Part shown: one piece after another, positions 1 to 64,000 of the stretch | Position numbering within the stretch: position 1 is the stretch's first letter | Layout of the letters: each line of letters starts with the position of its first letter | NCBI RefSeq assembly: GCF_019207085.1 | Contig: NZ_JAATOM010000013.1 | Coordinates: 62,001-126,000, forward strand | DNA length: 64,000 nucleotides | Reading direction: 5' to 3' | DNA from: Variovorax sp. dw_308 | Lineage (GTDB): Bacteria > Pseudomonadota > Gammaproteobacteria > Burkholderiales > Burkholderiaceae_C | Translations under genes and position numbers: made by a program | Notes under the pieces: generated by a model | Told to the model about the DNA's origin: nothing | What the model saw: the letters and a program-made list of their open reading frames with translations, nothing else | Database searches by the model: none

Positions 1-576
1 GACTCGCCGGTCAAGAACCTGAAGCAGCTGATCGCGTTGGCCAAATCGCGCCCTGGAAAACTGAGCTACGGCTCAAGCGGCAACGGCACCACCGGCCACA
101 TCGCGATGGAGATGCTCAAGAAGGAAGCCGGCATCGAGCTGCTTCACGTGCCTTACAAAGGCTCGCCGCCGATGATCACCGACGTAATGGGCGGTCAGGT
201 CAACGTGGCCTTTGACACGGCGGGTGCGGTGCTGGCAATGGTCAAGGGCGGGCGTATCCAGCTGCTGGGCATCGCCACGCTCAAGCGCTTCGAAGCGGCG
301 CCGGATTTGCCCACGCTGGCCGAGCAAGGCCTAGCCGGTTTTGAGGCGATGCCGTGGTCCGCGATCCTTGCACCCAAGGGCACGCCCGCACCCATCGTCC
401 AGCGCTTGAACACGGCTGTGAACGCGGCCCTCAAGGACCCCGTCGTGCTCGATCAGTTCGTCTCGACTGGCAGCTACGCGCTCGGCGGACCACCGCCGCA
501 GCTCCAAGCCTATCTCGCTCAGGAGCACGCGCGCTGGGGTAAGGCCGTCGTCGCCTCAGGCGCACGCGTCGACTGA
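1..576 (+). CDS. Bug/TctC-family solute-binding protein, 5'-truncated by window edge
   Basis: This is the C-terminal part of a periplasmic binding protein of the Bug (TctC, tripartite tricarboxylate transporter receptor) family. The frame is open from base 1, so the start and signal peptide lie outside the window; about 191 residues are present of the usual 320-330. The family hallmark SYGSSGNGTTGHIAMEM (loop around the carboxylate ligand) and a following HVPYKG are both visible, as is the typical end VASGARVD. It lies 33 bases before the flavin monooxygenase gene on the same strand, so it may supply the substrate for that block. The ligand cannot be predicted from sequence alone. No TctA/TctB genes are in the window. 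Confidence 0.9.
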   Translation, partial: DSPVKNLKQLIALAKSRPGKLSYGSSGNGTTGHIAMEMLKKEAGIELLHVPYKGSPPMITDVMGGQVNVAFDTAGAVLAMVKGGRIQLLGIATLKRFEAAPDLPTLAEQGLAGFEAMPWSAILAPKGTPAPIVQRLNTAVNAALKDPVVLDQFVSTGSYALGGPPPQLQAYLAQEHARWGKAVVASGARVD

Positions 577-609
577 ATACATCCACTCCACACAGCAAGG
601 ACACATTCC

Positions 610-2010
610 ATGAAAAACAACCCACCTTCGCGGCAGATGAGTCTGATCGCCTTCATGCAGGCGCAGAACTGCACCAACTACGTCGGCTCGTGGCGCCATC
701 CCGCGAGCATGAGCGACTTCATGACGCCGGAGTACTACCAGCGCATCGCCCGTACGCTGGAAGACGGCAAGTTCGACATGGCCTTCTTCGACGACCGCCT
801 GGCAATGCCAGACATCTATGGCGACGATCACCGCGAGACGGTCGCCCACGGCGTTCGCTGCGTGAAGATGGACCCGTCGACGATTCTCATGGCCATGGCC
901 GCCGCAACGACCAAGCTCGGACTGGGCGCTACCTACTCCACCACCTACTACGAGCCCTTTCACGTGGCGCGCCTGTTCGGGACACTCGACCTGATGACCA
1001 AGGGGCGCGTGGCGTGGAACGTCGTGACCTCGCTCAACGATTCGGAAGCTGCAAACTTCGGCCGCGACGAGCATCTGGAACATGACCTGCGCTATGACCG
1101 CGCCGATGAATTCATGGAAGTCGTGCAAGGCCATTGGGACAGCTGGGAGGACGACGCGTTGATCCTGGACAAGGCGAACGACCGGTTCGCGGATCCGGAC
1201 AAGGTGCACCGGCTTGATCACTCCGGAAAATTCTTCAAATCAAAGGGCCCGCTTCCGGTGCCGCGTTCGCGTCAGGGCAATCCGGTGATCCTCCAGGCCG
1301 GCTCGAGCGGACGCGGCATGGCGTTTGCCGCACGCTGGGCGGAACTCGTCTTTGCCGCCTACCCCAACCTCGAGGTGGGCAAGAAGCAATACGCTTACTT
1401 CAAGAACGCAATTGCCGAAGCGGGTCGCGACCCGGCGCAGGTCAAGGTCGCACCCGCGGTCAAGTTCGTGGTCGGCGAGTCAGAGGCTCATGCGCAGGAC
1501 AAGCTGGCCTTGGCCATGTCGACTGCACGCCCCTTCGACGGGCTGGCCCTGCTGTGCGAAGTCCTCAACGTCGATTTCGCTGCGCGTCCCTACGAAAAGC
1601 CGTTCTCCGATGAAGAGCTCGCTTCGATCTCTTGGCACGGCCTGCGCGACAAGGTGATTGCCAAGAGCGGCAAGAAGAACCCTTCCGTCAGGGATTTCGT
1701 GGAAGCCTCGGGCCGCGGCACTGTCGCGGAAGGTCCGAACTTCGTCGGCACACCCACACAAGTTGCCGACCAGATGGAAGAGTGGTTCAACGGTGCTTGC
1801 GACGGCTTCGTGATCCAAGCCTTGCACACGCCAGGGAGCTACGAAGATTTCGTTCGTCTGGTTGTGCCGGAATTGCAACGCCGCGACCTTTTCCGCAAGG
1901 AGTACGGCGGTGACACGCTGCGCGAAAACCTTGGATTGAAGCGTCCTCAACCTCGTGACTGGCGTCGCGCGCAAGACGCTCTGTTGGCGCAGAAGGCAAA
2001 AGCAGTATGA
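610..2010 (+). CDS. LLM-class flavin-dependent monooxygenase (NtaA/SnaA/DszA-like)
   Basis: This 466-residue protein belongs to the bacterial luciferase-like superfamily, in the subgroup of FMNH2-dependent monooxygenases that includes nitrilotriacetate and dibenzothiophene-sulfone monooxygenases. Visible signs are the N-terminal MAFFDDRLAMPD segment, GLGATYSTTYYEPFHVARLF, the KGRVAWNVVTSLNDSEAANFG stretch (first strands of the TIM barrel and flavin pocket), and VILQAGSSGRG further on. The length matches that family (about 440-470). An AAGGA ribosome site lies 8 bases before the ATG. Its stop overlaps the next start (ATGA), so it is translationally coupled to the AtuA-like gene. No flavin reductase is adjacent; one must be supplied from elsewhere. 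The substrate is unknown. Confidence 0.88.
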   Translation: MKNNPPSRQMSLIAFMQAQNCTNYVGSWRHPASMSDFMTPEYYQRIARTLEDGKFDMAFFDDRLAMPDIYGDDHRETVAHGVRCVKMDPSTILMAMAAATTKLGLGATYSTTYYEPFHVARLFGTLDLMTKGRVAWNVVTSLNDSEAANFGRDEHLEHDLRYDRADEFMEVVQGHWDSWEDDALILDKANDRFADPDKVHRLDHSGKFFKSKGPLPVPRSRQGNPVILQAGSSGRGMAFAARWAELVFAAYPNLEVGKKQYAYFKNAIAEAGRDPAQVKVAPAVKFVVGESEAHAQDKLALAMSTARPFDGLALLCEVLNVDFAARPYEKPFSDEELASISWHGLRDKVIAKSGKKNPSVRDFVEASGRGTVAEGPNFVGTPTQVADQMEEWFNGACDGFVIQALHTPGSYEDFVRLVVPELQRRDLFRKEYGGDTLRENLGLKRPQPRDWRRAQDALLAQKAKAV

Positions 2011-3380
2011 CAAAGAAGCCTGAAATCAAGATCCTCACGCCCGTGGGCATGCTCGGCTATGGAATCCCCGAAGTCGACTATTTGCGCGGCATCGATGCAG
2101 GCGCCGACGCCGTGGTCGTAGATGCGGGTTCGACCGATCCCGGCCCCTATCTGCTCGGACTCGGCAAGATGATCGTGACGGAAAGCGCGCTCGAGCGCGA
2201 CCTTCGCCTGATCCTCGCCGGCTGCGACAAAAACAAGATCCCCCTCCTCCTTGGTTCTGCAGGAGGACCGGGCATTGGGAAGCACGTCGACGAGACGATT
2301 GACATCATTCGTCGCATCGCCAAGGACAAGGGCTACAAGCTCAAGGTCGCGGCCATCTATGCCGACGTCAAGCGTGAACTCGTGCATGAACGCTTCGATG
2401 CCGGTCGCGTCACGTCCTGCGCCTCCGCACCCCCCGCAACCAAAAACGACATCGAGACTTCGGAACACATCGTCGCGCAGATGGGCGTCGAACCGATCCT
2501 GGCGGTTTTGAGAGAGCATCCCGACGTCAACGTGGTCGTGGCAGGTCGCGCCTACGATCCTGCGCCCTACGCCGCGTTCTGCATGCTCCACGGCATCGAG
2601 GACCCGGGCATTTTCTGGCACATGGGCAAGATCATGGAGTGCGGCGCCAATTGCGCCGAGCCCAAGGGCAAGGTGATCCTCGCCACGATCCGCCAGGACA
2701 GCTTCGACCTCGAGCCCATGAGCCCGAACGAGCGCTGCACGCCGCTGTCCGTTGCCGCCCACACGCTGTACGAAAAAACGCGACCGGATCTGCTATCCGG
2801 CCCTGGCGGGGTGCTGGATCTGAACGGCGCGCAATACACGCCGTTGAACGACCGAAGCGTGCGCGTCAGCGGCAGTGTGTTTCGCCCCACACCCAAGTAC
2901 CTGGTCAAGCTCGAGGCCGCCGCGATCGCCGGACAACGCACGATCTTCATGGGCGGCATCCGCGACCCGATACTGATCGGCCAGATCGACGCTTTCCTCG
3001 AAGCATTGAAGAAGCGTCTGAACACCGTCTATCCCGAACTACGTTCGGGTGAGGCACAGATCAACTTTCACGTCTACGGCAAGAACGGCGTGATGGGCGC
3101 CCTCGAACCCGAGAAGGATTTCGTGCCGCTGGAAGTCGGCATCCTGGGCGAAGTGACGGCACCGACGCAGGATCTGGCTACCGCGATCTGCAGCAACGCA
3201 CGCATCGGCGTGCTGCACATGCCCTACCCCGGCCAGATGGCGACCGCAGGGAATTTCGCCCTGCCGCTCAATCCGATGGAAAACCCGATCGGACCTGTGT
3301 GCCGCTTTTCGCTCTACCACCTGATGGAAGTCGAATCGCCGCTTGAACTCTTTCCATACCGCATCGAGGAGGTGGCATGA
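2007..3380 (+). CDS. AtuA-like protein (DUF1446, acyclic terpene utilisation family)
   Basis: The 457-residue product matches the AtuA/DUF1446 family, named from the acyclic terpene utilisation cluster of Pseudomonas; its biochemical role is not settled. Features include the N-terminal TPVGMLGYGIPEVDYLRGID, GADAVVVDAGSTDPGPYLLG, LLLGSAGGPGIGKHVDE and VVVAGRAYDPAPYAAF. It overlaps the upstream monooxygenase by four bases and the downstream DUF4387 gene by four bases, so the three are one translational unit. Pairing with DUF4387 is a recurrent arrangement for this family and supports the call. A hydratase/lyase-type role on CoA or hydroxy acids is sometimes guessed, but nothing in this sequence proves it. 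Confidence 0.88.
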   Translation: MTKKPEIKILTPVGMLGYGIPEVDYLRGIDAGADAVVVDAGSTDPGPYLLGLGKMIVTESALERDLRLILAGCDKNKIPLLLGSAGGPGIGKHVDETIDIIRRIAKDKGYKLKVAAIYADVKRELVHERFDAGRVTSCASAPPATKNDIETSEHIVAQMGVEPILAVLREHPDVNVVVAGRAYDPAPYAAFCMLHGIEDPGIFWHMGKIMECGANCAEPKGKVILATIRQDSFDLEPMSPNERCTPLSVAAHTLYEKTRPDLLSGPGGVLDLNGAQYTPLNDRSVRVSGSVFRPTPKYLVKLEAAAIAGQRTIFMGGIRDPILIGQIDAFLEALKKRLNTVYPELRSGEAQINFHVYGKNGVMGALEPEKDFVPLEVGILGEVTAPTQDLATAICSNARIGVLHMPYPGQMATAGNFALPLNPMENPIGPVCRFSLYHLMEVESPLELFPYRIEEVA

Positions 3381-3700
3381 CGCAACTGAAAGATTTGGCC
3401 CAGGTCATCCGTAGCAAGAACTCCGGCCCGTTTGAAATCACCTTCGATGTGATGTTCAAGGATGCTTCTACTTACCAGTTCGTGGAACAAAGCGGTGTAC
3501 TGACTCACGACCTGATGTGCCGCCTGTACGGCGTCAAAAGGGAAGACATCGTCGCGTTGCTGTTCTTCAAGCCTGCTCAAGCCTTCAAGTTCACGCTGCG
3601 TCGCAATTGGGCACAGGGCAGCATCAACGAACGTGACACGTTCGGCGCGCAGCAGCATGCGCCCCTCATGACGATCGACATTCCAACCGAACCCAGATGA
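3377..3700 (+). CDS. DUF4387 protein, partner of AtuA-like protein
   Basis: A small 107-residue protein of the DUF4387 family, recognised by IRSKNSGPFEITFDVMF near the N-terminus, the VLTHDLMCRLYGV segment and KFTLRRNWAQGS near the end. In other genomes this domain sits immediately after, or is fused to, an AtuA/DUF1446 protein, exactly as here (ATGA overlap). It is probably the small subunit of a heteromeric enzyme. It has no signal peptide or membrane segment, so it should act in the cytoplasm. Reaction unknown. Confidence 0.88.
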   Translation: MTQLKDLAQVIRSKNSGPFEITFDVMFKDASTYQFVEQSGVLTHDLMCRLYGVKREDIVALLFFKPAQAFKFTLRRNWAQGSINERDTFGAQQHAPLMTIDIPTEPR

Positions 3701-3743
3701 CTGAATGCGACAGCCATTCGCCTTGCGTGCGTCGCTGTCGCGC

Positions 3744-3815
3744 TCACGGTCACGGTCACGGTCACGTCACGTCACGTCACGTCACGTCACGTCACGTCAC
3801 GTCACGTCACGGTCA
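3744..3815. repeat. GTCAC pentanucleotide tandem array
   Basis: Three copies of GGTCAC (3748-3765) run directly into nine further copies of GTCAC (3766-3810), followed by a last degenerate GGTCAG. Counting only the 5-mer, ten perfect GTCAC units stand head to tail from 3761 to 3810. The array lies between the DUF4387 gene and the MmgE/PrpD gene. The unit length is not a multiple of three, so copy-number change shifts any reading frame that crosses it. There are no spacers, so it is not CRISPR. Confidence 0.97.
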
Positions 3816-3973
3816 GCAGCATTTTCCCGATCTCCGCGGCGGAGTTTCCCGACAAGCCAATATGCATCGTCGTGCTTCACGCGCCCGACGGGGACCGCGA
3901 GACGCTCGCGTGGCAACTGGCTGAACGTGTCCAACCGCGCCTTGGTCAGGATGCCGGGCTCAAGGTCGCGTGA
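3812..3973 (+). pseudogene. Remnant of a Bug/TctC gene (mature N-terminus only)
   Basis: Immediately after the GTCAC array one frame reads IFPISAAEFPDKPICIVVLH, then APDGDRETLAWQLAERVQPR and LGQDAGLKVA, then a stop at 3971-3973. This matches the start of a mature Bug protein: an FPxKPIRIVV strand, an APGGxxDxxAR helix, and LAERLQxxLGQ. The GG turn is eroded to DG and the remaining 250 or so residues are absent. A possible decayed signal-peptide start (MRQPFALRASL, 3705) lies in another frame on the far side of the repeat; removing one pentamer would join the two frames. I read this as a decayed Bug gene; its origin is an inference. Confidence 0.6.
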
Positions 3974-4022
3974 GATCGCTTTCTACCTAATCAACACATC
4001 TACGTCAGAGTTTAAAAAGATC

Positions 4023-5432
4023 ATGAACGCAACCAGCCAAACCGAAGTCCATGCGCTCGCGCAAACCGAATCCGAAAAGATCGCGCAGTTTGCGCTGAAT
4101 CTGAAGTTAGAACATGTCCCGGCCGATGTAGTGGCGCTGGCGAAAGAGCACTTTCTCGATGTCATCGGCATCGCCCTGGCTTCCTCCAAATTCGACATCG
4201 GTCAGTCCGTACTGCAGGGTGCTCAGGAGTTGGGGCGTGGCGATGACGCCACGGCCATCGGCAGTGGCGTGCGGCTCCCCGCCGCATCTGCCGCGTTGGT
4301 CAACGGTGTGCTCGCCCATGCGCTGGACTTTGACGACACACACATCGGCGCCATTTACCATGCCAGTGCGCAGGCCATGGCTGCTTCGGTCGCAGCAGGG
4401 CAAGCCAACAAATCGACAGGCGAGGAGGTTCTTCTCGCCTTCATCGCGGCATTGGAGATCGGCTGCCGGCTTGCCACGGTCGGCGCACCGGACTTCCATA
4501 ATCGCGGCTTCCATCCGACCGCTCTGTGCGGCACGTTTGCAGCCGCGGCTGCGGCGGGACGTCTCTACAAAGTCGACCATAAGTCGCTGGTTTCGTCGCT
4601 CGGCCTGTGCGGCAGTCAGGCCTCCGGCATTCTGATCGGTGGCATCTCCTGGCTCAAGCGCTTGCACCCTGGCTGGTCTGCGCACGGCGCGCTCGCGGCG
4701 GTGGCCCTTGGCCGCGCTGGCTTCCTCGGCCCGAACACCGTCTTCGAGGCCGCCAAGGGCGGCTTCTACTTCACGCATATCCAGCGCATTCCTGAAGGCG
4801 ACAAGTTGCCGAGCTTCGGCTTGGGCGAGCCGCAACAGGTCTGGCAGACCCTGGGCATCGCGCTCAAGCCGTATCCGTGCTGCCACTTCATTCATGCCTT
4901 CGTGGACGCGGCGCTGGAGCTGCGCGGCCAGTTTGAATTGGACGAGATCGAGCGCATCGAGTGCCCCCTGACGGCCGATCTCCACAAGATGGTGGCGCTG
5001 CCGCGTGAAGCCTGCATCAAGCCCTCCATCCCCTATCGCGCACTGTTTAGCGTTCAATATGTGGTGGCCCTCGCGTTGGCCAGAGGTCGGGTGGATATTG
5101 CGGCGTTCCATGACGAACCGCTCGACTCGCCGGACGTTCTTGCAATCGCTGACAAGACGTTCTGCGTTGACGACCCGGCCAGCGATTTTCCGGTGCACTT
5201 TCCTGGAGAGGTCATTGTTCACCTCAAGGATGGCCGCATCGTGCGTTGCCGCAAGCCCGCAAGCCTCGGTACAGCCGACGTGCCACTGTCGAGCGCTGCG
5301 CTCAAGGCGAAGTTCATGACCAATGCCACGCGAGCCATCACACCTCGCGCCGCCGAGGAACTGATCGACAAGGTACTGAACCTGGAAGCCGCGTCGTCAC
5401 TGGACGAAATCATGGCGCTTTGCGTGATCTGA
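4023..5432 (+). CDS. MmgE/PrpD family protein
   Basis: A 469-residue member of the MmgE/PrpD family, which includes 2-methylcitrate dehydratase and related dehydratases, isomerases and cis-aconitate decarboxylase. Recognisable segments are HFLDVIGIALASSKFDIGQS near residue 40, NGVLAHALDFDDTH (signature loop with the DFDDTH residues), HPTALCGTFAAAAAAGRL, and YPCCHFIHAFVDAALELRG. The ATG at 4023 is chosen because conserved sequence starts right after it; the frame stays open to 3705, but that extension runs through the GTCAC repeat and looks non-native. Following the AtuA/DUF4387 pair, it probably acts on a hydroxy-acid intermediate of the same route; the substrate is unknown. Confidence 0.87.
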   Translation: MNATSQTEVHALAQTESEKIAQFALNLKLEHVPADVVALAKEHFLDVIGIALASSKFDIGQSVLQGAQELGRGDDATAIGSGVRLPAASAALVNGVLAHALDFDDTHIGAIYHASAQAMAASVAAGQANKSTGEEVLLAFIAALEIGCRLATVGAPDFHNRGFHPTALCGTFAAAAAAGRLYKVDHKSLVSSLGLCGSQASGILIGGISWLKRLHPGWSAHGALAAVALGRAGFLGPNTVFEAAKGGFYFTHIQRIPEGDKLPSFGLGEPQQVWQTLGIALKPYPCCHFIHAFVDAALELRGQFELDEIERIECPLTADLHKMVALPREACIKPSIPYRALFSVQYVVALALARGRVDIAAFHDEPLDSPDVLAIADKTFCVDDPASDFPVHFPGEVIVHLKDGRIVRCRKPASLGTADVPLSSAALKAKFMTNATRAITPRAAEELIDKVLNLEAASSLDEIMALCVI

Positions 5433-5487
5433 GCCTCCCCGCGGAGGCGACCGTCGCCCGATACCGATTAAAGAAAGAGACATCAAA

Positions 5488-6831
5488 ATGGCCTATACCG
5501 CCGCGCAGCGGCTTGATCGCCTGCCCGAATCTATGTTCCATCGTCGGATGGCACTGATGATCGGCGCAGGTCTTTTCTTCGACGCATTCGACCTCTATCT
5601 TGCGAGCGGCGTGATGGTCGCGCTCACCTCGACCGGATGGTCGACGATGGCCGGCAATGCCAACTTTGCCTCGGCCGGAGCACTCGGCACTTTGATCGGC
5701 GCATTCATGGCCGGCTGGCTGGGCGACCGATTTGGCCGGAAATTCACCTTCCAGTTCAACCTGATCTTGTTCGGCGCCACCTCCGTCGCTGCTGCGTTCT
5801 CGCCGAGCATGGAGTGGTTGATTTTCTTCAGATTCGTGATGGGCATCGGCCTTGGGGCTGAGATCGTTGTCGGCTACGCCACCATCTCGGAGTTCGTTCC
5901 GCCCGCCAAACGCGGCAAATGGGGAGCTGTGCTCTTCTTCTTGGCGACGTCGGCGCTTCTCGTGTCGAACGTCGTGAGCTACTTCGTGATCCCGACCCTT
6001 GGATGGCGCTGGATGTTTGGCATTGCGGGTGTAGGTGGTCTGATGGTTTGGGTGATGCGCCAAAAGATGCCCGAGTCGCCGCGCTGGCTGGAATCGGTTG
6101 GACGTGGCTCCGAGGCGAATGAGATCCTCGATGCGATCGAAGCCGAGGTCAGAGCAGAGACAGGACGGCCGTTGGCGGACCCCCTCCCCGTCCCCAACGT
6201 GATGCCTTCCAACTTTCGATTCGTTGACTTGTTCCGGCCGCCCCTGCTTCGTTCGACACTCGTCGCAGTGACACTGAACGTGGTGGCGCTTGCCTCGCTG
6301 TACGGATTCATCATCTGGTTGCCCACCTTCCTGGTCAAGCAGGGCCTGTCCATGTCTTCTTCCTTGGGCCACACCGCGCTCATGTCGTGTGGAAGCCTTT
6401 TGGGTGTCCTGCTCGCGGCGCAGGTGACCGACAAATGGAGCCGCAAGAAGTGGATTGTGCTGGCATCCATCGGTTCAGTGGCGCTCGGCTGGGCCTATGC
6501 CAATGCGGGCAGCCTCACTGCGACAACGGTGGTCGGCGTAGCGTTCATGACCGTTAGCTACTTTGGCTCGACCATGGGTTTCTCGACCTATGTCCCGGAG
6601 ATCTTTCCGACGCAAGTGCGACTGCGCGGTGCCGGCATCGCAAGTGTCTCCGGTCGAGCTGCATCCATCTTTGCGCCGCAGGCGGTTGCCGTCTTGTATG
6701 CGTTCAACGGCGTCAATGGAGTGATCTTCACCGTGATGGCATTGGGCATTGCACAGGCAGTCATTCTCTCGATCTTCGGCATCGAGACGACTCGGCGTTC
6801 ACTTGAGAGCGAATTCGTGTCTGTTCATTGA
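5488..6831 (+). CDS. MFS transporter, 12-TM, aromatic acid/sugar-porter type
   Basis: A 447-residue inner-membrane transporter of the major facilitator superfamily. The N-terminal half shows the loop 2-3 signature GWLGDRFGRKFTF, a following FFRFVMGIGLGAEIVVGY helix and the PESPRWL motif after the sixth helix, all typical of the MHS/AAHS-like and sugar-porter branches. The C-terminal half carries the related TDKWSRKK loop. It lies 55 bases after the MmgE/PrpD gene, preceded by an AAAGAAAGAGA purine stretch. It is probably the uptake system for the substrate of block 610-6831, energised by proton symport. Substrate not identifiable. Confidence 0.88.
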   Translation: MAYTAAQRLDRLPESMFHRRMALMIGAGLFFDAFDLYLASGVMVALTSTGWSTMAGNANFASAGALGTLIGAFMAGWLGDRFGRKFTFQFNLILFGATSVAAAFSPSMEWLIFFRFVMGIGLGAEIVVGYATISEFVPPAKRGKWGAVLFFLATSALLVSNVVSYFVIPTLGWRWMFGIAGVGGLMVWVMRQKMPESPRWLESVGRGSEANEILDAIEAEVRAETGRPLADPLPVPNVMPSNFRFVDLFRPPLLRSTLVAVTLNVVALASLYGFIIWLPTFLVKQGLSMSSSLGHTALMSCGSLLGVLLAAQVTDKWSRKKWIVLASIGSVALGWAYANAGSLTATTVVGVAFMTVSYFGSTMGFSTYVPEIFPTQVRLRGAGIASVSGRAASIFAPQAVAVLYAFNGVNGVIFTVMALGIAQAVILSIFGIETTRRSLESEFVSVH

Positions 6832-6981
6832 ATCCAGCCGGTTTCAATGTCGCTTTCCTGTGCCCGGTCGGTCACAAGCCGCTGGGCTGCTTATGCCACT
6901 GAATGCCGCCACCTCACTAGCCGACGGCCCAATCGACCTTCTCTCGAATTTTCATTTCACAGACGCGCTTGGAGAAAAAAC

Positions 6982-7962
6982 ATGCACCGGAGACAACTCT
7001 CAAAAATCTTGGCAAGTGCCGCAGCTCTGACCATCCTCGCTCAGGTCGGTCACACCGAGGAACGATTTCCCAGCCGCCCCATTCGCCTCGTCGTTGGCTT
7101 TCCAGCGGGGCAGTCCTCTGACGTGGGTGCGCGAATCGTTGCGGCGAGGCTCAGCGAGGAGATGGGCCAACCTGTGATCGTTGACAACAAGCCGGGCGCC
7201 TCGGGGATCATCGCACACGAATTCGTCAAGAAGGCCGCGCCCGACGGCTACACGTTGCTCCTCACCTCGACGGCCCCGCTCGCCATCAATCCGTTTCTGT
7301 TTCGCAATATCCCTTACGACTCATCCAAGGACTTCACGCCGATCGTCCTGATCAATACGAGCCCCATGTTCCTGGTAACTGCGGCAGATTCGCCATTCAA
7401 CACCCTTCGTGAGTTCATCGACTATGCGAAGGCGCACCCTGGCAAGGTTTCGTACGGTTCGAGCGGAAGCGGCACCACCGGCCACATCGCGATGGAGATG
7501 CTGAAGAGCGAAACCGGGCTCGACGCCGCACATATCCCATACAAGGGCTCGAGCGCGCTCATCACGGACCTCATCGGCGGACGCGTGCAGGCCGGGTTTG
7601 ATGCGGCGAGCTCCATTACGCCGATGCTCGGCGCCGGCAAGGTCAAGGCACTTGCAACCAGCGGTGCCGAGCGCTCCCCGCGTTTTCCCAAGGTTCCCAC
7701 CGTCGCCGAGCAGGGCGTCCCGAACTTTCAGGCCTTGACCTGGGCCGGATTGGTGGGCCCGGCCGGAATGCCACCCGCAGTGGTCGAGCAACTGAACGCC
7801 GCTGTGAACCGCGCACTAAAGAACCCCCAAGTTCAAAAGCACTATGAAAGCGTTGGCTCGGTCGTCAACGGTGGGACGGCCGCAAGCTTCGATCAACTCG
7901 TTCGTCAGGAATTGAAGCGCTGGGGGCCTGCAGTGAAGGCGTCAGGCGCGCAACTGGATTGA
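6982..7962 (+). CDS. Bug/TctC-family solute-binding protein
   Basis: A 326-residue periplasmic protein of the Bug family. The ATG at 6982 is preferred over the upstream in-frame start because a GGAG ribosome site stands 7 bases before it and because it gives a proper signal peptide (MHRRQL, then a hydrophobic ASAAALTILAQVGHT). The mature part begins RFPSRPIRLVVGFPAGQSSD and contains DNKPGASGIIAHEFV, DGYTLLL, SYGSSGSGTTGHIAMEMLK and PYKGSSALITDLIGG, all hallmark elements of the two-lobed fold. It is clearly a paralogue of the partial gene at base 1, with nearly the same ligand loop, so both may bind related ligands. No membrane subunits are adjacent. Confidence 0.93.
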   Translation: MHRRQLSKILASAAALTILAQVGHTEERFPSRPIRLVVGFPAGQSSDVGARIVAARLSEEMGQPVIVDNKPGASGIIAHEFVKKAAPDGYTLLLTSTAPLAINPFLFRNIPYDSSKDFTPIVLINTSPMFLVTAADSPFNTLREFIDYAKAHPGKVSYGSSGSGTTGHIAMEMLKSETGLDAAHIPYKGSSALITDLIGGRVQAGFDAASSITPMLGAGKVKALATSGAERSPRFPKVPTVAEQGVPNFQALTWAGLVGPAGMPPAVVEQLNAAVNRALKNPQVQKHYESVGSVVNGGTAASFDQLVRQELKRWGPAVKASGAQLD

Positions 7963-8432
7963 CCGACTACCTCTGTCGGCGCTTGGTCACAATTTCGGCG
8001 GTGGCGGCCGATCCCGAAATCGTCCGCCTGTTAAAGACGGACATCGGGGGCACCGCTCCTGCGATTCGATCGGCTCCTCTACGACCTTCGAAAGTTACCG
8101 GTTCAGCACCTGACTATTCACATGACTTCGGAACGCAGTCGCTTGGTGATCGACGCCGCTGCTGCTGCGGTCAACACGGCGAGCGCGGGACAGATCGTTC
8201 ACGACAATCAAGGTTGAAAATCGCGTCGCTTCCTTCGACAAGCTCGTGGGCGCACCCGCGCGCACCCGCTCAGTTCTTCTACGCCAACTGCACCGACACT
8301 CGCGGGTTCTACAGCGTCCACGGATCGTCACGATCTCCTCGGGGCAGGAGCCGGCGTTGCGCTGCCAGCGCAGTCGGTGACAGGGCTGGCGGCTTTTGGG
8401 CTCCTGGGTTGTCGGCGCCAATTCGATATTGA
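7963..8432. other. Non-coding or decayed stretch upstream of the recombinase
   Basis: I find no intact gene here. The open frames have no recognisable domains. The last part (about 8385-8432) reads, in a different frame from the recombinase, as a short piece (GLLGCRRQFDID) that resembles the segment just before the DGVYDPR motif of large serine recombinases, so it is probably decayed coding sequence of the missing catalytic domain. The rest holds nothing I can identify on either strand. Confidence 0.4.
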
Positions 8433-9252
8433 CCAGATGGCGTATATGACCCGCGCAGCGTCAACGATCGACTGCTGCTCGGCATGAAGGGCACCATGTC
8501 GGAGATGGAATTGTCCTTGCTGCGTCAGCGCTCGGTCGAGGCGATCAAGCTCAAGGCCGCGCGCGGCGATCTGCACACCACCGTGGCCATCGGGTTCGTT
8601 CGCAGTGAGGATGATCGTATCGAACTGGATCCTGATTTGCGCATCCGCGAGGCCATTGCTTCGGTGTTCGCCCGCTTCGCCGAAGTCGGCAGTATTCGCC
8701 AGGTGCTGCTGTGGTTCCGGCAGGAGAAGATCGAGCTCCCCACGGCCATCTACGAAGACAGCCGCCGCAGCGTCGTCTGGAGACTGCCAACCTACAACAC
8801 CGTGCTTCACATCCTGAGCAACCCGGACTATGCAGGCGCATACGCCTTCGGCCGCACCGAAACACGTACCCGAATCGAGGGCGGAAGGAAGCGGATCGTG
8901 CGCGGCAATCGACGCGAGCGCGAGGACTGGCAGGCCTTGATCGTCGAGCACCATGAAGGCTACATTGGGTGGGACACCTACGACCACATTCAACGTGTGA
9001 TTGCCGACAACACCAACATGCGCGGCGGCATGGTCCGCGGCGCCGTTCGCCGGGGCGAGGCGCTTCTGGCCGGATTGCCGCGCTGTGCGCATTGCGGTCG
9101 CAAGCTGCATGTGGCCTACAGTGGCAGCGACGGCACCATACGCCGCTACCACTGCCGAGGTGCGGCTATCAATCACGGCGCAGAGATGTGCATCTCGTTT
9201 GGCTCATTGCGCGTAGATCGCGCCGTCGCAGACGAGGTTCTCGCTCTGCTAA
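8433..9252 (+). pseudogene. Large serine recombinase, N-terminal piece (catalytic domain missing, interrupted by IS701)
   Basis: The frame opens after a stop at 8430-8432 and reads DGVYDPRSVNDRLLLGMKG, then MSEMELSLLRQRS. This is the conserved end of the resolvase-like catalytic domain. It continues with a recombinase domain (PDYAGAYAFG region) and a zinc-ribbon of the form CAHCGRKL...YHCRG...C. The first 130 or so residues, including the catalytic serine, are absent or decayed by a frameshift near 8435. At CTAA (9249-9252) the gene is cut by an IS701-family element; deleting the element and one CTAA restores the frame exactly into 11202. A translatable start at 8484 exists, but the product would lack catalysis. 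Confidence 0.85.
9249..9252. repeat. Target-site duplication, left copy (CTAA)
   Basis: The four bases CTAA stand directly outside the left end of the insertion sequence and recur at 11198-11201 outside the right end. A 4-base YTAR target is what the IS701 family is known to duplicate. Removing one copy with the element restores the recombinase reading frame. Confidence 0.93.
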
Positions 9253-9304
9253 TCTTACTGTGTCATTAAAATTGGTCTCCTTCTGAATCGACGTGTCCAC
9301 GGGG

Positions 9305-9655
9305 CTATGGGTTGCGCGGCGCTTGCGCATCAAGGAGCCGTTCTGTCTCCTGCTCCCAAGCCTGCATGAGCTTCTTTGCCTTGCGATGGTTGGCAATGGC
9401 GACTTCCAGGATGGCGGCTTGTTCGGGCGACACCGTGCGGTGAACGAGCTTGCCGTCCTTCATGTGCCCCCACTCGAAGTAAGGACCGTGGCGAGCGTCC
9501 GGGTCGCTGGCGCAACGGCAGCCCGGCTTTCCACAGACCTTCGTTCGCTGTAGCAGCGTACCCGAGCACAGGTAGTCGATCTCGCCGAGGGTGTCTCGAA
9601 TTCGCGCGATGCGCTCGCGCGCCTGCTTGACGATGGTTTCGGGTCGATGCGCCAT
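9305..9655 (-). CDS. DUF6788 protein, passenger inside the IS701 element
   Basis: A 116-residue protein with the DUF6788 pattern: an N-terminal helix, then CSGTLLQRTKVCGKPGCRC, DPDARHGPYFEWGHMKDGK and VSPEQAAILEVAIANHRKAK. The CGKPGCRC cluster suggests a small metal-binding knuckle. Proteins of this family are commonly found beside transposases, but their role is unknown. Here it is encoded divergently from the transposase and wholly within the terminal repeats, so it travels with the element. It might be a regulator or DNA-binding accessory of transposition; that is inference. It is short, soluble and without signal peptide. Confidence 0.82.
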   Translation of the reverse strand: MAHRPETIVKQARERIARIRDTLGEIDYLCSGTLLQRTKVCGKPGCRCASDPDARHGPYFEWGHMKDGKLVHRTVSPEQAAILEVAIANHRKAKKLMQAWEQETERLLDAQAPRNP

Positions 9656-9776
9656 GGGCTTTACTTTCGTTTATCTGTCGCTAATACTAGCGCCAGATTA
9701 TCAACATGCAAGTTTCCTGGCCTGTATGACCTGCGCAATGCGGGCCGTGTGCATACTGCGCAGCAAAGGGCGATCG

Positions 9777-11135
9777 ATGGAAGACCTGAAGGATTTCGAG
9801 CAGTACATGGCCCACCTGAGCGAGGGCCTGGGACATTCAGACCGGCACGCCGGGCTGCGCGGCTACACCACCGGGCTGATGTCGCCGTTGCAGCGCAAGA
9901 GCGTGGAGCCGATGGCCGCGCATATGGACCCGCTGAATGTTCGTTCGCGCCACCAGTCGCTGCACCACTTCGTGGCTGACGCGAACTGGTCGGACGAGCG
10001 CATGCTGCTGGGGATATGCCAGTGGGTCGTGCCGCTGATGGATTTCAGCGACGGCGGCTGGTGGATCATCGATGACACGGGGTTTCCCAAGCAGGGGCGG
10101 CACGCGGTGGGCGTCGCGCGCCAGTACTGTGGGATGCTGGGCAAGCAGGACAACTGCCAGGTGGCGGTGAGCGTATCGCTGGCTTGCGCGGCGGCCAGCA
10201 TTCCGGTGGCGTGGCAGTTGTACCTTCCCCAGGAGTGGGCCGACGATGCGCCCCGACGCGAGAAGGCCGGCGTGCCCGAAGCGCTCAAGTTCGCCACCAA
10301 GCCCCAGATCGCGCTGCAGCAGATCGAGAACCTGCTGGCCCAGGGAGCGCCCAGGCACTGCGTGTTGGCCGACGCGGGCTACGGCGTGGAAACGGCGTTT
10401 CGCGAACGCCTGAGCGAACTTGGCTTGCCCTACGTCGTGGGCGTGACAGGCAGCGTCACGGTGTGGTCGCCCGGGCATGAACCCCTGCCGCCCAGGCCCT
10501 ACAGCGGCAAGGGCCCCATCCCCCGACTGCTGCGCCGCGGCGGCGCCAATGCCCCCGAGCACCGGCCTCGTACGGTCAAGGACGTGGCCTTCGACATTGA
10601 TCCAGACGACTGGCAGGAGGTCACCTGGCGCGAGGGCACGAACACCGCGCTGCGCTCGCACTTCGCCCGCGTGCGCGTGCGTGCTGCGCACCGCGACGCG
10701 CAGCGCAGCGAGCTGCGCGAACCGCAATGGCTGCTGATCGAGTGGCTCGAAGGGCACGATGAGCCGCTGAAGTACTGGTTGTCCACGCTGCCCGAGGACG
10801 CGTCGCTGGAGCGGATGGTCTACGAGGCCAAGATGCGCTGGCGCATCGAGCGCGACTACCAGGATCTCAAACAGGACCTGGGCCTCGGACAGTACGAAGG
10901 CCGCGGCTGGCGCGGCTTCCACCACCACGCCAGTCTCAGCATCGCCGCCTACGGCTTCCTGCTGGCGCAGCGGTTGCAGCACCCCGACGAGGTCGGGGGT
11001 AAAAAAAACTCCGCACGCGAGGAGCCTGCCCTACCCACGCATTACAAGCCTCGGGGAAGCCCAGAGGGCGCAGCGCCACGTCCCATCCTCCATCACGAGC
11101 TTGCGATTGCGAATCGGCGCGCTGCTGGCTCGTAA
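9777..11135 (+). CDS. IS701-family DDE transposase
   Basis: The protein of about 452 residues is the DDE-type transposase of the IS701 family (DDE_5 domain). Signature segments are SLHHFVADANWSDERML, WWIIDDTGFPKQGRHAVGVA (first catalytic Asp), RHCVLADAGYG (second Asp) and MRWRIERDYQDLKQDLGLGQ with the catalytic Glu region. The ATG at 9777 follows an AAAGGG box; in-frame starts reach back to 9591 but would overlap the DUF6788 gene. A run of eight A (11001-11008) lies near the 3' end. Shifting one base forward there gives a different tail ending LLARNLPRCPCCLRH at 11187, which looks more like the family's normal C-terminus, so a frameshift or slippage is likely. Confidence 0.9.
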   Translation: MEDLKDFEQYMAHLSEGLGHSDRHAGLRGYTTGLMSPLQRKSVEPMAAHMDPLNVRSRHQSLHHFVADANWSDERMLLGICQWVVPLMDFSDGGWWIIDDTGFPKQGRHAVGVARQYCGMLGKQDNCQVAVSVSLACAAASIPVAWQLYLPQEWADDAPRREKAGVPEALKFATKPQIALQQIENLLAQGAPRHCVLADAGYGVETAFRERLSELGLPYVVGVTGSVTVWSPGHEPLPPRPYSGKGPIPRLLRRGGANAPEHRPRTVKDVAFDIDPDDWQEVTWREGTNTALRSHFARVRVRAAHRDAQRSELREPQWLLIEWLEGHDEPLKYWLSTLPEDASLERMVYEAKMRWRIERDYQDLKQDLGLGQYEGRGWRGFHHHASLSIAAYGFLLAQRLQHPDEVGGKKNSAREEPALPTHYKPRGSPEGAAPRPILHHELAIANRRAAGS

Positions 11136-11197
11136 CCTGCCTCGATGTCCCTGCTGCCTACGGCATCAGCGCGAGCAAATTAACTAACACAGTAAGA

Positions 11198-11201
11198 CTA
11201 A
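11198..11201. repeat. Target-site duplication, right copy (CTAA)
   Basis: Right-hand partner of the CTAA at 9249-9252, directly outside the IS701-family element. In this copy the recombinase reading frame resumes as CTA AGG CCC. Confidence 0.93.
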
Positions 11202-12106
11202 GGCCCATCGGCCTTCAGGCTGCATTGCGCGCGATCGAGCAACGAGCCGACGACGGCCGGGCCAAGCGACGGCAACTCGAACTTACTCTGGAACAAGCTC
11301 GTTTCGAAGCCGCCCGTGCTCAGCGACAGTTCGATGCCGTGGACCGGGGCAACCGGCTTGTGGCGGGCGAGCTTGAGCGGCGATGGAATGAACGACTGGC
11401 GCTGGTGTCGCAGCGTCAAGAAGCGATAGACGCGCTGGTTGCCGAGCAGGCACCCGCTATCACACCGCAGCAACGCGAGGCGCTGCTCGCGCTGGGCACC
11501 GACCTGCCACAAGTGTGGGGCCATCCCGCGGCGACCAGCGAAGTGCGCAAGCGCATCCTGCGCATCGTGATCAAGGAGATCGTCGCCCGGGTAGGCGAAG
11601 GACGGATTGAGCTTGTGCTCCATTGGCAAGGCGGCGACCACACTGATTTGAGCGTGATGAAGAACCGCACCGGGCAACATCGCTGGACGGCCAATGTCGA
11701 AGTCCAAACGCTTGTCTCGCAGCTGGCACGCCAACTCAATGACGGCAGCATCGCTTCACTGCTCAACCGACTCGGGCACCGCACCGGCGGAGAACTTACC
11801 TGGACCCAGTCGCGGGTACGGTCGTTCCGTTGCGCGCATGACATCGGCGTCTTCAAGGTCGGCGAGCGAGAGGAACGCGGCGGGGGCACGCTGGAGCAGG
11901 CAGCCGACGCCTTGGGAACAAGCAACATGACTGTGTTGCGCATGATCACTGCCGGCACGCTGAATGCCTCGCAGGCGCGCAAAGGCGCGCCATGGGTCAT
12001 CAAGCGCTGCGATCTCCAGCGTCCTGAGGTTCGTGCGGCGACTCAGCCGCCCAGTCGCCGCCCGCTCCCAGAAGATCCGCGGCAAATTCCCATTGAATAT
12101 CAATAA
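11202..12106 (+). pseudogene. Large serine recombinase, C-terminal piece
   Basis: This is the continuation of the recombinase broken at 9252. It reads RPIGLQAALRAIEQRADDGR, followed by a long coiled-coil (LELTLEQARFEAARAQRQF), then ATSEVRKRILRIVIKEIVAR and a C-terminal helix-turn-helix-like part (LEQAADALGTSNMTVLRMIT). Such a coiled-coil after a zinc ribbon is the normal layout of large serine recombinases. Joined to 8433-9252 across one CTAA it gives an uninterrupted frame of about 574 residues, with only the catalytic N-terminus lacking. The gene ends at 12106, some 25 bases before the istB remnant. It could not act as a recombinase in this state. Confidence 0.85.
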
Positions 12107-12130
12107 CGTACTGAGGTGAGCATCATGTCG

Positions 12131-12450
12131 CGTACTCGGGTCCACCGACCAGGACGGCGTTGTGCGCGACTTCGGTGAACTCGCCCTCGGCCAACTGGTG
12201 GATCAGCTTGCGGTCCACCGGCGACACGGTGAAGTCGAAGCCCGCCAGGTCACGATGCACCGGGAACTTCGCCGCATGCATCTGGTGACTCACCGAACGC
12301 ATCGACCGCTCCGTGCTCTCTGCCTGCAGAAGGTGCTCCAGCAGCCAGCGCGAATTCTCGGTGTCCGCGTTGGCGCCTGCTCGACCAGATCGCCCCAAAC
12401 GCAAGCCATGCACGATGGCCAGTTGTTGGAGCAGTTGCTCTGGAAAGTGG
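12131..12450 (-). pseudogene. istB: istB remnant (IS21-family helper ATPase, N-terminal part)
   Basis: Read on the minus strand, the segment gives PEQLLQQLA, then after a frame change MACVWGDLVEQ, and after another ANADTENSRWLLEHLLQAES, SMRSVSHQMHAAKFPVHRDL, AGFDFTVSPVDRKLIHQLAE and NAVLVGGP. These match the N-terminal half of the IstB subunit of IS21-like elements. The sequence stops at GGP, precisely where the Walker A loop (GGPGTGKTHLA) should follow, so the ATPase domain is gone. At least two frameshifts confirm decay. The break lies about 25 bases beyond the recombinase stop codon, which suggests the recombinase element inserted into, or recombined with, an older IS21 copy. Confidence 0.72.
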
Positions 12451-13034
12451 CACAGCGTGGCGAAGCGATCCGTCCGACCGACCTGGTAGACATCTGTCCG
12501 TTGGACTGGGGGCGGCAGAGGCGCAATCGCGCCTTGCACGTCCTATACGAGTCGGGGCGCGCCCGGCGCGAACACTGAAGGAAAATCGAGTACGTTCAAC
12601 TATCGTCGATGCCGCAGCCGCACATGGTTCTCGCCGGGCATGCGTCGGGAAAGACGATCGCCAAGGCATGAGTTCTTTTGCTCGTGCGCTCCCGCTTGAC
12701 GGCGCCTCCTAGTCGACGATCCAGCAAACCCGGCCATCACTTCAAGACGCTCTCTCAGCACCTGCAGCCCTGCCTCCATCGCGCGAGCCTGCACGGGACA
12801 GCTTGAGGCGGAAGAAGCAAATCGGCCAGCACGAGATCAATTGCGTCGGTGACTACCTCCATCAACGCGGCTGCTGGCTCGCCAATAAAGTGCGCTTGGG
12901 CAGGGCTACCGCCGACACCGAGATGGAGGCCAAGAACCCACGCAAATTTACAAGCGAACGCGTCGCAGGATCTTATCATGAGGAGATACGCGTGGCCGTC
13001 GAAGCTATGATGTCGCGCCCGTCTCTCGACGGGC
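12451..13034. other. Intergenic debris, no gene recognised
   Basis: Several open frames cross this stretch on both strands, for example on the plus strand from 12803 and on the minus strand from 12755-13156, but none shows a domain, a credible ribosome site or plausible composition. Since it lies between an istB remnant and an intact operon, it is probably leftover mobile or deleted chromosomal DNA. I looked for an istA tail upstream of the istB remnant and did not recognise one. Confidence 0.5.
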
Positions 13035-13184
13035 ATGCCAATGCAAAACATCCGACACCTTCTTCTGCTGGCTTGCGTCCTTTCCAGCGCAGGCACACTC
13101 GACAGCAGAGCAGCCTGCTTCCGCCGGCAGCGCAGAAGTGTCTTCCGTCCGTTCACGAGGGCATCGTGGATAACCGGATGCTGA
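13035..13184 (+). pseudogene. Possible remnant of an exported protein (signal peptide only)
   Basis: The frame from the ATG at 13035 begins MPMQNIRHLLLLACVLSSAG, a convincing Sec signal peptide (charged start, leucine-rich core, small residues before a cleavage point). It then runs into an arginine-rich stretch and a stop at 13182, which is not a natural mature protein. In a neighbouring frame the following sequence reads AEQPASAGSAEVSSVR, which would be a more natural mature start. I suspect a frameshifted exported protein whose body has been lost before the amidohydrolase gene. This is weakly supported. Confidence 0.3.
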
Positions 13185-13230
13185 GATCCAAGCTGGCAAA
13201 AGGCTGGCTGCCAAAGAGGCAGGCCACGGC

Positions 13231-14424
13231 GTGAAGCTCGAATCGGTACGCATTCCGCGTCGCTTGCAGGCCTCGGATCTCGGCGAAGGCGATGTCTTCG
13301 ATGTCCGGATCGTGGATCGGCATGTCAGCGCGATAGCGCCCGCCGTCGATCCGGTGGCGCGCGGCACGCTCATCAGCTGTACGGTCGATGCACATGCGCA
13401 CATCGACAAGAACTACACGGTGCGCGAGGTGGGTGCGGCCGAGGGTGACCTGTTCGCCGCCATCCAACGGATGCGCGAACATGCCGCGCGCTGGACACGC
13501 GAGGCGTTCGACGCGCGCATGGAGCGCGCCGTGGGCGAGGCGTGGCAGTGCGGCACCCGCGCGCTGCGCACGCATCTGGACTGGGTCGAGCCGAACGCGC
13601 CTGTGTCGCTGTATGCCTTCGAGCAGTTGCGCGAGCGATGGAGCGGCCGCGTGGAACTGCAATTCGTCTCGCTCACCCCGCTGGACCTGTTTGCCGATTC
13701 GGCGGCGGGCGACCGCATCGCGCAAGCCGTTCAGCACGCGGGCGGCGTCATGGGCGCCTTCGTTTATCGCAATGAAGGTCTGGTGCACAAGCTCGGAAGG
13801 GTCTTCGACCTTGCGCAGCAATACGGCCTGGCGCTCGACTTCCATGTCGACGAAGGCCTGGACGCGAATGCGACCGGGCTGCGCACCATCGCGCAACTGG
13901 CGCTCGCGCGCCATGAGCGCCGGCGCATCAGCTGCGGGCACGCGTGCTCGCTCGCGACACAGGACGATGCACAGGCCGGGCGCACGCTCGATTTGTGCGC
14001 GCAGGCCTGCATCGATCTCATCGCCCTGCCAAGCACCAACCTCTACCTGCAGGGCGAGTGGCATCGCACGCCGGTGGCGCGTGGCATCACCCGCATCCGC
14101 GAAGCCGCATTGCGAAGCATGCGCGCCAGCCTTGCCACCGACAACGTGCAAGACGCCTTCTATCCCTATGGCAGCTACGATCTGGTCGAGACCTTCGGGC
14201 TCGGCGTGCAGATGGCGCACCTTGCACCGGCAACCGATTGGCTCGACGCGATCACCGTGAGCCCGGCGACGGCGCTGGGGCTCGCCTGGGACGGACGCAT
14301 CGCGCCGGGCTGTCCTGCCGACCTCGTGCTGCTCGCCGCCACCGACGAGTACGAGTTGCTGGACGCGCGCGGCCGCCGCCGCACGGTGATCCGCAACGGA
14401 ACAGTGCTGGAGATTGAACAATGA
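13231..14424 (+). CDS. Cytosine-deaminase-like amidohydrolase
   Basis: A 397-residue metal-dependent hydrolase of the amidohydrolase superfamily, closest in pattern to CodA-type cytosine deaminase and related ring-hydrolysing enzymes. Metal and catalytic residues are all visible: DAHAHIDK (His55, His57), DFHVDEG (His205, with Glu208), SCGHACSL (His237) and TDNVQDAF (Asp304). The start is GTG at 13231; only a distant GAGG precedes it. The stop overlaps the start of the RidA gene (ATGA), so the two are translated together. A RidA partner, which hydrolyses reactive enamine/imine intermediates, fits deamination or ring opening of a nitrogen heterocycle. The precise substrate is unknown; the gene should be functional. 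Confidence 0.87.
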   Translation: MKLESVRIPRRLQASDLGEGDVFDVRIVDRHVSAIAPAVDPVARGTLISCTVDAHAHIDKNYTVREVGAAEGDLFAAIQRMREHAARWTREAFDARMERAVGEAWQCGTRALRTHLDWVEPNAPVSLYAFEQLRERWSGRVELQFVSLTPLDLFADSAAGDRIAQAVQHAGGVMGAFVYRNEGLVHKLGRVFDLAQQYGLALDFHVDEGLDANATGLRTIAQLALARHERRRISCGHACSLATQDDAQAGRTLDLCAQACIDLIALPSTNLYLQGEWHRTPVARGITRIREAALRSMRASLATDNVQDAFYPYGSYDLVETFGLGVQMAHLAPATDWLDAITVSPATALGLAWDGRIAPGCPADLVLLAATDEYELLDARGRRRTVIRNGTVLEIEQ

Positions 14425-14879
14425 GCATGGGCAAGCCGATGGCCAACTACGCGGCGGCCAAGCGAGTGGGGGATTTCGTCTTCATGAGCGGCGTGGTCGC
14501 GCTCGATCCGGCCACCCGGCGCGCGGTAGCCGGCTACGACGACATCCCCGACATCGCGCGCACTGCGATCCAAGGCCTCGGCTATGCGACCGGACAGTTG
14601 TCCGTCGACGTGTTCGAGGCGCCCATCGTCGCGCAAAGCTGGTTCGTGCTGGAGCGAATCCGTACGCTGGCGGTTGAATACGGCGGCACGATGGAAAACG
14701 TGGTCAAGCTGGTCCAGTATTTCCGTCACCTGCACCACTACGCACCGTACAACCGGGTGCGCGGGCTGTTCTATCCGGGCGAACCGCCGGTGAGTACGGT
14801 GGTCGAGGTGTCGCGCTTCCTGCCGGGCGACGAGGTGCTCGTCGAGGTCGAGGCGACGATGTATCTGCCGCAAGGTTGA
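14421..14879 (+). CDS. RidA/YjgF-family enamine/imine deaminase
   Basis: A 152-residue protein of the RidA (YjgF/YER057c/UK114) family. It shows GDFVFMSGVVALDPATR near the N-terminus, GGTMENVVKLVQYFRHLHHY in the middle, and the end FLPGDEVLVEVEATMYLP with the usual acidic strand; an arginine in YNRVRGLFYPGEPPVST stands at the usual active-site position. Family members form trimers and hydrolyse imines released by other enzymes. It is longer than the 125-130 residues of housekeeping RidA and belongs to the divergent, pathway-specific members. Overlap with the amidohydrolase gene implies shared translation and probably handling of its unstable product. Confidence 0.87.
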   Translation: MSMGKPMANYAAAKRVGDFVFMSGVVALDPATRRAVAGYDDIPDIARTAIQGLGYATGQLSVDVFEAPIVAQSWFVLERIRTLAVEYGGTMENVVKLVQYFRHLHHYAPYNRVRGLFYPGEPPVSTVVEVSRFLPGDEVLVEVEATMYLPQG

Positions 14880-15038
14880 GGCTCGCGGCGGCGCGGTCTG
14901 TCCGAGTCGGTGCCGCAGGGCTGCAGCCGAAAACCGAACTGTTCGATGTACGCACCATGCAGCAGGAAGCCGGTCACCGCGCGATCAAGTACTCGCGTTT
15001 CCCGTGCGTCGCCGAGCTCATTTGCAACTCCATTTCAT

Positions 15039-15054
15039 TTGACCAATCGGTCGG
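15039..15054. promoter_or_regulatory. RutR/TetR-box-like inverted repeat 1
   Basis: The 16 bases TTGACCAATCGGTCGG agree at 11 of the 14 specified positions with the RutR box of E. coli, TTGACCANNTGGTCAA. The inner GACC/GGTC arms are perfect. It lies about 120 bases before the creatininase start. A RutR-like TetR protein is encoded at 21140. Binding is an inference. Confidence 0.5.
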
Positions 15055-15099
15055 ATGAATGCTGCGCGCCTTTCAGATTGTTTCAATGTCGCTGCCTAT

Positions 15100-15118
15100 A
15101 TTATGGGTAAACCATAAT
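15100..15118. promoter_or_regulatory. Perfect inverted repeat ATTATGG-N5-CCATAAT
   Basis: Seven-base arms ATTATGG and CCATAAT pair perfectly around the spacer GTAAA. The repeat sits 57 bases before the creatininase start and is unusually AT-rich for this genome, as promoters and operators tend to be. The regulator is unknown; the neighbouring RutR-like boxes make a TetR-type protein the first candidate. Confidence 0.55.
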
Positions 15119-15127
15119 CAATCTTTT

Positions 15128-15143
15128 TTTACCATATGGATAA
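15128..15143. promoter_or_regulatory. RutR/TetR-box-like inverted repeat 2
   Basis: The 16 bases TTTACCATATGGATAA also match 11 of 14 specified positions of the RutR box, with a perfect ACCATATGG-type core (CCATATGG is self-complementary). It lies only 32 bases before the creatininase start, where a bound repressor would block transcription. Functional assignment is inferred. Confidence 0.5.
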
Positions 15144-15175
15144 TTTAGGTTCCTTCCCGATGCAGGAGCCGCTTC

Positions 15176-15997
15176 ATGCCTTCCAATCGCCCGCGCAGCC
15201 GCTACTGGTCTGACCTGACCAGCGAGCAGTTCTCTCGGCTCGACCGCGCCAACCTGATCGCGGTGCTGCCCGTAGGCGCCACCGAGCAGCACGGTCCGCA
15301 CCTTCCGATGTCGACCGACACCGCCACCATCGACGGCATGGTGCGCGCGACGCTGCCGCACCTGCCCGACGACCTGCCCGTGCTGTTCCTGCCGACCATC
15401 GCCTACGGCAAGAGCAACGAACACTCCCGATACCCCGGCACGCTGACGGTGTCGGCCTCAACGCTGATCGCGCAGTGGAAAGACATCGGCGCCTGCGTCG
15501 CCCGCGCCGGCGTACGCAAGCTGGTGCTCTACAACAGCCACGGCGGCCAGATGTCGATCATGGACATCGTGGCGCGAGACCTGCGCGAGTCGCACGACAT
15601 GATGGTGGTGGCCGCCAACTGGTACACGCTGGGGCTGCCCGAAGGCCTGTTCACGGCCCACGAGGGAAAGCACGGCGTGCACGCCGGAGACCTCGAAAGC
15701 TCGGTCATGCTGCATTTGACTCCCGACCATGTGCGGTCCGAGAACTTCCGCAATTTCCATTCGCTGACCGACGACATGGCGAAGGAAAATCGCTTCCTGT
15801 CGATCACGCCAAGCGGCAAGCTCGGCTGGCAGATGCACGACATCAACCCGGCCGGCGCGGCCGGCGACGCGACCCTGGCCACGGCCGAAAAAGGTCGCGC
15901 CGTGCTCGACCATGTCGGGCGCAATTTCGTCCAGCTGCTGCAGGAGGTGCACCGCTTCCCGATCGAGCGCCTGGCGAACGAGCCCGCGTGGCATTGA
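15176..15997 (+). CDS. Creatininase-family amidohydrolase
   Basis: A 273-residue cytoplasmic enzyme of the creatininase superfamily, whose members hydrolyse cyclic or linear amides using two metal ions. The metal ligands are in place: PVGATEQHGPHLP (Glu37, His39), STDTATIDG (Asp48), NSHGGQ (120-125, with a His ligand) and GVHAGDLESSVML (His169 and Glu174). Length fits the family (240-270). It begins a co-directional operon with an ABC importer, two redox enzymes and a TetR gene. Creatinine itself, or another lactam or formamide such as FAPy or a pyrimidine-ring product, are possible substrates; the sequence does not decide. Confidence 0.87.
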   Translation: MPSNRPRSRYWSDLTSEQFSRLDRANLIAVLPVGATEQHGPHLPMSTDTATIDGMVRATLPHLPDDLPVLFLPTIAYGKSNEHSRYPGTLTVSASTLIAQWKDIGACVARAGVRKLVLYNSHGGQMSIMDIVARDLRESHDMMVVAANWYTLGLPEGLFTAHEGKHGVHAGDLESSVMLHLTPDHVRSENFRNFHSLTDDMAKENRFLSITPSGKLGWQMHDINPAGAAGDATLATAEKGRAVLDHVGRNFVQLLQEVHRFPIERLANEPAWH

Positions 15998-16020
15998 CGG
16001 CTTCGGCCCCGGAGTCCGCC

Positions 16021-16821
16021 ATGGAAAGCCTCACGCCATCCACACAACCCCTGGTCAGCCTGCGCCAGGTCAGCAAGCGTTTCGCCAACGGCACGCTCGC
16101 GCTGCAGGGCATGTCGCTCGATTGCGGCGAACACGACTTCATCAGCTTCCTCGGCCCGTCGGGCTGCGGCAAGAGCACGGCGTTGCGACTGATCGCCGGC
16201 CTCACACGCATCAGCTCGGGCGAGCTGACCTGGTCGCGCGCCGACAGCGCTGCATCGACCAGCGACCGCGAGCTGGGCTTCGTCTTCCAGGAGCCGACAC
16301 TGATGCCGTGGGCCAAGGTCTTCGACAACGTCTGGCTGCCGCTCAAGCTGACCGGCATGAGCCGCGACGCCGCGGCGCCCGTGGTCGCACAGGCGCTCGA
16401 GATGGTCGGTCTTTCGCGCTTCGCCGACGTCTACCCGCGCGAATTGTCGGGCGGCATGAAGATGCGGGTGTCGATCGCCCGGGCGCTGGTCACGCGGCCG
16501 CGCCTGTTGCTGATGGACGAGCCTTTCGCGGCGCTCGACGAGATGACGCGGATCAAGCTCAACAACGACCTGCTGGCGATCTGGCGCGAGCACCGCTTCT
16601 CGGTGATCTTCGTGACGCACAGTGTCTACGAGTCGGTCTACCTGTCGAACCGCATCGTCGTGATGGCGCCCCGCCCGGGCCGCGTGGTCGACGAGATCCG
16701 CATCGACGAGCCCTATCCGCGCGGCGAAGCCTTCCGCACATCCACCGGCTACAACGCGCACTGCACCGCGGTGTCGCAATCCCTGCACGGAGCCCTCCAT
16801 GGCGTCGACATCGATCACTGA
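16021..16821 (+). CDS. ABC transporter ATP-binding protein, SsuB/TauB/ThiZ-like
   Basis: A 266-residue ATPase of the nitrate/sulfonate/taurine/HMP importer branch. Walker A is FLGPSGCGKSTALRL, the Q-loop is GFVFQEPTLMPWAKV, the ABC signature is RELSGGMKMRVSIARAL, Walker B is RLLLMDEPFAALDEMTR and the H-loop is VIFVTHSVYESVYL. The ATG at 16021 is used; a GTG overlapping the creatininase gene would add about 11 residues. The 3' end overlaps the permease start by 23 bases, so the two are coupled. With the permease (16799) and binding protein (19104) it forms one importer. Confidence 0.93.
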   Translation: MESLTPSTQPLVSLRQVSKRFANGTLALQGMSLDCGEHDFISFLGPSGCGKSTALRLIAGLTRISSGELTWSRADSAASTSDRELGFVFQEPTLMPWAKVFDNVWLPLKLTGMSRDAAAPVVAQALEMVGLSRFADVYPRELSGGMKMRVSIARALVTRPRLLLMDEPFAALDEMTRIKLNNDLLAIWREHRFSVIFVTHSVYESVYLSNRIVVMAPRPGRVVDEIRIDEPYPRGEAFRTSTGYNAHCTAVSQSLHGALHGVDIDH

Positions 16822-17680
16822 CAACACGGCGCTGGCCGCGCTCGGCGAGGCACCATCGGCCGCCGAACTGCAACGCCGCGACGACCGCCTGCGACGGCGC
16901 GAGTCGACGCTGCGCACCGCAGTGCCCGTCGCGGTGGTAATCGGCCTGCTGCTGATGTGGGAGTTGGTGGTGCGGATCAACAACGTGCCGCATTACATCA
17001 TCCCCGCGCCGTCGCTGATCCTCACGACGCTGGTCGACAACTGGGACACGCTGTCGAGCGCGCTGTGGTTCACGGTCAAGCTCACGCTGCTGTCGCTGGC
17101 CGCGGCGATCGTCGGCGGCGTGCTGCTGGCGATCGCCTTCGCGCTCTTCAAGTGGGTCGAGATTGGGCTGTTTCCGATCGCGGTGATCCTGCAGGTGACG
17201 CCGATCATCGCGATTGCGCCGCTGATTCTGATCTACGTGTCGAGCACCACGGCCGCACTGCTGCTGTGCGCCTGGATCGTGGCCTTCTTCCCGATCCTGT
17301 CGAACACCGTCATCGGCCTCAAGAGCGCCGACAGCAACCTGCGCGACCTGTTCCAGCTCTACAAGGCCTCGCCCTGGCAGACCTTCCGCCATCTGCTGGC
17401 GCCGAGCGCGCTGCCCTACTTCATGGCGGGACTCAAGATCGCCGGCGGCCTGAGCCTGGTCGGCGCGGTGGTGGCGGAGTTCACGGCCGGCACCGCGGGC
17501 CGCGAGACCGGGCTGGCCTCGCGCATCCTCGAGTCGAGCTTCCGGACCGAGATCCCGATGATGTTCGCGGCGCTGCTGCTGGTGTCCCTGCTCGGCATCG
17601 TGATCTTCATCGTGTTTGCCGCGCTGTCGCGCGCCGTGCTGGGCCACTGGCACGAAAGCGAGATGCGGAGGGAGCGATGA
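16799..17680 (+). CDS. ABC transporter permease, SsuC/TauC-like
   Basis: A 293-residue inner-membrane permease with about six membrane helices, starting after a soluble 40-residue N-terminal arm. It has the BPD_transp_1 pattern: PTPAPSLI-like segment (HYIIPAPSLIL), PIIAIAPLILIYV, and the EAA loop around LFQLYKASPWQTFRHLLAPSALPYFMAGLKIA. This is the pattern of sulfonate, nitrate and HMP importers. It overlaps the ATPase gene by 23 bases at the start and the FAD oxidoreductase gene by four bases at the end (ATGA). Substrate unknown, presumably the nitrogenous compound handled by this operon. Confidence 0.92.
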   Translation: MASTSITDNTALAALGEAPSAAELQRRDDRLRRRESTLRTAVPVAVVIGLLLMWELVVRINNVPHYIIPAPSLILTTLVDNWDTLSSALWFTVKLTLLSLAAAIVGGVLLAIAFALFKWVEIGLFPIAVILQVTPIIAIAPLILIYVSSTTAALLLCAWIVAFFPILSNTVIGLKSADSNLRDLFQLYKASPWQTFRHLLAPSALPYFMAGLKIAGGLSLVGAVVAEFTAGTAGRETGLASRILESSFRTEIPMMFAALLLVSLLGIVIFIVFAALSRAVLGHWHESEMRRER

Positions 17681-19068
17681 GCGCAGTGCCGAAACCGCTG
17701 CAGCAGCCCGCCGCCGTCGACTGGGACGCCGTCCGGCGCGAGCTGCACGGCCTCAACGTGATCGCCGCGCCGAACCAGCGCAAGCAGCTCTCGAAGGACT
17801 TCTACTGGTACAGCCCGATCCTCACCGAGCAGCTCGCGGGTTGCGTCGCCGACCTGGTGATCAAGGTGTCGACCGAGGACGACGTGCGGCAGGCTGCCGC
17901 CGTGGCCGCCAGATGGAAACTGCCGCTGACGGTGCGCGCGGGCGGCACCGGCAACTACGGCCAATGCGTCCCGCTCGAGGGCGGCTTGGTGCTCGACGTG
18001 ACGCCGATGAGCCGCGTGCTCGATGTCGGCGACGGCAGCGTGCGGGTCCAGGCCGGCGCGCGCATGCACGACATCGAGCTCGCCGTGGCCGAGACCGGGC
18101 AGGCGCTGCGCATGTGGCCCTCGACCTGGCACGTGGCCTCGATCGGCGGCTTCATCGCCGGCGGATTCGGCGGCATCGGATCGATCCGCCACGGCATCCT
18201 GCGCGATCCGGGCAACCTGCTGCGGGCGCGCATCATGACCGTCGAGCGCGAGCCGCGTGTGATCGAACTGCAGGGCGACGAGATCCAGCAGGTGCACCAC
18301 GCCTATGGCACCAACGGCATCCTGACCGAGGTCGAGGTGGCGCTGAGCCCAGCCGTCGACTGGGAGCATTGCATCGCGCTATTCGACAGCTACCGGCGCG
18401 TGATGGATTTCGGAATCGCCGCAAGCACGCCGGCGCTGGAGCTGTTCCTGCTGTCGGCCGTCGACGCGCGCTTCTCACCCTACTACGCCAACCTTGGCGC
18501 GCACTTTCCGCCGGACCAGCATGCGATGTTCGCGATGGTCGCGCCCGCTTCGATGCCGGCCTTCCGCGCGCTGGTCGCCGAGCATGGCGGCACGGTGTCG
18601 CTCGAGGGCACCGAGGCCGAGCTGCACGCCGCCGGCCTGCCGCCGGCCTACGAATGCGCCTACAACCACACGACACTGCAGGCGCTCAAGGTCGACCGCA
18701 GCTGGACCTATCTGCAGGTGGCCTATGCACAGCCCTTCGACCCCGCGGTGGTCGACCGCCACATCGCGATCTTCGGGGACGACGTGCTGCAGCACCACGA
18801 GTTCGCGCGCGCCGGTGGCGAGTACGGCACCTTCTCGATCCTGCTGGTGCGCTGGAAGGGCGAGGCCCACCAGTACGAGCTGATCCGCGAGATCGAGTCG
18901 CAGGGCGGCTGCCAGGTCTTTAACCCGCATGTCGTGACGATCGAGGACGGCGGCATGAAGACCATCGACACGCAGCAGATCGACTTCAAGAAGCGCAGCG
19001 ACCCGATGGGCCTGATGAACCCCGGCAAGACGCGCGGCTGGCACCCCGACATGGCGCGCGACGCCTGA
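17677..19068 (+). CDS. FAD-binding oxidoreductase (FAD_binding_4 / PCMH type)
   Basis: A 463-residue flavoprotein of the vanillyl-alcohol-oxidase/PCMH superfamily. The start at 17677 overlaps the permease stop (ATGA). The FAD-binding loop PLTVRAGGTGNYGQCVPLEG, the LDVTPMSRVLDV strand, the GARMHDIELAV helix and the SIGGFIAGGFGGIGSIRHG loop stand in the normal order in residues 80-190, followed by a substrate-binding C-terminal part ending NPGKTRGW. I see no His-attachment motif that proves covalent FAD. Probably oxidises a C-OH or C-N bond of the imported compound. Being placed between the permease and the binding-protein gene makes it part of the same pathway. Confidence 0.85.
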   Translation: MSAVPKPLQQPAAVDWDAVRRELHGLNVIAAPNQRKQLSKDFYWYSPILTEQLAGCVADLVIKVSTEDDVRQAAAVAARWKLPLTVRAGGTGNYGQCVPLEGGLVLDVTPMSRVLDVGDGSVRVQAGARMHDIELAVAETGQALRMWPSTWHVASIGGFIAGGFGGIGSIRHGILRDPGNLLRARIMTVEREPRVIELQGDEIQQVHHAYGTNGILTEVEVALSPAVDWEHCIALFDSYRRVMDFGIAASTPALELFLLSAVDARFSPYYANLGAHFPPDQHAMFAMVAPASMPAFRALVAEHGGTVSLEGTEAELHAAGLPPAYECAYNHTTLQALKVDRSWTYLQVAYAQPFDPAVVDRHIAIFGDDVLQHHEFARAGGEYGTFSILLVRWKGEAHQYELIREIESQGGCQVFNPHVVTIEDGGMKTIDTQQIDFKKRSDPMGLMNPGKTRGWHPDMARDA

Positions 19069-19103
19069 ACCTTCACCACCGAGACACAACCCGAGGACCC
19101 ACG

Positions 19104-20123
19104 ATGCAAACCGAATCCCGCTTCATCGCCCGCCGCCTGATCGCCACCCTGCTTGCCGGCACCGCCCTGGCGGCCTTCGCGCAGGACAAGGTCACGATCG
19201 CCACCAACTGGCGCGCCCAGCCCGGCCACGGCGGCTTCTACCAGGCGCTGGCCGATGGCACCTACAAGAAGTACGGCCTCGACGTCGAGATCCAGCAAGG
19301 CGGGCCGCAGGTCAACAACCGGCCGATGCTGCCGGCCGGAAAGATCGACTTCCTGATGACCGGCAACATGCTGATGGCCTTCGACAACATCAAGCAGAAG
19401 GTGCCGACGGTGGTGGTTGCGGCCTATTTTCAGAAAGATCCGCAGGCCATCATCGCCCACCCGGGGCAGGGCTTCGAGAAGTTCTCCGACCTCGCCAAGG
19501 CCAAGACCGTGCTGCTCGCCAAGGACGGCCAGATCAGCTATTGGCAGTGGATGAAGAAGGCCTACGGCATGCGCGACGAGCAGGTGCGCCCCTACAACTT
19601 CAGCCTCTCGCAGTTCCTGGCCGACAAGCAGTCGGTGCAGCAGGCCTACGCGACCTCGGAGCCGCTGGCGGTCGAGAAGCAGGCCGGCTTCATGCCGGTG
19701 GTACTGTCTCTGGCCGACGCCGGCTGGTCGACCTACGGCATGGTGGTCGAAACCCGGCAGGACCTCGTCAAGACCAAACCCGACCTGGTGAAGCGCTTCG
19801 TGGAAGCCACCAACATCGGCTACTACAACTATCTCTACGGCGACCGCAAGGCAGCGGATGCGATGATCCAGAAGATCAATCCGGACATCAGCGATGACTA
19901 CATCGAGAAGTCGATGCCGATCCTGCGCGCCCACATCGACGTCGGCGACGCGACTACCCAAGGCATCGGCGCGATGAGCGACGAGCGCATGAAGGACTTC
20001 TACGACAAAGCAGTGTCGGCCGGGCTCTACAAGCCGACCGACTTCAACTACCGCGACGCCTACACCAGGCAGTTCGTCAACAAGGGCGTCGGCATCGACA
20101 TCCGCAAGGCGGCCGCGAAGTAA
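19104..20123 (+). CDS. ABC transporter substrate-binding protein, NMT1/THI5-like (SsuA/ThiY branch)
   Basis: A 339-residue periplasmic protein. A signal peptide (MQTESRFIARRLIATLLAGT, then ALAAFAQ) is followed by VTIATNWRAQPGHGGFYQAL and KYGLDVEIQQGGPQVNNRPM, the NMT1/THI5-like binding-domain start; VEKQAGFMPVVLSLADAGWS lies further on. THI5-like proteins bind hydroxymethyl-pyrimidines and related ring compounds, and others bind sulfonates. Given the cytosine-deaminase-like enzyme and the RutR-like regulator nearby, a pyrimidine-type or other N-heterocyclic ligand is an attractive guess, but it is only a guess. It completes the importer with 16021 and 16799. Confidence 0.88.
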   Translation: MQTESRFIARRLIATLLAGTALAAFAQDKVTIATNWRAQPGHGGFYQALADGTYKKYGLDVEIQQGGPQVNNRPMLPAGKIDFLMTGNMLMAFDNIKQKVPTVVVAAYFQKDPQAIIAHPGQGFEKFSDLAKAKTVLLAKDGQISYWQWMKKAYGMRDEQVRPYNFSLSQFLADKQSVQQAYATSEPLAVEKQAGFMPVVLSLADAGWSTYGMVVETRQDLVKTKPDLVKRFVEATNIGYYNYLYGDRKAADAMIQKINPDISDDYIEKSMPILRAHIDVGDATTQGIGAMSDERMKDFYDKAVSAGLYKPTDFNYRDAYTRQFVNKGVGIDIRKAAAK

Positions 20124-20134
20124 CGGCACCGACG

Positions 20135-21103
20135 ATGACCGAGCGCACTCTCACCGTCCGGGTCGCGCGCATCGCGCGCCAGACGCCGGAGATCCTTTCC
20201 TTCGAGCTGGTGCATCCGGCCGGTCGGGCGTTGCCCGGCTACCAGGCCGGCGCGCACATCGATGTCCACATGCCCGGCGGCTTCTCGCGCCAGTACTCGC
20301 TCGCCTGCGACGCCGGCGCCGGGGGCCGCGAAGCCTCGCGCTACCTGATCGGCGTCAAGCGCGAGGCCGCGAGCCGCGGCGGCTCGGCCTCGATGCACGG
20401 CCGCGTCCGCGAAGGCGACCTGCTGCCGATCAGCTCGCCGCGCAACAGCTTTCCGATCCGCAGCGAGGCGCGCCGCCACCTGCTGCTGGCCGGGGGCGTC
20501 GGCATGACGCCGCTGCTCGCGATGGCGCAGACGCTGGCACGCGCCAGCGCCGACTTCATGCTGTACCTGTTCGTTCGCAGCGAAGAGCACCTGGCCTTTG
20601 CCGAGGCGCTGCGCGATCCGCTGCTGGCGTCGCGCGTGCGCCTGCATTTCGATGCCGGCGACGCATCACGGAAGATCGATATTCGGCGGCTGCTCGCGGT
20701 GCGCGAAGCCGACACGCAGTTGTACGTGTGCGGGCCCGGCGGATTCATGCAGGCCGTGCGCGACGCCGCCGCGCACTGGCCCGAGGACGCGGTGCACACC
20801 GAATACTTCGCAGCCCCTGCCGATGCCGCGGGCGTCACCGGCAAGCCCTTCGTGCTGCGGCTCGCGCAGCGCGGCATCCGCGTGCCGGTGGCCGGCGACC
20901 AGAGCGCGGTCGATGCGCTGCATGCGGTCGGCATCGACATCCCGGTCTCCTGCGAGCAGGGCCTGTGCGGCACCTGCGTGGTCGGCGCCGAAGGCGAAGG
21001 CGCGGAGCACCGCGACTTCTGCCTCACGGGCAGCGAACGCACGCACAAGGTGGCGCTGTGCTGTTCGCGGGCCCGCGGCGAGGAGTTGGTGATCGATCTC
21101 TGA
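20135..21103 (+). CDS. Phthalate-dioxygenase-reductase-type oxidoreductase (PDR/VanB family)
   Basis: A 322-residue three-domain reductase: an FMN-binding barrel (HIDVHMPGGFSRQYSLACDA with the RxYS-type motif), an NAD-binding domain (LLLAGGVGMTPLLAMAQTL, and YVCGPGGFMQAV) and a C-terminal plant-type [2Fe-2S] ferredoxin with cysteines in CEQGLCGTCVVG and a fourth in the HRDFCLTG segment. Such proteins pass electrons from NADH to a Rieske oxygenase. No oxygenase gene is in this operon, so the partner must be encoded elsewhere; one Rieske oxygenase without a reductase gene is at 55672 in this window. It starts 11 bases after the binding-protein gene. Confidence 0.92.
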   Translation: MTERTLTVRVARIARQTPEILSFELVHPAGRALPGYQAGAHIDVHMPGGFSRQYSLACDAGAGGREASRYLIGVKREAASRGGSASMHGRVREGDLLPISSPRNSFPIRSEARRHLLLAGGVGMTPLLAMAQTLARASADFMLYLFVRSEEHLAFAEALRDPLLASRVRLHFDAGDASRKIDIRRLLAVREADTQLYVCGPGGFMQAVRDAAAHWPEDAVHTEYFAAPADAAGVTGKPFVLRLAQRGIRVPVAGDQSAVDALHAVGIDIPVSCEQGLCGTCVVGAEGEGAEHRDFCLTGSERTHKVALCCSRARGEELVIDL

Positions 21104-21139
21104 GCCGCCCGCGCGGCACTCTGGCACCATCCGCATCCG

Positions 21140-21823
21140 ATGAGAACAGCACCGAACAACGAGACCCCCGACGCCGTGGATGCGGCGGACGAGCCGCTCG
21201 ACGCACCCGCCACGCGCGGTCGTGCGCGCAAATACGCGCAGATGCAGGGCCTGATCCACCGCGCCGCGGTCGAGGTCTTCGCGAGCGAAGGCCTGGCCGG
21301 CGCGTCGACCCAGGCGATCGCCGACAAGGCCGGCCTGTCGAAAGCGCAGCTACATTACTACATCGAGAGCAAGGAAGCGCTTTACCGCCAGGTGCTGCAG
21401 GGCATCATCGACGACTGGATCGGCGTCTTCGGTTTCAGCGACGAGGCCTTCGGGCCACGCAAGGTGCTCGGCGACCTGATCCGGCGCAAGATGATGTTCT
21501 CGTTCGAGCACCCGCTGCGCTCGCGGATATTCACGGCCGAGATGATGCGCGGCGCCCCGGTGCTAGGCTCGATGATGAGCCACAGCCAGCAGCGCACCGG
21601 ACAGGCGGCGGCGGTGATCCAGAACTGGATCGACCAGGGCCTGATGGACCCGGTGGACCCGATGCTGTTCCTGTTCCACCTGTGGGCCGTGACGCAGTTC
21701 TATGCCGACCACGCGACCCAGGTGGCGCTGTTCCGCAAGGTCGCCGAGAGCGACGACAAGGACCAACGCTACCTGATCGAGCAGGTGACGGCGTTCATGC
21801 TGAAGGGCGCCGGGGTCCGCTAG
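21140..21823 (+). CDS. TetR-family regulator, RutR-like
   Basis: A 227-residue regulator. A TetR helix-turn-helix lies at about residues 35-80 (AAVEVFASEGLAGASTQAIA, then DKAGLSKAQLHYYIESKEALY). The C-terminal part, including FSFEHPLRSRIFTAEMMRGA and LFLFHLWAVTQFYADHATQV, resembles RutR/YcdC, the uracil/thymine-sensing regulator of pyrimidine catabolism. It ends the operon beginning at 15176 and probably regulates it through the RutR-box-like repeats upstream. The effector is likely a ring compound of the pathway; this is inferred from the family. Confidence 0.87.
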   Translation: MRTAPNNETPDAVDAADEPLDAPATRGRARKYAQMQGLIHRAAVEVFASEGLAGASTQAIADKAGLSKAQLHYYIESKEALYRQVLQGIIDDWIGVFGFSDEAFGPRKVLGDLIRRKMMFSFEHPLRSRIFTAEMMRGAPVLGSMMSHSQQRTGQAAAVIQNWIDQGLMDPVDPMLFLFHLWAVTQFYADHATQVALFRKVAESDDKDQRYLIEQVTAFMLKGAGVR

Positions 21824-21836
21824 GACGCGCGACTTC

Positions 21837-21880
21837 GACAAAGCCGGACGACGCGGTGAGGCATGGCAGCCGGCTTTGTC
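21837..21880. terminator. 11-bp inverted repeat after the TetR gene
   Basis: GACAAAGCCGG (21837-21847) and CCGGCTTTGTC (21870-21880) pair perfectly around a 22-base loop, starting 14 bases after the TetR stop. The position at an operon end suggests a terminator or mRNA-stabilising stem, although no T-run follows and the loop is long. Confidence 0.45.
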
Positions 21881-22293
21881 CGATCAACGGCCATGCCGAG
21901 CGCCTTCGATTTCGGCAACGGTCCGCTTCAAGGTGGCAACAATCACAGCCGAAGAGAACGAATTTCAATCGGAGTCCATCACCCGTACGGTTACAACTTT
22001 TGTCGCATTTCACCGCGTAGTCTCGATCACGCGCCCGTGGAGCGGCGGCTGTGTCGGCCGCGCATTTATCGCATGGAGCTTGCCGAAGGCGGTGATCTCG
22101 CCGCCGGAAGTTCTGGGAAGGACAGCAAGCGCTGCGGAACTCGAGTGCACGGCGCTCGCCGGGCCTTACCATCTGCGGCTGGATGAGGCTCCAGCCTGCA
22201 GCCGTGGATGGGCGGATCTGAACGAGGGATGGACCGGTTTGGGCCACAGTTTCTAGACTGGACCGCACCGGCTTTCGAGGAGGCCTATTGGCT
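21881..22293. other. Gap with no recognised gene
   Basis: This stretch between the RutR-like gene and the IS3 fragment has open frames on both strands but none with a recognisable domain or a convincing ribosome site. It may be chromosomal sequence damaged by the neighbouring insertion event. Confidence 0.45.
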
Positions 22294-22295
22294 TG

Positions 22296-22318
22296 AGTCA
22301 GACCGGGATGGTCTGACT
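22296..22318. repeat. 9-bp inverted repeat near the IS3-family fragment
   Basis: AGTCAGACC (22296-22304) and GGTCTGACT (22310-22318) pair perfectly around GGGAT. It lies about 85 bases beyond the stop codon of the IS3 orfB fragment. It may be the terminal repeat region of the element or a terminator hairpin; the opposite IS end is missing, so I cannot confirm which. Confidence 0.5.
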
Positions 22319-22402
22319 TCTCTTCTGGCTGTTCTGGCTTTCATTATTTCAGCCCCCGCAGGGGCCGCCGGAGGCCCCCCGGTTGGGCCATGTACTCATG
22401 GT

Positions 22403-22765
22403 TCAACCCTCCTGAAGCACTGCCGCTTGGGGCTTGGTTGCGGTCACAGCCTGAGCTTGTCGGCGCCAGTAGTTGGCCTCGGCTTCGGCCGGCGGGATGT
22501 AGCCGATGGGCTCAAGCAAGCGGTGGTGGTTGAACCATGAGACCCACTCGAGGGTGGCGAGTTCGACCGCCTCACGCGTCTTCCAGGGGCCGCGCCGGTG
22601 GATGATCTCCGCCTTGTACAAGCCGTTGATGGTCTCGGCCAGTGCGTTGTCGTAGCTGTCGCCGGTGCTGCCCACCGAGGGGTCGATACCGGCTTCGGCC
22701 AGCCGCTCGCTGTAGCGGATCGACACGTACGAGCCCCTGTCGCTGTGATGCACCAGCGCCCCTTT
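22403..22765 (-). pseudogene. IS3-family transposase OrfB, C-terminal fragment
   Basis: The minus strand reads GALVHHSDRGSYVSIRYSER, then SYDNALAETINGLYKAE, REAVELATLEWVSWFNHHRL and IGYIPPAEAEANYW. This is the C-terminal half of the rve integrase core of an IS3-family (IS51-like) OrfB, including the second catalytic Asp (HSDRGS) and the Glu (NALAETINGLYK). The upstream two thirds of OrfB and all of OrfA are missing. It breaks off at about 22765, exactly where a truncated dehydrogenase gene begins on the other strand, so one deletion or recombination event trimmed both. The fragment cannot transpose. Confidence 0.9.
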
Positions 22766-22767
22766 CT

Positions 22768-23340
22768 TCTACGCCGGCCCGGCGCGCGCTCGCCACGGCT
22801 TGTGGCGCAACCGTGGTGGTCGACCCCGCGGCTGCCTCGCCCTACGAGGCGCTCGCATCTCGTGGCTACACCACCTCGATCGCTGACCATGCGGCAGGCG
22901 GGCTGAAGACCATGAAGGGGCTGCGCAGCCTGCCCTTGCCGTGGCACCTGACCCTCGGTGCCCTGAAGGCGCTGGGCGCCACCGCGCCGAAGCGGCCGAT
23001 CGTGTTCGAGTGCGTCGGCGTTCCCGGCATCATCGACAGGATCATCACCGACGCTCCGCTCAATTCCCGCGTCGTCGTTGCCGGCGTCTGCATGACGCCG
23101 GACCGGTTCCGCCCGGTGATGGCGATCAACAAGGAAATCGATCTGCGCTTCGTCATGGGCTATGACCCGCTGGAGTTTCGCGACACCTTGCGGATGCTGG
23201 CCGACGGCAAGATCGACGCGTCGCCTCTTGTCACTGGCACTGTCGGGCTCCATGGTGTCGCCGGCGCATTCGATGCCCTTGCCGCGCCGGACAAGCATGC
23301 AAAGATCGTCATCGATCCCCGCAGCGCCGCGGTGCTGTAG
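22768..23340 (+). pseudogene. Zinc-type (MDR) alcohol dehydrogenase, C-terminal fragment
   Basis: The plus frame reads STPARRALATACGATVVVDP, then RPIVFECVGVPGIIDRIITD, RVVVAGVCMTPDRFRPVMAI and VGLHGVAGAFDALAAPDKHA, then IVID before the end. This is the Rossmann domain and C-terminal tail of a medium-chain zinc-binding dehydrogenase. The catalytic zinc domain and the first beta strand with the GxGxxG loop are missing, cut at the IS3 fragment boundary near 22766. About 190 of about 370 residues remain. There is no proper start codon or ribosome site, so it is dead. Confidence 0.85.
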
Positions 23341-23379
23341 CCGCAGCGTGACCGAGGCGCATCCAGCCGGTGCGGCTTT

Positions 23380-23970
23380 CTACTTTCTCAGCGCAGCGAG
23401 AGCGCGTGTCCACCGGTGCAGCTCGTCGAGCATCGTCTTTGCGGAAGCGGTGTGCAGGTCGCTCGGCAAGAACACGCCCTCGGCGCCTATGTGCTGGTTG
23501 AAATGCGGCACCACGACCGCCTCCGGAATCGGCACCAGCTTGAGCGTGCTCAGCAGTTGCTTGGTCGCCTGGACGCCACGGATGCCGCCGGAGACTCCGC
23601 CGTAGCTGACGAAGCCGACCGGCTTGTAGTGCCACTCGCCGACCAGGTAATTCATCGCGTTGATCAGCGCGCCGGGCGGCCCGTGGTTGTACTCCGGCAT
23701 GACGAACAGGAACGCGTCCGCCGTTGACACCGATGCGCTCCACGCGCGCGTATGAGCGTGGTGGTACTTCTGGAGGCGCGGATGTTCCGGCTCGTCGAAT
23801 ACAGGGAGCGCGAAGTCCGCCAGTTCGACCAGCGTCGAATCGAAGCTGGCATGCGCCTGCGCGAACGCATGGGCCCAGCCAGCGATCGCCGGCCCGATGC
23901 GGCCGGGGCGCGTGCTGCAGACCAGCGTGTGAAGCCTGGGCTTCATCGAGGTTTGCGCTTCAGAAGGCAT
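23380..23970 (-). CDS. NADPH-dependent FMN reductase family protein
   Basis: A 196-residue flavodoxin-like oxidoreductase. The phosphate-binding start VCSTRPGRIGPAIAGWAHAF (residues 17-36), the PVFDEPEHPRLQKYHHAHT segment and the flavin loop PEYNHGPPGALINAMNYL identify the FMN_red family (azoreductase/chromate-reductase relatives). The start at 23970 overlaps the porin stop codon; a second ATG at 23946 gives a start directly before the conserved part. It may deliver reduced flavin to a monooxygenase or reduce quinones. Following the porin gene on the same strand, it could be cotranscribed with it. Confidence 0.88.
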   Translation of the reverse strand: MPSEAQTSMKPRLHTLVCSTRPGRIGPAIAGWAHAFAQAHASFDSTLVELADFALPVFDEPEHPRLQKYHHAHTRAWSASVSTADAFLFVMPEYNHGPPGALINAMNYLVGEWHYKPVGFVSYGGVSGGIRGVQATKQLLSTLKLVPIPEAVVVPHFNQHIGAEGVFLPSDLHTASAKTMLDELHRWTRALAALRK

Positions 23971-25165
23971 GGCGGATACCGAGGTCGTAGCCAGTGGCGA
24001 CGCCCGGTGTATAGGTCGCGTTGTTGAGGAACGCAGGCCCGCCGTTGATGGTCAGGGCGGCGCCGTTCTTGTTGCTGATGCGGGCGACCGTCGCATAGAG
24101 CGCGGTGCGCTTCGAAAGGTTGTGCACATAGCCGAGCGCGACCTTGCTCGACTTGGGGTTGGGCAGTGCGGCCGTGTGCATGTCGTAGCGGACCTCCGAG
24201 TACGCGCCACGGATCAGGCCGACGCCGACAGTGACCGTGAAGCCCACGAGGTAGCCGTCGAGATTGATGTCGGGTGTGCCGCCGCCGATCGGCCTGATCG
24301 CGTAGTCGCGCACGCGCTGCTCATGCGACAGTTCGCCGAACAGCTTCAACACCCCGAAGTCGTAGCTCGCGCCCACGTTTGCCGTCTTGGTGGTGTCGGT
24401 GGTGCCGGCATAGAAGTTGTCGCCGGTCGTGTCCTCGGCGTAGGCTGCGGCAACGTCGAGCGATCCGTTCGCATAGCCGAAGCGGCCGCCGACGTAGCGA
24501 CCCGCGCGCGTCGCCGCGACAGTGCCGGGATTCAGCGTGCCCGCAGCGTTGACGCCGGGCGGCGTCACGGTGCCCGGGTCGTACTTGACGTTCTCGTGAA
24601 AGCTGTACATCAGCTGCCCGTACCAGCCGCCGAGCGATGACGGCAGGAAATAGCCGATCGAGTTGCTCGCACGCGGGTAGTTGGTGCTGGCCTTGAAGTC
24701 ACGGCCGGGCGAGGTCGAACCGATGGAGTTGAGCAGGTTGGCACCCACGCCGACCTGCCCCATCGGATCGAACACGCTGTTGGTCCAGTAAGTAGGCGTG
24801 TGGTCGCGTCCGAGCCGCACTTCGCCGAACCCGCCCGACAGGCTGACCGTGGAACGGCGCGAGAAGGTTGCGATGCCGCCGCCGTCATCGTTGGTGATCG
24901 GGGCCTCCAGCCAGAAGCTGGCGGCCAGGCCACCGCCCAGGTCCTCGGTGCCGCGGAAACCGAGCCGGCTGGTGTTGTAGCCGGAATTGCGCAGCACGAG
25001 CTGGCTGATCGTGGCGCTGCGGCCGTACCGGTCCTCGGACTTGTTGGTGAAGCCGCTGATGGCTGCATCGACCACCCCGAACAGGGTGACGGACGACTGC
25101 GCGATCGCAGCACCGCCGACGAGCATCAGGCCGAGTCCAACGCCGCCGAGAGGCATTTTTTTCAT
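23960..25165 (-). CDS. Outer-membrane porin, Burkholderiales general porin type
   Basis: A 401-residue 16-strand trimeric porin (Gram-negative porin, OmpC/Omp32-like branch). The ATG at 25165 follows a GGAGAC ribosome site and gives a signal peptide MKKMPLGGVGLGLMLVGGAA ending IAQ. The mature start SSVTLFGVVDAAISGFTNKS, LGFRGTEDLGGGLAASFWLE and STVSLSGGFGEVRLGRDHTP are standard, and it ends in a phenylalanine (GIRHAF) as outer-membrane barrels do. In-frame sequence extends to 25339 but contains no porin features. It probably admits the substrates of the adjacent Bug-containing module. Confidence 0.94.
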   Translation of the reverse strand: MKKMPLGGVGLGLMLVGGAAIAQSSVTLFGVVDAAISGFTNKSEDRYGRSATISQLVLRNSGYNTSRLGFRGTEDLGGGLAASFWLEAPITNDDGGGIATFSRRSTVSLSGGFGEVRLGRDHTPTYWTNSVFDPMGQVGVGANLLNSIGSTSPGRDFKASTNYPRASNSIGYFLPSSLGGWYGQLMYSFHENVKYDPGTVTPPGVNAAGTLNPGTVAATRAGRYVGGRFGYANGSLDVAAAYAEDTTGDNFYAGTTDTTKTANVGASYDFGVLKLFGELSHEQRVRDYAIRPIGGGTPDINLDGYLVGFTVTVGVGLIRGAYSEVRYDMHTAALPNPKSSKVALGYVHNLSKRTALYATVARISNKNGAALTINGGPAFLNNATYTPGVATGYDLGIRHAF

Positions 25166-25287
25166 GGGTGAGGTCTCCAGGTACAGGCGCACTTCTTGAT
25201 GGCGCGCAGGGGTTCGCACGCCACCGGCGGTGGCATGTCCGAAACATTCGAGGGAGGGGGCCCGGCTTTGCCGGGTTGGCGCTCGCG

Positions 25288-25929
25288 CTACGTGGCCGCG
25301 CCGGCGCCGCGGCCCAACCAGGCGTCGCCTTCGGCGCAAAGACGCGCCAGCGCATCGCTGTGGGGCGTCGGAAGGTCAGTGCCGATGCGGGCACCGCCGT
25401 CGGATTGCAGGTAGGCCAGATGGCGATAGCCTTCCGGGTGGCGCGCGAGCCGATCCGGGTCCAGCGTGACCAGCGCGCCTGGCACAAGCGTATCCATCCG
25501 GTCCCGCTCGTAGATCGGCACGCGTCGCTGAATGCGCCAACCGTCTGCGTTGGCCAGGAAGTCGTAGAAGCGGCCCTGGCAAGTGACGTCCACTTCGACC
25601 CCCTGCAGCTTGCCGCGCACCGTGAGGATCATCCGGGTCTCTGCAATGGCACGATCGCCGTTGATATCGATCGACGAGGTGCCGATGAAGTGCTGCACGC
25701 GTGCACCGGCCTTGGCCGCCTCGCGGGAGCGTTCGATGAACTCGGACGCGCTGCCCACGAACCAGGTCGCGTGCATGATTGCGTCGGGTGCGAAGAGCGC
25801 CTGCAGTTCGTTCCATCGACCCGCGTCGCGCGCGAGCCCCCAGTCTTGCGCCACGCGCGCGATCTCGGCACGCGCCATCAGCAGGCGGAGTGCATCGCGC
25901 TCCGCGGGAGTCAGTTCAAGCTTGTCCAT
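25288..25929 (-). CDS. SnoaL/NTF2-like protein
   Basis: A 213-residue protein of the SnoaL-like (NTF2) cone-shaped fold. Typical segments are MARAEIARVAQDWGLARDAG, RWNELQALFAPDAIMHATWF, HFIGTSSIDINGDRAIAETR and the GRFYDFLANADGWRIQRR strand pair. Such proteins are isomerases, dehydratases, small subunits of ring-hydroxylating dioxygenases, or of unknown function. It is longer than usual because of a C-terminal extension after ERDRMD. It lies 28 bases after the Bug gene on the same strand and probably belongs to its pathway. Confidence 0.82.
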   Translation of the reverse strand: MDKLELTPAERDALRLLMARAEIARVAQDWGLARDAGRWNELQALFAPDAIMHATWFVGSASEFIERSREAAKAGARVQHFIGTSSIDINGDRAIAETRMILTVRGKLQGVEVDVTCQGRFYDFLANADGWRIQRRVPIYERDRMDTLVPGALVTLDPDRLARHPEGYRHLAYLQSDGGARIGTDLPTPHSDALARLCAEGDAWLGRGAGAAT

Positions 25930-25957
25930 GTGATGTGTCGTCGGATTGGTGCAGGGC

Positions 25958-26929
25958 TCAGTCGAGCGTGGTGCCGGACTGCTTGATGGTCTTGGTCCAA
26001 CGCGCGTATTCGGCGTTGATGAAGGCTTCCGTCGCGGCTTGATCGAGGTTCATGACCTCGATGCCCAGCGGCTCCAGCCGGCGAGCCAGTTCTCCGCTTT
26101 GCACGGCGGCGCGCAAGGCCACGCGCAGTTGTTCGAGCACCTGGGGCGGCACGCCGCGTTGTGCGAACAGACCGAACCAGGTACCCATCTGCAGTTGCGG
26201 CAGGCCAAGCTCGGCGGCTGTCGGAATCGCAGGCAGAGAGGGGTTGCGCTTCTCGCTGGTCAGGAGGATGGCCTTGATGCGCTTGGCGTCGACCTGGGGC
26301 TTGGCCGTGGTGAGAGTGTCCAGAAAGAGATCCACCCGGCCGGCGATCAGATCCTGGTACGCCGGCGCTGCCGCCTTGTAGGAGACCTGAGTGATCTTCG
26401 TGCCCGTCGACTTGGCGAACAGCGTCGCCATAACTTCCTGTCCGCTGCCCGGTCCGGATGTGGCGATGGTCAGCCGATCGGGGTGGGCGCGAAGTTCGGC
26501 AAGCAGTTCCTTGAGGTCGTTCTGGGGCAGGTCGGCTCTTGCCACCAACAGGTACGGATAGCGCGCAACCAGCCCGATCGGAACGAAGTCCTTGGGGTCG
26601 TAAGGAAGCTTCTTGTAGAGCGCGGCGTTGAAGACCAGATTGCTCAGGCCGCCGACCAGCAGCGTGTAGCCGTCCGGGGGTGCCACGGCTGCCGCCTGGG
26701 TACCGATCAGCGTTCCGGAGCCGGCGCGGTTCTCGACGATGAACGATGCGCCCATCTGTCGGCTGAGAACGTCCGCCAGCATCCGACCCGTGAGGTCGTA
26801 GCCACCGCCCGGACCGGAGGGCGCGATGATCGTGATGGGCTTGCTGGGGTAGTCGGCCGCATGCAGGTCCAGGGCGGTGCCGAGCGCGGCGAAGGTGAGT
26901 GTGGCGGCTAGCAGTTTGCGGCGGTTCAT
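25958..26929 (-). CDS. Bug/TctC-family solute-binding protein
   Basis: A 323-residue periplasmic binding protein. Signal peptide: MNRRKLLAATLTFAALGTAL ending with HA. The mature part starts ADYPSKPITIIAPSGPGGGY, with VENRAGSGTLIGTQAA, DGYTLLVG and YKAAAPAYQDLIAGRVD, the usual family landmarks. The ligand loop (IATSGPGSGQEVMA) differs from the SYGSSGxGTTGH type in the other Bugs here, so the ligand probably differs. It is divergent from the LysR gene at 27082, the common pair in which the LysR regulates the Bug-led operon (Bug, SnoaL, possibly porin and FMN reductase). Confidence 0.93.
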   Translation of the reverse strand: MNRRKLLAATLTFAALGTALDLHAADYPSKPITIIAPSGPGGGYDLTGRMLADVLSRQMGASFIVENRAGSGTLIGTQAAAVAPPDGYTLLVGGLSNLVFNAALYKKLPYDPKDFVPIGLVARYPYLLVARADLPQNDLKELLAELRAHPDRLTIATSGPGSGQEVMATLFAKSTGTKITQVSYKAAAPAYQDLIAGRVDLFLDTLTTAKPQVDAKRIKAILLTSEKRNPSLPAIPTAAELGLPQLQMGTWFGLFAQRGVPPQVLEQLRVALRAAVQSGELARRLEPLGIEVMNLDQAATEAFINAEYARWTKTIKQSGTTLD

Positions 26930-27039
26930 TTCATGTGTCTCCGGAATCGTTGTATCGCTTCATGCCGGTCGCTGCGACTGCCGCGGCGCCGACGCTAGCC
27001 TGGATGCAGCGAAGTCTATGAAGACGCTCCAATTCCCAT

Positions 27040-27081
27040 AAGATGGCAGAGTTGTTCTACTGATCAGCTTCAGCTATCACC
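27040..27081 (+). promoter_or_regulatory. Shared motif upstream of LysR gene: AAGATGGCA and TGATCAGxTTCAGCTATC
   Basis: AAGATGGCA (27040-27048), continuing AGAGTTGTTCTAC, is followed by TGATCAGCTTCAGCTATC (27061-27078), ending four bases before the LysR start. The 9-mer recurs upstream of the LysR gene at 34013, and both parts recur upstream of the alcohol dehydrogenase at 28129. The second part contains TGATCA, a perfect palindrome. It is a candidate LysR operator, autoregulatory here. Confidence 0.5.
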
Positions 27082-27984
27082 ATGAAATTCAACCAGTTGG
27101 AGGCAGTGACCGCGGTGGCCGAGCAGGGAAGCCTCCGGGCTGCGGCGCGGCATCTCGGTATGTCGCAACCTGCGCTGACGCGCAGCATCGGCGAGCTCGA
27201 GCGCGAACTGGGCGCGACCTTGTTCGAGCGGCGCGCGAGAGGCATGACGCCTACGCCCGTGGGCGAGGTGTTCATACGGCGCGCAAAGGTGATCGGCAGC
27301 GAGGCACGCCGGGCACAGGAGGAAGTCAGCCAGTTCCTCGGTGGCGACCAAGGCGACGTCGAGGTCTGCCTGTCGATCGTCGCGCACATGACGCTGCTGC
27401 CGAACGCGCTGCCGCAGTTCCAGAAGCGCTACGCGCGAACGCGGCTGCGCATCGTCGAAGGAGCGTTCCCTGCGGCGGAACCCCGGCTGCGCGATGGCAG
27501 CATGGACTTCTACATTGGACCGTCGCCCGACCGCGCGCCGTCGCGCGAATTCGCGGTCGAGAAGATGTTCGACAACACTCGCGCCGTTTTCGCGCGGCGC
27601 GGGCATCCGCGTGCCAAGGCGCGCTCGCTGGCAGAACTGACGGACGAGGTGTGGGCGACCACGGGCATCACGAGCAGAGCCGAGAGCGAGTTCGCGCAAT
27701 TGTTCGCCCGGCACAAGTTGCAGCCGCCCCAAACGACCATTCAAGCGGATTCGATGCTGAGCCTGATGACGACGCTGATGTCCTCCGATGCGCTGGCGAT
27801 CACGCTGCGTCAATACAGCGAGTTTCCACTGACGCGCAACGCGCTTCAGGTGATCGACGTCAAGGAAGCTCTGCCGGCGCCGAGCATCGTCCTCATCCGC
27901 CGCAGCGCCCTGCCGCTGACGCCGGCCGCTGAATACCTGGCCGACATGTTTCGCCGCGCCGCCGTGCACTACGCGCGACGCTGA
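27082..27984 (+). CDS. LysR-family transcriptional regulator
   Basis: A 300-residue regulator. The winged helix-turn-helix spans about residues 1-60 (LEAVTAVAEQGSLRAAARHL, SQPALTRSIGELERELGATL). The effector domain contains FYIGPSPD and the end PAPSIVLIRRSALPLTPAAE typical of this sub-branch. It is clearly a paralogue of the LysR proteins at 34013 and 57907; all three share the LPLTPAAE end motif. It is divergent from the Bug gene at 26929 and followed by an iron-type alcohol dehydrogenase, so it probably controls both directions. Confidence 0.93.
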   Translation: MKFNQLEAVTAVAEQGSLRAAARHLGMSQPALTRSIGELERELGATLFERRARGMTPTPVGEVFIRRAKVIGSEARRAQEEVSQFLGGDQGDVEVCLSIVAHMTLLPNALPQFQKRYARTRLRIVEGAFPAAEPRLRDGSMDFYIGPSPDRAPSREFAVEKMFDNTRAVFARRGHPRAKARSLAELTDEVWATTGITSRAESEFAQLFARHKLQPPQTTIQADSMLSLMTTLMSSDALAITLRQYSEFPLTRNALQVIDVKEALPAPSIVLIRRSALPLTPAAEYLADMFRRAAVHYARR

Positions 27985-28029
27985 CGACCGGGCGAAGGCG
28001 AAGCGATCGCAAGCTGAATGCCGGGCGCG

Positions 28030-28069
28030 TGATCAGATTCAGCTATCGACCACCTTCTTTTGCCATCTT
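28030..28069 (+). promoter_or_regulatory. Shared motif upstream of the alcohol dehydrogenase gene
   Basis: TGATCAGATTCAGCTATC (28030-28047) differs by one base from the copy at 27061. Shortly after stands TGCCATCTT (28061-28069), the reverse complement of the AAGATGGCA at 27040 and 33963. This places the same two-part motif, with the second part inverted, before a gene just downstream of the LysR gene. A common regulator is the likeliest explanation. Confidence 0.5.
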
Positions 28070-28128
28070 CCGTCGCTCTATTCCCGAACCTACAGTTCGC
28101 TGCATCACCAATGCAGGAGACCCGAGGA

Positions 28129-29319
28129 ATGACAGCGCAAGCATCAGAGATTGAACGACAAGGGCTGCAGGAGACCGTGCCCACGCCAGTACCCATCCTT
28201 TCGACCTTGGAGCTGCCGCGCACCGTGTTCGCGGCGGGCGCTTTGTCGACGCTGCGGGACGAACTCACGGCACTCGGTGTCGCGCGGCCGCTGCTCGTCA
28301 CGGACAAGGGCGTGGTGGCGGTGGGTATCGCGGCCAAGGCGATCGCAGCTTGGGGCGACGCTGCCTCGATAACGGTCTTCGATGGCGTCACCGAGAACCC
28401 CCTCTTCGCGGACGTGGACAGTGGTGCGGCCTTGTATCGCCAGCACCGCTGCGACGGCGTGGTGGCGTTGGGCGGCGGCTCCGTCATAGACACTGCAAAG
28501 ATCGTCGCGCTGCTGGCGACGAACCAGGGACGCGGGGCCGACTACCTCGGCGTGCGCAATGCTGCGCACCGCGCGGCTGCGCCCTTGCTCGTCGTTCCCA
28601 CGACCGCAGGCACCGGAAGCGAAGCCTCGCCATCCGCCGGCATCCATCCGGACGCAAGCACCGCATCGGTGGGCATGAACTCGCGTCATCTCGTTCCGCG
28701 GGTGGTGATCCTGGATCCGCAACTGACACGCAGCCTGCCGCGGGGACTCACCGCGGCCACGGGCATCGATGCGTTGAGTCACTGCATCGAGGGCTACCTC
28801 TCGCGCAAGAGCGTGCCGCTGGGTGACGCCATCGCACTCGACGGTATCGCACACGTGGCGCAGCACCTTCGGCGTACCGTCGCGGACGGCGCAGACGCGG
28901 ATGGACGAGGCGGAATGATGCTCGCCGCGTTCGCCGGCGGCGTGTCGATCGGTATGGGCCTCGGGCCGGCCCATGCGGTGGCGATCTCGTGCAGCGACCA
29001 GGGATTTCCGCATGGCATCCTGAGCGGTATCGGCCTGGTGGCGACACTTGATGTCACGCAGCCTCGCGTGCCCGAACGCGCAAGCGCCGTGGCCCGGGCG
29101 CTTGGCCTCGCGCCTGGGGTTTCGCTTTCGGAGGGCGTCGCTTCGCTGATGCGGGACGTCGGATTGCCGACGACGCTCGCGGAACTGGGGTACGTTGCAA
29201 CGGACGTGGACGCGCTGGCCCAGACTGCGCATTCAAGTCACTTCAACCTGTTCGCGCCCGTTCATCCTTCCGTCTCCGAGTACGCCGCGTTGCTCGGTCG
29301 CTCGCTGGCGCAGCATTAG
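28129..29319 (+). CDS. Iron-containing alcohol dehydrogenase (maleylacetate-reductase-like)
   Basis: A 396-residue enzyme of the group III (Fe-dependent) alcohol dehydrogenase family. The NAD-binding GGGSVIDTAK, VPTTAGTGSEASPSAGIH, and the metal-binding region TAATGIDALSHCIEGYLSRK, with GLGPAHAVAISC further on, are all recognisable. The ATG at 28129 is preferred for the AGGAG at 28115-28119. Family members include maleylacetate reductases of aromatic catabolism as well as butanol and lactaldehyde dehydrogenases, so a role late in a ring-degradation route is reasonable but unproven. In the usual metal motif (D...H...H...H) one final His position (GLGPAHAVA) is present. Confidence 0.87.
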   Translation: MTAQASEIERQGLQETVPTPVPILSTLELPRTVFAAGALSTLRDELTALGVARPLLVTDKGVVAVGIAAKAIAAWGDAASITVFDGVTENPLFADVDSGAALYRQHRCDGVVALGGGSVIDTAKIVALLATNQGRGADYLGVRNAAHRAAAPLLVVPTTAGTGSEASPSAGIHPDASTASVGMNSRHLVPRVVILDPQLTRSLPRGLTAATGIDALSHCIEGYLSRKSVPLGDAIALDGIAHVAQHLRRTVADGADADGRGGMMLAAFAGGVSIGMGLGPAHAVAISCSDQGFPHGILSGIGLVATLDVTQPRVPERASAVARALGLAPGVSLSEGVASLMRDVGLPTTLAELGYVATDVDALAQTAHSSHFNLFAPVHPSVSEYAALLGRSLAQH

Positions 29320-29406
29320 ACGAGACCTTGTTGCCGCACAGCGAGGCCCGTTGACGCAGCGCGTGGGGAGCGGCCGGTCGCGCTGCGCCGATCGCCTCTC
29401 CCCCGA

Positions 29407-30393
29407 TCAGTCGACCGAGACCTTGACGTGCTTGAGTACTTCGGCGTAGCGCGCGCGATCCGCTTGCATCAGGTCCGCCACCTGTTGCGCAGGGCCGGGG
29501 CTTGCCACGAAGCCGAAGGTCGCCAGGCGCTCCTTCGCCTCGGGCTGCGAGAGCGCCTCGTTGACGCCCTTGTTGATCGCATCCGCCGTGGCGGTGGGCG
29601 TGCCACGCGGCGCCATCAGGCCGACCCACGACAGTGAGCTGACGCCCTTGGGCCCGCCCGCCTCCTCGAGCGTGGGCACCTCCGGCAGTGCCGGCGAGCG
29701 AGCGGCGTCCGCCACCGCCAGGAAACGCAGTTTACCCGCGCGCGCGAGGGGCCCGGCGGTGGCGATGCTGGCGTAAGCCCAGTCAACCTCGCCGGTCGAC
29801 ATTGCCGCATAGAGCTGCGACGTCTCCTTGTAGGGCACGTGCATCATCTCGACGCCCAATGCATGCGCAAGGCGGGCCGAGCCCAGGTGGATCGGCCCGC
29901 CCACCGCGTTCGAGCCGTAGCTCAGCACGGTGGACTTGCTGCCGGCCGCCTGAAGAAGATCCTTGAGCGTCTTGTAGGGACTGTTCGCGCCCACAGCGAC
30001 GAAGAAGGCAGTCTTGTAGAGCAGCGCCACCGGCACCAAGTCCTTCTCGGGCTCGTAGGCCAGCTTCTTGAAGATCAGCGGGTTGATCGCCAGGTTGCCG
30101 ACGTCGGCCACGACGAGATCGTTGCCGGTCGGCGGCGCACCTTTCACCGCATTGATCGCGACCACGCCCGCACCGCCCGGCTTCGGGTCGACGACGACGG
30201 GGCGATCCCATTTCGCCTGCAGCCTCTCCGCCACCACGCGCGCGATGGTGTCCGGGCCGCTGCCGGCCGGCAGCGTACTGGTGATGCGCACCGGACCTGC
30301 GCTCAGGCCCGCGGGCGCCTGGGCGTGCGCCAGTGGCGAGAGCGCGAGGGCGGCGAGAGTGGCTGCGGTGGCCACGATGATTCTTCTGTTCAT
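29407..30393 (-). CDS. Bug/TctC-family solute-binding protein
   Basis: A 328-residue periplasmic protein with signal peptide MNRRIIVATAATLAALALSP ending AHA. The mature domain shows VRITSTLPAGSGPDTIARVV, VVDPKPGGAGVVAINAVKG, LSYGSNAVGGPIHLGSARLA and HVPYKETSQLYAAMSTGEVD. Compared with the other copies, the first strand and loop are STLPAGSG rather than PFPAGGG, which suggests a different ligand. It lies directly after the FAH-family gene (29 bases) on the same strand and is the last gene of the aromatic-cleavage operon 33882-29407. Confidence 0.92.
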   Translation of the reverse strand: MNRRIIVATAATLAALALSPLAHAQAPAGLSAGPVRITSTLPAGSGPDTIARVVAERLQAKWDRPVVVDPKPGGAGVVAINAVKGAPPTGNDLVVADVGNLAINPLIFKKLAYEPEKDLVPVALLYKTAFFVAVGANSPYKTLKDLLQAAGSKSTVLSYGSNAVGGPIHLGSARLAHALGVEMMHVPYKETSQLYAAMSTGEVDWAYASIATAGPLARAGKLRFLAVADAARSPALPEVPTLEEAGGPKGVSSLSWVGLMAPRGTPTATADAINKGVNEALSQPEAKERLATFGFVASPGPAQQVADLMQADRARYAEVLKHVKVSVD

Positions 30394-30421
30394 GCGTTGT
30401 CTCCTGCGGGGGCCATGCGGC

Positions 30422-31279
30422 TCAGGCTTCGTCGACGATCGAGTTGCGAAGAACGCCGAGGCCCTCGATCTCCACTTCGCACACGTCGCCCGGCTTCATC
30501 CAGACTTGCGGCTTGCGCGCCAGGCCCACGCCCGAGGGCGTGCCCGTGATGATGATGTCGCCGGGTTGCAGCGCCATCGCTTCGGAGCATGCCGACACCA
30601 GCGTGGCCACGTCGAAGATCATGTCGCGCGTGTTGGCGTCCTGCAGCACCTTGCCATTGAGTCGGCAGGTGAGTTGAAGGCCCGATGCACCGGCAGGCAC
30701 TTCGTCGGCGGTGACGAACTCCGGGCCGAAGGAGCCGCTGTTGTCGAAGTTCTTGCCCAGCGTCCACTGGTTGGTGCGCAACTGGTAGTCGCGGATCGAG
30801 CCGTCGTTGAACAGCGAGTAACCGGCCACGTGATCGAGCGCCTCTTCCTTCGGGATGTAGCGCCCGCCCTTGCCGATCACCGCGACCAGTTCGGCCTCGT
30901 AGTCGAACTGCGTCGACACCTTGGGACGTTGCAGCGGCTCCTCGTGGCCGACCCACGAAGACACGTAGCGCTGGAACACCACCGGGTGCTTCGGCGGATC
31001 GAAGTTGCTTTCCGCGGCATGGTCGATGTAGTTCAGGCCGATGGCGAAGGCCTTGGCCGGGTTGAGCACCGGCGGCAGGTACTGGAGGCCGGCGATGGGG
31101 CGGCGCACGGTGGCACTTGCAATCGCGTCGCGCGCGGCCTGCATCCCGGCTTCGCCCTGGCGCAGCAGCTCGTCGAGCGATGCGGGCAGCCCGAGGGCGG
31201 TGAGGTCGACCAGTTCCTGGCCGATGCGGGCGCCCAGCGCCGGCTGGCCCTGGTCGTTGGTGAATGCGATGAATCTCAT
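30422..31279 (-). CDS. Fumarylacetoacetate hydrolase (FAH) family protein
   Basis: A 285-residue enzyme of the FAH family (fumarylpyruvate hydrolases, oxaloacetate decarboxylases, hydratases of meta-cleavage pathways). The ATG at 31279 follows an AGGAG site; the frame stays open to 31570 but only over the adjacent gene. Metal ligands sit in the usual places: FDYEAELVAVIGKGGRYI (Glu pair), SLFNDGSIRDYQLRTNQWTL (Asp) and the end GDIIITGTPSGVGLAR. It partly overlaps (4 bases) the extradiol dioxygenase gene upstream, so it probably hydrolyses or hydrates the product of ring cleavage. Confidence 0.9.
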   Translation of the reverse strand: MRFIAFTNDQGQPALGARIGQELVDLTALGLPASLDELLRQGEAGMQAARDAIASATVRRPIAGLQYLPPVLNPAKAFAIGLNYIDHAAESNFDPPKHPVVFQRYVSSWVGHEEPLQRPKVSTQFDYEAELVAVIGKGGRYIPKEEALDHVAGYSLFNDGSIRDYQLRTNQWTLGKNFDNSGSFGPEFVTADEVPAGASGLQLTCRLNGKVLQDANTRDMIFDVATLVSACSEAMALQPGDIIITGTPSGVGLARKPQVWMKPGDVCEVEIEGLGVLRNSIVDEA

Positions 31280-32238
31280 GAGGGGGCTCCTGGAACGGGT
31301 TCGTGGTTGGTGATGAAGTCGCCGGGGACCGGCGGCCCCCAGACGTAGAGCGAGTCGTGCGGCGGATGGTCGGCCGCGGGCCATTCGAGGTCGTGAGGCA
31401 CGAAGTCGATGTCGTGCGAGTACTCGGCAAAGCTGCCCCAGGGATCGCGCACGTAGTGGAAGTAGTTCGAGCCCAGCACGTGGCGACCCACGCCCCAGCC
31501 CTGGTCGTGGCCGGCAGCGCGCATCTGCTCGGCGCCGCTGCCGACCTCGTCGATGCTGCCGACGTCCCAACTCGAATGGTGCAGGCCCGGCGCATGCGAT
31601 TTCGCGAACGCCACCAGGTGGTGGTCGCTGCCGTGCGGCCCATGCATGAACGCGATCACATCGCCCGAATGGTCGGACATGCGAAGGCCCAGCACCCTGG
31701 ACGAGAACTCGACCATGCGCTGCACGTCGGGCGTGAAGAACAACGCGTGCGAAAGATGGCGGGGGCGCACCTGCCGCACGACGCTGCGTGTCGGCGCGGC
31801 GCCCTGCCCTGGCGCGGCATCGCTGCGTGCCGTGGCCTGCGATTTCTCACTCGGCGAGACCTTCGGAGCGACGACCAGTTGCAGCGGCGTGCCGTCCGGG
31901 TTGCGCAGCCACAGGCCGCCGCCTTTGGACAGCCGGTGCGCGGGGCCGGCGATGCCATGGCGATCGATGCGCTCGCGCCATGCAGGCAGGTCGGCCTCGT
32001 CGATGCCGTAGCTCAGGTATTCGAGGCGCTTGGCTGCGCCGCTTTCGAAGACCGAGCCCCAGGCGTGCGGATGGCCCCAGGTGTGGAGGTCGATGCGATC
32101 GGCGATGCGCCGGACATCGAGCCCGAAGGCAAGGTAGAAGCGCTCGGCTTCGTCGAGGTCGGGCACCGAGAACACGAAGCGGTTCAGCGAATGGACGGCG
32201 ACGACGCCGGCGCGGCGATGCAGGTGGGGTTCGGTCAT
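31276..32238 (-). CDS. Type I extradiol (catechol 2,3-) dioxygenase, VOC superfamily
   Basis: A 320-residue two-domain protein of the vicinal-oxygen-chelate fold. In the C-terminal domain the three Fe(II) ligands can be seen: His164 (RHLSHALFF), His221 (GLHHSSWDVGS) and Glu272 (GSFAEYSHDIDF); the flanking residues resemble 2,3-dihydroxybiphenyl or 2,3-dihydroxy-p-cumate dioxygenases. It should cleave a catecholic ring beside the hydroxyls. It follows the FAD hydroxylase gene (12 bases) and overlaps the FAH gene, giving the classic order hydroxylate, cleave, hydrolyse. The exact substrate is not deducible. Confidence 0.88.
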   Translation of the reverse strand: MTEPHLHRRAGVVAVHSLNRFVFSVPDLDEAERFYLAFGLDVRRIADRIDLHTWGHPHAWGSVFESGAAKRLEYLSYGIDEADLPAWRERIDRHGIAGPAHRLSKGGGLWLRNPDGTPLQLVVAPKVSPSEKSQATARSDAAPGQGAAPTRSVVRQVRPRHLSHALFFTPDVQRMVEFSSRVLGLRMSDHSGDVIAFMHGPHGSDHHLVAFAKSHAPGLHHSSWDVGSIDEVGSGAEQMRAAGHDQGWGVGRHVLGSNYFHYVRDPWGSFAEYSHDIDFVPHDLEWPAADHPPHDSLYVWGPPVPGDFITNHEPVPGAPS

Positions 32239-32250
32239 CGGGGCGTTCCT

Positions 32251-33882
32251 TCAGCCGGCTTGGCCGGCGACGTGCTTCAACAGGGCTTGATCCTCGACGG
32301 GCCACGCATCCGCGCGCCATGCCACGTGCTGATCGGGGCGGATCAACGTGTAGCGCGCGCCGTACAACTGCTTGAGCACGCGCTCCTGCGGCTGGGTCAC
32401 GGTCAGTGGAATGCCCGCCGCGCGGGCCGCCTTCTGCGCCTGCGCGAGTGCTGCCGCGTCTGCGTCGTGCGAGGCCAGCAGCGTGAAGCCGCGACCGAAC
32501 TGGTCATACAGCGAGCTGCCGTCGTGCAGCCAGGCATGCGGCGCCAGCGCCCCGGGTCGGGCGGTCGGCACGTAATTGAGGAAGTCGTGCGCGGGCGCCT
32601 CGGTGCCGTCCGGCACGATCACCGGCGAGCCGTCGTAGCGGTAGCCGAGCACCACGCCCAGCGTGTTGAACTCGCGCAACTTGGCGACCTCGATGCGCTT
32701 GCCGACTTCGCTGCGCATCCGTGTGCCGGCATCGCTCGCATCTTCCAGGCCTTCCTGCCAGAGCTGGTTGCCCAGCACCGAATGATTGGCCACCGCCTCG
32801 TCCATGACGGAGTCGTGCACCGGCCGGCGTTCCTGCTCGTAGCTGTCGAGCAGTGCCTGCCCGCCCCAGCCCTGCAGCACGGCCGCGATCTTCCAGCCCA
32901 GGTCGACACCGTCGGCCACGCCCATGTTCATGCCATAGCCGCCGAAGGGCGGGTGCAGGTGGCAGGCGTCGCCGATGAGGAAGGCGCGCCGGTCGCTGTA
33001 CTTGTCGGCGATGAGGCGGCTCGCGACCCATTCGTCGGTGCTCAGCACCTCGATCTCCTGGTCGGCCAGGCCGGTGGCCTTGCGGATCAGCGCGGCCGCT
33101 TCGTCGTTGTCGAGCTTCTGGTCCTGGGTCATTTGCGTGGGCATGAAGAACCACTTGTCGCCACTGTCCATCGGCCCGATCAGGCTCGGCGCGTCGCCGT
33201 TGATCTGCCAGTACATGATGGCCGGGCCATGCGCGTGGGCCTGCGCCAGGCCCGGCGCGCGGAACACCACGTTGTAGTTGCGCGAGAGCCCGTAGGTGCC
33301 GTGCATCCTGGCGCCGATGGCGGTGCGCACCGTGCTGCGCGCACCGTCGGCGCCGACGAGGTAGTTGCATGCGACTTCGAAGCTCGTTCCGTCCAAGAGG
33401 TTCTTCAACTGCGCCACTACGCCGTCGTCGTCCGGCGTGAAGCTCAGCAAATCGGTGCTGAAGCGCAGTTCCACGCAAGGCAGCGTTTGCACATGCGCCC
33501 GCATGACTTCTTCCACCGAATACTGTGGAATCCACTGCGCATGCTCGGAGTACAGGGGGTTCTTGCCCGGCGCGCAGTACATCGCGTTCTCGATGCGCGC
33601 GAGGGCCGGGCCATTCAGGCGGGTGCAGAAGACGATGTTCGACGGGTAGTCGACCCCCAGCGGCGACGCGGCGCGCAGCTTGTCGGCAATGCCCCAGCGG
33701 CGCAGGTGCTCGCGGGTGCGCACGTTCGTCGTCTTGGCGCGGGGCGCATAGCCGACGCGGTCGTTGCGCTCGATGAGCAGGCAGGGGATGTCGCGCTGGC
33801 CGAGTTCGATGGCCAGCGCCAGGCCGGCCGGGCCGGCGCCGACGATCAGGACTTGCGGCTGCGTCTTTGTTTCCAGGTTCAT
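32251..33882 (-). CDS. FAD-dependent aromatic hydroxylase (MhpA/PheA-like)
   Basis: A 543-residue class A flavoprotein monooxygenase. The dinucleotide-binding fold VLIVGAGPAGLALAIELGQ stands at residues 11-29, the second FAD motif RRAFLIGDACHLHPPFGGYG near residue 300, with a DG-type NYLVGADGARSTVR segment between. The start at 33882 is chosen for the GGAG ribosome site; an in-frame start eight codons upstream lacks one. MhpA, PHBH and similar enzymes insert one oxygen atom into a phenolic ring using NAD(P)H. It is the first gene of the cleavage operon and divergent from the LysR gene at 34013. Confidence 0.92.
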   Translation of the reverse strand: MNLETKTQPQVLIVGAGPAGLALAIELGQRDIPCLLIERNDRVGYAPRAKTTNVRTREHLRRWGIADKLRAASPLGVDYPSNIVFCTRLNGPALARIENAMYCAPGKNPLYSEHAQWIPQYSVEEVMRAHVQTLPCVELRFSTDLLSFTPDDDGVVAQLKNLLDGTSFEVACNYLVGADGARSTVRTAIGARMHGTYGLSRNYNVVFRAPGLAQAHAHGPAIMYWQINGDAPSLIGPMDSGDKWFFMPTQMTQDQKLDNDEAAALIRKATGLADQEIEVLSTDEWVASRLIADKYSDRRAFLIGDACHLHPPFGGYGMNMGVADGVDLGWKIAAVLQGWGGQALLDSYEQERRPVHDSVMDEAVANHSVLGNQLWQEGLEDASDAGTRMRSEVGKRIEVAKLREFNTLGVVLGYRYDGSPVIVPDGTEAPAHDFLNYVPTARPGALAPHAWLHDGSSLYDQFGRGFTLLASHDADAAALAQAQKAARAAGIPLTVTQPQERVLKQLYGARYTLIRPDQHVAWRADAWPVEDQALLKHVAGQAG

Positions 33883-33962
33883 TCTTGTCTCCTTCGCCGT
33901 GGACATTGGGCATCCACGGCCGCTGTTGGGGAGAGATCGTAGAAAGGCCAGTCAAATAACAA

Positions 33963-33971
33963 AAGATGGCA
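33963..33971 (+). promoter_or_regulatory. AAGATGGCA motif in the divergent hydroxylase/LysR promoter
   Basis: The 9-mer AAGATGGCA, extended to AAGATGGCAGAATCGT, matches AAGATGGCAGAGTTGT at 27040 over 14 of 16 bases. It lies 41 bases before the LysR start and 80 bases from the divergent hydroxylase start, where a LysR protein would control both genes. Confidence 0.5.
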
Positions 33972-34012
33972 GAATCGTCGAACCGATACCTCCTTCGCAT
34001 CAGTCGCTTTTC

Positions 34013-34939
34013 ATGAAGTTGCACCACCTGCGTGATCTGTTGGCTGTCGCGGACCATGGCAGCCTGCGCGGCGCCGCCCGCGAGATCGGGATCGCCCAGC
34101 CGGCGATGACCCGCAGCATCCAGGAACTCGAAAAGGAACTGGGCGTCGCCTTGTTCGAACGACGATCCCGCGGCATCGTGCCCACCGCGATCGGCGAGGC
34201 CTTCATCCGGCGGGCGCGCAGCGTCGACAACGAGTTGGTGCGTGCGCGCGACGAGGTCGCGCAGTTGCGTGGCCTGACCCACGGCAGCGTGCGCGTGGCG
34301 CTGTCGATGGTGCCGCACATGGCCCTGCTGCCCGAGGTGCTGCGTCCCTTCCGCCAGCGCTTTCCGGATGTGCGGCTCGACATCCTCGACGCCGTGTTTC
34401 CGACGGTGGCGGCCGAGTTGCAGGACGGCAGGATCGACAGCTATATCGGCCCCCCGCCCGAGCAGTTGCCCGAGGGCCTGATCGTCGAGAAGCTCTTCGA
34501 CAACACCCGCGTGATCGTCGGGCGCAAGGGCCATCCACTGGCCCAGGCCAAGTCATTGAGCGAACTCGCGGAGGCGGAATGGCTCACGACCTCGATCACC
34601 GCCCAGGCAGAACACGAACTCGGCCCCTTGTTCGCGCAACATGGCCTGCCGCCGCCCACGCTGGTCATGCAGGCGCATTCCGCCCTGACGCTGATCGTGG
34701 CCTTGCTCTATTCGGACCTGCTCAGCATGTTGCCTACGCAATGGATGCGTTTTCCGTTGACGCGCGATGTGCTGCAGGCCTTCGACATCTCGGAGCCGCT
34801 GGCAGCGCCCCCGATCTCCATCATCCAACGCGCCGGCCTGCCGCTGACGCCGGCGGCGGAGCACCTGTGCGACCTGCTGCGGCGCGCGGCTGCGCACATG
34901 GAAAGCGGGAACCTGGGCGAAGCGGTCCGCTTGCCCTGA
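34013..34939 (+). CDS. LysR-family transcriptional regulator
   Basis: A 308-residue regulator with the helix-turn-helix at the N-terminus (LRDLLAVADHGSLRGAAREI, AQPAMTRSIQELEKELGVAL). The effector domain has LSMVPHMALLPEVLRPFRQR, SYIGPPPEQ and the final ISIIQRAGLPLTPAAEH. It is divergent from the FAD hydroxylase operon and precedes the aldehyde dehydrogenase-decarboxylase-Bug operon, so it may control both. The in-frame open stretch upstream to 33764 overlaps the hydroxylase gene and is not used. It is the closest paralogue, by inspection, of the LysR at 57907. Confidence 0.94.
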   Translation: MKLHHLRDLLAVADHGSLRGAAREIGIAQPAMTRSIQELEKELGVALFERRSRGIVPTAIGEAFIRRARSVDNELVRARDEVAQLRGLTHGSVRVALSMVPHMALLPEVLRPFRQRFPDVRLDILDAVFPTVAAELQDGRIDSYIGPPPEQLPEGLIVEKLFDNTRVIVGRKGHPLAQAKSLSELAEAEWLTTSITAQAEHELGPLFAQHGLPPPTLVMQAHSALTLIVALLYSDLLSMLPTQWMRFPLTRDVLQAFDISEPLAAPPISIIQRAGLPLTPAAEHLCDLLRRAAAHMESGNLGEAVRLP

Positions 34940-35079
34940 CCCCGCGCACGCTGCGAGCCTGCGATTCGTTTCAGGCATCGCCAGCTCGTTTCTCGCATCT
35001 TTTGCGCTCGCTCGCTCCCAACTAGCATTCGCGGCGGCGACGGCAATCCTGCCCCGCTGCCGAACGAAGGAGACAAGAG

Positions 35080-36555
35080 ATGACAGCAGCCGTAGCGGCG
35101 CAAACCCGGACATTCCGACAGCTGATCGCAGGCCAGTGGGTCGAGGCAGAAGGTGGCCGGACCTTCGACGACATGAACCCCTTCAGCGGGGAAGTCTTTG
35201 CCGCGGTTCCGGCCTCCAGCGCCGCCGATGCGCAGCGCGCCATCGATGCGGCGGACCGGGCATTTCCCGCCTGGGCCGCGATGGGTGCGCGTGCGCGTCA
35301 AGCGCTGTTCCTCAAGGCCGCCGACATCCTCGAACGCCGGGCGGATGAGATCGTGTTGCTGATGGCGCAGGAGACCGGTTCGGCCAATGCGTTCTCACGT
35401 TTCCAGGTCCAGTGGGCGGTCGGGCTGCTTCGCCAGGCGGCCGGCTACCCCTACCTGCCCGGTGGCGAGATCGTCCAGTCGGATACGCCGGGCGTGTTCG
35501 CAATGGCGGTGCGCAAGCCGCTCGGCGTCATTGGCGGCATCTCGCCGTGGAACGGATCGCTGGCCCTCGGGTTTCGCACGGTGGTGGCGCCGCTCGCCTG
35601 TGGCAACACCGTGGTCCTCAAGCCCTCGGAGGACGCGCCCTTCTGCGCCGGCCTGCTGATGGGCGAAGTCATGACCGAGGCCGGCTTCCCGCCCGGCGTG
35701 GTCAACGTGATCACGCACGCGCCCGGCGAGGTCGGCCCGATCGCCGACCGGCTGTTCGAGAGCCGGCAGGTCCGTGCCTACAACTTCACCGGCTCTTCCG
35801 CGACCGGCGCACGGCTGGCGGCGCGCGCCGGCCAGCACCTCAAGCGCATCTCGCTCGAGCTGGGCGGCTACAACCCGATGATCGTGCTGAAGGACGCCGA
35901 CCTCGACTATTCGGTCGACACCGCGATCTTCGCGGCCTTCTTCCATCAGGGCCAGATCTGCATGAACACGCGCAAGATCCTGGTGCAGCGGCCGTTGTTC
36001 GACGCCTTCCTCGAGCGCTTCGTGGCGCGCGCCAAGGCGCTCAAGGCCGGGGACCCATCCAACCCCGCCAACAAGATCGGACCGCTAATCAACAACCGTG
36101 CTGTGGCCAGCGTCGCGAAGGGCGTCGAGCAGGCGGTGGCCGCCGGCGCGCGCGTGCTCGCGGGTGGCGAATACACCGGGCGCTGCTTTGAGCCCACCGT
36201 GCTCGTCGACGTGCCGCCGGAAGCGCCGATCTACCGCGAGGAGATCTTCGGCCCGGTCGTGATCGTGGAGCCCTTCGACAGCGAGCAGGAGGCGATCGAC
36301 AAGGCCAACGTCACCGACTTCGGCCTGTCGGCGTCGGTGATGACCGCCGACGTCTGGAAGGGCATCACGATCGGCGGGCAGATCCAGTCGGGCATGGTCA
36401 ACGTCAATGGGCCGACCATGGGCGGCGAGCCGCAGATTCCGTTCGGCGGCGTGAAAGACAGCGGCTGGGCGCGCTTCGGCCGCTGGGCCATCGACATGTT
36501 CACCGACCTCAATCTCGTCACGGTGAGCCAGAACAAGCGGCAATACCCGCTGTAA
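35080..36555 (+). CDS. NAD(P)-dependent aldehyde dehydrogenase
   Basis: A 491-residue aldehyde dehydrogenase superfamily enzyme with all catalytic parts: Asn158 in SPWNGS, Glu260 in ISLELGGYNPM and nucleophilic Cys294 in HQGQICMNTRKI; the coenzyme loop NFTGSSATG and the EEIFGPVV motif are present. Most similar, in motif style, to benzaldehyde/vanillin and salicylaldehyde dehydrogenases. In this context it may oxidise an aromatic aldehyde or the semialdehyde from extradiol ring cleavage to the acid. It starts the operon that continues with the ACMSD-type decarboxylase (31 bases later) and a Bug gene. Confidence 0.92.
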   Translation: MTAAVAAQTRTFRQLIAGQWVEAEGGRTFDDMNPFSGEVFAAVPASSAADAQRAIDAADRAFPAWAAMGARARQALFLKAADILERRADEIVLLMAQETGSANAFSRFQVQWAVGLLRQAAGYPYLPGGEIVQSDTPGVFAMAVRKPLGVIGGISPWNGSLALGFRTVVAPLACGNTVVLKPSEDAPFCAGLLMGEVMTEAGFPPGVVNVITHAPGEVGPIADRLFESRQVRAYNFTGSSATGARLAARAGQHLKRISLELGGYNPMIVLKDADLDYSVDTAIFAAFFHQGQICMNTRKILVQRPLFDAFLERFVARAKALKAGDPSNPANKIGPLINNRAVASVAKGVEQAVAAGARVLAGGEYTGRCFEPTVLVDVPPEAPIYREEIFGPVVIVEPFDSEQEAIDKANVTDFGLSASVMTADVWKGITIGGQIQSGMVNVNGPTMGGEPQIPFGGVKDSGWARFGRWAIDMFTDLNLVTVSQNKRQYPL

Positions 36556-36586
36556 GGCGCGGTCCTCATCACCCAGAAAGAGACAC

Positions 36587-37612
36587 ATGAAAAAGATAGA
36601 CATCTACAACCACCTCCTGCCGCCGGCCTATTTCGAGCTGGTCAAGACGCATTCGAAGGACGCCGGCATCGTCAAGCGCATGGCCGGCCTGCCGATGCTA
36701 TGGGACCTCGAAGCCCGCGCGAAGATGCTGGTGGAGAAGTTCCCCGACGTCGTGCAGGTGCTGACCCTGAGCGCGCCCGCGCCCGAGTACCTCGGCGGCC
36801 CCGACCAGTCGCCCGCGTTCGCCCGCGTCGCCAATGACGGCATGGCCGAGATCTGCAAGCGCTGGCCCGACCAGTTTCCGGTCTTCGTGGCCTCGTTGCC
36901 GATGAACAACGTGCCCGAGGCATTGAAGGAGATGGACCGCGCGATCGACCAATTGGGCGCCCGCGGTGTCCAGATCATCACCAACGTCAACGGCCGCCCG
37001 CTCGACGACCCGGAGTTCTTTCCGATCTTCGAGCGCATGGCCAACAAGCACGAACTGCCGATCTGGATGCATCCATTCCGTCCCGGCACGACGGCCGACT
37101 ACAAGGGCGAGGAGCGCTCCAAGTACGAGATCTGGCAAGTACTAGGCTGGCCCTTCGAGACGTCGGTAGCGATGTCGCGCATGGTGTTCTCGGGCCTGCT
37201 GGAAAAACTCCCGAGCCTGAGGATCATCACGCACCACTGCGGCGGGATGCTGCCCTACTTCGCCGGCCGGGCCGAATCGCTGTGGGCACAATTGGGCAGC
37301 CGCAGCGCGGACGGCAGCGAAGCCGACGTGCTCAAGCGGCTATCGAAGGCGCCGATCGAATACTTCAAAATGTTCTACGGCGACACGGTGCTCGGCGGCT
37401 CCAGGGCAGCCTTGCGCTGTGGCCTCGATTTCTTCGGCGTCGACCATGTGGTCTTCGCATCGGATTGCCCGTTCGACCCTGAAGGCGGGCCGATGTTCAT
37501 TCGCGAAGGCATACGCTCCATCGCGGAACTTGGCTTGAGCGACGAGGACCAGGAGAAGCTCTACCTGGGCAACGCGCTTCGCCTGATGCGCATGCCGCGC
37601 ATCGGCCGCTGA
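36587..37612 (+). CDS. ACMSD-family amidohydrolase (metal-dependent decarboxylase)
   Basis: A 341-residue protein of the aminocarboxymuconate-semialdehyde decarboxylase family, which includes gamma-resorcylate and 5-carboxyvanillate decarboxylases. Visible: IWMHPFRPG (His near residue 164), RIITHHCGGMLPY, and VVFASDCPFDPEGG with the catalytic Asp. The first metal motif, normally HxH, reads DIYNHLLP: the first His is replaced by Tyr while the second is kept, as in a subset of the family. It probably decarboxylates a ring acid or ring-cleavage product generated by the neighbouring enzymes; whether it is active with one fewer His ligand needs proof. Confidence 0.87.
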   Translation: MKKIDIYNHLLPPAYFELVKTHSKDAGIVKRMAGLPMLWDLEARAKMLVEKFPDVVQVLTLSAPAPEYLGGPDQSPAFARVANDGMAEICKRWPDQFPVFVASLPMNNVPEALKEMDRAIDQLGARGVQIITNVNGRPLDDPEFFPIFERMANKHELPIWMHPFRPGTTADYKGEERSKYEIWQVLGWPFETSVAMSRMVFSGLLEKLPSLRIITHHCGGMLPYFAGRAESLWAQLGSRSADGSEADVLKRLSKAPIEYFKMFYGDTVLGGSRAALRCGLDFFGVDHVVFASDCPFDPEGGPMFIREGIRSIAELGLSDEDQEKLYLGNALRLMRMPRIGR

Positions 37613-37637
37613 CGATCAAACCCCGAGGACATTCGAA

Positions 37638-38624
37638 ATGATCAAGGCCATCCGAATCCTGGGCGCCGCCATGGTGGCGCTCGCCTTCATGCCGTCGCTG
37701 ACGGCGCAGGCGCAGCCCGCAGCGACGTTCCCAGGCAAGCCCATCACGCTGGTCGTGCCATTCACGTCCAGCAGCGGCAGCGACATCATCGCCCGCATCG
37801 TCGCGCCGAAGCTCGCAGCGCGCTGGGGCCAGCCCGTCGTGGTCGACAACCGGCCCGGCGCGAGCGGCAACCTCGGTGCCCAGCAGGTAGCGATGGCCGC
37901 CCCGGATGGGCATACGCTGCTGATGGCGATCAACACCTTCACGATGACGCCGTCGATCTACAAAAAGTTGCCGTTCGATCCCGTGGCCGACTTTGCACCC
38001 GTGGCCCCGCTCGCCGAGGCGAGCTTCGTGTTCGCGGTGAACCCCGGCGTGCCGGCGACCGACATGAAGTCGCTGGTGGCGTATGCCAAGCAGAATCCCG
38101 GCAAGCTCAACTACGCCACGCCGGGCAACGGAACGCCGCAGCACCTGGCCATGGAACTGCTCAAGTCGAAGACCGGCATCGACGTCGTGCACGTGCCCTA
38201 CAAAGGCATCGCAGGTGCGATCACCGACCTTCTGGGTGGCCAGGTCCAGATGATGATCGCCAGCCTGCACTCGATGCGCCCGCACGCAGAGGCCGGCAAG
38301 TTGCGCCTGCTGGCGGTCACGGGCCAGGCGCGCAGCGCGTTCGCGCCGGACGTGCCGACCTTCAAGGAGCAGGGTATTGACGTCATGGACGGCGTCGATG
38401 CCTGGTACGCGGTCATGGCGCCGGCTCGAACGCCGCCGGAGCTTGTGGCGCGGCTGAACAAAGACTTCGTTGCGGTGTTGAATTCCAGCGAAGTGAAGGA
38501 AAGTCTCGGCAAGCAAGGGCTGGTGGTGCGAACCGGATCGCCGGGTGAACTGGCTGCGCTCGTCAAGAGCGACATGACGCGCTGGAAAAAGGTCGTCACT
38601 GACGCCAGGATCACCCTGGACTGA
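37638..38624 (+). CDS. Bug/TctC-family solute-binding protein
   Basis: A 328-residue periplasmic binding protein; signal peptide MIKAIRILGAAMVALAFMPS ending AQA. Mature start TFPGKPITLVVPFTSSSGSD, then VVDNRPGASGNLGAQQVAM, DGHTLLMA, LNYATPGNGTPQHLAMELLK and HVPYKGIAGAITDLLGGQVQ. It is the last gene of the aldehyde dehydrogenase operon, 25 bases after the decarboxylase gene. The ligand loop (ATPGNGTPQH) resembles the aromatic-acid-binding style of Bugs but does not settle the ligand. Confidence 0.93.
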   Translation: MIKAIRILGAAMVALAFMPSLTAQAQPAATFPGKPITLVVPFTSSSGSDIIARIVAPKLAARWGQPVVVDNRPGASGNLGAQQVAMAAPDGHTLLMAINTFTMTPSIYKKLPFDPVADFAPVAPLAEASFVFAVNPGVPATDMKSLVAYAKQNPGKLNYATPGNGTPQHLAMELLKSKTGIDVVHVPYKGIAGAITDLLGGQVQMMIASLHSMRPHAEAGKLRLLAVTGQARSAFAPDVPTFKEQGIDVMDGVDAWYAVMAPARTPPELVARLNKDFVAVLNSSEVKESLGKQGLVVRTGSPGELAALVKSDMTRWKKVVTDARITLD

Positions 38625-38677
38625 CGACGTCTCCCTCGCCCCCGGATGCATTCATGCGATGCATCCGAGGGGTCACG

Positions 38678-38854
38678 GACCTGGATCAAGACCGGACTAT
38701 CTTCATCTCCCTCAGGCCGCTCGCTGAGCACGGAATCTCCATCGAGAACTTTGTCCGATTCCACCGGGATGAGCGACTGCTCCTCGATCAAGCCGCCCCG
38801 GCCATACCAGCGTTCGACCACGGCGACGTCCTTGAAGTCGCCTTGGTTGAGCAC
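38678..38854 (-). pseudogene. aceF: aceF (E2p) remnant: degenerate lipoyl domain
   Basis: The minus strand just after aceE reads GDFKDVAVVERWYGRGGLIE, EQSLIPVESDK, and later DSPVLIQV. Lipoyl domains of pyruvate dehydrogenase E2 begin IGDFKDVAVVEVLVKPGD and carry EQSLxTVESDKA with the lipoylated Lys; order, spacing and the ESDK motif all agree. After the Lys the sequence departs, and the E3-binding and catalytic domains are absent because the neighbouring Bug gene follows at once. aceF normally follows aceE, so position agrees as well. A GTG at 38854 could start it, but the product would be a defective 60-residue domain. Confidence 0.65.
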
Positions 38855-38871
38855 TCATCCTTCCAGCACGT

Positions 38872-41493
<2,622 letters not shown>

Positions 41494-41525
41494 CTTTCGA
41501 ACTTTAGGCTGCGTCGATCGAAATG

Positions 41526-41564
41526 TGCTGCTGGAAAGGCATGTGAATGATGCATTCAGCAGCA
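41526..41564. promoter_or_regulatory. Inverted repeats between aceE and the Lrp/AsnC gene
   Basis: TGCTGCTG (41526-41533) pairs with CAGCAGCA (41557-41564), and inside lies TGAATG-ATG-CATTCA (41544-41558), a perfect 15-base palindrome with three-base centre. Lrp/AsnC proteins bind 15-base imperfect palindromes, often in series, in such divergent gaps. It is therefore the likely binding site of the adjacent regulator. Confidence 0.6.
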
Positions 41565-41597
41565 TAAGATGCCGCCAACCACCTACCTTCTGAGAAC

Positions 41598-42070
41598 ATG
41601 AAGCTCGACGCCCTCGACCTGCGCATCCTGGACGAACTGCAACGGGATGGCGCCCTGTCCAACGTGGAACTGGCACGCCGGGTGCAGCTCTCTCCGTCGC
41701 CCTGCCTGGCGCGTGTGAAGGCGCTCGAAGCCGCCGGCGTTATCGCTCGCTACGTGGCAATCGCAAACCCGACGGCCCTCGGTCTGGGCCTGAACGTCTT
41801 CACTCCATCAGCCTCACAACGCAAAGCAAGGCGTCGCTCGCCACGTTCGAAGAGCGCATCGCCGAGCATGACGAAGTGATGGAGTGCTACCTGATGTCCG
41901 GCGACAGCGACTACCTGATCCGCGTGCAACTGGCCGACATCGGTGCGCTGGAGAAGTTCATCCTGGAACAGCTCACGCCCATCCCGGGCATCGAGAAGAT
42001 CCGCTCGAGCTTTGCGCTCAAGCAGGTGCGGTACAAGACCGCCCTGCCCCTGCCGTCGGTCCGGCTTTGA
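41598..42070 (+). pseudogene. Lrp/AsnC-family regulator with a one-base frameshift
   Basis: The first frame encodes [40 protein letters not shown] (helix-turn-helix) and [15 protein letters not shown] up to GLNVF at 41805. The next frame then gives [40 protein letters not shown] and [20 protein letters not shown] (RAM ligand domain) to a stop at 42070. The sequence TTCACTCCATC near 41803-41813 lacks one base compared with the expected TTC ATC TCC ATC. With that base the gene would give a perfect 157-residue Lrp protein. Everything else is intact, so this is either a very recent mutation or a sequencing error. Divergent from aceE, which it presumably regulates. Confidence 0.87.
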
Positions 42071-42120
42071 AAGCTGTTTGAACCGCAGGGCTCGTCTGTC
42101 AAGAGCGGTCGTCGAAGCAT

Positions 42121-42864
42121 CTAAGAGGGTGTTTCGTCCGTATCGTGGTCCTCGCGACCGGACCCTGCCAGCGGCGTCCAAGCCAGCCGCTGCCCGCTGA
42201 TCCATTCGTCCAGGTGTCGCCGCGAGAACTCGACACCACGTTCGCGCAGTTCGGCGCTGCAACCCAGTGACTGGAGCGCCAACCTGACCGAATTGTCCAT
42301 GTAGGCATGCGGATCCGCCACACCGCTGCGCACGCCCTGGATGCCTCCGGCCGACGCGCCCATCAGGAAGTCGCAGGCCATCTGCGCATCATCGATCTGG
42401 AACTGCCCGAGTACCCTGCCGCGTTCCAGGTCGCGCGCCATGTAGGTGGCCACCAGCGAGTCGCGCGGCCATGCATCCATGCGCGTGACGAAGGCCGCCC
42501 AGTCGGGGTCCTGCCAGGCGCGAATGAGGAACAGGCGAAAGCCGACCGCCGCGCGCTGCCACGGCTCGTTCAGGCAGTCGTAGAGCGGAAGTATCTCCGC
42601 GATCATGCGTTCGTTCATCCCGGTGCTGGCGGCCAGAAGCGCATCGTCGAGCGAAGGAAAGTGCTGGTAGAACGTGCCGCGCGAGATCCCTGCCTCGCGC
42701 ACCACATCCTCGATGACGGGCATGTCGTCGCCTCGACGCACGAACACCTGGATGGTCGCCTCGAGGATGCGTTTGCGGGTGCGCTCGCGCTTGCGCAGCG
42801 CGCTCTGCACGCGGTGATCGTTGTCGCCGGTTCCAGGATGCGGCACTGCGGACGTTGATTGCAT
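42121..42864 (-). CDS. TetR-family transcriptional regulator
   Basis: A 247-residue TetR protein. The helix-turn-helix is at about residues 28-72 (ILEATIQVFVRRGDDMPVIE, VVREAGISRGTFYQHFPSLD). The C-terminal effector domain (AVGFRLFLIRAWQDPDWAAF) is of a general type. The start at 42864 gives the normal length; longer in-frame sequence, open to 44793, is the antisense of neighbouring genes. It is divergent from the flavin reductase/monooxygenase operon (43009 on), which it probably represses. A long low-complexity tail after LDEWISG is present. Confidence 0.9.
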   Translation of the reverse strand: MQSTSAVPHPGTGDNDHRVQSALRKRERTRKRILEATIQVFVRRGDDMPVIEDVVREAGISRGTFYQHFPSLDDALLAASTGMNERMIAEILPLYDCLNEPWQRAAVGFRLFLIRAWQDPDWAAFVTRMDAWPRDSLVATYMARDLERGRVLGQFQIDDAQMACDFLMGASAGGIQGVRSGVADPHAYMDNSVRLALQSLGCSAELRERGVEFSRRHLDEWISGQRLAWTPLAGSGREDHDTDETPS

Positions 42865-43008
42865 GGGGCGTGTCTCCCGACTTCGATGGCGCGCTGACAT
42901 CTTGACGATTTGGCATTCTGACTTGCGGAAAGCAGGCATGGAAGCGCCGACGGCAAAGATCAAGAATTCGCCCATGGCCTTCACACATGCAACCCGGAGC
43001 AACGCACG

Positions 43009-43524
43009 ATGACCTCCATCGAACCCAGCCTCTTCCGCTCGATCATGGGGCGTTTCGCCACCGGCGTGACCGTGGTGAGTTATCACCGGGAAGGCCAGCC
43101 GGCGGGAATGACCGCCAATGCCTTCCTGTCGGTGTCCCTCGAGCCTCCCCTGGTGCTTGTGTCCGTCCGCAAGAACTCCCAGTTCACAGCCCATGTGCTG
43201 CACGGCAGCCGCTATGGCGTGAACCTCTTGGCCGAGAGCCAGCAGGACCTGAGCTCGCACTTCGGCGGCCGGCCCGTCGAGGGCATGCCGATCCCGTTCG
43301 TGCACGCCTCTGACACACCGCTGATCGATGGCAGCCTGGCACACATCGTGGCGCGCGTCGTCGACATCCATGCGGCCGGCGACCACCTGCTCTACATCGG
43401 CGAAATCGAACATCTGAGCCATGGCACCGACGCCAGCCCGCTCATCTTCTACGGCGGCAACTATCGCCAAGTGCATACCCACAAGAAGCCCTTTGTCCAA
43501 TGGCAATCCACCGACGGCTGGTAA
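43009..43524 (+). CDS. Flavin reductase (HpaC/HsaB-like), component of monooxygenase system 1
   Basis: A 171-residue flavin:NAD(P)H reductase. Visible: FRSIMGRFATGVTVVSYHRE, GQPAGMTANAFLSVSLEPPL (flavin contact) and VRKNSQFTAHVLHGSRYGVN; the end GGNYRQVHTH is typical. Such enzymes release FADH2 or FMNH2 to a separate oxygenase. It starts the operon divergent from the TetR gene and stands 45 bases before the acyl-CoA-dehydrogenase-fold monooxygenase. A second reductase of this family is at 51459. Confidence 0.92.
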   Translation: MTSIEPSLFRSIMGRFATGVTVVSYHREGQPAGMTANAFLSVSLEPPLVLVSVRKNSQFTAHVLHGSRYGVNLLAESQQDLSSHFGGRPVEGMPIPFVHASDTPLIDGSLAHIVARVVDIHAAGDHLLYIGEIEHLSHGTDASPLIFYGGNYRQVHTHKKPFVQWQSTDGW

Positions 43525-43569
43525 CCGCCGCCCGACTTCACCTCGACCTTCACTTCCAAGGAAAGCACC

Positions 43570-44781
43570 ATGTCCCATCCACGCCCCGACCCGCAGATTG
43601 AAATCGCCGAACGCGCACAACTCGTAGCACGCGCTCGCGCCTTGAAGCCGCTGCTGCAGAAGAATGCCGCGCAAACTGAAAAGGACCGCCGCGTCGCGGA
43701 GGAAAACATCCGGGCAATGACCGAGGCCGGATTGTTCCGCACATTGCAGCCGCGCCGCCATGGCGGCTACGAAGCCGGGCTTCGCACGCACCTGGATGTG
43801 ACGGCCGCACTGGCGGAAGGCTGCCCGTCTAGCGCCTGGGTGGTCAACCTGATCGTCGTGTGCTCGTGGTTCGCCTCGCTGCTGCCGGGCCGCGCGCAGG
43901 ACGAGATCTTCGGCGCCAACCCCGATGCGCGCGTCGCCGGCGTGTTCACGCCCAGCTCGCAGACGCATCGCAAGGAAGTCGAGGGCGGCCTCGTCGTGTC
44001 GGGCAAGTGGTACTACGCCTCGGGTTGCCTGCACGCCGACTGGGGCTTGATCGGCCTCACCGAGCAGAACGACAAGGGCGAGGTCACCGATCAATACCTC
44101 GCCTACGTGCCGATGAGCGAGCTGACGATCGAAGACACCTGGTACACGGTCGGCATGAAGGGCAGCGGCAGCAACTGCCTGGTCGCCAACGAGATCTTCG
44201 TGCCAGACCACCGGATGTATTCGATCCAGCGCGCCATCGGCGGCGACTATGCGACCGAGTTCAAGGACGAGCCGCTGTACCGCAGCGCCTTCGTGCCGGT
44301 TGCTGCGTTGATCCTGGTGGGTCCGCAGCTGGGTATGGGGACGGCCGCGCTGAAGTACGTCATCGACATGGCCAGCAAGCGCAATATCGCGTACACGGTG
44401 TATGGCAAGCAGTCGGAGTCGGTGGCTTTCCAGATGCAGATTGCCGAAGCGGCCATGAAGATCGACACGGCGCATTTGCATGCCTACCGGGCCGCCGAGG
44501 ACATCGAGCGTTTCGCGACCGAGGGTAGCTATCCTGATTTCGTCGCGAGGGCGAGGGTGCGCGCGGACACGGGCCATGCCATTACGCAGATCGTCGACGC
44601 ACTCAACATCCTCGTCACGGCACACGGCGCGGGATCCTTTGCGGAATCCAGCCCGATGCAGCGCTTCTGGCGCGATGCCAACACCGGCGCGCGGCATGCC
44701 GTGGCATCGCCCCTGATCGCCGCCGAGGTGTACGGCAAGGCATTGCTTGGTGTCGACACCTTCGTCACGCCACTGGTATGA
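43570..44781 (+). CDS. Two-component flavin monooxygenase, oxygenase subunit 1 (HsaA/HpaH-C2-like)
   Basis: A 403-residue oxygenase with the acyl-CoA-dehydrogenase fold (group D flavin monooxygenases such as HsaA and C2-hydroxyphenylacetate hydroxylase). Segments: AEENIRAMTEAGLFRTLQPR, EGCPSSAWVVNLIVVCSWFA, SGKWYYASGCLHADWGLIGL, WYTVGMKGSGSNCLVANEIF and GSFAESSPMQRFWRDANTGA. It uses free reduced flavin from a reductase to hydroxylate a phenol ortho to the hydroxyl group, giving a catechol. It stands between the reductase (43009) and the VOC protein (44805), which would cleave the catechol. Its twin is at 49287. Confidence 0.9.
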   Translation: MSHPRPDPQIEIAERAQLVARARALKPLLQKNAAQTEKDRRVAEENIRAMTEAGLFRTLQPRRHGGYEAGLRTHLDVTAALAEGCPSSAWVVNLIVVCSWFASLLPGRAQDEIFGANPDARVAGVFTPSSQTHRKEVEGGLVVSGKWYYASGCLHADWGLIGLTEQNDKGEVTDQYLAYVPMSELTIEDTWYTVGMKGSGSNCLVANEIFVPDHRMYSIQRAIGGDYATEFKDEPLYRSAFVPVAALILVGPQLGMGTAALKYVIDMASKRNIAYTVYGKQSESVAFQMQIAEAAMKIDTAHLHAYRAAEDIERFATEGSYPDFVARARVRADTGHAITQIVDALNILVTAHGAGSFAESSPMQRFWRDANTGARHAVASPLIAAEVYGKALLGVDTFVTPLV

Positions 44782-44804
44782 GCCAGACCACAAAGAGGAT
44801 CAAC

Positions 44805-45380
44805 ATGGCTATCCGACCCACCAGCTTCGCGCATGTCGTCTACCGCACCTACCGCTTCCAGCAGATGCTGGCGTGGTACGTGAAGGTGTTCGACGGCAAG
44901 GTGCAATATCAGAGTCCGGTCATCGCCTTCGTCACCTACGACGACGAGCACCACCGTGTGGCCCTGCTCAACATGGGCATCATCGTCGGGGAGTCCGACG
45001 CCCGCTCGCCACGCGGCCAGCCCGGGATGGACCACGTGGCCTACGGCTACCGATCGCTCACCGAACTGTTCGAGAAGTACGCTGAGCTGAAGGCGACAGG
45101 CGTGCTCCCGTACTGGTGCATCCACCACGGCATCACGGTCTCGCTCTACTACGCCGACCCGGACGGCAACCAGATGGAGTTCCAGGCGGACTGCTACACC
45201 TCGAACGACGAAGCCAACGCATTCATGTACGGCCCGAATTTCGAACTCAATCCGATCGGTGTCGAGTTCGATCCGGAAGTCTTCCTGGCCCGCTTGCGCG
45301 CCGGCGAAAGCGAAGCGGCGCTGCTGCGGCGGACCGAGCATCTGCCGGTGTCGGAAGTTCGCGGTTCGATGATGGGCTGA
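44805..45380 (+). CDS. VOC protein, probable extradiol ring-cleavage dioxygenase 1
   Basis: A 191-residue vicinal-oxygen-chelate protein. The ATG at 44805 is preferred over 44778 because AAGAGGA lies directly upstream. Three metal-ligand positions are recognisable: His in TSFAHVVYRTYRFQQMLAWY, His in GMDHVAYGYRSL and Glu in GNQMEFQADCY. Single-module proteins of this kind occur next to HsaA-type hydroxylases and are annotated as biphenyl-2,3-diol dioxygenases. A ring-cleaving role is therefore likely but not proven. It ends 31 bases before the arylsulfatase gene. Confidence 0.85.
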   Translation: MAIRPTSFAHVVYRTYRFQQMLAWYVKVFDGKVQYQSPVIAFVTYDDEHHRVALLNMGIIVGESDARSPRGQPGMDHVAYGYRSLTELFEKYAELKATGVLPYWCIHHGITVSLYYADPDGNQMEFQADCYTSNDEANAFMYGPNFELNPIGVEFDPEVFLARLRAGESEAALLRRTEHLPVSEVRGSMMG

Positions 45381-45411
45381 GAGGCCGGGCAAACGAATAC
45401 CCGAAGTCTTC

Positions 45412-47120
45412 ATGAACGCTTTTCCCTGGCTGCTCGCCGCCGGCCTGACATTGATCGGCCAGGGCGCCGCCGCTCTTGCCTCACCGGCCAGGCCGCCCGA
45501 CATCCTCGTCGTCCTGGCCGACGACCTGGGATTCAACGATACCCGGCCGTTCGGCCAGACCGTCATCCAGACGCCGACGCTCAGCGCCCTGGCCCGCGAA
45601 GGCATGCGTTTCACCAACTTCCACGTGCATGCGACCTGCTCGCCAACGCGCGCCCAGTTGCTGACCGGCGTGGACAACCACCGCGCCGGCATGGGAGCTA
45701 TGGGCGAGTACCACACGCCTGCAATGGACCAGTTACCCGGCAGCTACATCGGTGCCCTCAACGATCGCGTGACGACCTTCGCCGAAGTGCTGAAGCGCCG
45801 CGGCTACGCAACCTTCATGGCCGGGAAGTGGCACCTCGGTGGCAAGGAAAGCCAACTGCCACCGGCACGCGGCTTCGACCGCTCGTTCGTGCTGCTCGGC
45901 GGCGGCGCCAGCCACTGGAACGACCAGGGCCTGCTCGGCATCGCACCGAAGGCCCGCTTTGCCGAGGACGGCAAGCCAGTGGCGCGCGATACCGGGCAGT
46001 TCTCGTCCGATCTCTACACTGACAAGCTGCTGTCGTACCTGAAGGAGGCCCAGGCGGCGAAAAAGCCCTCCTCGGGTACCTCGCGTTCCAGGCGGTGCAC
46101 GATCCGTTGCACGCGCCGCCCGAATTCACCGCCAGGTACAAGGGCAAGTTCGCGGGCGGCTACGACGCCGCGCGCAAGGAACTGTTCGCCAACATGCGGC
46201 GTCTCGGGGCGAGCACGCGCATGGGCCCTGCGGCGCCCTTGTTCAAGCCTTGGGCTGAACTGTCGGCCGACGAACGCGTGACGCAGGAACGCTTGATGGA
46301 GGTCTACGCCGGCATGGTCGAGAACCTCGACATGAACATCGGCCGGGTGGTGTCGGCACTGAAGAAATCCGGCGCCTACGACAACACGGTGATCCTGTTC
46401 TTCTCCGACAACGGGCCGTCGGCCGCCTACATGGGCCTGTACCAGGGCAACGCCGATGGCGAGTACGTACGCAAAAACTTCGACACCTCGCTGGCCAACC
46501 TCGGCGCGCCGCGCTCTTTCGCCGGCCTCGGGCCCGGCTGGGCCTACGCGAGTTCGGCACCGTTCAAGTCCTTCAAGATGTTCGTGACCGAGGGCGGCAC
46601 GCTCTCGCCGCTGATCGTCAAGGGGCCCATGGTGCGCAAGCCCGGCACGATGAACGACGCGTTCCTCGGCGTGGAGGACGTCTTCCCGACCGTTCTCGAC
46701 ATCGCCAAGGCCCAGCGGGGCAAGACGGCGAACGGCCAAACGCTGGAGCCACTCAAGGGCTTGTCGTTCTTGCCGATGCTGACCGGCCAGTCGCCATCCG
46801 TGCGCGCCGATGACTTCGAACGCGGCGAGGAACTGTTCGGCAACAAGGCCTGGCGTCAAGGTCGCTGGAAGATCAGCTGGCTGCCCAAGCCCTATGGCGA
46901 GGCGCGCTGGCAATTGTTCGACACCCAAGCCGACCGCGGCGAAACGCGCGACCTCGCGGCCGAGCAGCCCGCCCGTCTCGCGGCGATGGCCGCGCGCTAC
47001 GACCGCTGGGCACGCGAGAACAGCGTGGTGGACTGGGACTACGCCTACCTGGGCCGCGAACTGTTCGACTATTTCGATTGGCGCAAGGGCATCCCCGTGC
47101 AGATCGAGAACCGTGATTGA
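45412..47120 (+). pseudogene. Arylsulfatase with a one-base frameshift
   Basis: The first frame (from 45412) encodes a signal peptide (MNAFPWLLAAGLTLIGQGAA), the metal site ILVVLADDLGFND (Asp37, Asp38), the sulfatase signature CSPTRAQLLTG with the formylglycine Cys76, and FMAGKWHLGG. At 46066-46072 the run AAAAGCCCTCC lacks one base (AAG CCC TTC CTC expected) and the frame is lost. The next frame resumes with GYLAFQAVHDPLHAPPEFTA, VILFFSDNGPSAAYMGLYQG and a normal C-terminus at 47120. With the base restored the protein would be a standard periplasmic type I sulfatase of about 569 residues. Either a recent mutation or a sequencing error. Confidence 0.88.
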
Positions 47121-47171
47121 GGGTGGCCTCGACAAGAATTTCCCGGAACAAGTTTTGAGAAAGCCCATGCA

Positions 47172-47603
47172 ATGAGCAGCAATACAAGCCAGCCAACCCG
47201 CACCGAGGACGAGGCCGCCTGTGCGCGCCTGTGCGTCGACTTCGCGAACCACCTCGACGCACGTCGCTATGCCGAGGTGCTCGACCTGTTCACACCCAAC
47301 GGCACGCTGGACCGCATGGGCACGGTGTTCACCGGCCGCACCGCGATCGAGAGCTTTCTCAATGGACGACCAACGGGCATGGTGACCCGGCATCTGTGCA
47401 CCAACATCCGCGTGCTCTTCGAAAGCGCCGACGAAGCCACCGGCCAGTGCTACGTCCTGTTCTTTCAGGGCAGCGCGGAACCCGACGGCGCGTCCCTCGC
47501 AAAGGGACCACCTTCGGTGGTCGAATACCACGACCGCTTCAGGCGCACGGCATCGGGCTGGCGCATCCAGGAGCGGCGCATCCGCATGGCGATCCAAGGC
47601 TAA
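47172..47603 (+). CDS. SnoaL/NTF2-like protein
   Basis: A 143-residue NTF2-fold protein: EDEAACARLCVDFANHLDAR at the start, then RYAEVLDLFTPNGTLDRMG and the final strand pair VVEYHDRFRRTASGWRIQER. It resembles the SnoaL_4 family that often accompanies aromatic and steroid catabolism genes (small subunits of ring oxygenases, hydratases, isomerases). It lacks an obvious signal peptide. Located between sulfatase and YciI genes in one plus-strand series, it is likely part of the same pathway; the function is not assignable. Confidence 0.82.
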   Translation: MSSNTSQPTRTEDEAACARLCVDFANHLDARRYAEVLDLFTPNGTLDRMGTVFTGRTAIESFLNGRPTGMVTRHLCTNIRVLFESADEATGQCYVLFFQGSAEPDGASLAKGPPSVVEYHDRFRRTASGWRIQERRIRMAIQG

Positions 47604-47625
47604 TCATTCGATCAAGGAGACTTGC

Positions 47626-47958
47626 ATGCTCTTCACCCTGTATTGCATCGACCATCCCGGCAGCACCGAGCGCAGGCTGGCGCTGCGTCCCATTCATCGC
47701 GCGCATGTCGCCACGGTGGCGGAAAGACTCGCGGCGGCAGGACCGTTGTTTGCGGACGATGGCGAGACGATGGTCGGCAGCTTGCTGATCGTCGATTTCG
47801 AGGATCGCGCGGCGCTCGACGCGTGGCTGAAGGACGAGCCTTATACGCAGCAGGGCGTCTACGAGAGCGTCACCGTGCGGCCCTTCCTCAACGTGTGGCC
47901 CCAACGCACTGGTTCGCCACCGCAGGACATGTCGAAGCTGAGCGCGTTCTCGCGCTGA
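47626..47958 (+). CDS. YciI-family protein
   Basis: A 110-residue ferredoxin-like-fold protein of the YciI family. Segments: MLFTLYCIDHPGSTERRLAL, RPIHRAHVATVAERLAAAGP, VGSLLIVDFEDRAALDAWLK and the DEPYTQQGVYESVTVRPF end with the conserved DPYxxAG-like motif. In degradative pathways YciI relatives act as small hydrolases or dehalogenases (for example TftG), with catalytic His and Asp; here His24 (HRAH) and Asp89-region residues could serve. An ATG with AAGGAGAC before it gives a sure start. Confidence 0.87.
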   Translation: MLFTLYCIDHPGSTERRLALRPIHRAHVATVAERLAAAGPLFADDGETMVGSLLIVDFEDRAALDAWLKDEPYTQQGVYESVTVRPFLNVWPQRTGSPPQDMSKLSAFSR

Positions 47959-48111
47959 CGCTATCGCCCGGCCCATCCTGCGACAACGTCCTTGACGGGC
48001 TGCGCATGGGCGACTCGTCCAGGCCGCGTCGCCGTGCGCCTGCGTGGCCAATGCACACGATGCCTAATCGTCGCGCCCCATGTGGAACGGCCGGTTGGTG
48101 GAGTTCCCCCC

Positions 48112-49143
48112 TCAGCCGAGGTCGAATGCCAGCCAACGCGCCGCGTTCCGCCATCGCAGCATCTCCGCAGCTTCGTCGTCCAGATTGAGTGACAGCAGCC
48201 GCTGAGCAGGTTCCCGATCCATGATCGCAAACGGGTAGTCAGTGCCGACCATCACCTGCCCTGCGCCGACCAACTCGATCAGCGCGCGGATCGCGGCCGC
48301 GTCGTAGAGCAAGTCGTCATAGAACATCAACCGCGCCGCGGAATTCGGCGCCAACTGGATCGCATCGCGCAACCCCTGCGTTGCCTCCCACGCATACTGC
48401 AACCTCGGCACCAGCGCCTGGATCGACCCCCCGCCGTGGCTCATTGCGATACGAAGCCGAGGATGCCTGGCCAATGTGCCACCGGTGATCAGCGAAGCGG
48501 CAGCCAAGCCGATTTCTCCCGGAAAACCCACCACCTGTTCGAGCGACCGCGGCCCGACGAGGCGATCCATGCCGGCCGGACGCAACGGGTGCACGAACAA
48601 TGCAGCGCCCCATTCTTCCGCCGCTGCGAAGAACGGCTCGAAGCGAGGGTCGCCGATGGCGGTGCCGTTGACATTGCTACCAATCTCCACGCCGGAGAGC
48701 TTCAGCACGTGCATGGCGTAATCGAGTTCCTTGATTGCAAGGTCCACGTCCTGCAGTGGCACCGCACCCAGCGCGCTGAAGCGCGAGGGCGCATCCGCCA
48801 CCATCTGCGCCAGCGTCTCGTTGAGGTAGCGCGACAGCACGGCGCCATCTTCTGCATCCAGCCAGTAGGAGAGCAGTTCAGGCATGGGCGACAACACGTG
48901 GCGTTCGACTTCGATCCGGTCCATGTCGTCGCGGCGCAAGGCGGTGTCCCAGCTCTGGTCCGGCACGGTGCGATAGACCTTGCCGGAAATCATGACGTGC
49001 CGATGGCAGGGCTGCTGCGCCTGTGCCATCGAGGGCCACGGCACGCCGATACGCGAGCCGAGGTAAGCGGGGAAGTCGCGCGGCACGACATGCGTGTGAA
49101 TGTCGATGCAGCCGCAACGCCAGCGCGGCGAAGTCTGTTCCAT
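48112..49143 (-). CDS. ACMSD-family amidohydrolase (metal-dependent decarboxylase)
   Basis: A 343-residue protein of the aminocarboxymuconate-semialdehyde decarboxylase family. Here the first metal motif is complete (DIHTHVVP, HxH), followed by ALFVHPLRPAGM, IAMSHGGGSIQALVPRLQYA and QVMVGTDYPFAIMDREP with the catalytic Asp. It is thus a fuller version of the enzyme at 36587. The ATG at 49143 is supported by AGGAGAG. It is divergent from monooxygenase system 2, with a strong inverted repeat in the gap. It could remove a carboxyl from a phenolic acid before hydroxylation or from a cleavage product. Confidence 0.9.
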   Translation of the reverse strand: MEQTSPRWRCGCIDIHTHVVPRDFPAYLGSRIGVPWPSMAQAQQPCHRHVMISGKVYRTVPDQSWDTALRRDDMDRIEVERHVLSPMPELLSYWLDAEDGAVLSRYLNETLAQMVADAPSRFSALGAVPLQDVDLAIKELDYAMHVLKLSGVEIGSNVNGTAIGDPRFEPFFAAAEEWGAALFVHPLRPAGMDRLVGPRSLEQVVGFPGEIGLAAASLITGGTLARHPRLRIAMSHGGGSIQALVPRLQYAWEATQGLRDAIQLAPNSAARLMFYDDLLYDAAAIRALIELVGAGQVMVGTDYPFAIMDREPAQRLLSLNLDDEAAEMLRWRNAARWLAFDLG

Positions 49144-49211
49144 GTTCAAAGCTCTCCTGGTGAAGCTGCAATCCAAGGGTTTGTCCCGAGGCAAAAATTC
49201 TCGCATTTAGA

Positions 49212-49269
49212 TTGTAAAAGCAACCATTTAGAAGTCTAATCGCTTTCAGACAAAAGGTCGCTTTTACAA
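49212..49269. promoter_or_regulatory. Large divergent inverted repeat TTGTAAAAGCAACC...GGTCGCTTTTACAA
   Basis: The 14-base arm at 49212-49225 pairs with 49256-49269 with one mismatch, across a 30-base spacer. It occupies the gap between the divergent ACMSD-type gene and monooxygenase 2. Two identical, oppositely oriented sites about four helical turns apart (44 bases centre to centre) are what a dimeric regulator controlling both promoters would need. The MarR protein at 54297 is a candidate. Confidence 0.7.
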
Positions 49270-49286
49270 CCATATTGGTGCTCACC

Positions 49287-50531
49287 ATGACTTCAGATGC
49301 AACCACCCTGGCGCGCCCGGCGCGCATCAACACCGCCATCGCCGCCAGCCTGCCCACCTTCGACGAACTCATGTCCCGTGCCACCGCCCTGGGCACCGTG
49401 GTGCGCGAGCGCGCACGCCAGACCGAGCTCGATCGCCGGGTCTCGCCCGAGGTCACCGACATGCTGCGTGATGCGGGCCTCTACCGGGCACTGCAGCCCA
49501 AGCGCTTCGGAGGTTATGAACTTTCCATCGAGGAATTGCGTGCACTTGCGTTCGAGATTGGACGCGGCTGCACGTCGACCGGTTGGTGCTACGGGCTCAG
49601 CGCTGCGATGTCGTGGGTCGTCGGCATGTTCCCCGACCAGGCCCAGCGAGATGTGTGGGAAGCGACGCCCGACGCAGTGGTCGCTTCATGCATCGCGCCG
49701 ACCGGGAAAATCCGCAGCGTCGAGGGCGGCTACAAGTTTCAGGGACGCTGGAGCTTTGGCAGCAACAGCGACAACGCAAGCTGGCTGGCGCTCGGCGGCA
49801 TGCTCTCGGCTGGCGAAGGCGAGCCGCCACGGCCGATGTTTCTGATGGTCCCGCAAGGCCAGTACCGCATCATCGACAACTGGCACACCGTCGGACTGGC
49901 CGGCACCGGCAGCAAGGACATCGCGATCGAAGACGAGATCTTCGTGCCCGCGCATCGTGCCGTCAGCTTTGCCGAAGTTCTCAACCAGCAATCGCCGGGC
50001 GCACTGGTGAACCCGTCCGCCCTCTACAACATCCCTTTCCTCAGCGGCTTTCCGCCATTACTGGCAAACCCCGCTGTGGCGGCACTGCGCGGCGCCATCG
50101 ACGAGTTCGTCGAAAGCGTGGCCGCGCGCACCACGCGTGGCGCCTTCGCAGGCGGCGGCAACACGATCGGCAACTTCGGCCATGTGCAATCGGCCATCGC
50201 CGAGGCCGAAGCCGCGGTCGATGCCGCCCAGCTGATCCTTCAGCGCGACCTGCGTGTGGTGACTGACATGGCAGCGTGCGGCAGCAAGGCCACGACCGGG
50301 CAGCGCATCGAGTTTCGCCGCGGCCATGCCTACGCGGTCAAGCTGTGCGTGAACGCCATCAACGGCCTGTTCGACGCCGTCGGCGGCACCGGCATCAACC
50401 TGGACAACGGCGTGCAGCGCGCATGGCGCGACATCCATGCGGTGGCGCATCACATCAGCGTCAACTGGAATGCCGTCTCCACGATGGTGGGCCAGATGCG
50501 CCTGGGCCTGCCGCCGCGCGGCCAGTACTGA
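49287..50531 (+). CDS. Two-component flavin monooxygenase, oxygenase subunit 2 (HsaA-like)
   Basis: A 414-residue acyl-CoA-dehydrogenase-fold oxygenase, twin of 43570 but clearly diverged. Segments: LRDAGLYRALQPKRFGGYEL, GCTSTGWCYGLSAAMSWVVG, GRWSFGSNSDNASWLALGGM, WHTVGLAGTGSKDIAIEDEI and VGGTGINLDNGVQRAWRDIH. The ATG at 49287 is used; the frame also runs from a TTG four codons earlier. It starts the operon with a two-domain VOC protein, flavin reductase, MFS carrier and FAH protein. It probably hydroxylates a phenol using FMNH2 or FADH2 from 51459. Confidence 0.9.
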   Translation: MTSDATTLARPARINTAIAASLPTFDELMSRATALGTVVRERARQTELDRRVSPEVTDMLRDAGLYRALQPKRFGGYELSIEELRALAFEIGRGCTSTGWCYGLSAAMSWVVGMFPDQAQRDVWEATPDAVVASCIAPTGKIRSVEGGYKFQGRWSFGSNSDNASWLALGGMLSAGEGEPPRPMFLMVPQGQYRIIDNWHTVGLAGTGSKDIAIEDEIFVPAHRAVSFAEVLNQQSPGALVNPSALYNIPFLSGFPPLLANPAVAALRGAIDEFVESVAARTTRGAFAGGGNTIGNFGHVQSAIAEAEAAVDAAQLILQRDLRVVTDMAACGSKATTGQRIEFRRGHAYAVKLCVNAINGLFDAVGGTGINLDNGVQRAWRDIHAVAHHISVNWNAVSTMVGQMRLGLPPRGQY

Positions 50532-50548
50532 ACGCAAAGGACTGCCCA

Positions 50549-51472
50549 GTGATCCGCTATCAAAAATTCGGCCGCGTCGAGATCAACGTCACCGACCTGG
50601 CGCGCTCGCGCCGCTACTACGAGGAAGTCGTGGGCCTGCAGTTTGTCGGCACCGGTGCCGACGGCGAAGTGCTGATGCGCTGCGACCAGGACCACCACAA
50701 CTTCGTGCTCCATGCGGCGCAAAGCGCAGGCCTGCGTTGCGCCGGTTTCATGCTCGAGAACGTGGCGCAGTTCGAGCCACTGCTGGAGCGGTTGCGAGAG
50801 GCTGGCATCGAGCCACACGAGAGCTCGGCACAGGCCTGCCGCGAACGCATGCAAAAGCGCGCGATCCGCTTCTTCGAACCTGCCGTTGGCGCCACCATCG
50901 AGTTCTACGTTCCGGCGGACGATTCGGCGCGCCCGTTCAAGCCCACGGTCACCCGCATCCAGCGGCTCGGGCACGTCGTGTTCAACACGCCGCAGCCCGA
51001 AGCGGCGCTGCGCTTCTGGCGTGACGTGCTGAACTTCAAGGTCTCCGACTCGGTCGGCGACATGATCACTTTCCTGCGCTGCTGGCCCAACCCGTTCCAC
51101 CATGGCATCGGTATCGCCAAGTTTCCCAGGCACAGTCTCCACCACGTCAATTTCATGGTGACCGAGATCGACGATGTCGGCCGCGCGCTGAGTCGACTGC
51201 GTCGCGCCGAGTCAGAGGTCGTCTTCGGCCCGGGCCGTCACCCGGCGTCCGAGAGCGTGTTCCTCTACTTCCTCGATCCGGACGGCCTGACCATGGAGTA
51301 CAGCTTCGGCATGGAGGCCTTTCCCGAGACGTTTGCACGCGAACCCCGCCAGCTCCCGCTTGCCCCCAAGTGGCTGGACCAATGGGAGTCCACGCGTGAT
51401 CCCCGCTGCTTCACAGGCGCGGGCCCGAATGCATCCCTTGAAACCCATGAGGTGAGCCATGAGCAACATTGA
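50549..51472 (+). CDS. VOC protein, probable two-domain extradiol dioxygenase 2
   Basis: A 307-residue protein of two glyoxalase/VOC modules, starting at a GTG 17 bases after the monooxygenase gene. The C-terminal module has RLGHVVFNTPQPEAALRFWR (His), HSLHHVNFMVTEIDDVGRAL (His) and GLTMEYSFGMEAF (Glu), the three Fe ligand positions of type I extradiol dioxygenases. The N-terminal module is RVEINVTDLARSRRYYEEVV. It overlaps the flavin reductase gene by 14 bases. Expected reaction: meta-cleavage of the catechol made by 49287. Confidence 0.86.
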   Translation: MIRYQKFGRVEINVTDLARSRRYYEEVVGLQFVGTGADGEVLMRCDQDHHNFVLHAAQSAGLRCAGFMLENVAQFEPLLERLREAGIEPHESSAQACRERMQKRAIRFFEPAVGATIEFYVPADDSARPFKPTVTRIQRLGHVVFNTPQPEAALRFWRDVLNFKVSDSVGDMITFLRCWPNPFHHGIGIAKFPRHSLHHVNFMVTEIDDVGRALSRLRRAESEVVFGPGRHPASESVFLYFLDPDGLTMEYSFGMEAFPETFAREPRQLPLAPKWLDQWESTRDPRCFTGAGPNASLETHEVSHEQH

Positions 51473-51971
51473 AACCGCGATCGTCGATCCGCGCGAACTG
51501 CGCAACGCATTGGGCCGCTTCGCCACTGGCGTGTGCGTGGTCACCACCGTCGGCCAGGACGGTCGTGCGGCGGGACTAACGGTGAACTCATTCAGCTCCG
51601 TGTCGCTGGACCCGCCGTTGGTGGCGTGGTGCCTGGGGCGCAAGGCGCCCAGCCTTGCCGCGTTCTCGGCATCGGCCTACTTTGCCGTGCACGTCCTGGC
51701 CGCGGACCAGCAGCACATCGCCATGCACTTCGCCCGGCCATCTGATAACAAGTTCGCCCTGCTCGAGGGCGAACTGCAGCAAGGCATCGGCAATGTGCCG
51801 GTGCTGGCCAATGCACTGGCGCGCTTCGAATGCCGGACCGCAAAGATGACCGACTGCGGCGACCACGTGATGTTCTTCGGCCAGGTCGAGCGCTTCAGCT
51901 ACGCCAGCAGCGAACCGCTGGTGTTTCATGCCGGCCGGTTCGTCGAAGACCGCCGCCAGCCTGCAGCGTGA
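51459..51971 (+). CDS. Flavin reductase (HpaC/HsaB-like), component of monooxygenase system 2
   Basis: A 170-residue flavin reductase: RNALGRFATGVCVVTTVGQD, GRAAGLTVNSFSSVSLDPPL, VAWCLGRKAPSLAAFSASAY and FHAGRFVEDRRQ at the end. The family fold and flavin contacts match 43009, but the two sequences differ enough to have separate partners. Its start overlaps the VOC gene by 14 bases and there is an ATG with a GAGGTGAGC ribosome-site region. Provides reduced flavin to 49287. Confidence 0.92.
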   Translation: MSNIETAIVDPRELRNALGRFATGVCVVTTVGQDGRAAGLTVNSFSSVSLDPPLVAWCLGRKAPSLAAFSASAYFAVHVLAADQQHIAMHFARPSDNKFALLEGELQQGIGNVPVLANALARFECRTAKMTDCGDHVMFFGQVERFSYASSEPLVFHAGRFVEDRRQPAA

Positions 51972-52003
51972 TTCCGTCCTTCAAGAAAAAACAAGGAGAC
52001 AAG

Positions 52004-53266
52004 GTGTCCATTCAACTTCGCAATCCCTGGTGGATCGTGCTTGGCTCGGTACTGGGCCTCATCGTCGGCAACGTGACCGTGCTGCAGTTCTCTGCTTCGG
52101 TGCTGATGAAGCCGATCATGGCCGAGTTCGGCTGGAACCGCAGTGTGCTGTCGGCGGCCGTCATGCTCGGTTCCTTCTGCGCCGCCGCCGCGACGCCGTT
52201 CGTCGGACGGTTGATCGACAAGCACGGCGTCAAGCCCATCACGCTGTTTGCCATCACGTTCTTCGCGCTGTCGACCGCCGCCATGTCGCTGGCGCCCGCA
52301 GTGGCGCCGGTGTTCATCGGCATGTTCTGCGTTCTCGGCGTGTTCAGCGGCGGGCAGGCGCCGCTGCCTTATGCAAAGTCGATCGCGGGCGCCTTCGACC
52401 GGCGGCGCGGCCTCGCGATGGGCATCGCGATGACTGGCGTCGGTCTCGGCACGGCGCTCATCCCCAAGCTCGCGCAGGTCTATCTCGACAACCTCGGCTG
52501 GCGCGGCGCCTACGTTGCGCTGGGCGCCACGGTGTTCCTGATTGCCTTTCCGGCGGTGGCGCTCTTTCTCAGCGAGCCGGCGGCGCGGCGCGGTGGCTCG
52601 ACCCCGGGAGCGCTGCCCGGGTTGGAAGCTCGTCAGGTCGTGCGGACAAAGGAGTTCTGGATCTTGTCCTTCGTTTTTTTCTGCATTCCTGTCGTGGCGA
52701 ACGGCATCATCGTGCACCTTGTTCCGCTGCTCACGGACCGTGGCATTCCGTCGCAGCAGGCGGTGGCGATCTTCTCCAGCATCGGGGCTTCGCTGATCGT
52801 GGGGCGGCTTGCGTGCGGCTACTTGCTGGATCGCTTCTTCGCGCCCCATGTGGCGATTGCCTTCATCGTGATTCCCGCGCTCGGTGTCCTCACGCTGCTT
52901 GCGAGTACGGACCCGATGCTGACCACCGTCGGCGCCGTCCTGGTGGGCATCGGCCTTGGTGCCGAGGTCGATCTGATCGGCTACCTGCAAAGCCGCTACT
53001 TCGGCCTGCGCGCTTTCGGTCAGGTCTATGGCTACCTGTTTGCCATCTTCACCGTTGGCACCGGACTCGGCCCATTCGTGATGGGTGCAACCTTCGATGC
53101 CACGGGCTCCTACCACCCGGCCTTGGTCGGCTTCGTCGTGACGCTGGTGTGCGCAGGCGCGGCGTTGCTGCGCATGCCGGGCAAATACCCCTTCCCGGTT
53201 CATCACACCGGCAACGGTGCTGCGTCGGCCAGCCCCAACGCGGCCTCGCGAATCCACCCCGCCTGA
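52004..53266 (+). CDS. MFS transporter (monocarboxylate/OFA-type)
   Basis: A 420-residue, 12-helix transporter, starting at GTG 52004 behind a perfect AAGGAGAC. It begins LRNPWWIVLGSVLGLIVGNV, and has GWNRSVLSAAVMLGSFCAAA, PFVGRLIDKHGVKP, KSIAGAFDRRRGLAMGIAMT and LACGYLLDRFFAPHVAIAFI. The FDRRRGLAMGI motif is characteristic of monocarboxylate/oxalate-formate antiporter-like carriers. It lies in the system 2 operon and should import the aromatic acid or export a product. The frame is open further upstream (51830), but only within the reductase gene. Confidence 0.9.
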   Translation: MSIQLRNPWWIVLGSVLGLIVGNVTVLQFSASVLMKPIMAEFGWNRSVLSAAVMLGSFCAAAATPFVGRLIDKHGVKPITLFAITFFALSTAAMSLAPAVAPVFIGMFCVLGVFSGGQAPLPYAKSIAGAFDRRRGLAMGIAMTGVGLGTALIPKLAQVYLDNLGWRGAYVALGATVFLIAFPAVALFLSEPAARRGGSTPGALPGLEARQVVRTKEFWILSFVFFCIPVVANGIIVHLVPLLTDRGIPSQQAVAIFSSIGASLIVGRLACGYLLDRFFAPHVAIAFIVIPALGVLTLLASTDPMLTTVGAVLVGIGLGAEVDLIGYLQSRYFGLRAFGQVYGYLFAIFTVGTGLGPFVMGATFDATGSYHPALVGFVVTLVCAGAALLRMPGKYPFPVHHTGNGAASASPNAASRIHPA

Positions 53267-53302
53267 GTCACTTCTTCCTCCTTTCCCATTCCTGCTTCAC
53301 CC

Positions 53303-54172
53303 ATGAAACTCGTCACCTATCTCCACGACCACCAGACCTCTATCGGCAAGGTCGAAGGCGATCGCGTCATCGACCTGCCTGCCAATGATCCGTCGTTGCC
53401 CGCAACGATGCGAGAACTGCTTCAGGCGGGACCGGATGCCATGGCCAAGGCCAAGGCGATCCCGTTAAGCGCCGCCCACGCACTGCCGCTGGCCGACGTG
53501 AAGTTGCTGGCACCGGTTCCGAACTCTTCCAAGTTCCTGGCCATCGGCATGAACTACAGGAAGCACGTCGAAGAGGCGAGCAAGGTCGGGGTCAAGACGC
53601 CGCCCACCCAGGTCTGGTTCAACAAGCAAGTCTCCTGCGTCAATGGCCCCGACGGCGACGTGCATCTTCCCAGGGTGTCCGACAAGCTCGACTACGAAGT
53701 TGAACTGTGCGCGGTCATCGGCAAGCGCTGCCGGCATGTCAGCCGCGAGGACGCGCGTTCGGTGATCGCGGGCTACATGGTGTGTAACGACGTCTCGGTG
53801 CGCGACTGGCAGCTTGCCACGCCGACCATGACTGTCGGCAAGTCCTTCGACACCACCGGACCCACCGGGCCGTGGATCGTGACGAGCGATGAGATCGGTG
53901 ACCTCGGTGCGTTCAGGTTGCGCATGTGGGTCAACGGTGATCTTCGCCAGGACGACTTCGCCAACCAGATGATCCATGACATCGATGCGCAGATCGCCTA
54001 CCTGTCGGCGGCCTTCACCCTGGAGCCGGGCGACCTGCTCGCCACCGGCACGCCTTCGGGCGTCGGTGTGGCGATGGAGCCGCCCCGGTATCTGAAGGCC
54101 GGCGACGTCATGCGGGCCGAGATCGAAGGCATCGGGGCCATCGAAAATCGCGTGGTGCCCGAGCCAGTCTGA
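53303..54172 (+). CDS. Fumarylacetoacetate hydrolase (FAH) family protein
   Basis: A 289-residue FAH-family enzyme: KFLAIGMNYRKHVEEASKVG, KLDYEVELCAVIGKRCRHVS (metal Glu residues), GYMVCNDVSVRDWQLATPTM (Asp), VGKSFDTTGPTGPWIVTSDE and GDLLATGTPSGVGVAMEPPR. It is of the same type as 30422 but clearly diverged. In meta-cleavage pathways such enzymes hydrate or hydrolyse the ring-cleavage product. Last structural gene of the system 2 operon, followed by a MarR gene. Confidence 0.92.
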   Translation: MKLVTYLHDHQTSIGKVEGDRVIDLPANDPSLPATMRELLQAGPDAMAKAKAIPLSAAHALPLADVKLLAPVPNSSKFLAIGMNYRKHVEEASKVGVKTPPTQVWFNKQVSCVNGPDGDVHLPRVSDKLDYEVELCAVIGKRCRHVSREDARSVIAGYMVCNDVSVRDWQLATPTMTVGKSFDTTGPTGPWIVTSDEIGDLGAFRLRMWVNGDLRQDDFANQMIHDIDAQIAYLSAAFTLEPGDLLATGTPSGVGVAMEPPRYLKAGDVMRAEIEGIGAIENRVVPEPV

Positions 54173-54296
54173 CCTGGCGCCAGGCGCGCTCGGACGGCTG
54201 CGGCAGTGCGCGGCGATGAGTGGGGTTTTTCATGGTTTAAGCTATCAAAACGAAGTCGCGCCAGCCCGGCGCCGCCGCTTCGAGTTCCAAACTGCC

Positions 54297-54929
54297 ATGC
54301 CGCGAAGCAAGCCTGAAACACCCCCTCCCGCCACGCCTGCCAAGCCCGTCGCCAAACGCGCGCGTGCGCCCGCATCAAGGTCTGCGAATCGAAACCTCCC
54401 TGCGCCAGCAGGCGGAGCGCTATTCGATGTCGAGCATTCCATCGGCTATCTCCTCAATCGAGCGGCCAATATCATCGCGGCGCGTTTCAGTGACGAACTG
54501 AAGACGCATGGCGTCAATCTGCAGACGTGGCGCGTGCTCGCTGCGCTGAGCTACCAGGACCAGCAGTCGCTGAGCGACCTGGCCAACCACACCGGCTCCG
54601 AGCTCTCGTACCTTTCGCGCTCTGTTGCCAGCGCCGAGACTCGCGGGCTGGTGGCGCGTGTCGTCTCTCCTGCCGACAAACGCGCGGTACTTCTCACACT
54701 GACGCCAGCCGGACGCGCCATGGTGAAGGAGTTGGCACCGCGCGGTGTGCGCATCGAGAAGACCTCGGTCACTGGCGTTCCGAGGGCTGACGTAGAGACC
54801 ACCTTGCGCACCTTGCATGCGATCTATCACAACATGGTCGACGGCTCAGGCGATCTGACCGGCGTGAACCGCAAACTGACCATCGCACGACGGGTTCAGA
54901 AAAAACGTGCACTGGAGGAGAGCCAATAG
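54297..54929 (+). CDS. MarR-family transcriptional regulator
   Basis: A 210-residue MarR protein. A basic, proline-rich 40-residue N-terminal tail precedes the domain IGYLLNRAANIIAARFSDEL, LQTWRVLAALSYQDQQSLSD, the winged helix LANHTGSELSYLSRSVASAE and RVVSPADKRAVLLTLTPAGR. The ATG at 54297 gives a sensible start; the earlier one at 54216 would add 27 residues. No clear ribosome site is visible. Family members usually release DNA upon binding phenolic ligands, which fits the system 2 operon just upstream. It is convergent with the second MarR gene. Confidence 0.88.
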   Translation: MPRSKPETPPPATPAKPVAKRARAPASRSANRNLPAPAGGALFDVEHSIGYLLNRAANIIAARFSDELKTHGVNLQTWRVLAALSYQDQQSLSDLANHTGSELSYLSRSVASAETRGLVARVVSPADKRAVLLTLTPAGRAMVKELAPRGVRIEKTSVTGVPRADVETTLRTLHAIYHNMVDGSGDLTGVNRKLTIARRVQKKRALEESQ

Positions 54930-54957
54930 GTTGCCTCGGAGCTACGTAGCCTGCCCA

Positions 54958-55533
54958 TTACTTCGCGCGTGAACGCACGGCCTTTTTGACCACTGGCGCC
55001 TTGATCGGCGAGCCGCTGCCCGCGCCCAAGGGCTCGGTGTCGCCATTGCCGTGGACCTCGATGAAGCGCCGAAGGAGCCGCATCAGGTCAACCCGCTCCT
55101 GCGGCTCGAGCTTCGCGAGCAAGCCGGCATTCAGCTTCTCGACACCGCGCTGCAGGCTGCCGATGGCGCCCTGGCCTTCATCGGTCAGGTAGAGCAGGCG
55201 CTGCCGACGCAGCACCACCTGCAATTCGCGCCGCAGCAGTCCCTTGCGCTCCAGTCGCGTCGCGATCTCGGCGGTGGTCGCGTTGTCGAGGTCGAGCAGC
55301 CGGGCCAGCGTGACCTGGTCCAGGCCCGGGTGCTTGTCGACCACGCGCAGGATGCCGTATTGCAGCGGCGTGATGTCGGGACCGAGCGCGCTGTAGAAGG
55401 CCGAGATGCAGATCTGTTGCCCGCGCCGGAACAGGTGGCCGGGCGCGTCGCGCAACTCCTGCTGCAAGTGTTCGGACATCGCGACGTTCGCCGGCGGCGG
55501 ACTGGTCTTCTTGACACTCTTGGCAGGGGGCAT
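54958..55533 (-). CDS. MarR-family transcriptional regulator
   Basis: A 191-residue MarR protein: APGHLFRRGQQICISAFYSA, PLQYGILRVVDKHPGLDQVT, the wing LARLLDLDNATTAEIATRLE and RLLYLTDEGQGAIGSLQRGV. Basic tails at both ends (final VVKKAVRSRAK). It is divergent from the Rieske oxygenase gene at 55672, with two palindromes in the gap, so it very probably represses that gene until a substrate is present. Confidence 0.92.
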   Translation of the reverse strand: MPPAKSVKKTSPPPANVAMSEHLQQELRDAPGHLFRRGQQICISAFYSALGPDITPLQYGILRVVDKHPGLDQVTLARLLDLDNATTAEIATRLERKGLLRRELQVVLRRQRLLYLTDEGQGAIGSLQRGVEKLNAGLLAKLEPQERVDLMRLLRRFIEVHGNGDTEPLGAGSGSPIKAPVVKKAVRSRAK

Positions 55534-55580
55534 CTCGGTTCTGGGAAGTAAAAAGCCAGTCTAGCGGTCTCAGGGAAAAC

Positions 55581-55596
55581 GCGGTCCTCGGACCGC
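55581..55596. promoter_or_regulatory. Perfect 7-bp inverted repeat GCGGTCC-TC-GGACCGC
   Basis: Arms GCGGTCC and GGACCGC pair perfectly around TC, 48 bases before the MarR start on the minus strand and 76 bases before the Rieske gene. Either an operator or a small hairpin; operators are expected in this divergent gap. Confidence 0.5.
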
Positions 55597-55620
55597 TTGC
55601 AATTCCACTGATGCAATCTA

Positions 55621-55640
55621 CCATTCTGTGTACTGAATGG
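55621..55640. promoter_or_regulatory. Probable MarR operator CCATTCTGTGTACTGAATGG
   Basis: A 20-base palindrome with 16 of 20 positions self-complementary (arms CCATTC/GAATGG perfect, then GT/AC). It lies 32 bases before the Rieske oxygenase start. Length and symmetry are usual for MarR dimers; the regulator gene at 54958 is divergent. Confidence 0.65.
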
Positions 55641-55671
55641 CATCCCGCCAAACCCCTCGAAAGGGCCAGAC

Positions 55672-56721
55672 ATGGAACACCCCACCGCCGACTCACACCC
55701 CATGAATGCCGCGCGATTCCCCTCCAACCGCTGGTGGGTCGCGGGCTTCGCGTGGGAGCTCAAGGACAAGCCGCTCGCCCGCACCTTGCTCGGCCATCCG
55801 ATGGTGCTGTTCCGCGGGCCGCAGGGTGTCGCGGCACTGGAAGACCGCTGCTGCCACAAGAACCTGCCCCTGTCATGCGGCAGCGTCGAAGGGCCGGGGC
55901 TGCGCTGCGGCTATCACGGGCTGCTGTTCGATGAACGCGGCGTCTGCGTCGAGATCCCCGGGCAGGCCTACATCCCCGAGCGCGCCCGTGTCGTGAGCTA
56001 CCCCTTGCGCGAAGTGGACCAGATCCTCTGGGTGTGGATCGGCCAGGGCGAGCCGGCCGATGAGCCGCCACACTACCCGGTGCATGTCGACCCGCGCTTC
56101 AAGTTCGGCGGCGACAGCTTCCACTACAAGGCGCCCTACCAGCTCATCCACGACAACCTGCTGGACCTGAGCCATGTCGGCTATGTGCACCAGAAAACCA
56201 TCGGCGGCAATCCGAAGCTGCACATGAGCGCGAAGTTCGACGTGACGTCAGACGCCGAGGTCGTGCGTGTCACGCGCCCCATGCCCGACAGCGTGCCGCC
56301 GCCCACCTACACGGCGGCCTGGCCCTTCGCGGGCCGGGTGGACCGCTGGCAGGAGGTCGAGTTCCACGTCTCGCACCTCGTGATCTGGACCGGCGCGATG
56401 GACGCGGGCAGCGGCGACCTGGCCGATGCCAACCGCGCCGGCTTCCACATCCACGGCTTCCACGGCGTCACGCCAGAGACCGCGACCACCTCGCACTACT
56501 TCTGGACCGTCGCCACCAATGAGCATCCGACGCGGCCCGGCGCGGCCGACGTGCTGGTGAAGCAGGTGGTCGACACCTTCCACGAGGACAAGGACATCAT
56601 CGAGGCGCAGTGGGCCAACCAGGTGCGCTTCGCGGCCGACTGGCGGCAGGTCGCGATCCACGTCGACGGCGGCCCGAACCGCGCGCGGCGGATCATGACG
56701 GCACTGACCGCGCAGCAGTAG
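55672..56721 (+). CDS. Rieske oxygenase alpha subunit (VanA/O-demethylase type)
   Basis: A 349-residue terminal oxygenase of the single-subunit Rieske type (vanillate O-demethylase family). The Rieske [2Fe-2S] ligands are Cys60 and His62 (DRCCHKNLP), Cys79 and His82 (LRCGYHGLLF). The mononuclear iron site lies in HDNLLDLSHVGYVHQ (His168, His173), with an Asp in the later DKDIIEAQ helix. An AAGGG ribosome site precedes the ATG. Such enzymes demethylate aryl ethers or hydroxylate substrates with electrons from a VanB/PDR-type reductase. No reductase gene is adjacent; the one at 20135 is a candidate. Followed by a Bug gene 54 bases on. Confidence 0.93.
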   Translation: MEHPTADSHPMNAARFPSNRWWVAGFAWELKDKPLARTLLGHPMVLFRGPQGVAALEDRCCHKNLPLSCGSVEGPGLRCGYHGLLFDERGVCVEIPGQAYIPERARVVSYPLREVDQILWVWIGQGEPADEPPHYPVHVDPRFKFGGDSFHYKAPYQLIHDNLLDLSHVGYVHQKTIGGNPKLHMSAKFDVTSDAEVVRVTRPMPDSVPPPTYTAAWPFAGRVDRWQEVEFHVSHLVIWTGAMDAGSGDLADANRAGFHIHGFHGVTPETATTSHYFWTVATNEHPTRPGAADVLVKQVVDTFHEDKDIIEAQWANQVRFAADWRQVAIHVDGGPNRARRIMTALTAQQ

Positions 56722-56775
56722 CCGTACGCTGAGGCCGAACGTTGTCGGCCACGATAAACACCTTCTGGAGATGAC

Positions 56776-57765
56776 ATGAGCGTCACCACGCGCCGACAAC
56801 TTCTCGCGGCCTCGGCCGCATCGCTTTCCATCGCGGCGCTGCCACGTCTCGCGCTGGCACAGTCGACCAAGCTGTCGCGGCTGATCGTTCCCTTCCCGGC
56901 CGGCGGCGGCACCGATGCCGTCGCGCGCATGACCGCCGACAAGTTGCACTCCGACTTCCCTGCAGGCCTGGTCGTCGAGAACCGAGCCGGTGCCTCCGGC
57001 CGCATCGGTGTCGAATACGTGAAGGACGCGCAGCCTGACGGCAGCACGATGCTCTTCACGACCGACTTCGTGATGACCATCTTTCCGTACAGCTTCCGCA
57101 AACTCAACTACAACCCGCTGCAGGACTTCGCCCCGGTGGCGCTTTGTTCGAAGACGGGCTACGCACTGGCCGTCGGCCCGGGCATGCCGGCGGAGGTCAC
57201 CAACCTGCAGCAGCTCGTCGCATGGTGCAAGGCGAACCCTTCACGCGCTTCGTTCGCATCGACCTCGGCCGGCGCCGCATCGCACTTCGCGGGCCTGATG
57301 CTCTCGCGCGCCATCGGCGTGGACTTGCTCCACGTGGCCTACAAGGGCGGTGCGCCGGCCCTGCAGGACTTGATGGGTGGCCAGATCCCGATGAGCATCA
57401 ACCCGATCGGCGAGGTGCTGCCGCAGATGGCCAGCGGCAAGGTGCGCGTGATCGCGACCACGGGCGCGCAGCGCAGCCGCTTCCTGCCCAACGCACCCAC
57501 GCTGGTCGAGTTGGGCCTGCAGGACATGGTGGTCGAGTCATGGCTTGGCTTGTTCATGCCGGCGAAGACACCGGCCGATGTCGTGACCCGCACCGCCGCG
57601 GCCTTCAACGCCGCGCTGCAGCGCAAGGACCTGCACGACGGCTATGCCGGCATCGCGATGGAAACGGTGCAGGGCACGCCGGCCAGCTTCGCCGCGGTCA
57701 TCAAGGCCGACATGGAACGCTGGGAGCCCATCATCAAGGCCTCCGGTTTCACCGCGGAAGAGTGA
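56776..57765 (+). CDS. Bug/TctC-family solute-binding protein, Tat-like signal
   Basis: A 329-residue periplasmic protein. The signal peptide begins MSVTTRRQLLAASAASLSIA, with a twin-arginine (TRRQLL) that suggests Tat export rather than Sec. The mature part shows SRLIVPFPAGGGTDAVARMT, VVENRAGASGRIGVEYVKDA, SFASTSAGAASHFAGLMLSR and HVAYKGGAPALQDLMGGQIP. It is 54 bases after the Rieske oxygenase and upstream of a LysR gene; the ligand may be the methoxylated or similar aromatic used by that enzyme (inference). Confidence 0.92.
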   Translation: MSVTTRRQLLAASAASLSIAALPRLALAQSTKLSRLIVPFPAGGGTDAVARMTADKLHSDFPAGLVVENRAGASGRIGVEYVKDAQPDGSTMLFTTDFVMTIFPYSFRKLNYNPLQDFAPVALCSKTGYALAVGPGMPAEVTNLQQLVAWCKANPSRASFASTSAGAASHFAGLMLSRAIGVDLLHVAYKGGAPALQDLMGGQIPMSINPIGEVLPQMASGKVRVIATTGAQRSRFLPNAPTLVELGLQDMVVESWLGLFMPAKTPADVVTRTAAAFNAALQRKDLHDGYAGIAMETVQGTPASFAAVIKADMERWEPIIKASGFTAEE

Positions 57766-57906
57766 CCGCGCGTCGCGCGGGGGACTCCCCGAGCGCGCAA
57801 TGGTTGCGATGTGAGGGCAGGTACGGAGTTACAAGCGGCGCGCTTGCGCCTACGCTCGGTGCACTGCTCCTGAACACACAAGACAACCAACGAAGTCGAT
57901 CTCCCG

Positions 57907-58872
57907 ATGAAGCTCAACTCCCTCCGTGATTTCATGGCCGTGGCCGAACGCGGCAGCCTGCGCGCCGCCGCGCGCCAGCTCGGCGTGACGCAACCGGCCA
58001 TCACGCGCAGCATCCAGGAACTCGAGAAGGAACTGGGCGTGGTGCTGTTCGAGCGCCGCGCCAAGGGCGTCTCGCTCACGCGCATGGGCGAGGTGTTCCT
58101 GCGCCGCTCCAAGGCGGTGCGCTGCGAACTCGACCGCGCCCGCGACGAGCTCGATCAGTTGCGCGGGCAGATGAACGGCCATATCTGCGTGTGCCTCTCC
58201 GGCGTGGCACACATGGCCATGCTGCCGAGTGCGATGGCCGCCTTCCGCCAGCGCTTTCCGGACGTGCAGCTCGACATCATCGACGGCCTGCTGCCGAGCG
58301 TGGAAGCCGAGCTGAAGGACGGCATCGTCGACTGCTACATCGGACCGACGCTGGAGGAAGTGTCGAGCGAACTCAGCGCCGAGAAGCTGCTCGACAGCTA
58401 CCGCGTGATCGTCGGCCGGCACGGGCATCCGTTGGCCAATGCGCGCTCGCTGCGGGAACTGGTCGATGCCGAATGGGTCACCACCTCGGTCACCTATCGC
58501 GCGGAAGAAGAACTCGCGCCGCTGTTCGCAAGCCACGGCCTGCCGCCACCACGCCTCATCGTGCAGGCACGCTCGGCCCTGACCTTCCTCTTCACCGTGG
58601 CCTACTCCGACCTGCTCATGCTGCTGCCGATCCAGTGGACGCAGACGCCGCTCTTCAGCAACGCACTGCAGCCGATCCACGTCGCCGAGCGCCTGCCCTC
58701 CCCGCCCATCTGCATCGTGCAGCGCAACAGCATGCCGCTGACGCCCGCGGCCGAATACTTCTGCGACATGATCCGCCGCGCCAGCCGCCACGTGGACACC
58801 ACCATCTGCAATCCGTTCCCGGGCCAGGTCGCATCGACGCCGCGCAGGGCGGTAGCCGCGTCGCTCAACTGA
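57907..58872 (+). CDS. LysR-family transcriptional regulator
   Basis: A 321-residue LysR protein: LRDFMAVAERGSLRAAARQL, TQPAITRSIQELEKELGVVL (helix-turn-helix), then LSGVAHMAMLPSAMAAFRQR, CYIGPTLEE and ICIVQRNSMPLTPAAEYFCD. It closely parallels the LysR at 34013 in every block. It has a C-terminal extension after RRASRH. It follows the Bug gene on the same strand and is convergent with the porin gene. Regulatory targets unclear; the Rieske-Bug operon is the obvious one. Confidence 0.93.
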   Translation: MKLNSLRDFMAVAERGSLRAAARQLGVTQPAITRSIQELEKELGVVLFERRAKGVSLTRMGEVFLRRSKAVRCELDRARDELDQLRGQMNGHICVCLSGVAHMAMLPSAMAAFRQRFPDVQLDIIDGLLPSVEAELKDGIVDCYIGPTLEEVSSELSAEKLLDSYRVIVGRHGHPLANARSLRELVDAEWVTTSVTYRAEEELAPLFASHGLPPPRLIVQARSALTFLFTVAYSDLLMLLPIQWTQTPLFSNALQPIHVAERLPSPPICIVQRNSMPLTPAAEYFCDMIRRASRHVDTTICNPFPGQVASTPRRAVAASLN

Positions 58873-58880
58873 GCTGAATC

Positions 58881-58919
58881 AAAAAACGGGCGCAGATCCA
58901 TCGCAAGAAGATCTGGCCC
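58881..58919 (-). terminator. Rho-independent terminator for the porin gene
   Basis: On the minus strand GGGCCAGATC and GATCTGCGCCC form a stem (one bulged base) around an 11-base loop, followed by G and six T. It lies 80 bases after the porin stop on the porin strand, in the gap to the convergent LysR gene. Confidence 0.75.
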
Positions 58920-58998
58920 GCGAAGACCACGGCGCATCCCCAGCGATGCGCAATGGCCGTGTTCTGGCGCACCTTCCCGCGCGCCACCTTGGATGCTT

Positions 58999-60237
58999 TT
59001 AAAAGGAGTGGCTCATACCCGCTTCGTAGCCCCTGGCCGAGCGCGGCGCGTAGCCGGCGAAGGCCGCGAAGGCGCCGCTCGGCTGTGGCGGCACGCCCAT
59101 CACGGTGGGGTTGTTCTTGCCGTTGTGGATGCTGGTGAAGGCCGTGGTGGCATACAGCAGCGTGCGGCGTGAGAAGTTGTAGGTCAGGCCCAACGAGAAC
59201 TTGGAGATCGCCGCATCGGGATTGACCAGCGACGGCACCGCCGCGTTGTCCGGCTTGTACTTCACATAGCCGTAGCTGCTCTTGATGCGCACCGGGCCGA
59301 CCGGCACCGTCACGCCGACCATCGCGCCGTCGTAGTCGGCCGAGGTGGATGCGGCCGCGCCGGGCAACGTGAACTTCGAGTCGTTGGTGGCACGCGAGAG
59401 TTCGCCCGCGAGCTTCATGAAGCCGAAGTCGTAGGTGGCCGCCAGGTTGGCGGTCTTGACCTGGGTGTCGGTCAGAGGCGTCGCAGCGGGTGGCAGCGCA
59501 TCGATCGCCGTGCTGACGCCGTAGCTTGCCGAGACGTCGAGCCCGCCGTTGGCATAGCCGACGCGCATGCCGAAGAACTGCCCGCGCTTGCTCGGGCTGT
59601 CGAACTGGGACGAGCTTTTCACGTTCTCGTGGAAGCTTCCCATCGCCTGAGCGAAGAAGCCGCCCAGCGTGTTAGGCGTGAAGTAGCCGATCGTGTTGTT
59701 GACGAAGATGTAGTTCGCCGGGCCGCCGGTCGGACCGGCCAGCAGGCCGCCGCCGGGCAGCGCGGTGAAGACCGCCAGGCGCGCGTTCACCATGCCGATC
59801 AGGTTGGCGCCGACACCGGTGTTGAGGAAGGGGTCGGTCACCGTGTCCGCCACGAAGGTCGGCGACACGTCGCGTCCCAGCCGGATCTCGCCGAAGCCGC
59901 CGCTGAGGCTCACCGTCGACCGGCGCGAAGACAGCGGCTGCGTGCCGTCATCGACGTTCAGCGATTGCTCCAGCCAGAAGCTCGCCGCCAGCCCGCCGCC
60001 CAGGTCTTCAGTGCCGCGAAAGCCCCACCGGCTGGGCACGTAATTGCCGCTGGTCAGCGCGGTCTGGCTGAGCGTGACGGACGCGGGCCGGGCCGCATTG
60101 ATCACGCCGACGTTGTCGCTCTTCATGCTGTAGTAGCTGACGCCCGCATCGACGATGCCGAACACGGTGAGCGAGGATTGGGCCGAGGCGGCGCCTGCGA
60201 GTGCGAGGAGTGCCAGCGATACCGAGGTTTTTTTCAT
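58999..60237 (-). CDS. Outer-membrane porin, Burkholderiales general porin type
   Basis: A 412-residue trimeric porin. Start at 60237 gives a signal peptide MKKTSVSLALLALAGAASAQ; mature SSLTVFGIVDAGVSYYSMKS, WGFRGTEDLGGGLAASFWLE, STVSLSGGFGEIRLGRDVSP and the final GMSHSF with C-terminal Phe. It is a paralogue of the porin at 23960. Followed by a strong terminator; preceded by EthD-like, VOC and hydrolase genes on the same strand, so probably in their operon. Confidence 0.94.
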   Translation of the reverse strand: MKKTSVSLALLALAGAASAQSSLTVFGIVDAGVSYYSMKSDNVGVINAARPASVTLSQTALTSGNYVPSRWGFRGTEDLGGGLAASFWLEQSLNVDDGTQPLSSRRSTVSLSGGFGEIRLGRDVSPTFVADTVTDPFLNTGVGANLIGMVNARLAVFTALPGGGLLAGPTGGPANYIFVNNTIGYFTPNTLGGFFAQAMGSFHENVKSSSQFDSPSKRGQFFGMRVGYANGGLDVSASYGVSTAIDALPPAATPLTDTQVKTANLAATYDFGFMKLAGELSRATNDSKFTLPGAAASTSADYDGAMVGVTVPVGPVRIKSSYGYVKYKPDNAAVPSLVNPDAAISKFSLGLTYNFSRRTLLYATTAFTSIHNGKNNPTVMGVPPQPSGAFAAFAGYAPRSARGYEAGMSHSF

Positions 60238-60293
60238 GGATGGTTTCTTGTCTCTGTTTCTTGTGATTCGTCGCGATCGAGGAAGGCAGGCAT

Positions 60294-60617
60294 TCAGCCC
60301 GGGCCGACCTCGAAGTCGATGTGGCTGAACTGCCCCTCGAAGAGCGCGATCGCCTCCAGCACCTTTGGCCGGAACGCGGCACGCTCGGGCGAGGCCAGCA
60401 TCGCGTCGATGTCGGCACGGCTCGCGAAGTCGACGACGATCTGGCAGCAGATGCCGGGCGGGTTGTCCTCGCGCTTGCGCGGCCACCAGGCCTTCACGCC
60501 GCGCACGCCGGGCAAGGTGCGCAGGCCGGGCACCACCGACTCGTTCATCAGCGACTCGAACTTTTCTTCCATGCCGGGCTTGGCATTGCCAACCCAGAAG
60601 GCGGAGCGTACCCACAT
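60294..60617 (-). CDS. EthD/antibiotic-biosynthesis-monooxygenase-like small protein
   Basis: A 107-residue ferredoxin-like (dimeric alpha-beta barrel) protein: FWVGNAKPGMEEKFESLMNE, LRTLPGVRGVKAWWPRKRED, CCQIVVDFASRADIDAMLAS and FEGQFSHIDFEVG at the end. EthD and ABM relatives help in oxidation or isomerisation of ring compounds, sometimes without a cofactor. It lies between the porin and VOC genes and starts 5 bases after the VOC stop, so it is cotranscribed. Function uncertain. Confidence 0.78.
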   Translation of the reverse strand: MWVRSAFWVGNAKPGMEEKFESLMNESVVPGLRTLPGVRGVKAWWPRKREDNPPGICCQIVVDFASRADIDAMLASPERAAFRPKVLEAIALFEGQFSHIDFEVGPG

Positions 60618-60622
60618 GCCGC

Positions 60623-61231
60623 TTACTCCACCGCGGCCGGCTGCTTAGCCGGCACGAAAGGCGTCATGCGCAAGGCGACGCGCTTGCGCCAGTTGCCGTA
60701 GGGCTCGTAGCCTTCACTGGTCTCGCAGAGGGACTTCGTCAGCGCGACGATTTCCTCGTTGGTCTTGCTGAAGTCCAGGGGGATCAGGAAGGGCTGCGTG
60801 ATGTACCAGTCGGAGTCGACGAAGAACTCGAGGTTGTTGCCCTCGGGGTCGTGCGCATAGATGCTCCAGGCGATGCCATGGTTGGCCGGGAACAGGTTGC
60901 CGCCGCCCTCGGCCTCGAGGCGCCTCTGGATGTCGCGCAGGTCATCGAGCGAACCGACCTTGAACGAGATCTGGTTGATGCTCGGGCCGAATTGCGGGTT
61001 GGCCGTGTTGGCGGGCAGTTCCTGCGGGCGACCGGTGGCCAGCACGATCTGGTGATGGTCTTCCGGGCTGCGCGAGAGGAACACCAGTTCCATGCCGCCG
61101 GCATTGCCGCGGTCGGTCACGGTGAAGCCGAGCACGTTCGTGTAGAACGCCTCCATCGGCGCGATGCGCTTCACGCTCAGGCCCATGTGGCTGAACATCA
61201 GGTTGGGGGCGGGCTTCGCCGTGGTCGTCAT
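60623..61231 (-). CDS. VOC (glyoxalase/extradiol dioxygenase) family protein
   Basis: A 202-residue VOC protein starting at 61231 behind an AGGAG site. The first ligand position is clear (FSHMGLSVKRIAPMEAFYTN, His), as is the last (NNLEFFVDSDWYITQP, Glu), but the middle ligand His is replaced (SINQISFKVGS instead of NHIxF). Catechol-cleaving members need His-His-Glu, so this protein may use another ligand or catalyse something else. In-frame sequence to 61714 overlaps the hydrolase gene region and is not used. Confidence 0.85.
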   Translation of the reverse strand: MTTTAKPAPNLMFSHMGLSVKRIAPMEAFYTNVLGFTVTDRGNAGGMELVFLSRSPEDHHQIVLATGRPQELPANTANPQFGPSINQISFKVGSLDDLRDIQRRLEAEGGGNLFPANHGIAWSIYAHDPEGNNLEFFVDSDWYITQPFLIPLDFSKTNEEIVALTKSLCETSEGYEPYGNWRKRVALRMTPFVPAKQPAAVE

Positions 61232-61415
61232 GGTGATCTCCTGCTTCTTGAAAGGATTGCCCGGTGCACTTTTGCATCGAGTTCGGGCGGATGCTATGGC
61301 TGCCCCTTCGTGCGGACGAGATTGAAATATTTCGTCGTTGATCAGGTTCTGGCATCGCAGGCGATGCCAGACGATCGTCGGCCCACGCGAGGCTTGCCCC
61401 ACGCAGGACCGGTCG

Positions 61416-62297
61416 CTACTCAGCCGCGCACTGCAGCGCAAAGGCCAGCTGCTGCAACTGCAGCGCGCGCCCGATGTGGTGGAAGTCCATGCAATGCCCG
61501 GTGCCGTGCACCATAGCCGCGTCGACGCGGGACGACTTCGACAGCGCCTGCGCGAAGCTGTCGACCTCGCCTTGCCCGCAGATCCACAGACGATCGACCT
61601 CGGCCTGCCGGTAGTGCACCGGCACCGTGATGCTGCCCAGCGTGGCCGGTGCATTGGCGCTCCAGGTGCTGACGATGTCGACGAGTTCCGCCTTCGGCGC
61701 GCCGGCGCCGGCAAAGCCGGTCGAGGTGCCGGGCATGGCCGGGTCGTAGCTGCCTTCGGGGCCGAACATGAACTGGGCCTTGCCTTCGTCGGGCAACGCG
61801 ATGATGGGAATGTCGGGCAGGCTTTCCCACATCGGCTTGTGCTCGGGCGGCGTGTGCATGCAGACGCCGGAGATGGCCAGGCCGATCAGCGGCAGGCCGT
61901 CGGGCTCGCTGGCGATCATTTCCGCCATCGTGCAGGCGATCGCGCCGCCGATGGAGTGGCCGATCAGCACGATGCCGCGCGTGCCGGCGCCGTAGCGTTG
62001 CCACGCATCCCTCAATGCCGCTGTGAGCGCCCTGGCCTGACCGCGCACTGTCCCTTCCGCGGGCGGCAGGATCGGGCTGTCGACATAGCCGGGACGGTCG
62101 GGCGCGATGATCGGGATGCCATTGGCTGCCGCCTGGTCGAACAGAGAAGCGCCGGGCACGTCGAAGTAGGCCGAGGTGTAGGTGCCGCCGTGAATGGCGA
62201 TGACCAGCGGCGTGTTCGAAGGTAGCGTGCCGGCGGGGATGTTGTGGCGGCCCGAGAGGCCGCCGAACAGCGAGGCGGTGTGTTGTGTTGCGCTCAA
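61416..62297 (-). CDS. Alpha/beta hydrolase
   Basis: A 293-residue alpha/beta-hydrolase-fold protein. The start TTG at 62297 is chosen for the GAGGAG ribosome site and the proper distance; no ATG is nearby. Segments: PLVIAIHGGTYTSAYFDVPG with the oxyanion HGG, APDRPGYVDSP, the nucleophile elbow IVLIGHSIGGAIACTM (Ser) and, near the end, AMVHGTGHCMDFHHIG carrying the catalytic His. Members in such operons hydrolyse esters or C-C bonds of ring-cleavage products. Downstream of the exported amidohydrolase gene on the same strand. Confidence 0.88.
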   Translation of the reverse strand: MSATQHTASLFGGLSGRHNIPAGTLPSNTPLVIAIHGGTYTSAYFDVPGASLFDQAAANGIPIIAPDRPGYVDSPILPPAEGTVRGQARALTAALRDAWQRYGAGTRGIVLIGHSIGGAIACTMAEMIASEPDGLPLIGLAISGVCMHTPPEHKPMWESLPDIPIIALPDEGKAQFMFGPEGSYDPAMPGTSTGFAGAGAPKAELVDIVSTWSANAPATLGSITVPVHYRQAEVDRLWICGQGEVDSFAQALSKSSRVDAAMVHGTGHCMDFHHIGRALQLQQLAFALQCAAE

Positions 62298-62331
62298 GTC
62301 TTTGTCTCCTCGTTGTTGTGTGTCGATCCGC

Positions 62332-63846
62332 TCACGGAAGCGCTTCGGCCTGCAGCTTGTGCAGCGCAGCCGGCGAGTACCAGCCACCCGCGCGCACCAC
62401 GCCCGCGATCCTGTGCAGGTTCGCCACGTCCGCGACCGGGTTCGCATCGAGCAGCACGAGGTCGGCATTCTTGCCAGCCTCCACCGTGCCCATCGTGCTT
62501 TCGCGGCCGAGATACTTCGCGCCGTTGATCGTCGCGATCTGCAGCACCTGCAGCGGCGAGAGGCCGGCCTGCGCGAACAGGTCGAAGTCCTGGTGCAGCG
62601 AGAAGCCCGGCACCACCCAGATCGAGCCGCCCGTGTCGGAGCCCGCGAGCATCGGCACGCCGGCGTCTTGCAGAAGCTTGGTGAACCGGAGTTGCAGCGT
62701 GAAGAAGCGCTTGAAGATCTCGCGGTTGCCGGCGGAGACGCGCTGCGGGAACTGCGCGCCCAGCTCGCTCCACATCTGGCGCACGGGCGGGGGCATGAAG
62801 CGGTTGTTCGGGTCGGCCTTGTAGGCCGGGTCGTCCGCGATCTCCATCGTGCGCAGGCGGATCAACGTCGGCACCTGCCACGAGTTGTCCTTGATGAGTT
62901 CGCCTGCCAACTCCTTGCACTTGCCTTCGTCGTAGCTGTCGAGCACGCGCTGCATGCTCTCGAACTGCGGCGGCTTGGTCATCATCATCGGGTTGGCGAT
63001 GATGCGCACAAGCATGGCTTGCATGGCCGGCGTGGTGGGGCCGACCTGCGGCGGCTCGCCGTGCGTGTGCTGGACAAAATCGCGGATCGGCGCCTCGTCG
63101 CGCGAGCAGCCGAGCAACATCACTTCGAGCGGGCCGAGGTGCTCGATGGAACGCATCGTCTTTGCGCCCTCGCGCACATTGATGTCCATGTTCATGTGAC
63201 CCGAGTACGGCAGCCCCTGCGCCTTGGCTTCCGCGCCCGCGGCGTAGAAGTTCTTCGCGGAGAGGCCGACGGTCTTGATGAAGTCTGCCCCTTGCTGCTT
63301 CTGTTTGCGCACCTCCGCGACTGCGGCATCGGGTGTGGGCGTGAGCGAATCGGTCAGGATGGTGCCGGGGAGCGCCAGCAGCTCCGGCGCCTGCGGATAG
63401 GCAAGCTTGCCGTCGCGGCGCGCCTGCAGCAGCTCGGGCGAGCTCGACATCTGGCGGTAACCGGTGACGCCGTTGGACAGCATGAGCTTGAGCGCAGGCC
63501 GCGGGTCCGGTGCGTTGAGCGGATGGGCATGCATGTCGAGGTAGCCGGGCACGATGAACTTGCCGCGCGCGTCCACCGCATGGGCCTCGCCGCGCGCGAC
63601 GATGGCGGATGCACGGGCGATCCTGGCGATCTTTCCGTTCTCGATGACCACGCTCATCTCGGGCGACAGGCTGCCGTCCTTCACGTTGACCACGGTCACG
63701 CCCTCGATGACAAGGCCCTTGTCGACCACGGTCTTCAGCGCTGTCGCGGCGGTGGCTTGCAGGCCGAGGGTGGCCATGAGCAGCGCCAGCAAGGCGTGAG
63801 GCAGGCGGGCGCCCGACCGGATGTCATGATGTTTCTCGCAATGCAA
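62332..63846 (-). CDS. Exported amidohydrolase (imidazolonepropionase/prolidase-like)
   Basis: A 504-residue metal-dependent amidohydrolase. It starts at a TTG (63846) with an AGGAG site eight bases before. The N-terminus contains a signal peptide-like LPHALLALLMATLGLQATAA. Catalytic landmarks: FIVPGYLDMHAHPLNAPDPR (HxH), DFIKTVGLSAKNF (the carboxylated-Lys position), LPYSGHMNMDINVREGAKTM, MRSIEHLGPLEV, VPMLAGSDTGGSIWVVPGFS (Asp), then an LQIATINGAKYLG tail. The likely location is the periplasm. Upstream of the hydrolase gene by 34 bases; probably the first gene of the operon running to the porin. Confidence 0.87.
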   Translation of the reverse strand: MHCEKHHDIRSGARLPHALLALLMATLGLQATAATALKTVVDKGLVIEGVTVVNVKDGSLSPEMSVVIENGKIARIARASAIVARGEAHAVDARGKFIVPGYLDMHAHPLNAPDPRPALKLMLSNGVTGYRQMSSSPELLQARRDGKLAYPQAPELLALPGTILTDSLTPTPDAAVAEVRKQKQQGADFIKTVGLSAKNFYAAGAEAKAQGLPYSGHMNMDINVREGAKTMRSIEHLGPLEVMLLGCSRDEAPIRDFVQHTHGEPPQVGPTTPAMQAMLVRIIANPMMMTKPPQFESMQRVLDSYDEGKCKELAGELIKDNSWQVPTLIRLRTMEIADDPAYKADPNNRFMPPPVRQMWSELGAQFPQRVSAGNREIFKRFFTLQLRFTKLLQDAGVPMLAGSDTGGSIWVVPGFSLHQDFDLFAQAGLSPLQVLQIATINGAKYLGRESTMGTVEAGKNADLVLLDANPVADVANLHRIAGVVRAGGWYSPAALHKLQAEALP

Positions 63847-64000
63847 TGCGGGTCTCCTGATGGTTTTGCCGCGCGATACTACGGAGCCGGCTGCCAGCCG
63901 GACAGATAGGAAAAGCGCGCTGGCGATGCCTATCCGCTATCGGCTCGTGTCAGCCCGGGAGGCAGGCGGACCAGCCGGTCATGACCTGACGCGCCTATTC
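63847..64000. other. Window end, no gene recognised
   Basis: The last 154 bases hold the leader of the amidohydrolase gene and its ribosome site on the minus strand (AGGAGACC, 63852-63859). Beyond that I recognise nothing. Confidence 0.5.

Follow-up and report, generated by a model that had tools for sequence, protein, structure and literature searches.

The closest characterised cluster that resembles part of the locus described here is ipp of Rhodococcus sp. D-6, in which, according to the sections of the report drawn on here, IppA1A2 is a 2-isopropylphenol hydroxylase acting by para-hydroxylation and IppB a 2-isopropylhydroquinone dioxygenase, a dehydrogenation and a reduction precede hydrolysis in the later steps, and the IppB relatives BphC2 and BphC3 cleave 2,3-dihydroxybiphenyl (PMC12442392). 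In the isoflavone cluster ifc (Variovorax sp. V35) and the naringenin operon fde (Herbaspirillum), as the cited parts of the source describe them, hydroxylation by an FAD monooxygenase is followed by cleavage by a glyoxalase-family enzyme, FdeC/IfcB (PMC11069340). The window analysed here (64,000 nucleotides of Variovorax sp. dw_308) holds what we consider, on balance, to be a catabolic island for phenolic rings, with resorcinol- or polyketide-type phenols of plant or lichen origin as the most likely substrates, composed of two flavin-hydroxylase cassettes and a neighbouring fde/ifc-like operon. The block probably gives a soil-type bacterium two parallel routes for the hydroxylation and cleavage of plant- or fungus-made phenols. 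Cassette 1 is FR1-OX1-VOC1-SnoaL and cassette 2 is a divergent decarboxylase followed by OX2-VOC2-FR2-MFS-FAH-MarR; domains were assigned by Pfam and equivalog status by NCBIfam cut-offs. The features are:

30422..33882, minus strand: FAH0-VOC0-FMO0 operon (FAD monooxygenase, VOC, FAH), fde/ifc-like by gene make-up
38872..41457, minus strand: E1, 2-oxo-acid dehydrogenase E1 of MdeB type, 861 aa (NCBIfam TIGR03186)
41577..42064, plus strand: Lrp/AsnC regulator gene, frameshifted (tblastn of the 171-aa homologue of locus L006 falls in two frames)
42121..42846, minus strand: TetR regulator, divergent from FR1 (53% to the annotated TetR of Paraburkholderia D15)
43009..43524, plus strand: FR1, flavin reductase (PF01613, 8.7e-37)
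43570..44781, plus strand: OX1, group D (acyl-CoA dehydrogenase fold) flavin monooxygenase of the XiaF-side lineage (PF08028, 3.1e-26; tree)
44805..45380, plus strand: VOC1, single-domain (191 aa) type I extradiol-type dioxygenase (ligand conservation; best PDB match 9u42)
45412..47120, plus strand: arylsulfatase gene, frameshifted, an insert between VOC1 and SnoaL (two ORFs in two frames)
47172..47603, plus strand: SnoaL/NTF2-like protein (SnoaL_4), a frequent VOC1 partner (PF13577, 7.5e-26)
47626..47958, plus strand: YciI-family protein, YCII (PF03795, 1.2e-17)
48112..49143, minus strand: ACMSD/resorcylate-type amidohydrolase (decarboxylase), divergent from OX2 (PF04909, Amidohydro_2; best solved relatives ACMSD structures, 1.8e-52)
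49278..50531, plus strand: OX2, group D flavin monooxygenase in the clade of resorcinol/gamma-resorcylate-cluster oxygenases (PF08028, 1.8e-27; tree 99/99)
50549..51472, plus strand: VOC2, two-domain extradiol-type dioxygenase (PF00903; BphC, HpaD and catechol 2,3-dioxygenase relatives with aligned ligands)
51459..51971, plus strand: FR2, flavin reductase (PF01613, 6e-42)
52004..53266, plus strand: MFS carrier (71% identity to an annotated MFS transporter of Paraburkholderia D15)
53303..54172, plus strand: FAH-family hydrolase, acylpyruvase-like (PF01557, 3.6e-70)
54216..54929, plus strand: MarR regulator (PF12802, 3.4e-11)

The preliminary description had named flavin reductases, oxygenases, VOC, SnoaL, YciI, ACMSD-type, FAH, MFS, TetR and MarR genes, all borne out by Pfam or sequence identity, together with an arylsulfatase, which is not intact. 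Both oxygenase/reductase pairs have the make-up of group D two-component flavin monooxygenases, with a PF08028 oxygenase, a separate PF01613 reductase and, in the C-terminal region of OX1 and of OX2, a His that aligns with a His of 2jbr (C2-HPAH) and is presumably catalytic. The two oxygenases are 30% identical and belong to distant lineages; OX1 matched XiaF (1.5e-79), its best solved relative at 37% identity, and HsaA (5.4e-58). The label 'HsaA/HsaB-like' is right as a family resemblance and wrong as equivalog status, with scores of 288.1 (OX1) and 315.2 bits (OX2) against the HsaA cut-off of 450, and 121.9 (FR1) and 124.7 bits (FR2) against the HsaB cut-off of 230. For the steroid-like phenols once suggested as substrates, this resemblance is the sole support.

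The extradiol His-His-Glu positions read in both VOC proteins were confirmed. In VOC1, H77, E125, H50, H108 and Y115 are kept in 28/28 relatives, H10 in 27 (the remaining one has a gap) and Y116 in 27/28, a pattern that corresponds to the His/His/Glu ligands and second-shell His/His/Tyr expected from sequence of a type I extradiol enzyme. The ligands are spaced 67/48, those of IppB (His29, His92 and Glu140) 63/48, and a profile search of the PDB gave as best match 9u42 (3e-11), titled homogentisate 1,2-dioxygenase. The fold search was weak (model pLDDT 74.7), with FosA/FosB and glyoxalases scoring almost equally. VOC2, aligned to 1han, 2wl3 and 2zi8, keeps the BphC ligand and second-shell residues in a two-domain chain, as predicted for a type I extradiol dioxygenase, at a score under the BphC equivalog cut-off (131.9 vs 366.45).

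In cassette 1, OX1/FR1 would hydroxylate a phenol and VOC1 would open the ring, perhaps that of a hydroquinone; an FAH would hydrolyse the cleavage product, and the MdeB-type E1 with an E2 would turn the released 2-oxo acid into an acyl-CoA. TetR would regulate, and SnoaL and YciI would be auxiliary. There is no FAH within cassette 1 of the window, the nearest lying 8 kb off in cassette 2, and no E2 accompanies cassette 1 in the window. The ortho-hydroxylation and meta-cleavage earlier assigned to this cassette are doubtful, because the closest characterised similar cluster, ipp, para-hydroxylates and cleaves a hydroquinone, and because the best solved relative of VOC1 carries the homogentisate dioxygenase title; the route may instead run via hydroquinones.

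In cassette 2, the ACMSD-type enzyme would decarboxylate a resorcylate-like acid, OX2/FR2 would add a hydroxyl, as resorcinol hydroxylases do, VOC2 would cleave the ring outside the diol, and the FAH would hydrolyse the resulting dioxo acid, with MFS importing and MarR regulating. The gra/tsd genes are those of the gamma-resorcylate pathway, and OX2 groups in the tree with tsdA-cluster and intradiol-cluster oxygenases (support 99/99), next to the amidohydrolase-family decarboxylase at 48112-49143; a relative of OX2 in Rhizobium adjoins tsdA itself. In the annotated clusters the OX2 relatives are partnered by an intradiol dioxygenase (in one cluster annotated merely 'dioxygenase'), not by a VOC, and no intradiol hydroxyquinol dioxygenase is present among the gene calls at 38.8-55.5 kb, all of which were assigned to other families. 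The best NCBIfam model of the cassette 2 FAH was 2,4-didehydro-3-deoxy-L-rhamnonate hydrolase (210.7 bits, below the cut-off of 500). OX2 is given here from 49278 rather than the earlier 49287, with other possible starts just upstream, and Pfam identifies a second MarR gene at 54958 on the minus strand.

The linkage of the cassette genes is real, the sulfatase excepted: as had been proposed, both hydroxylase/dioxygenase sets are joined with an FAH in one catabolic unit, and this unit is seen again outside its own genome. Counterparts of both cassettes lie within ~25 kb (55637-80944) on NZ_CP110397.1, a plasmid of the lichen-derived Paraburkholderia sp. D15, in a region that also holds E1 (MdeB-type), E2, FMO, Fe-ADH, decarboxylase, MFS, FAH, TetR and MarR genes. 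Cassette 1 recurs elsewhere in its own genome, partly in a same-genus genome and in Burkholderiaceae plasmids, and Actinomycetota carry it in an OX1-FAH-VOC form; for the copy on contig C1, the 20 kb read contain neither an FAH nor a decarboxylase, nor any gene of cassette 2. TetR homologues stand at the OX1 clusters of seven loci (L006, L007, L038, L039, L070, L071 and L011). OX1 occurs with an FAH in 13/27 named-genome loci (13 of 18 at no less than 53% identity, 0/9 below) and with a VOC in 14 of the same 18 and again 0/9 below, where the 53% cut was set post hoc, locus lengths are unequal and two near-identical pairs are counted separately. The 22 FAH genes in the 7.9 Mb of the own genome amount to a ~5% chance per 20 kb, a background specific to that genome. 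L038, L070, L071 and several loci of Actinomycetota have an FAH in one operon with the oxygenase and VOC1; the window and L006 do not.

SnoaL is found in 9/29 loci holding a VOC1 relative and adjoins it in L006, L056, L057, L059, L062, L063 and L067. VOC1 and SnoaL occur without OX1 in seven loci (L056, L057, L059, L062, L063, L066 and L067), and L064 and L065 are among those that have VOC1 with neither of the two; VOC1 and OX1 therefore need not share one pathway. YciI follows SnoaL in the same-genus locus L043 (81% identity), the only one among 62 loci scanned. Cassette 2 is conserved as a block in two same-genus genomes, at 85-94% in L042 and at 57-75%, without the decarboxylase, in L043, where VOC1, SnoaL and YciI (85, 68 and 81%) lie 2-9 kb from OX2. 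The decarboxylase keeps its position at L042 and L070, and a MarR homologue stands near the cassette 2 end in L042, L043 and L070. Purifying selection was seen in 15/15 gene pairs (dN/dS 0.06-0.29).

Outside the bounds first drawn, E1 adjoins cassette 1 in the window. It passes TIGR03186 (1449.7 bits, cut-off 1408.3) and scores lower with the aceE model TIGR00759 (1306.9). E1 belongs to the OX1 cluster of L070 and of L071; in those two, L006 and L060 it stands next to OX1 or VOC1, and in L017 (Pseudonocardia) it is near OX1, at 55%. The linkage may be partly coincidental because mdeB is widespread on plasmids; the 8 listed of 30 plasmid records resembling the DNA at 38.9-54.9 kb had similarity in E1 only. 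At least two of FAH0, VOC0 and FMO0 have homologues with VOC1 in L056, L061 and L067, and an FMO0 homologue accompanies OX1/OX2 in L070. Compared with L006 and L060, the Lrp/AsnC gene lacks one base.

The preliminary description saw a working arylsulfatase as the entry step, with desulfation or decarboxylation followed by ortho-hydroxylation, meta-cleavage and hydrolysis. All the families it named are present and adjacent, and the sulfatase gene, which shares the orientation of the flanking VOC1 and SnoaL genes, keeps a CSPTR motif in its translated N-terminal piece. However, the N-terminal part of the gene (45412-46281) is read in one frame and the C-terminal part (46095-47120) in another, alignments with three relatives change frame between about 46056 and 46077, and as sequenced no uninterrupted frame crosses the Sulfatase domain. 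While the cassette genes do recur together across genomes, a sulfatase homologue is found in 0/62 comparator loci (tblastn E <= 1e-8, >= 45% of query), and in L006 VOC1 and SnoaL are adjacent with no sulfatase. We read the gene, as sequenced, as a broken bystander outside the conserved unit, and the "aryl-sulfate" label should be dropped because of the frameshift and because those loci yielded no homologue; the reading as a whole is now very unlikely. More improbable still is an indole- or auxin-ring-opening operon of the iac/iif kind in cassette 1, with an IacA-type oxygenase, a flavin reductase, SnoaL (IacI) and a small accessory protein. XiaF is an indolosesquiterpene-biosynthesis enzyme, and the cited portion of the source places IacA among the oxygenases of the acyl-CoA dehydrogenase family and describes a SnoaL fold for IacI (PMC7225977), but the gene calls at 38.8-55.5 kb, all otherwise assigned, include no short-chain dehydrogenase (IacE/IifB), the frequent partners of OX1 are VOC and FAH, and IifC-kind indole oxygenases are described as styrene-monooxygenase-like, group E.

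It is possible, though we think it unlikely, that both cassettes, cassette 1 included, make catechols by ortho-hydroxylation for classical meta-cleavage in the HsaABC or HPAH manner. The best NCBIfam scores of OX1 and OX2 are for HsaA and then p-hydroxyphenylacetate hydroxylase, and VOC1 and VOC2 retain the extradiol active-site set; yet the HsaA, HsaB, HsaC and BphC cut-offs are all missed, both 9u42 and the parallel with ipp suggest hydroquinones, and FAH-family partners suit 1,3-dioxo products. The activity of BphC2 and BphC3, in the part of the source cited, favours catechols (PMC12442392). There is a somewhat smaller chance that the cassettes are unrelated catabolic modules that merely became neighbours in a hot spot for aromatic degradation, as their separate regulators, distant oxygenases and block rearrangements would allow; each is found without the other (L006, L042), and G011 has OX2 and VOC1 on different contigs (C14 and C41). 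Against this, they are together in Paraburkholderia D15 and partly in G012, and VOC1 of at least 75% is present in 3/3 same-genus genomes with OX2 of at least 70%, vs 11/101 overall (p about 0.001, with post hoc thresholds and kinship ignored).

If the island is as we propose, it would be a catabolic unit recurrent in several Burkholderiales genera, with its OX1-VOC-FAH core also in Actinomycetota, serving phenols about whose degradation genes in bacteria little is known; it would couple a resorcinol-hydroxylase lineage to extradiol, not intradiol, cleavage, and might link ring cleavage to an MdeB-type 2-oxo-acid dehydrogenase. More speculatively, OX1-FR1-(MdeB-type E1/E2)-VOC1-FAH-SnoaL could be an undescribed, horizontally moving module, with a dedicated 2-oxo-acid dehydrogenase supplied by a two-component hydroxylase and a single-domain dioxygenase of the hydroquinone type. 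A dedicated E1 would imply a released 2-oxo acid other than pyruvate, for example 2-oxobutyrate from the C-methylated ring of lichen or other polyketide phenols, and cassette 2 would take the second ring or resorcylate half of the same molecule. The genes are candidates for regioselective hydroxylation and ring cleavage, and the sulfatase illustrates how adjacency-based annotation can mislead.

Among known systems, the HsaABC steroid catechol pathway shares the logic of a two-component hydroxylase with an extradiol VOC, but the island proteins are far below its NCBIfam cut-offs, HsaC included. The FMO0-VOC0-FAH0 operon at 30.4-33.9 kb resembles ifc/fde, a likeness of gene make-up; in the parts of the source used here, the ifc/fde hydroxylase is a single-component group A enzyme, unlike the two-component OX1 and OX2, and the later IfcD enzymes are cupins (PMC11069340). 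The gamma-resorcylate/resorcinol clusters on plasmids of Rhizobium sp. N324 and Variovorax SRS16 share with cassette 2 an OX2-type oxygenase, a flavin reductase, an adjoining amidohydrolase-family gene, MarR and MFS, and that of Rhizobium sp. N324 has a YciI protein, as does the island. They carry a maleylacetate reductase/iron-containing alcohol dehydrogenase, unlike the window beside OX2, and an intradiol dioxygenase (SRS16) or an annotated 'dioxygenase' (N324), in contrast to the extradiol VOC2 and the FAH next to OX2 in the window. The ipp cluster, within the portion of its report considered here, has an acetoacetyl-CoA synthetase and RibBA-like and nitroreductase-like proteins that set it apart from the island, and its eight listed genes include no E1, SnoaL or TetR (PMC12442392). 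It does contain an FAH-family gene, which in the window lies in cassette 2, and it shares with cassette 1 a group D oxygenase with a small flavin reductase and, compared by description and ligand spacing, a single-domain VOC of about 200 aa with HHE ligands (PMC12442392). By this comparison, OX1 and the single-domain VOC1 appear to resemble the Rhodococcus ipp system.

The region is a real, partly conserved catabolic island with two cassettes of known enzyme kinds; our literature search, made on titles and abstract openings with subscription journals outside its scope, found no description of this gene set or of the two cassettes in combination, apart from related papers on the Rhodococcus 2-isopropylphenol (ipp) cluster and the ifc pathway. 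The G+C of the window is about 65%.

Features of the island and its surroundings, in window positions (s, lower coordinate of the gene; g, from gene calls and domain scans)
28177, ADH28, in the surroundings
30422-33882, FAH0-VOC0-FMO0, neighbouring fde/ifc-like operon
35080, ALDH0, in the surroundings
36587, AMH0, in the surroundings
38872-41457, minus strand, E1, MdeB-type 2-oxo-acid dehydrogenase (g)
41577-42064, Lrp/AsnC regulator gene beside E1, split over two frames
42121 (s), minus strand, TetR regulator (g)
43009 (s), FR1, flavin reductase (g)
43570 (s), OX1, group D oxygenase (g)
44805 (s), VOC1, single-domain, 191 aa
45412-47120, sulfatase in two pieces, ORFs 45412-46281 and 46095-47120
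47172 (s), SnoaL, NTF2-like (g)
47626-47958, YciI (g)
48112 (s), minus strand, ACMSD-type amidohydrolase (PF04909)
49278 (s), OX2, oxygenase (g)
50549 (s), VOC2 (g)
51459 (s), FR2, flavin reductase (g)
52004 (s), MFS carrier (g)
53303 (s), FAH (g)
54216 (s), MarR regulator (g)

The second cassette, the decarboxylase with OX2-VOC2-FR2-MFS-FAH-MarR, keeps its order in the same-genus genome G011 (85-94%) and on a plasmid of Paraburkholderia sp. D15 (58-79%), where MarR is shifted by two genes; the order also holds in the same-genus genome G012 (57-75%), though the decarboxylase is missing there. The first recurs within the window's own genome, where another contig carries E1-Lrp-TetR-FR1-OX1-VOC1-SnoaL again (81-96% identical in protein and 87.4% in DNA, the latter over 6.5 kb); a recent duplication was rejected on this DNA identity, which makes the copy, judged from sequence, either an ancient paralogue or the result of a separate acquisition. 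OX1 and FR1 are found with FAH and VOC1 in the same-genus genome G088, and Paraburkholderia D15 and Cupriavidus P-10 have OX1-FR1-E1-E2-VOC1-FAH with a small NTF2-like or unassigned protein, so that the D15 locus holds counterparts of both cassettes together. Lichen is the source of D15, a single habitat label that fits a theme and proves nothing. The compared cassette genes look maintained, with a dN/dS of 0.06-0.29 in all 15 pairs (window against the second copy, G011 or G012; sulfatase left out).

Among 27 named-genome loci from one scan, divided at a 53% OX1 identity cut that was set after the data were seen and with the near-identical pairs L018/L019 and L022/L023 (two species) counted separately, a FAH gene stands near OX1 in 13, that is 13 of the 18 at or above the cut and none of the nine below, and a VOC gene in 14 of the 18 and again none of the nine, seven of which are Streptomyces. 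The tblastn scan of the comparator loci dropped pieces below 45% of the query length (e.g. the FAH of L012, matched at 62%, and the VOC0 of L011, at 42%), three loci (L039, L058 and L068) are truncated by contig ends, and L014 and L029 each span less than 5 kb. By simple arithmetic, the 22 FAH genes in the 7.9 Mb of the window's genome give about a 5% chance per random 20 kb stretch, a background measured in this genome only. In a family-wide sample of 399 genomes, covering part of the genus and with at most four candidates scored per genome, OX1 was found in two, the window's genome included (E <= 1e-120), and OX2 in the window's genome alone (E <= 1e-150).

Across 101 same-genus genomes OX2 at 70% or more occurs in three, all with VOC1 at 75% or more, vs 11 of 101 overall (hypergeometric 0.001, with thresholds set after the data were seen and relatedness uncontrolled), and in G012 VOC1, SnoaL and YciI are found at distances of 2-9 kb from OX2, with no OX1 alongside. 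Other observations speak against a fixed pairing: within the genus VOC1 greatly outnumbers OX1, it often accompanies SnoaL alone (L059, L062 and L063), and in G011 it is on a different contig from OX2.

An arylsulfatase had been proposed in the preliminary description as the entry step for aryl sulfates. The Pfam Sulfatase positions 1-164 fall on ORF 45412-46281 and positions 175-299 on ORF 46095-47120, in another frame, and three of five relatives (L052, L053 and L054; L051 and L055 yielded no alignment for a technical reason) leave frame 1 no later than 46056 and resume in frame 3 no earlier than 46077. No homologue was found by tblastn in the 62 loci holding OX1, OX2 or VOC1 relatives, and in the second copy of the first cassette VOC1 and SnoaL are adjacent with nothing in between. 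Taken together, the split frames and these comparisons identify the gene as an insert that, as far as sequence can tell, is not a working gene as sequenced; a functional sulfatase was therefore rejected, and with it the aryl-sulfate entry step is excluded from the function of the island as sequenced. The conserved co-occurrence suggested earlier as a check is seen for the cassette 2 block and the core of cassette 1, both of which recur elsewhere, but not for the sulfatase. Compared with its copies in L006 (the second cassette 1 copy) and L060, the Lrp/AsnC gene lacks one base. Counting the sulfatase, this is the second frameshift in a stretch of about 4.4 kb, and given this second case nearby the cause could be either sequencing error or local decay.

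Rearrangement is also apparent. The blocks 23389-30919 and 48120-54919 are adjacent in G011 (89% and 83% DNA identity) and here lie 17 kb apart in different orientation, so the island has been shuffled. At 22403-23340 a transposase-like fragment (IS3-type by eye) stands beside a 175-aa alcohol dehydrogenase-like piece, a possible rearrangement scar; the protein is whole (385 aa, 96% identical) near the other cassette 1 copy. Between 2001 and 10000 the G+C falls to 0.60-0.62 against about 0.65 elsewhere in the window, possibly a younger insertion, and a recombinase-like gene (8484-9269, read by eye) lies within this stretch.

Homologues of FAH0-VOC0-FMO0, ALDH0, AMH0 and ADH28 accompany VOC1 or the cassettes in six loci (L056, L057, L061, L067, L043 and L070), and the contig carries a second FMO0 (69% identity; L010 6494-8107) some 38 kb further along. 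The last part of the window, 59-64 kb, may also be part of the island; a 107-aa protein at 60294-60617 has homologues between OX1 and FAH in G088 (54%) and beside FAH-VOC1 in L061 (48%). The Rieske-type oxygenase adjoining cassette 2 (55672-56721) is probably outside the conserved unit, since it has weak matches only (33%, L062 and L063) and none above the length filter in the 62 comparator loci.

E1 scores 1449.7 with TIGR03186 (cut-off 1408.3), above the aceE model, and MdeB is a 2-oxobutyrate dehydrogenase E1. A third E1 (54%), presumably the housekeeping one, lies elsewhere in the genome. E1 is inside the OX1 operon in Paraburkholderia D15 and Cupriavidus P-10, adjoins VOC1 in L060 and is near OX1 in Pseudonocardia acidicola (55%). 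A dedicated E1 of this kind would point to a 2-oxo acid different from pyruvate as the product set free by ring cleavage and FAH hydrolysis. However, E1 is a common gene found in other settings too, and a plasmid search with the DNA of 38.9-54.9 kb calls for caution on its linkage to OX1, since it matched 30 records and, among the matches listed, eight of eight match E1 alone.

OX1 and OX2 share 30% identity, and a 36-row tree puts them in separate halves, each with full support; the exact place of its three PDB rows is unsure owing to long branches. A fifth oxygenase of the genome (L005/L008) shows 28% identity. The best solved relative of OX2 is HsaA (8.4e-64), while that of OX1 is XiaF (1.5e-79), ahead of HsaA (5.4e-58). 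Both oxygenases fall short of the HsaA model cut-off, and as the HsaA/B/C cut-offs were missed the steroid-like phenols suggested earlier were abandoned. An indole or auxin substrate, prompted by XiaF, was likewise rejected, there being no SDR among the gene calls of 38.8-55.5 kb and VOC and FAH being frequent partners.

VOC1 carries the conserved residues that serve as ligands and second shell in type I extradiol dioxygenases: in 28 relatives H50, H77, H108, Y115 and E125 are invariant and H10 and Y116 each vary once. The VOC2 alignment shows the same pattern. The AlphaFold model of VOC1 is mediocre (pLDDT 74.7), and in a fold search dioxygenases and FosA-like transferases could not be told apart; the search is too weak to settle which class of substrate VOC1 acts on. 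A profile search placed 9u42 first (3e-11), titled homogentisate 1,2-dioxygenase of Acinetobacter, whose substrate is hydroquinone-type as in ipp; our literature search found nothing on a VOC-type homogentisate dioxygenase. The ipp report describes a group D oxygenase that para-hydroxylates 2-isopropylphenol and a dioxygenase, IppB (ligands His29, His92 and Glu140), that cleaves the resulting hydroquinone (PMC12442392). The ligand spacing of VOC1 (67, 48) is near that of IppB (63, 48), and a Rhodococcus relative beside FAH and acetoacetate-CoA ligase has exactly 63, 48. Para- rather than ortho-hydroxylation by cassette 1 would be favoured by a slight margin.

OX2 belongs to a clade (99/99) with oxygenases of one Rhizobium and one Variovorax cluster, the former annotated with flavin reductase, flavin-dependent monooxygenase, gamma-resorcylate decarboxylase tsdA, maleylacetate reductase, dioxygenase and YciI, the latter with an intradiol dioxygenase. 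For the neighbouring amidohydrolase, ACMSD is nearest among solved structures and gamma-resorcylate decarboxylases are lower in the list. The clade and this neighbour together make a resorcinol-type ring the most likely predicted substrate for hydroxylation by OX2. Genes of the YciI family likewise appear in the annotation of the Rhizobium resorcylate cluster and of a Rhodococcus VOC-FAH cluster. Where the resorcylate/resorcinol clusters have an intradiol dioxygenase, however, the window has the extradiol VOC2 and FAH, and its FAH0-VOC0-FMO0 region is similar in gene make-up to the fde and ifc pathways for flavonoids (PMC11069340).
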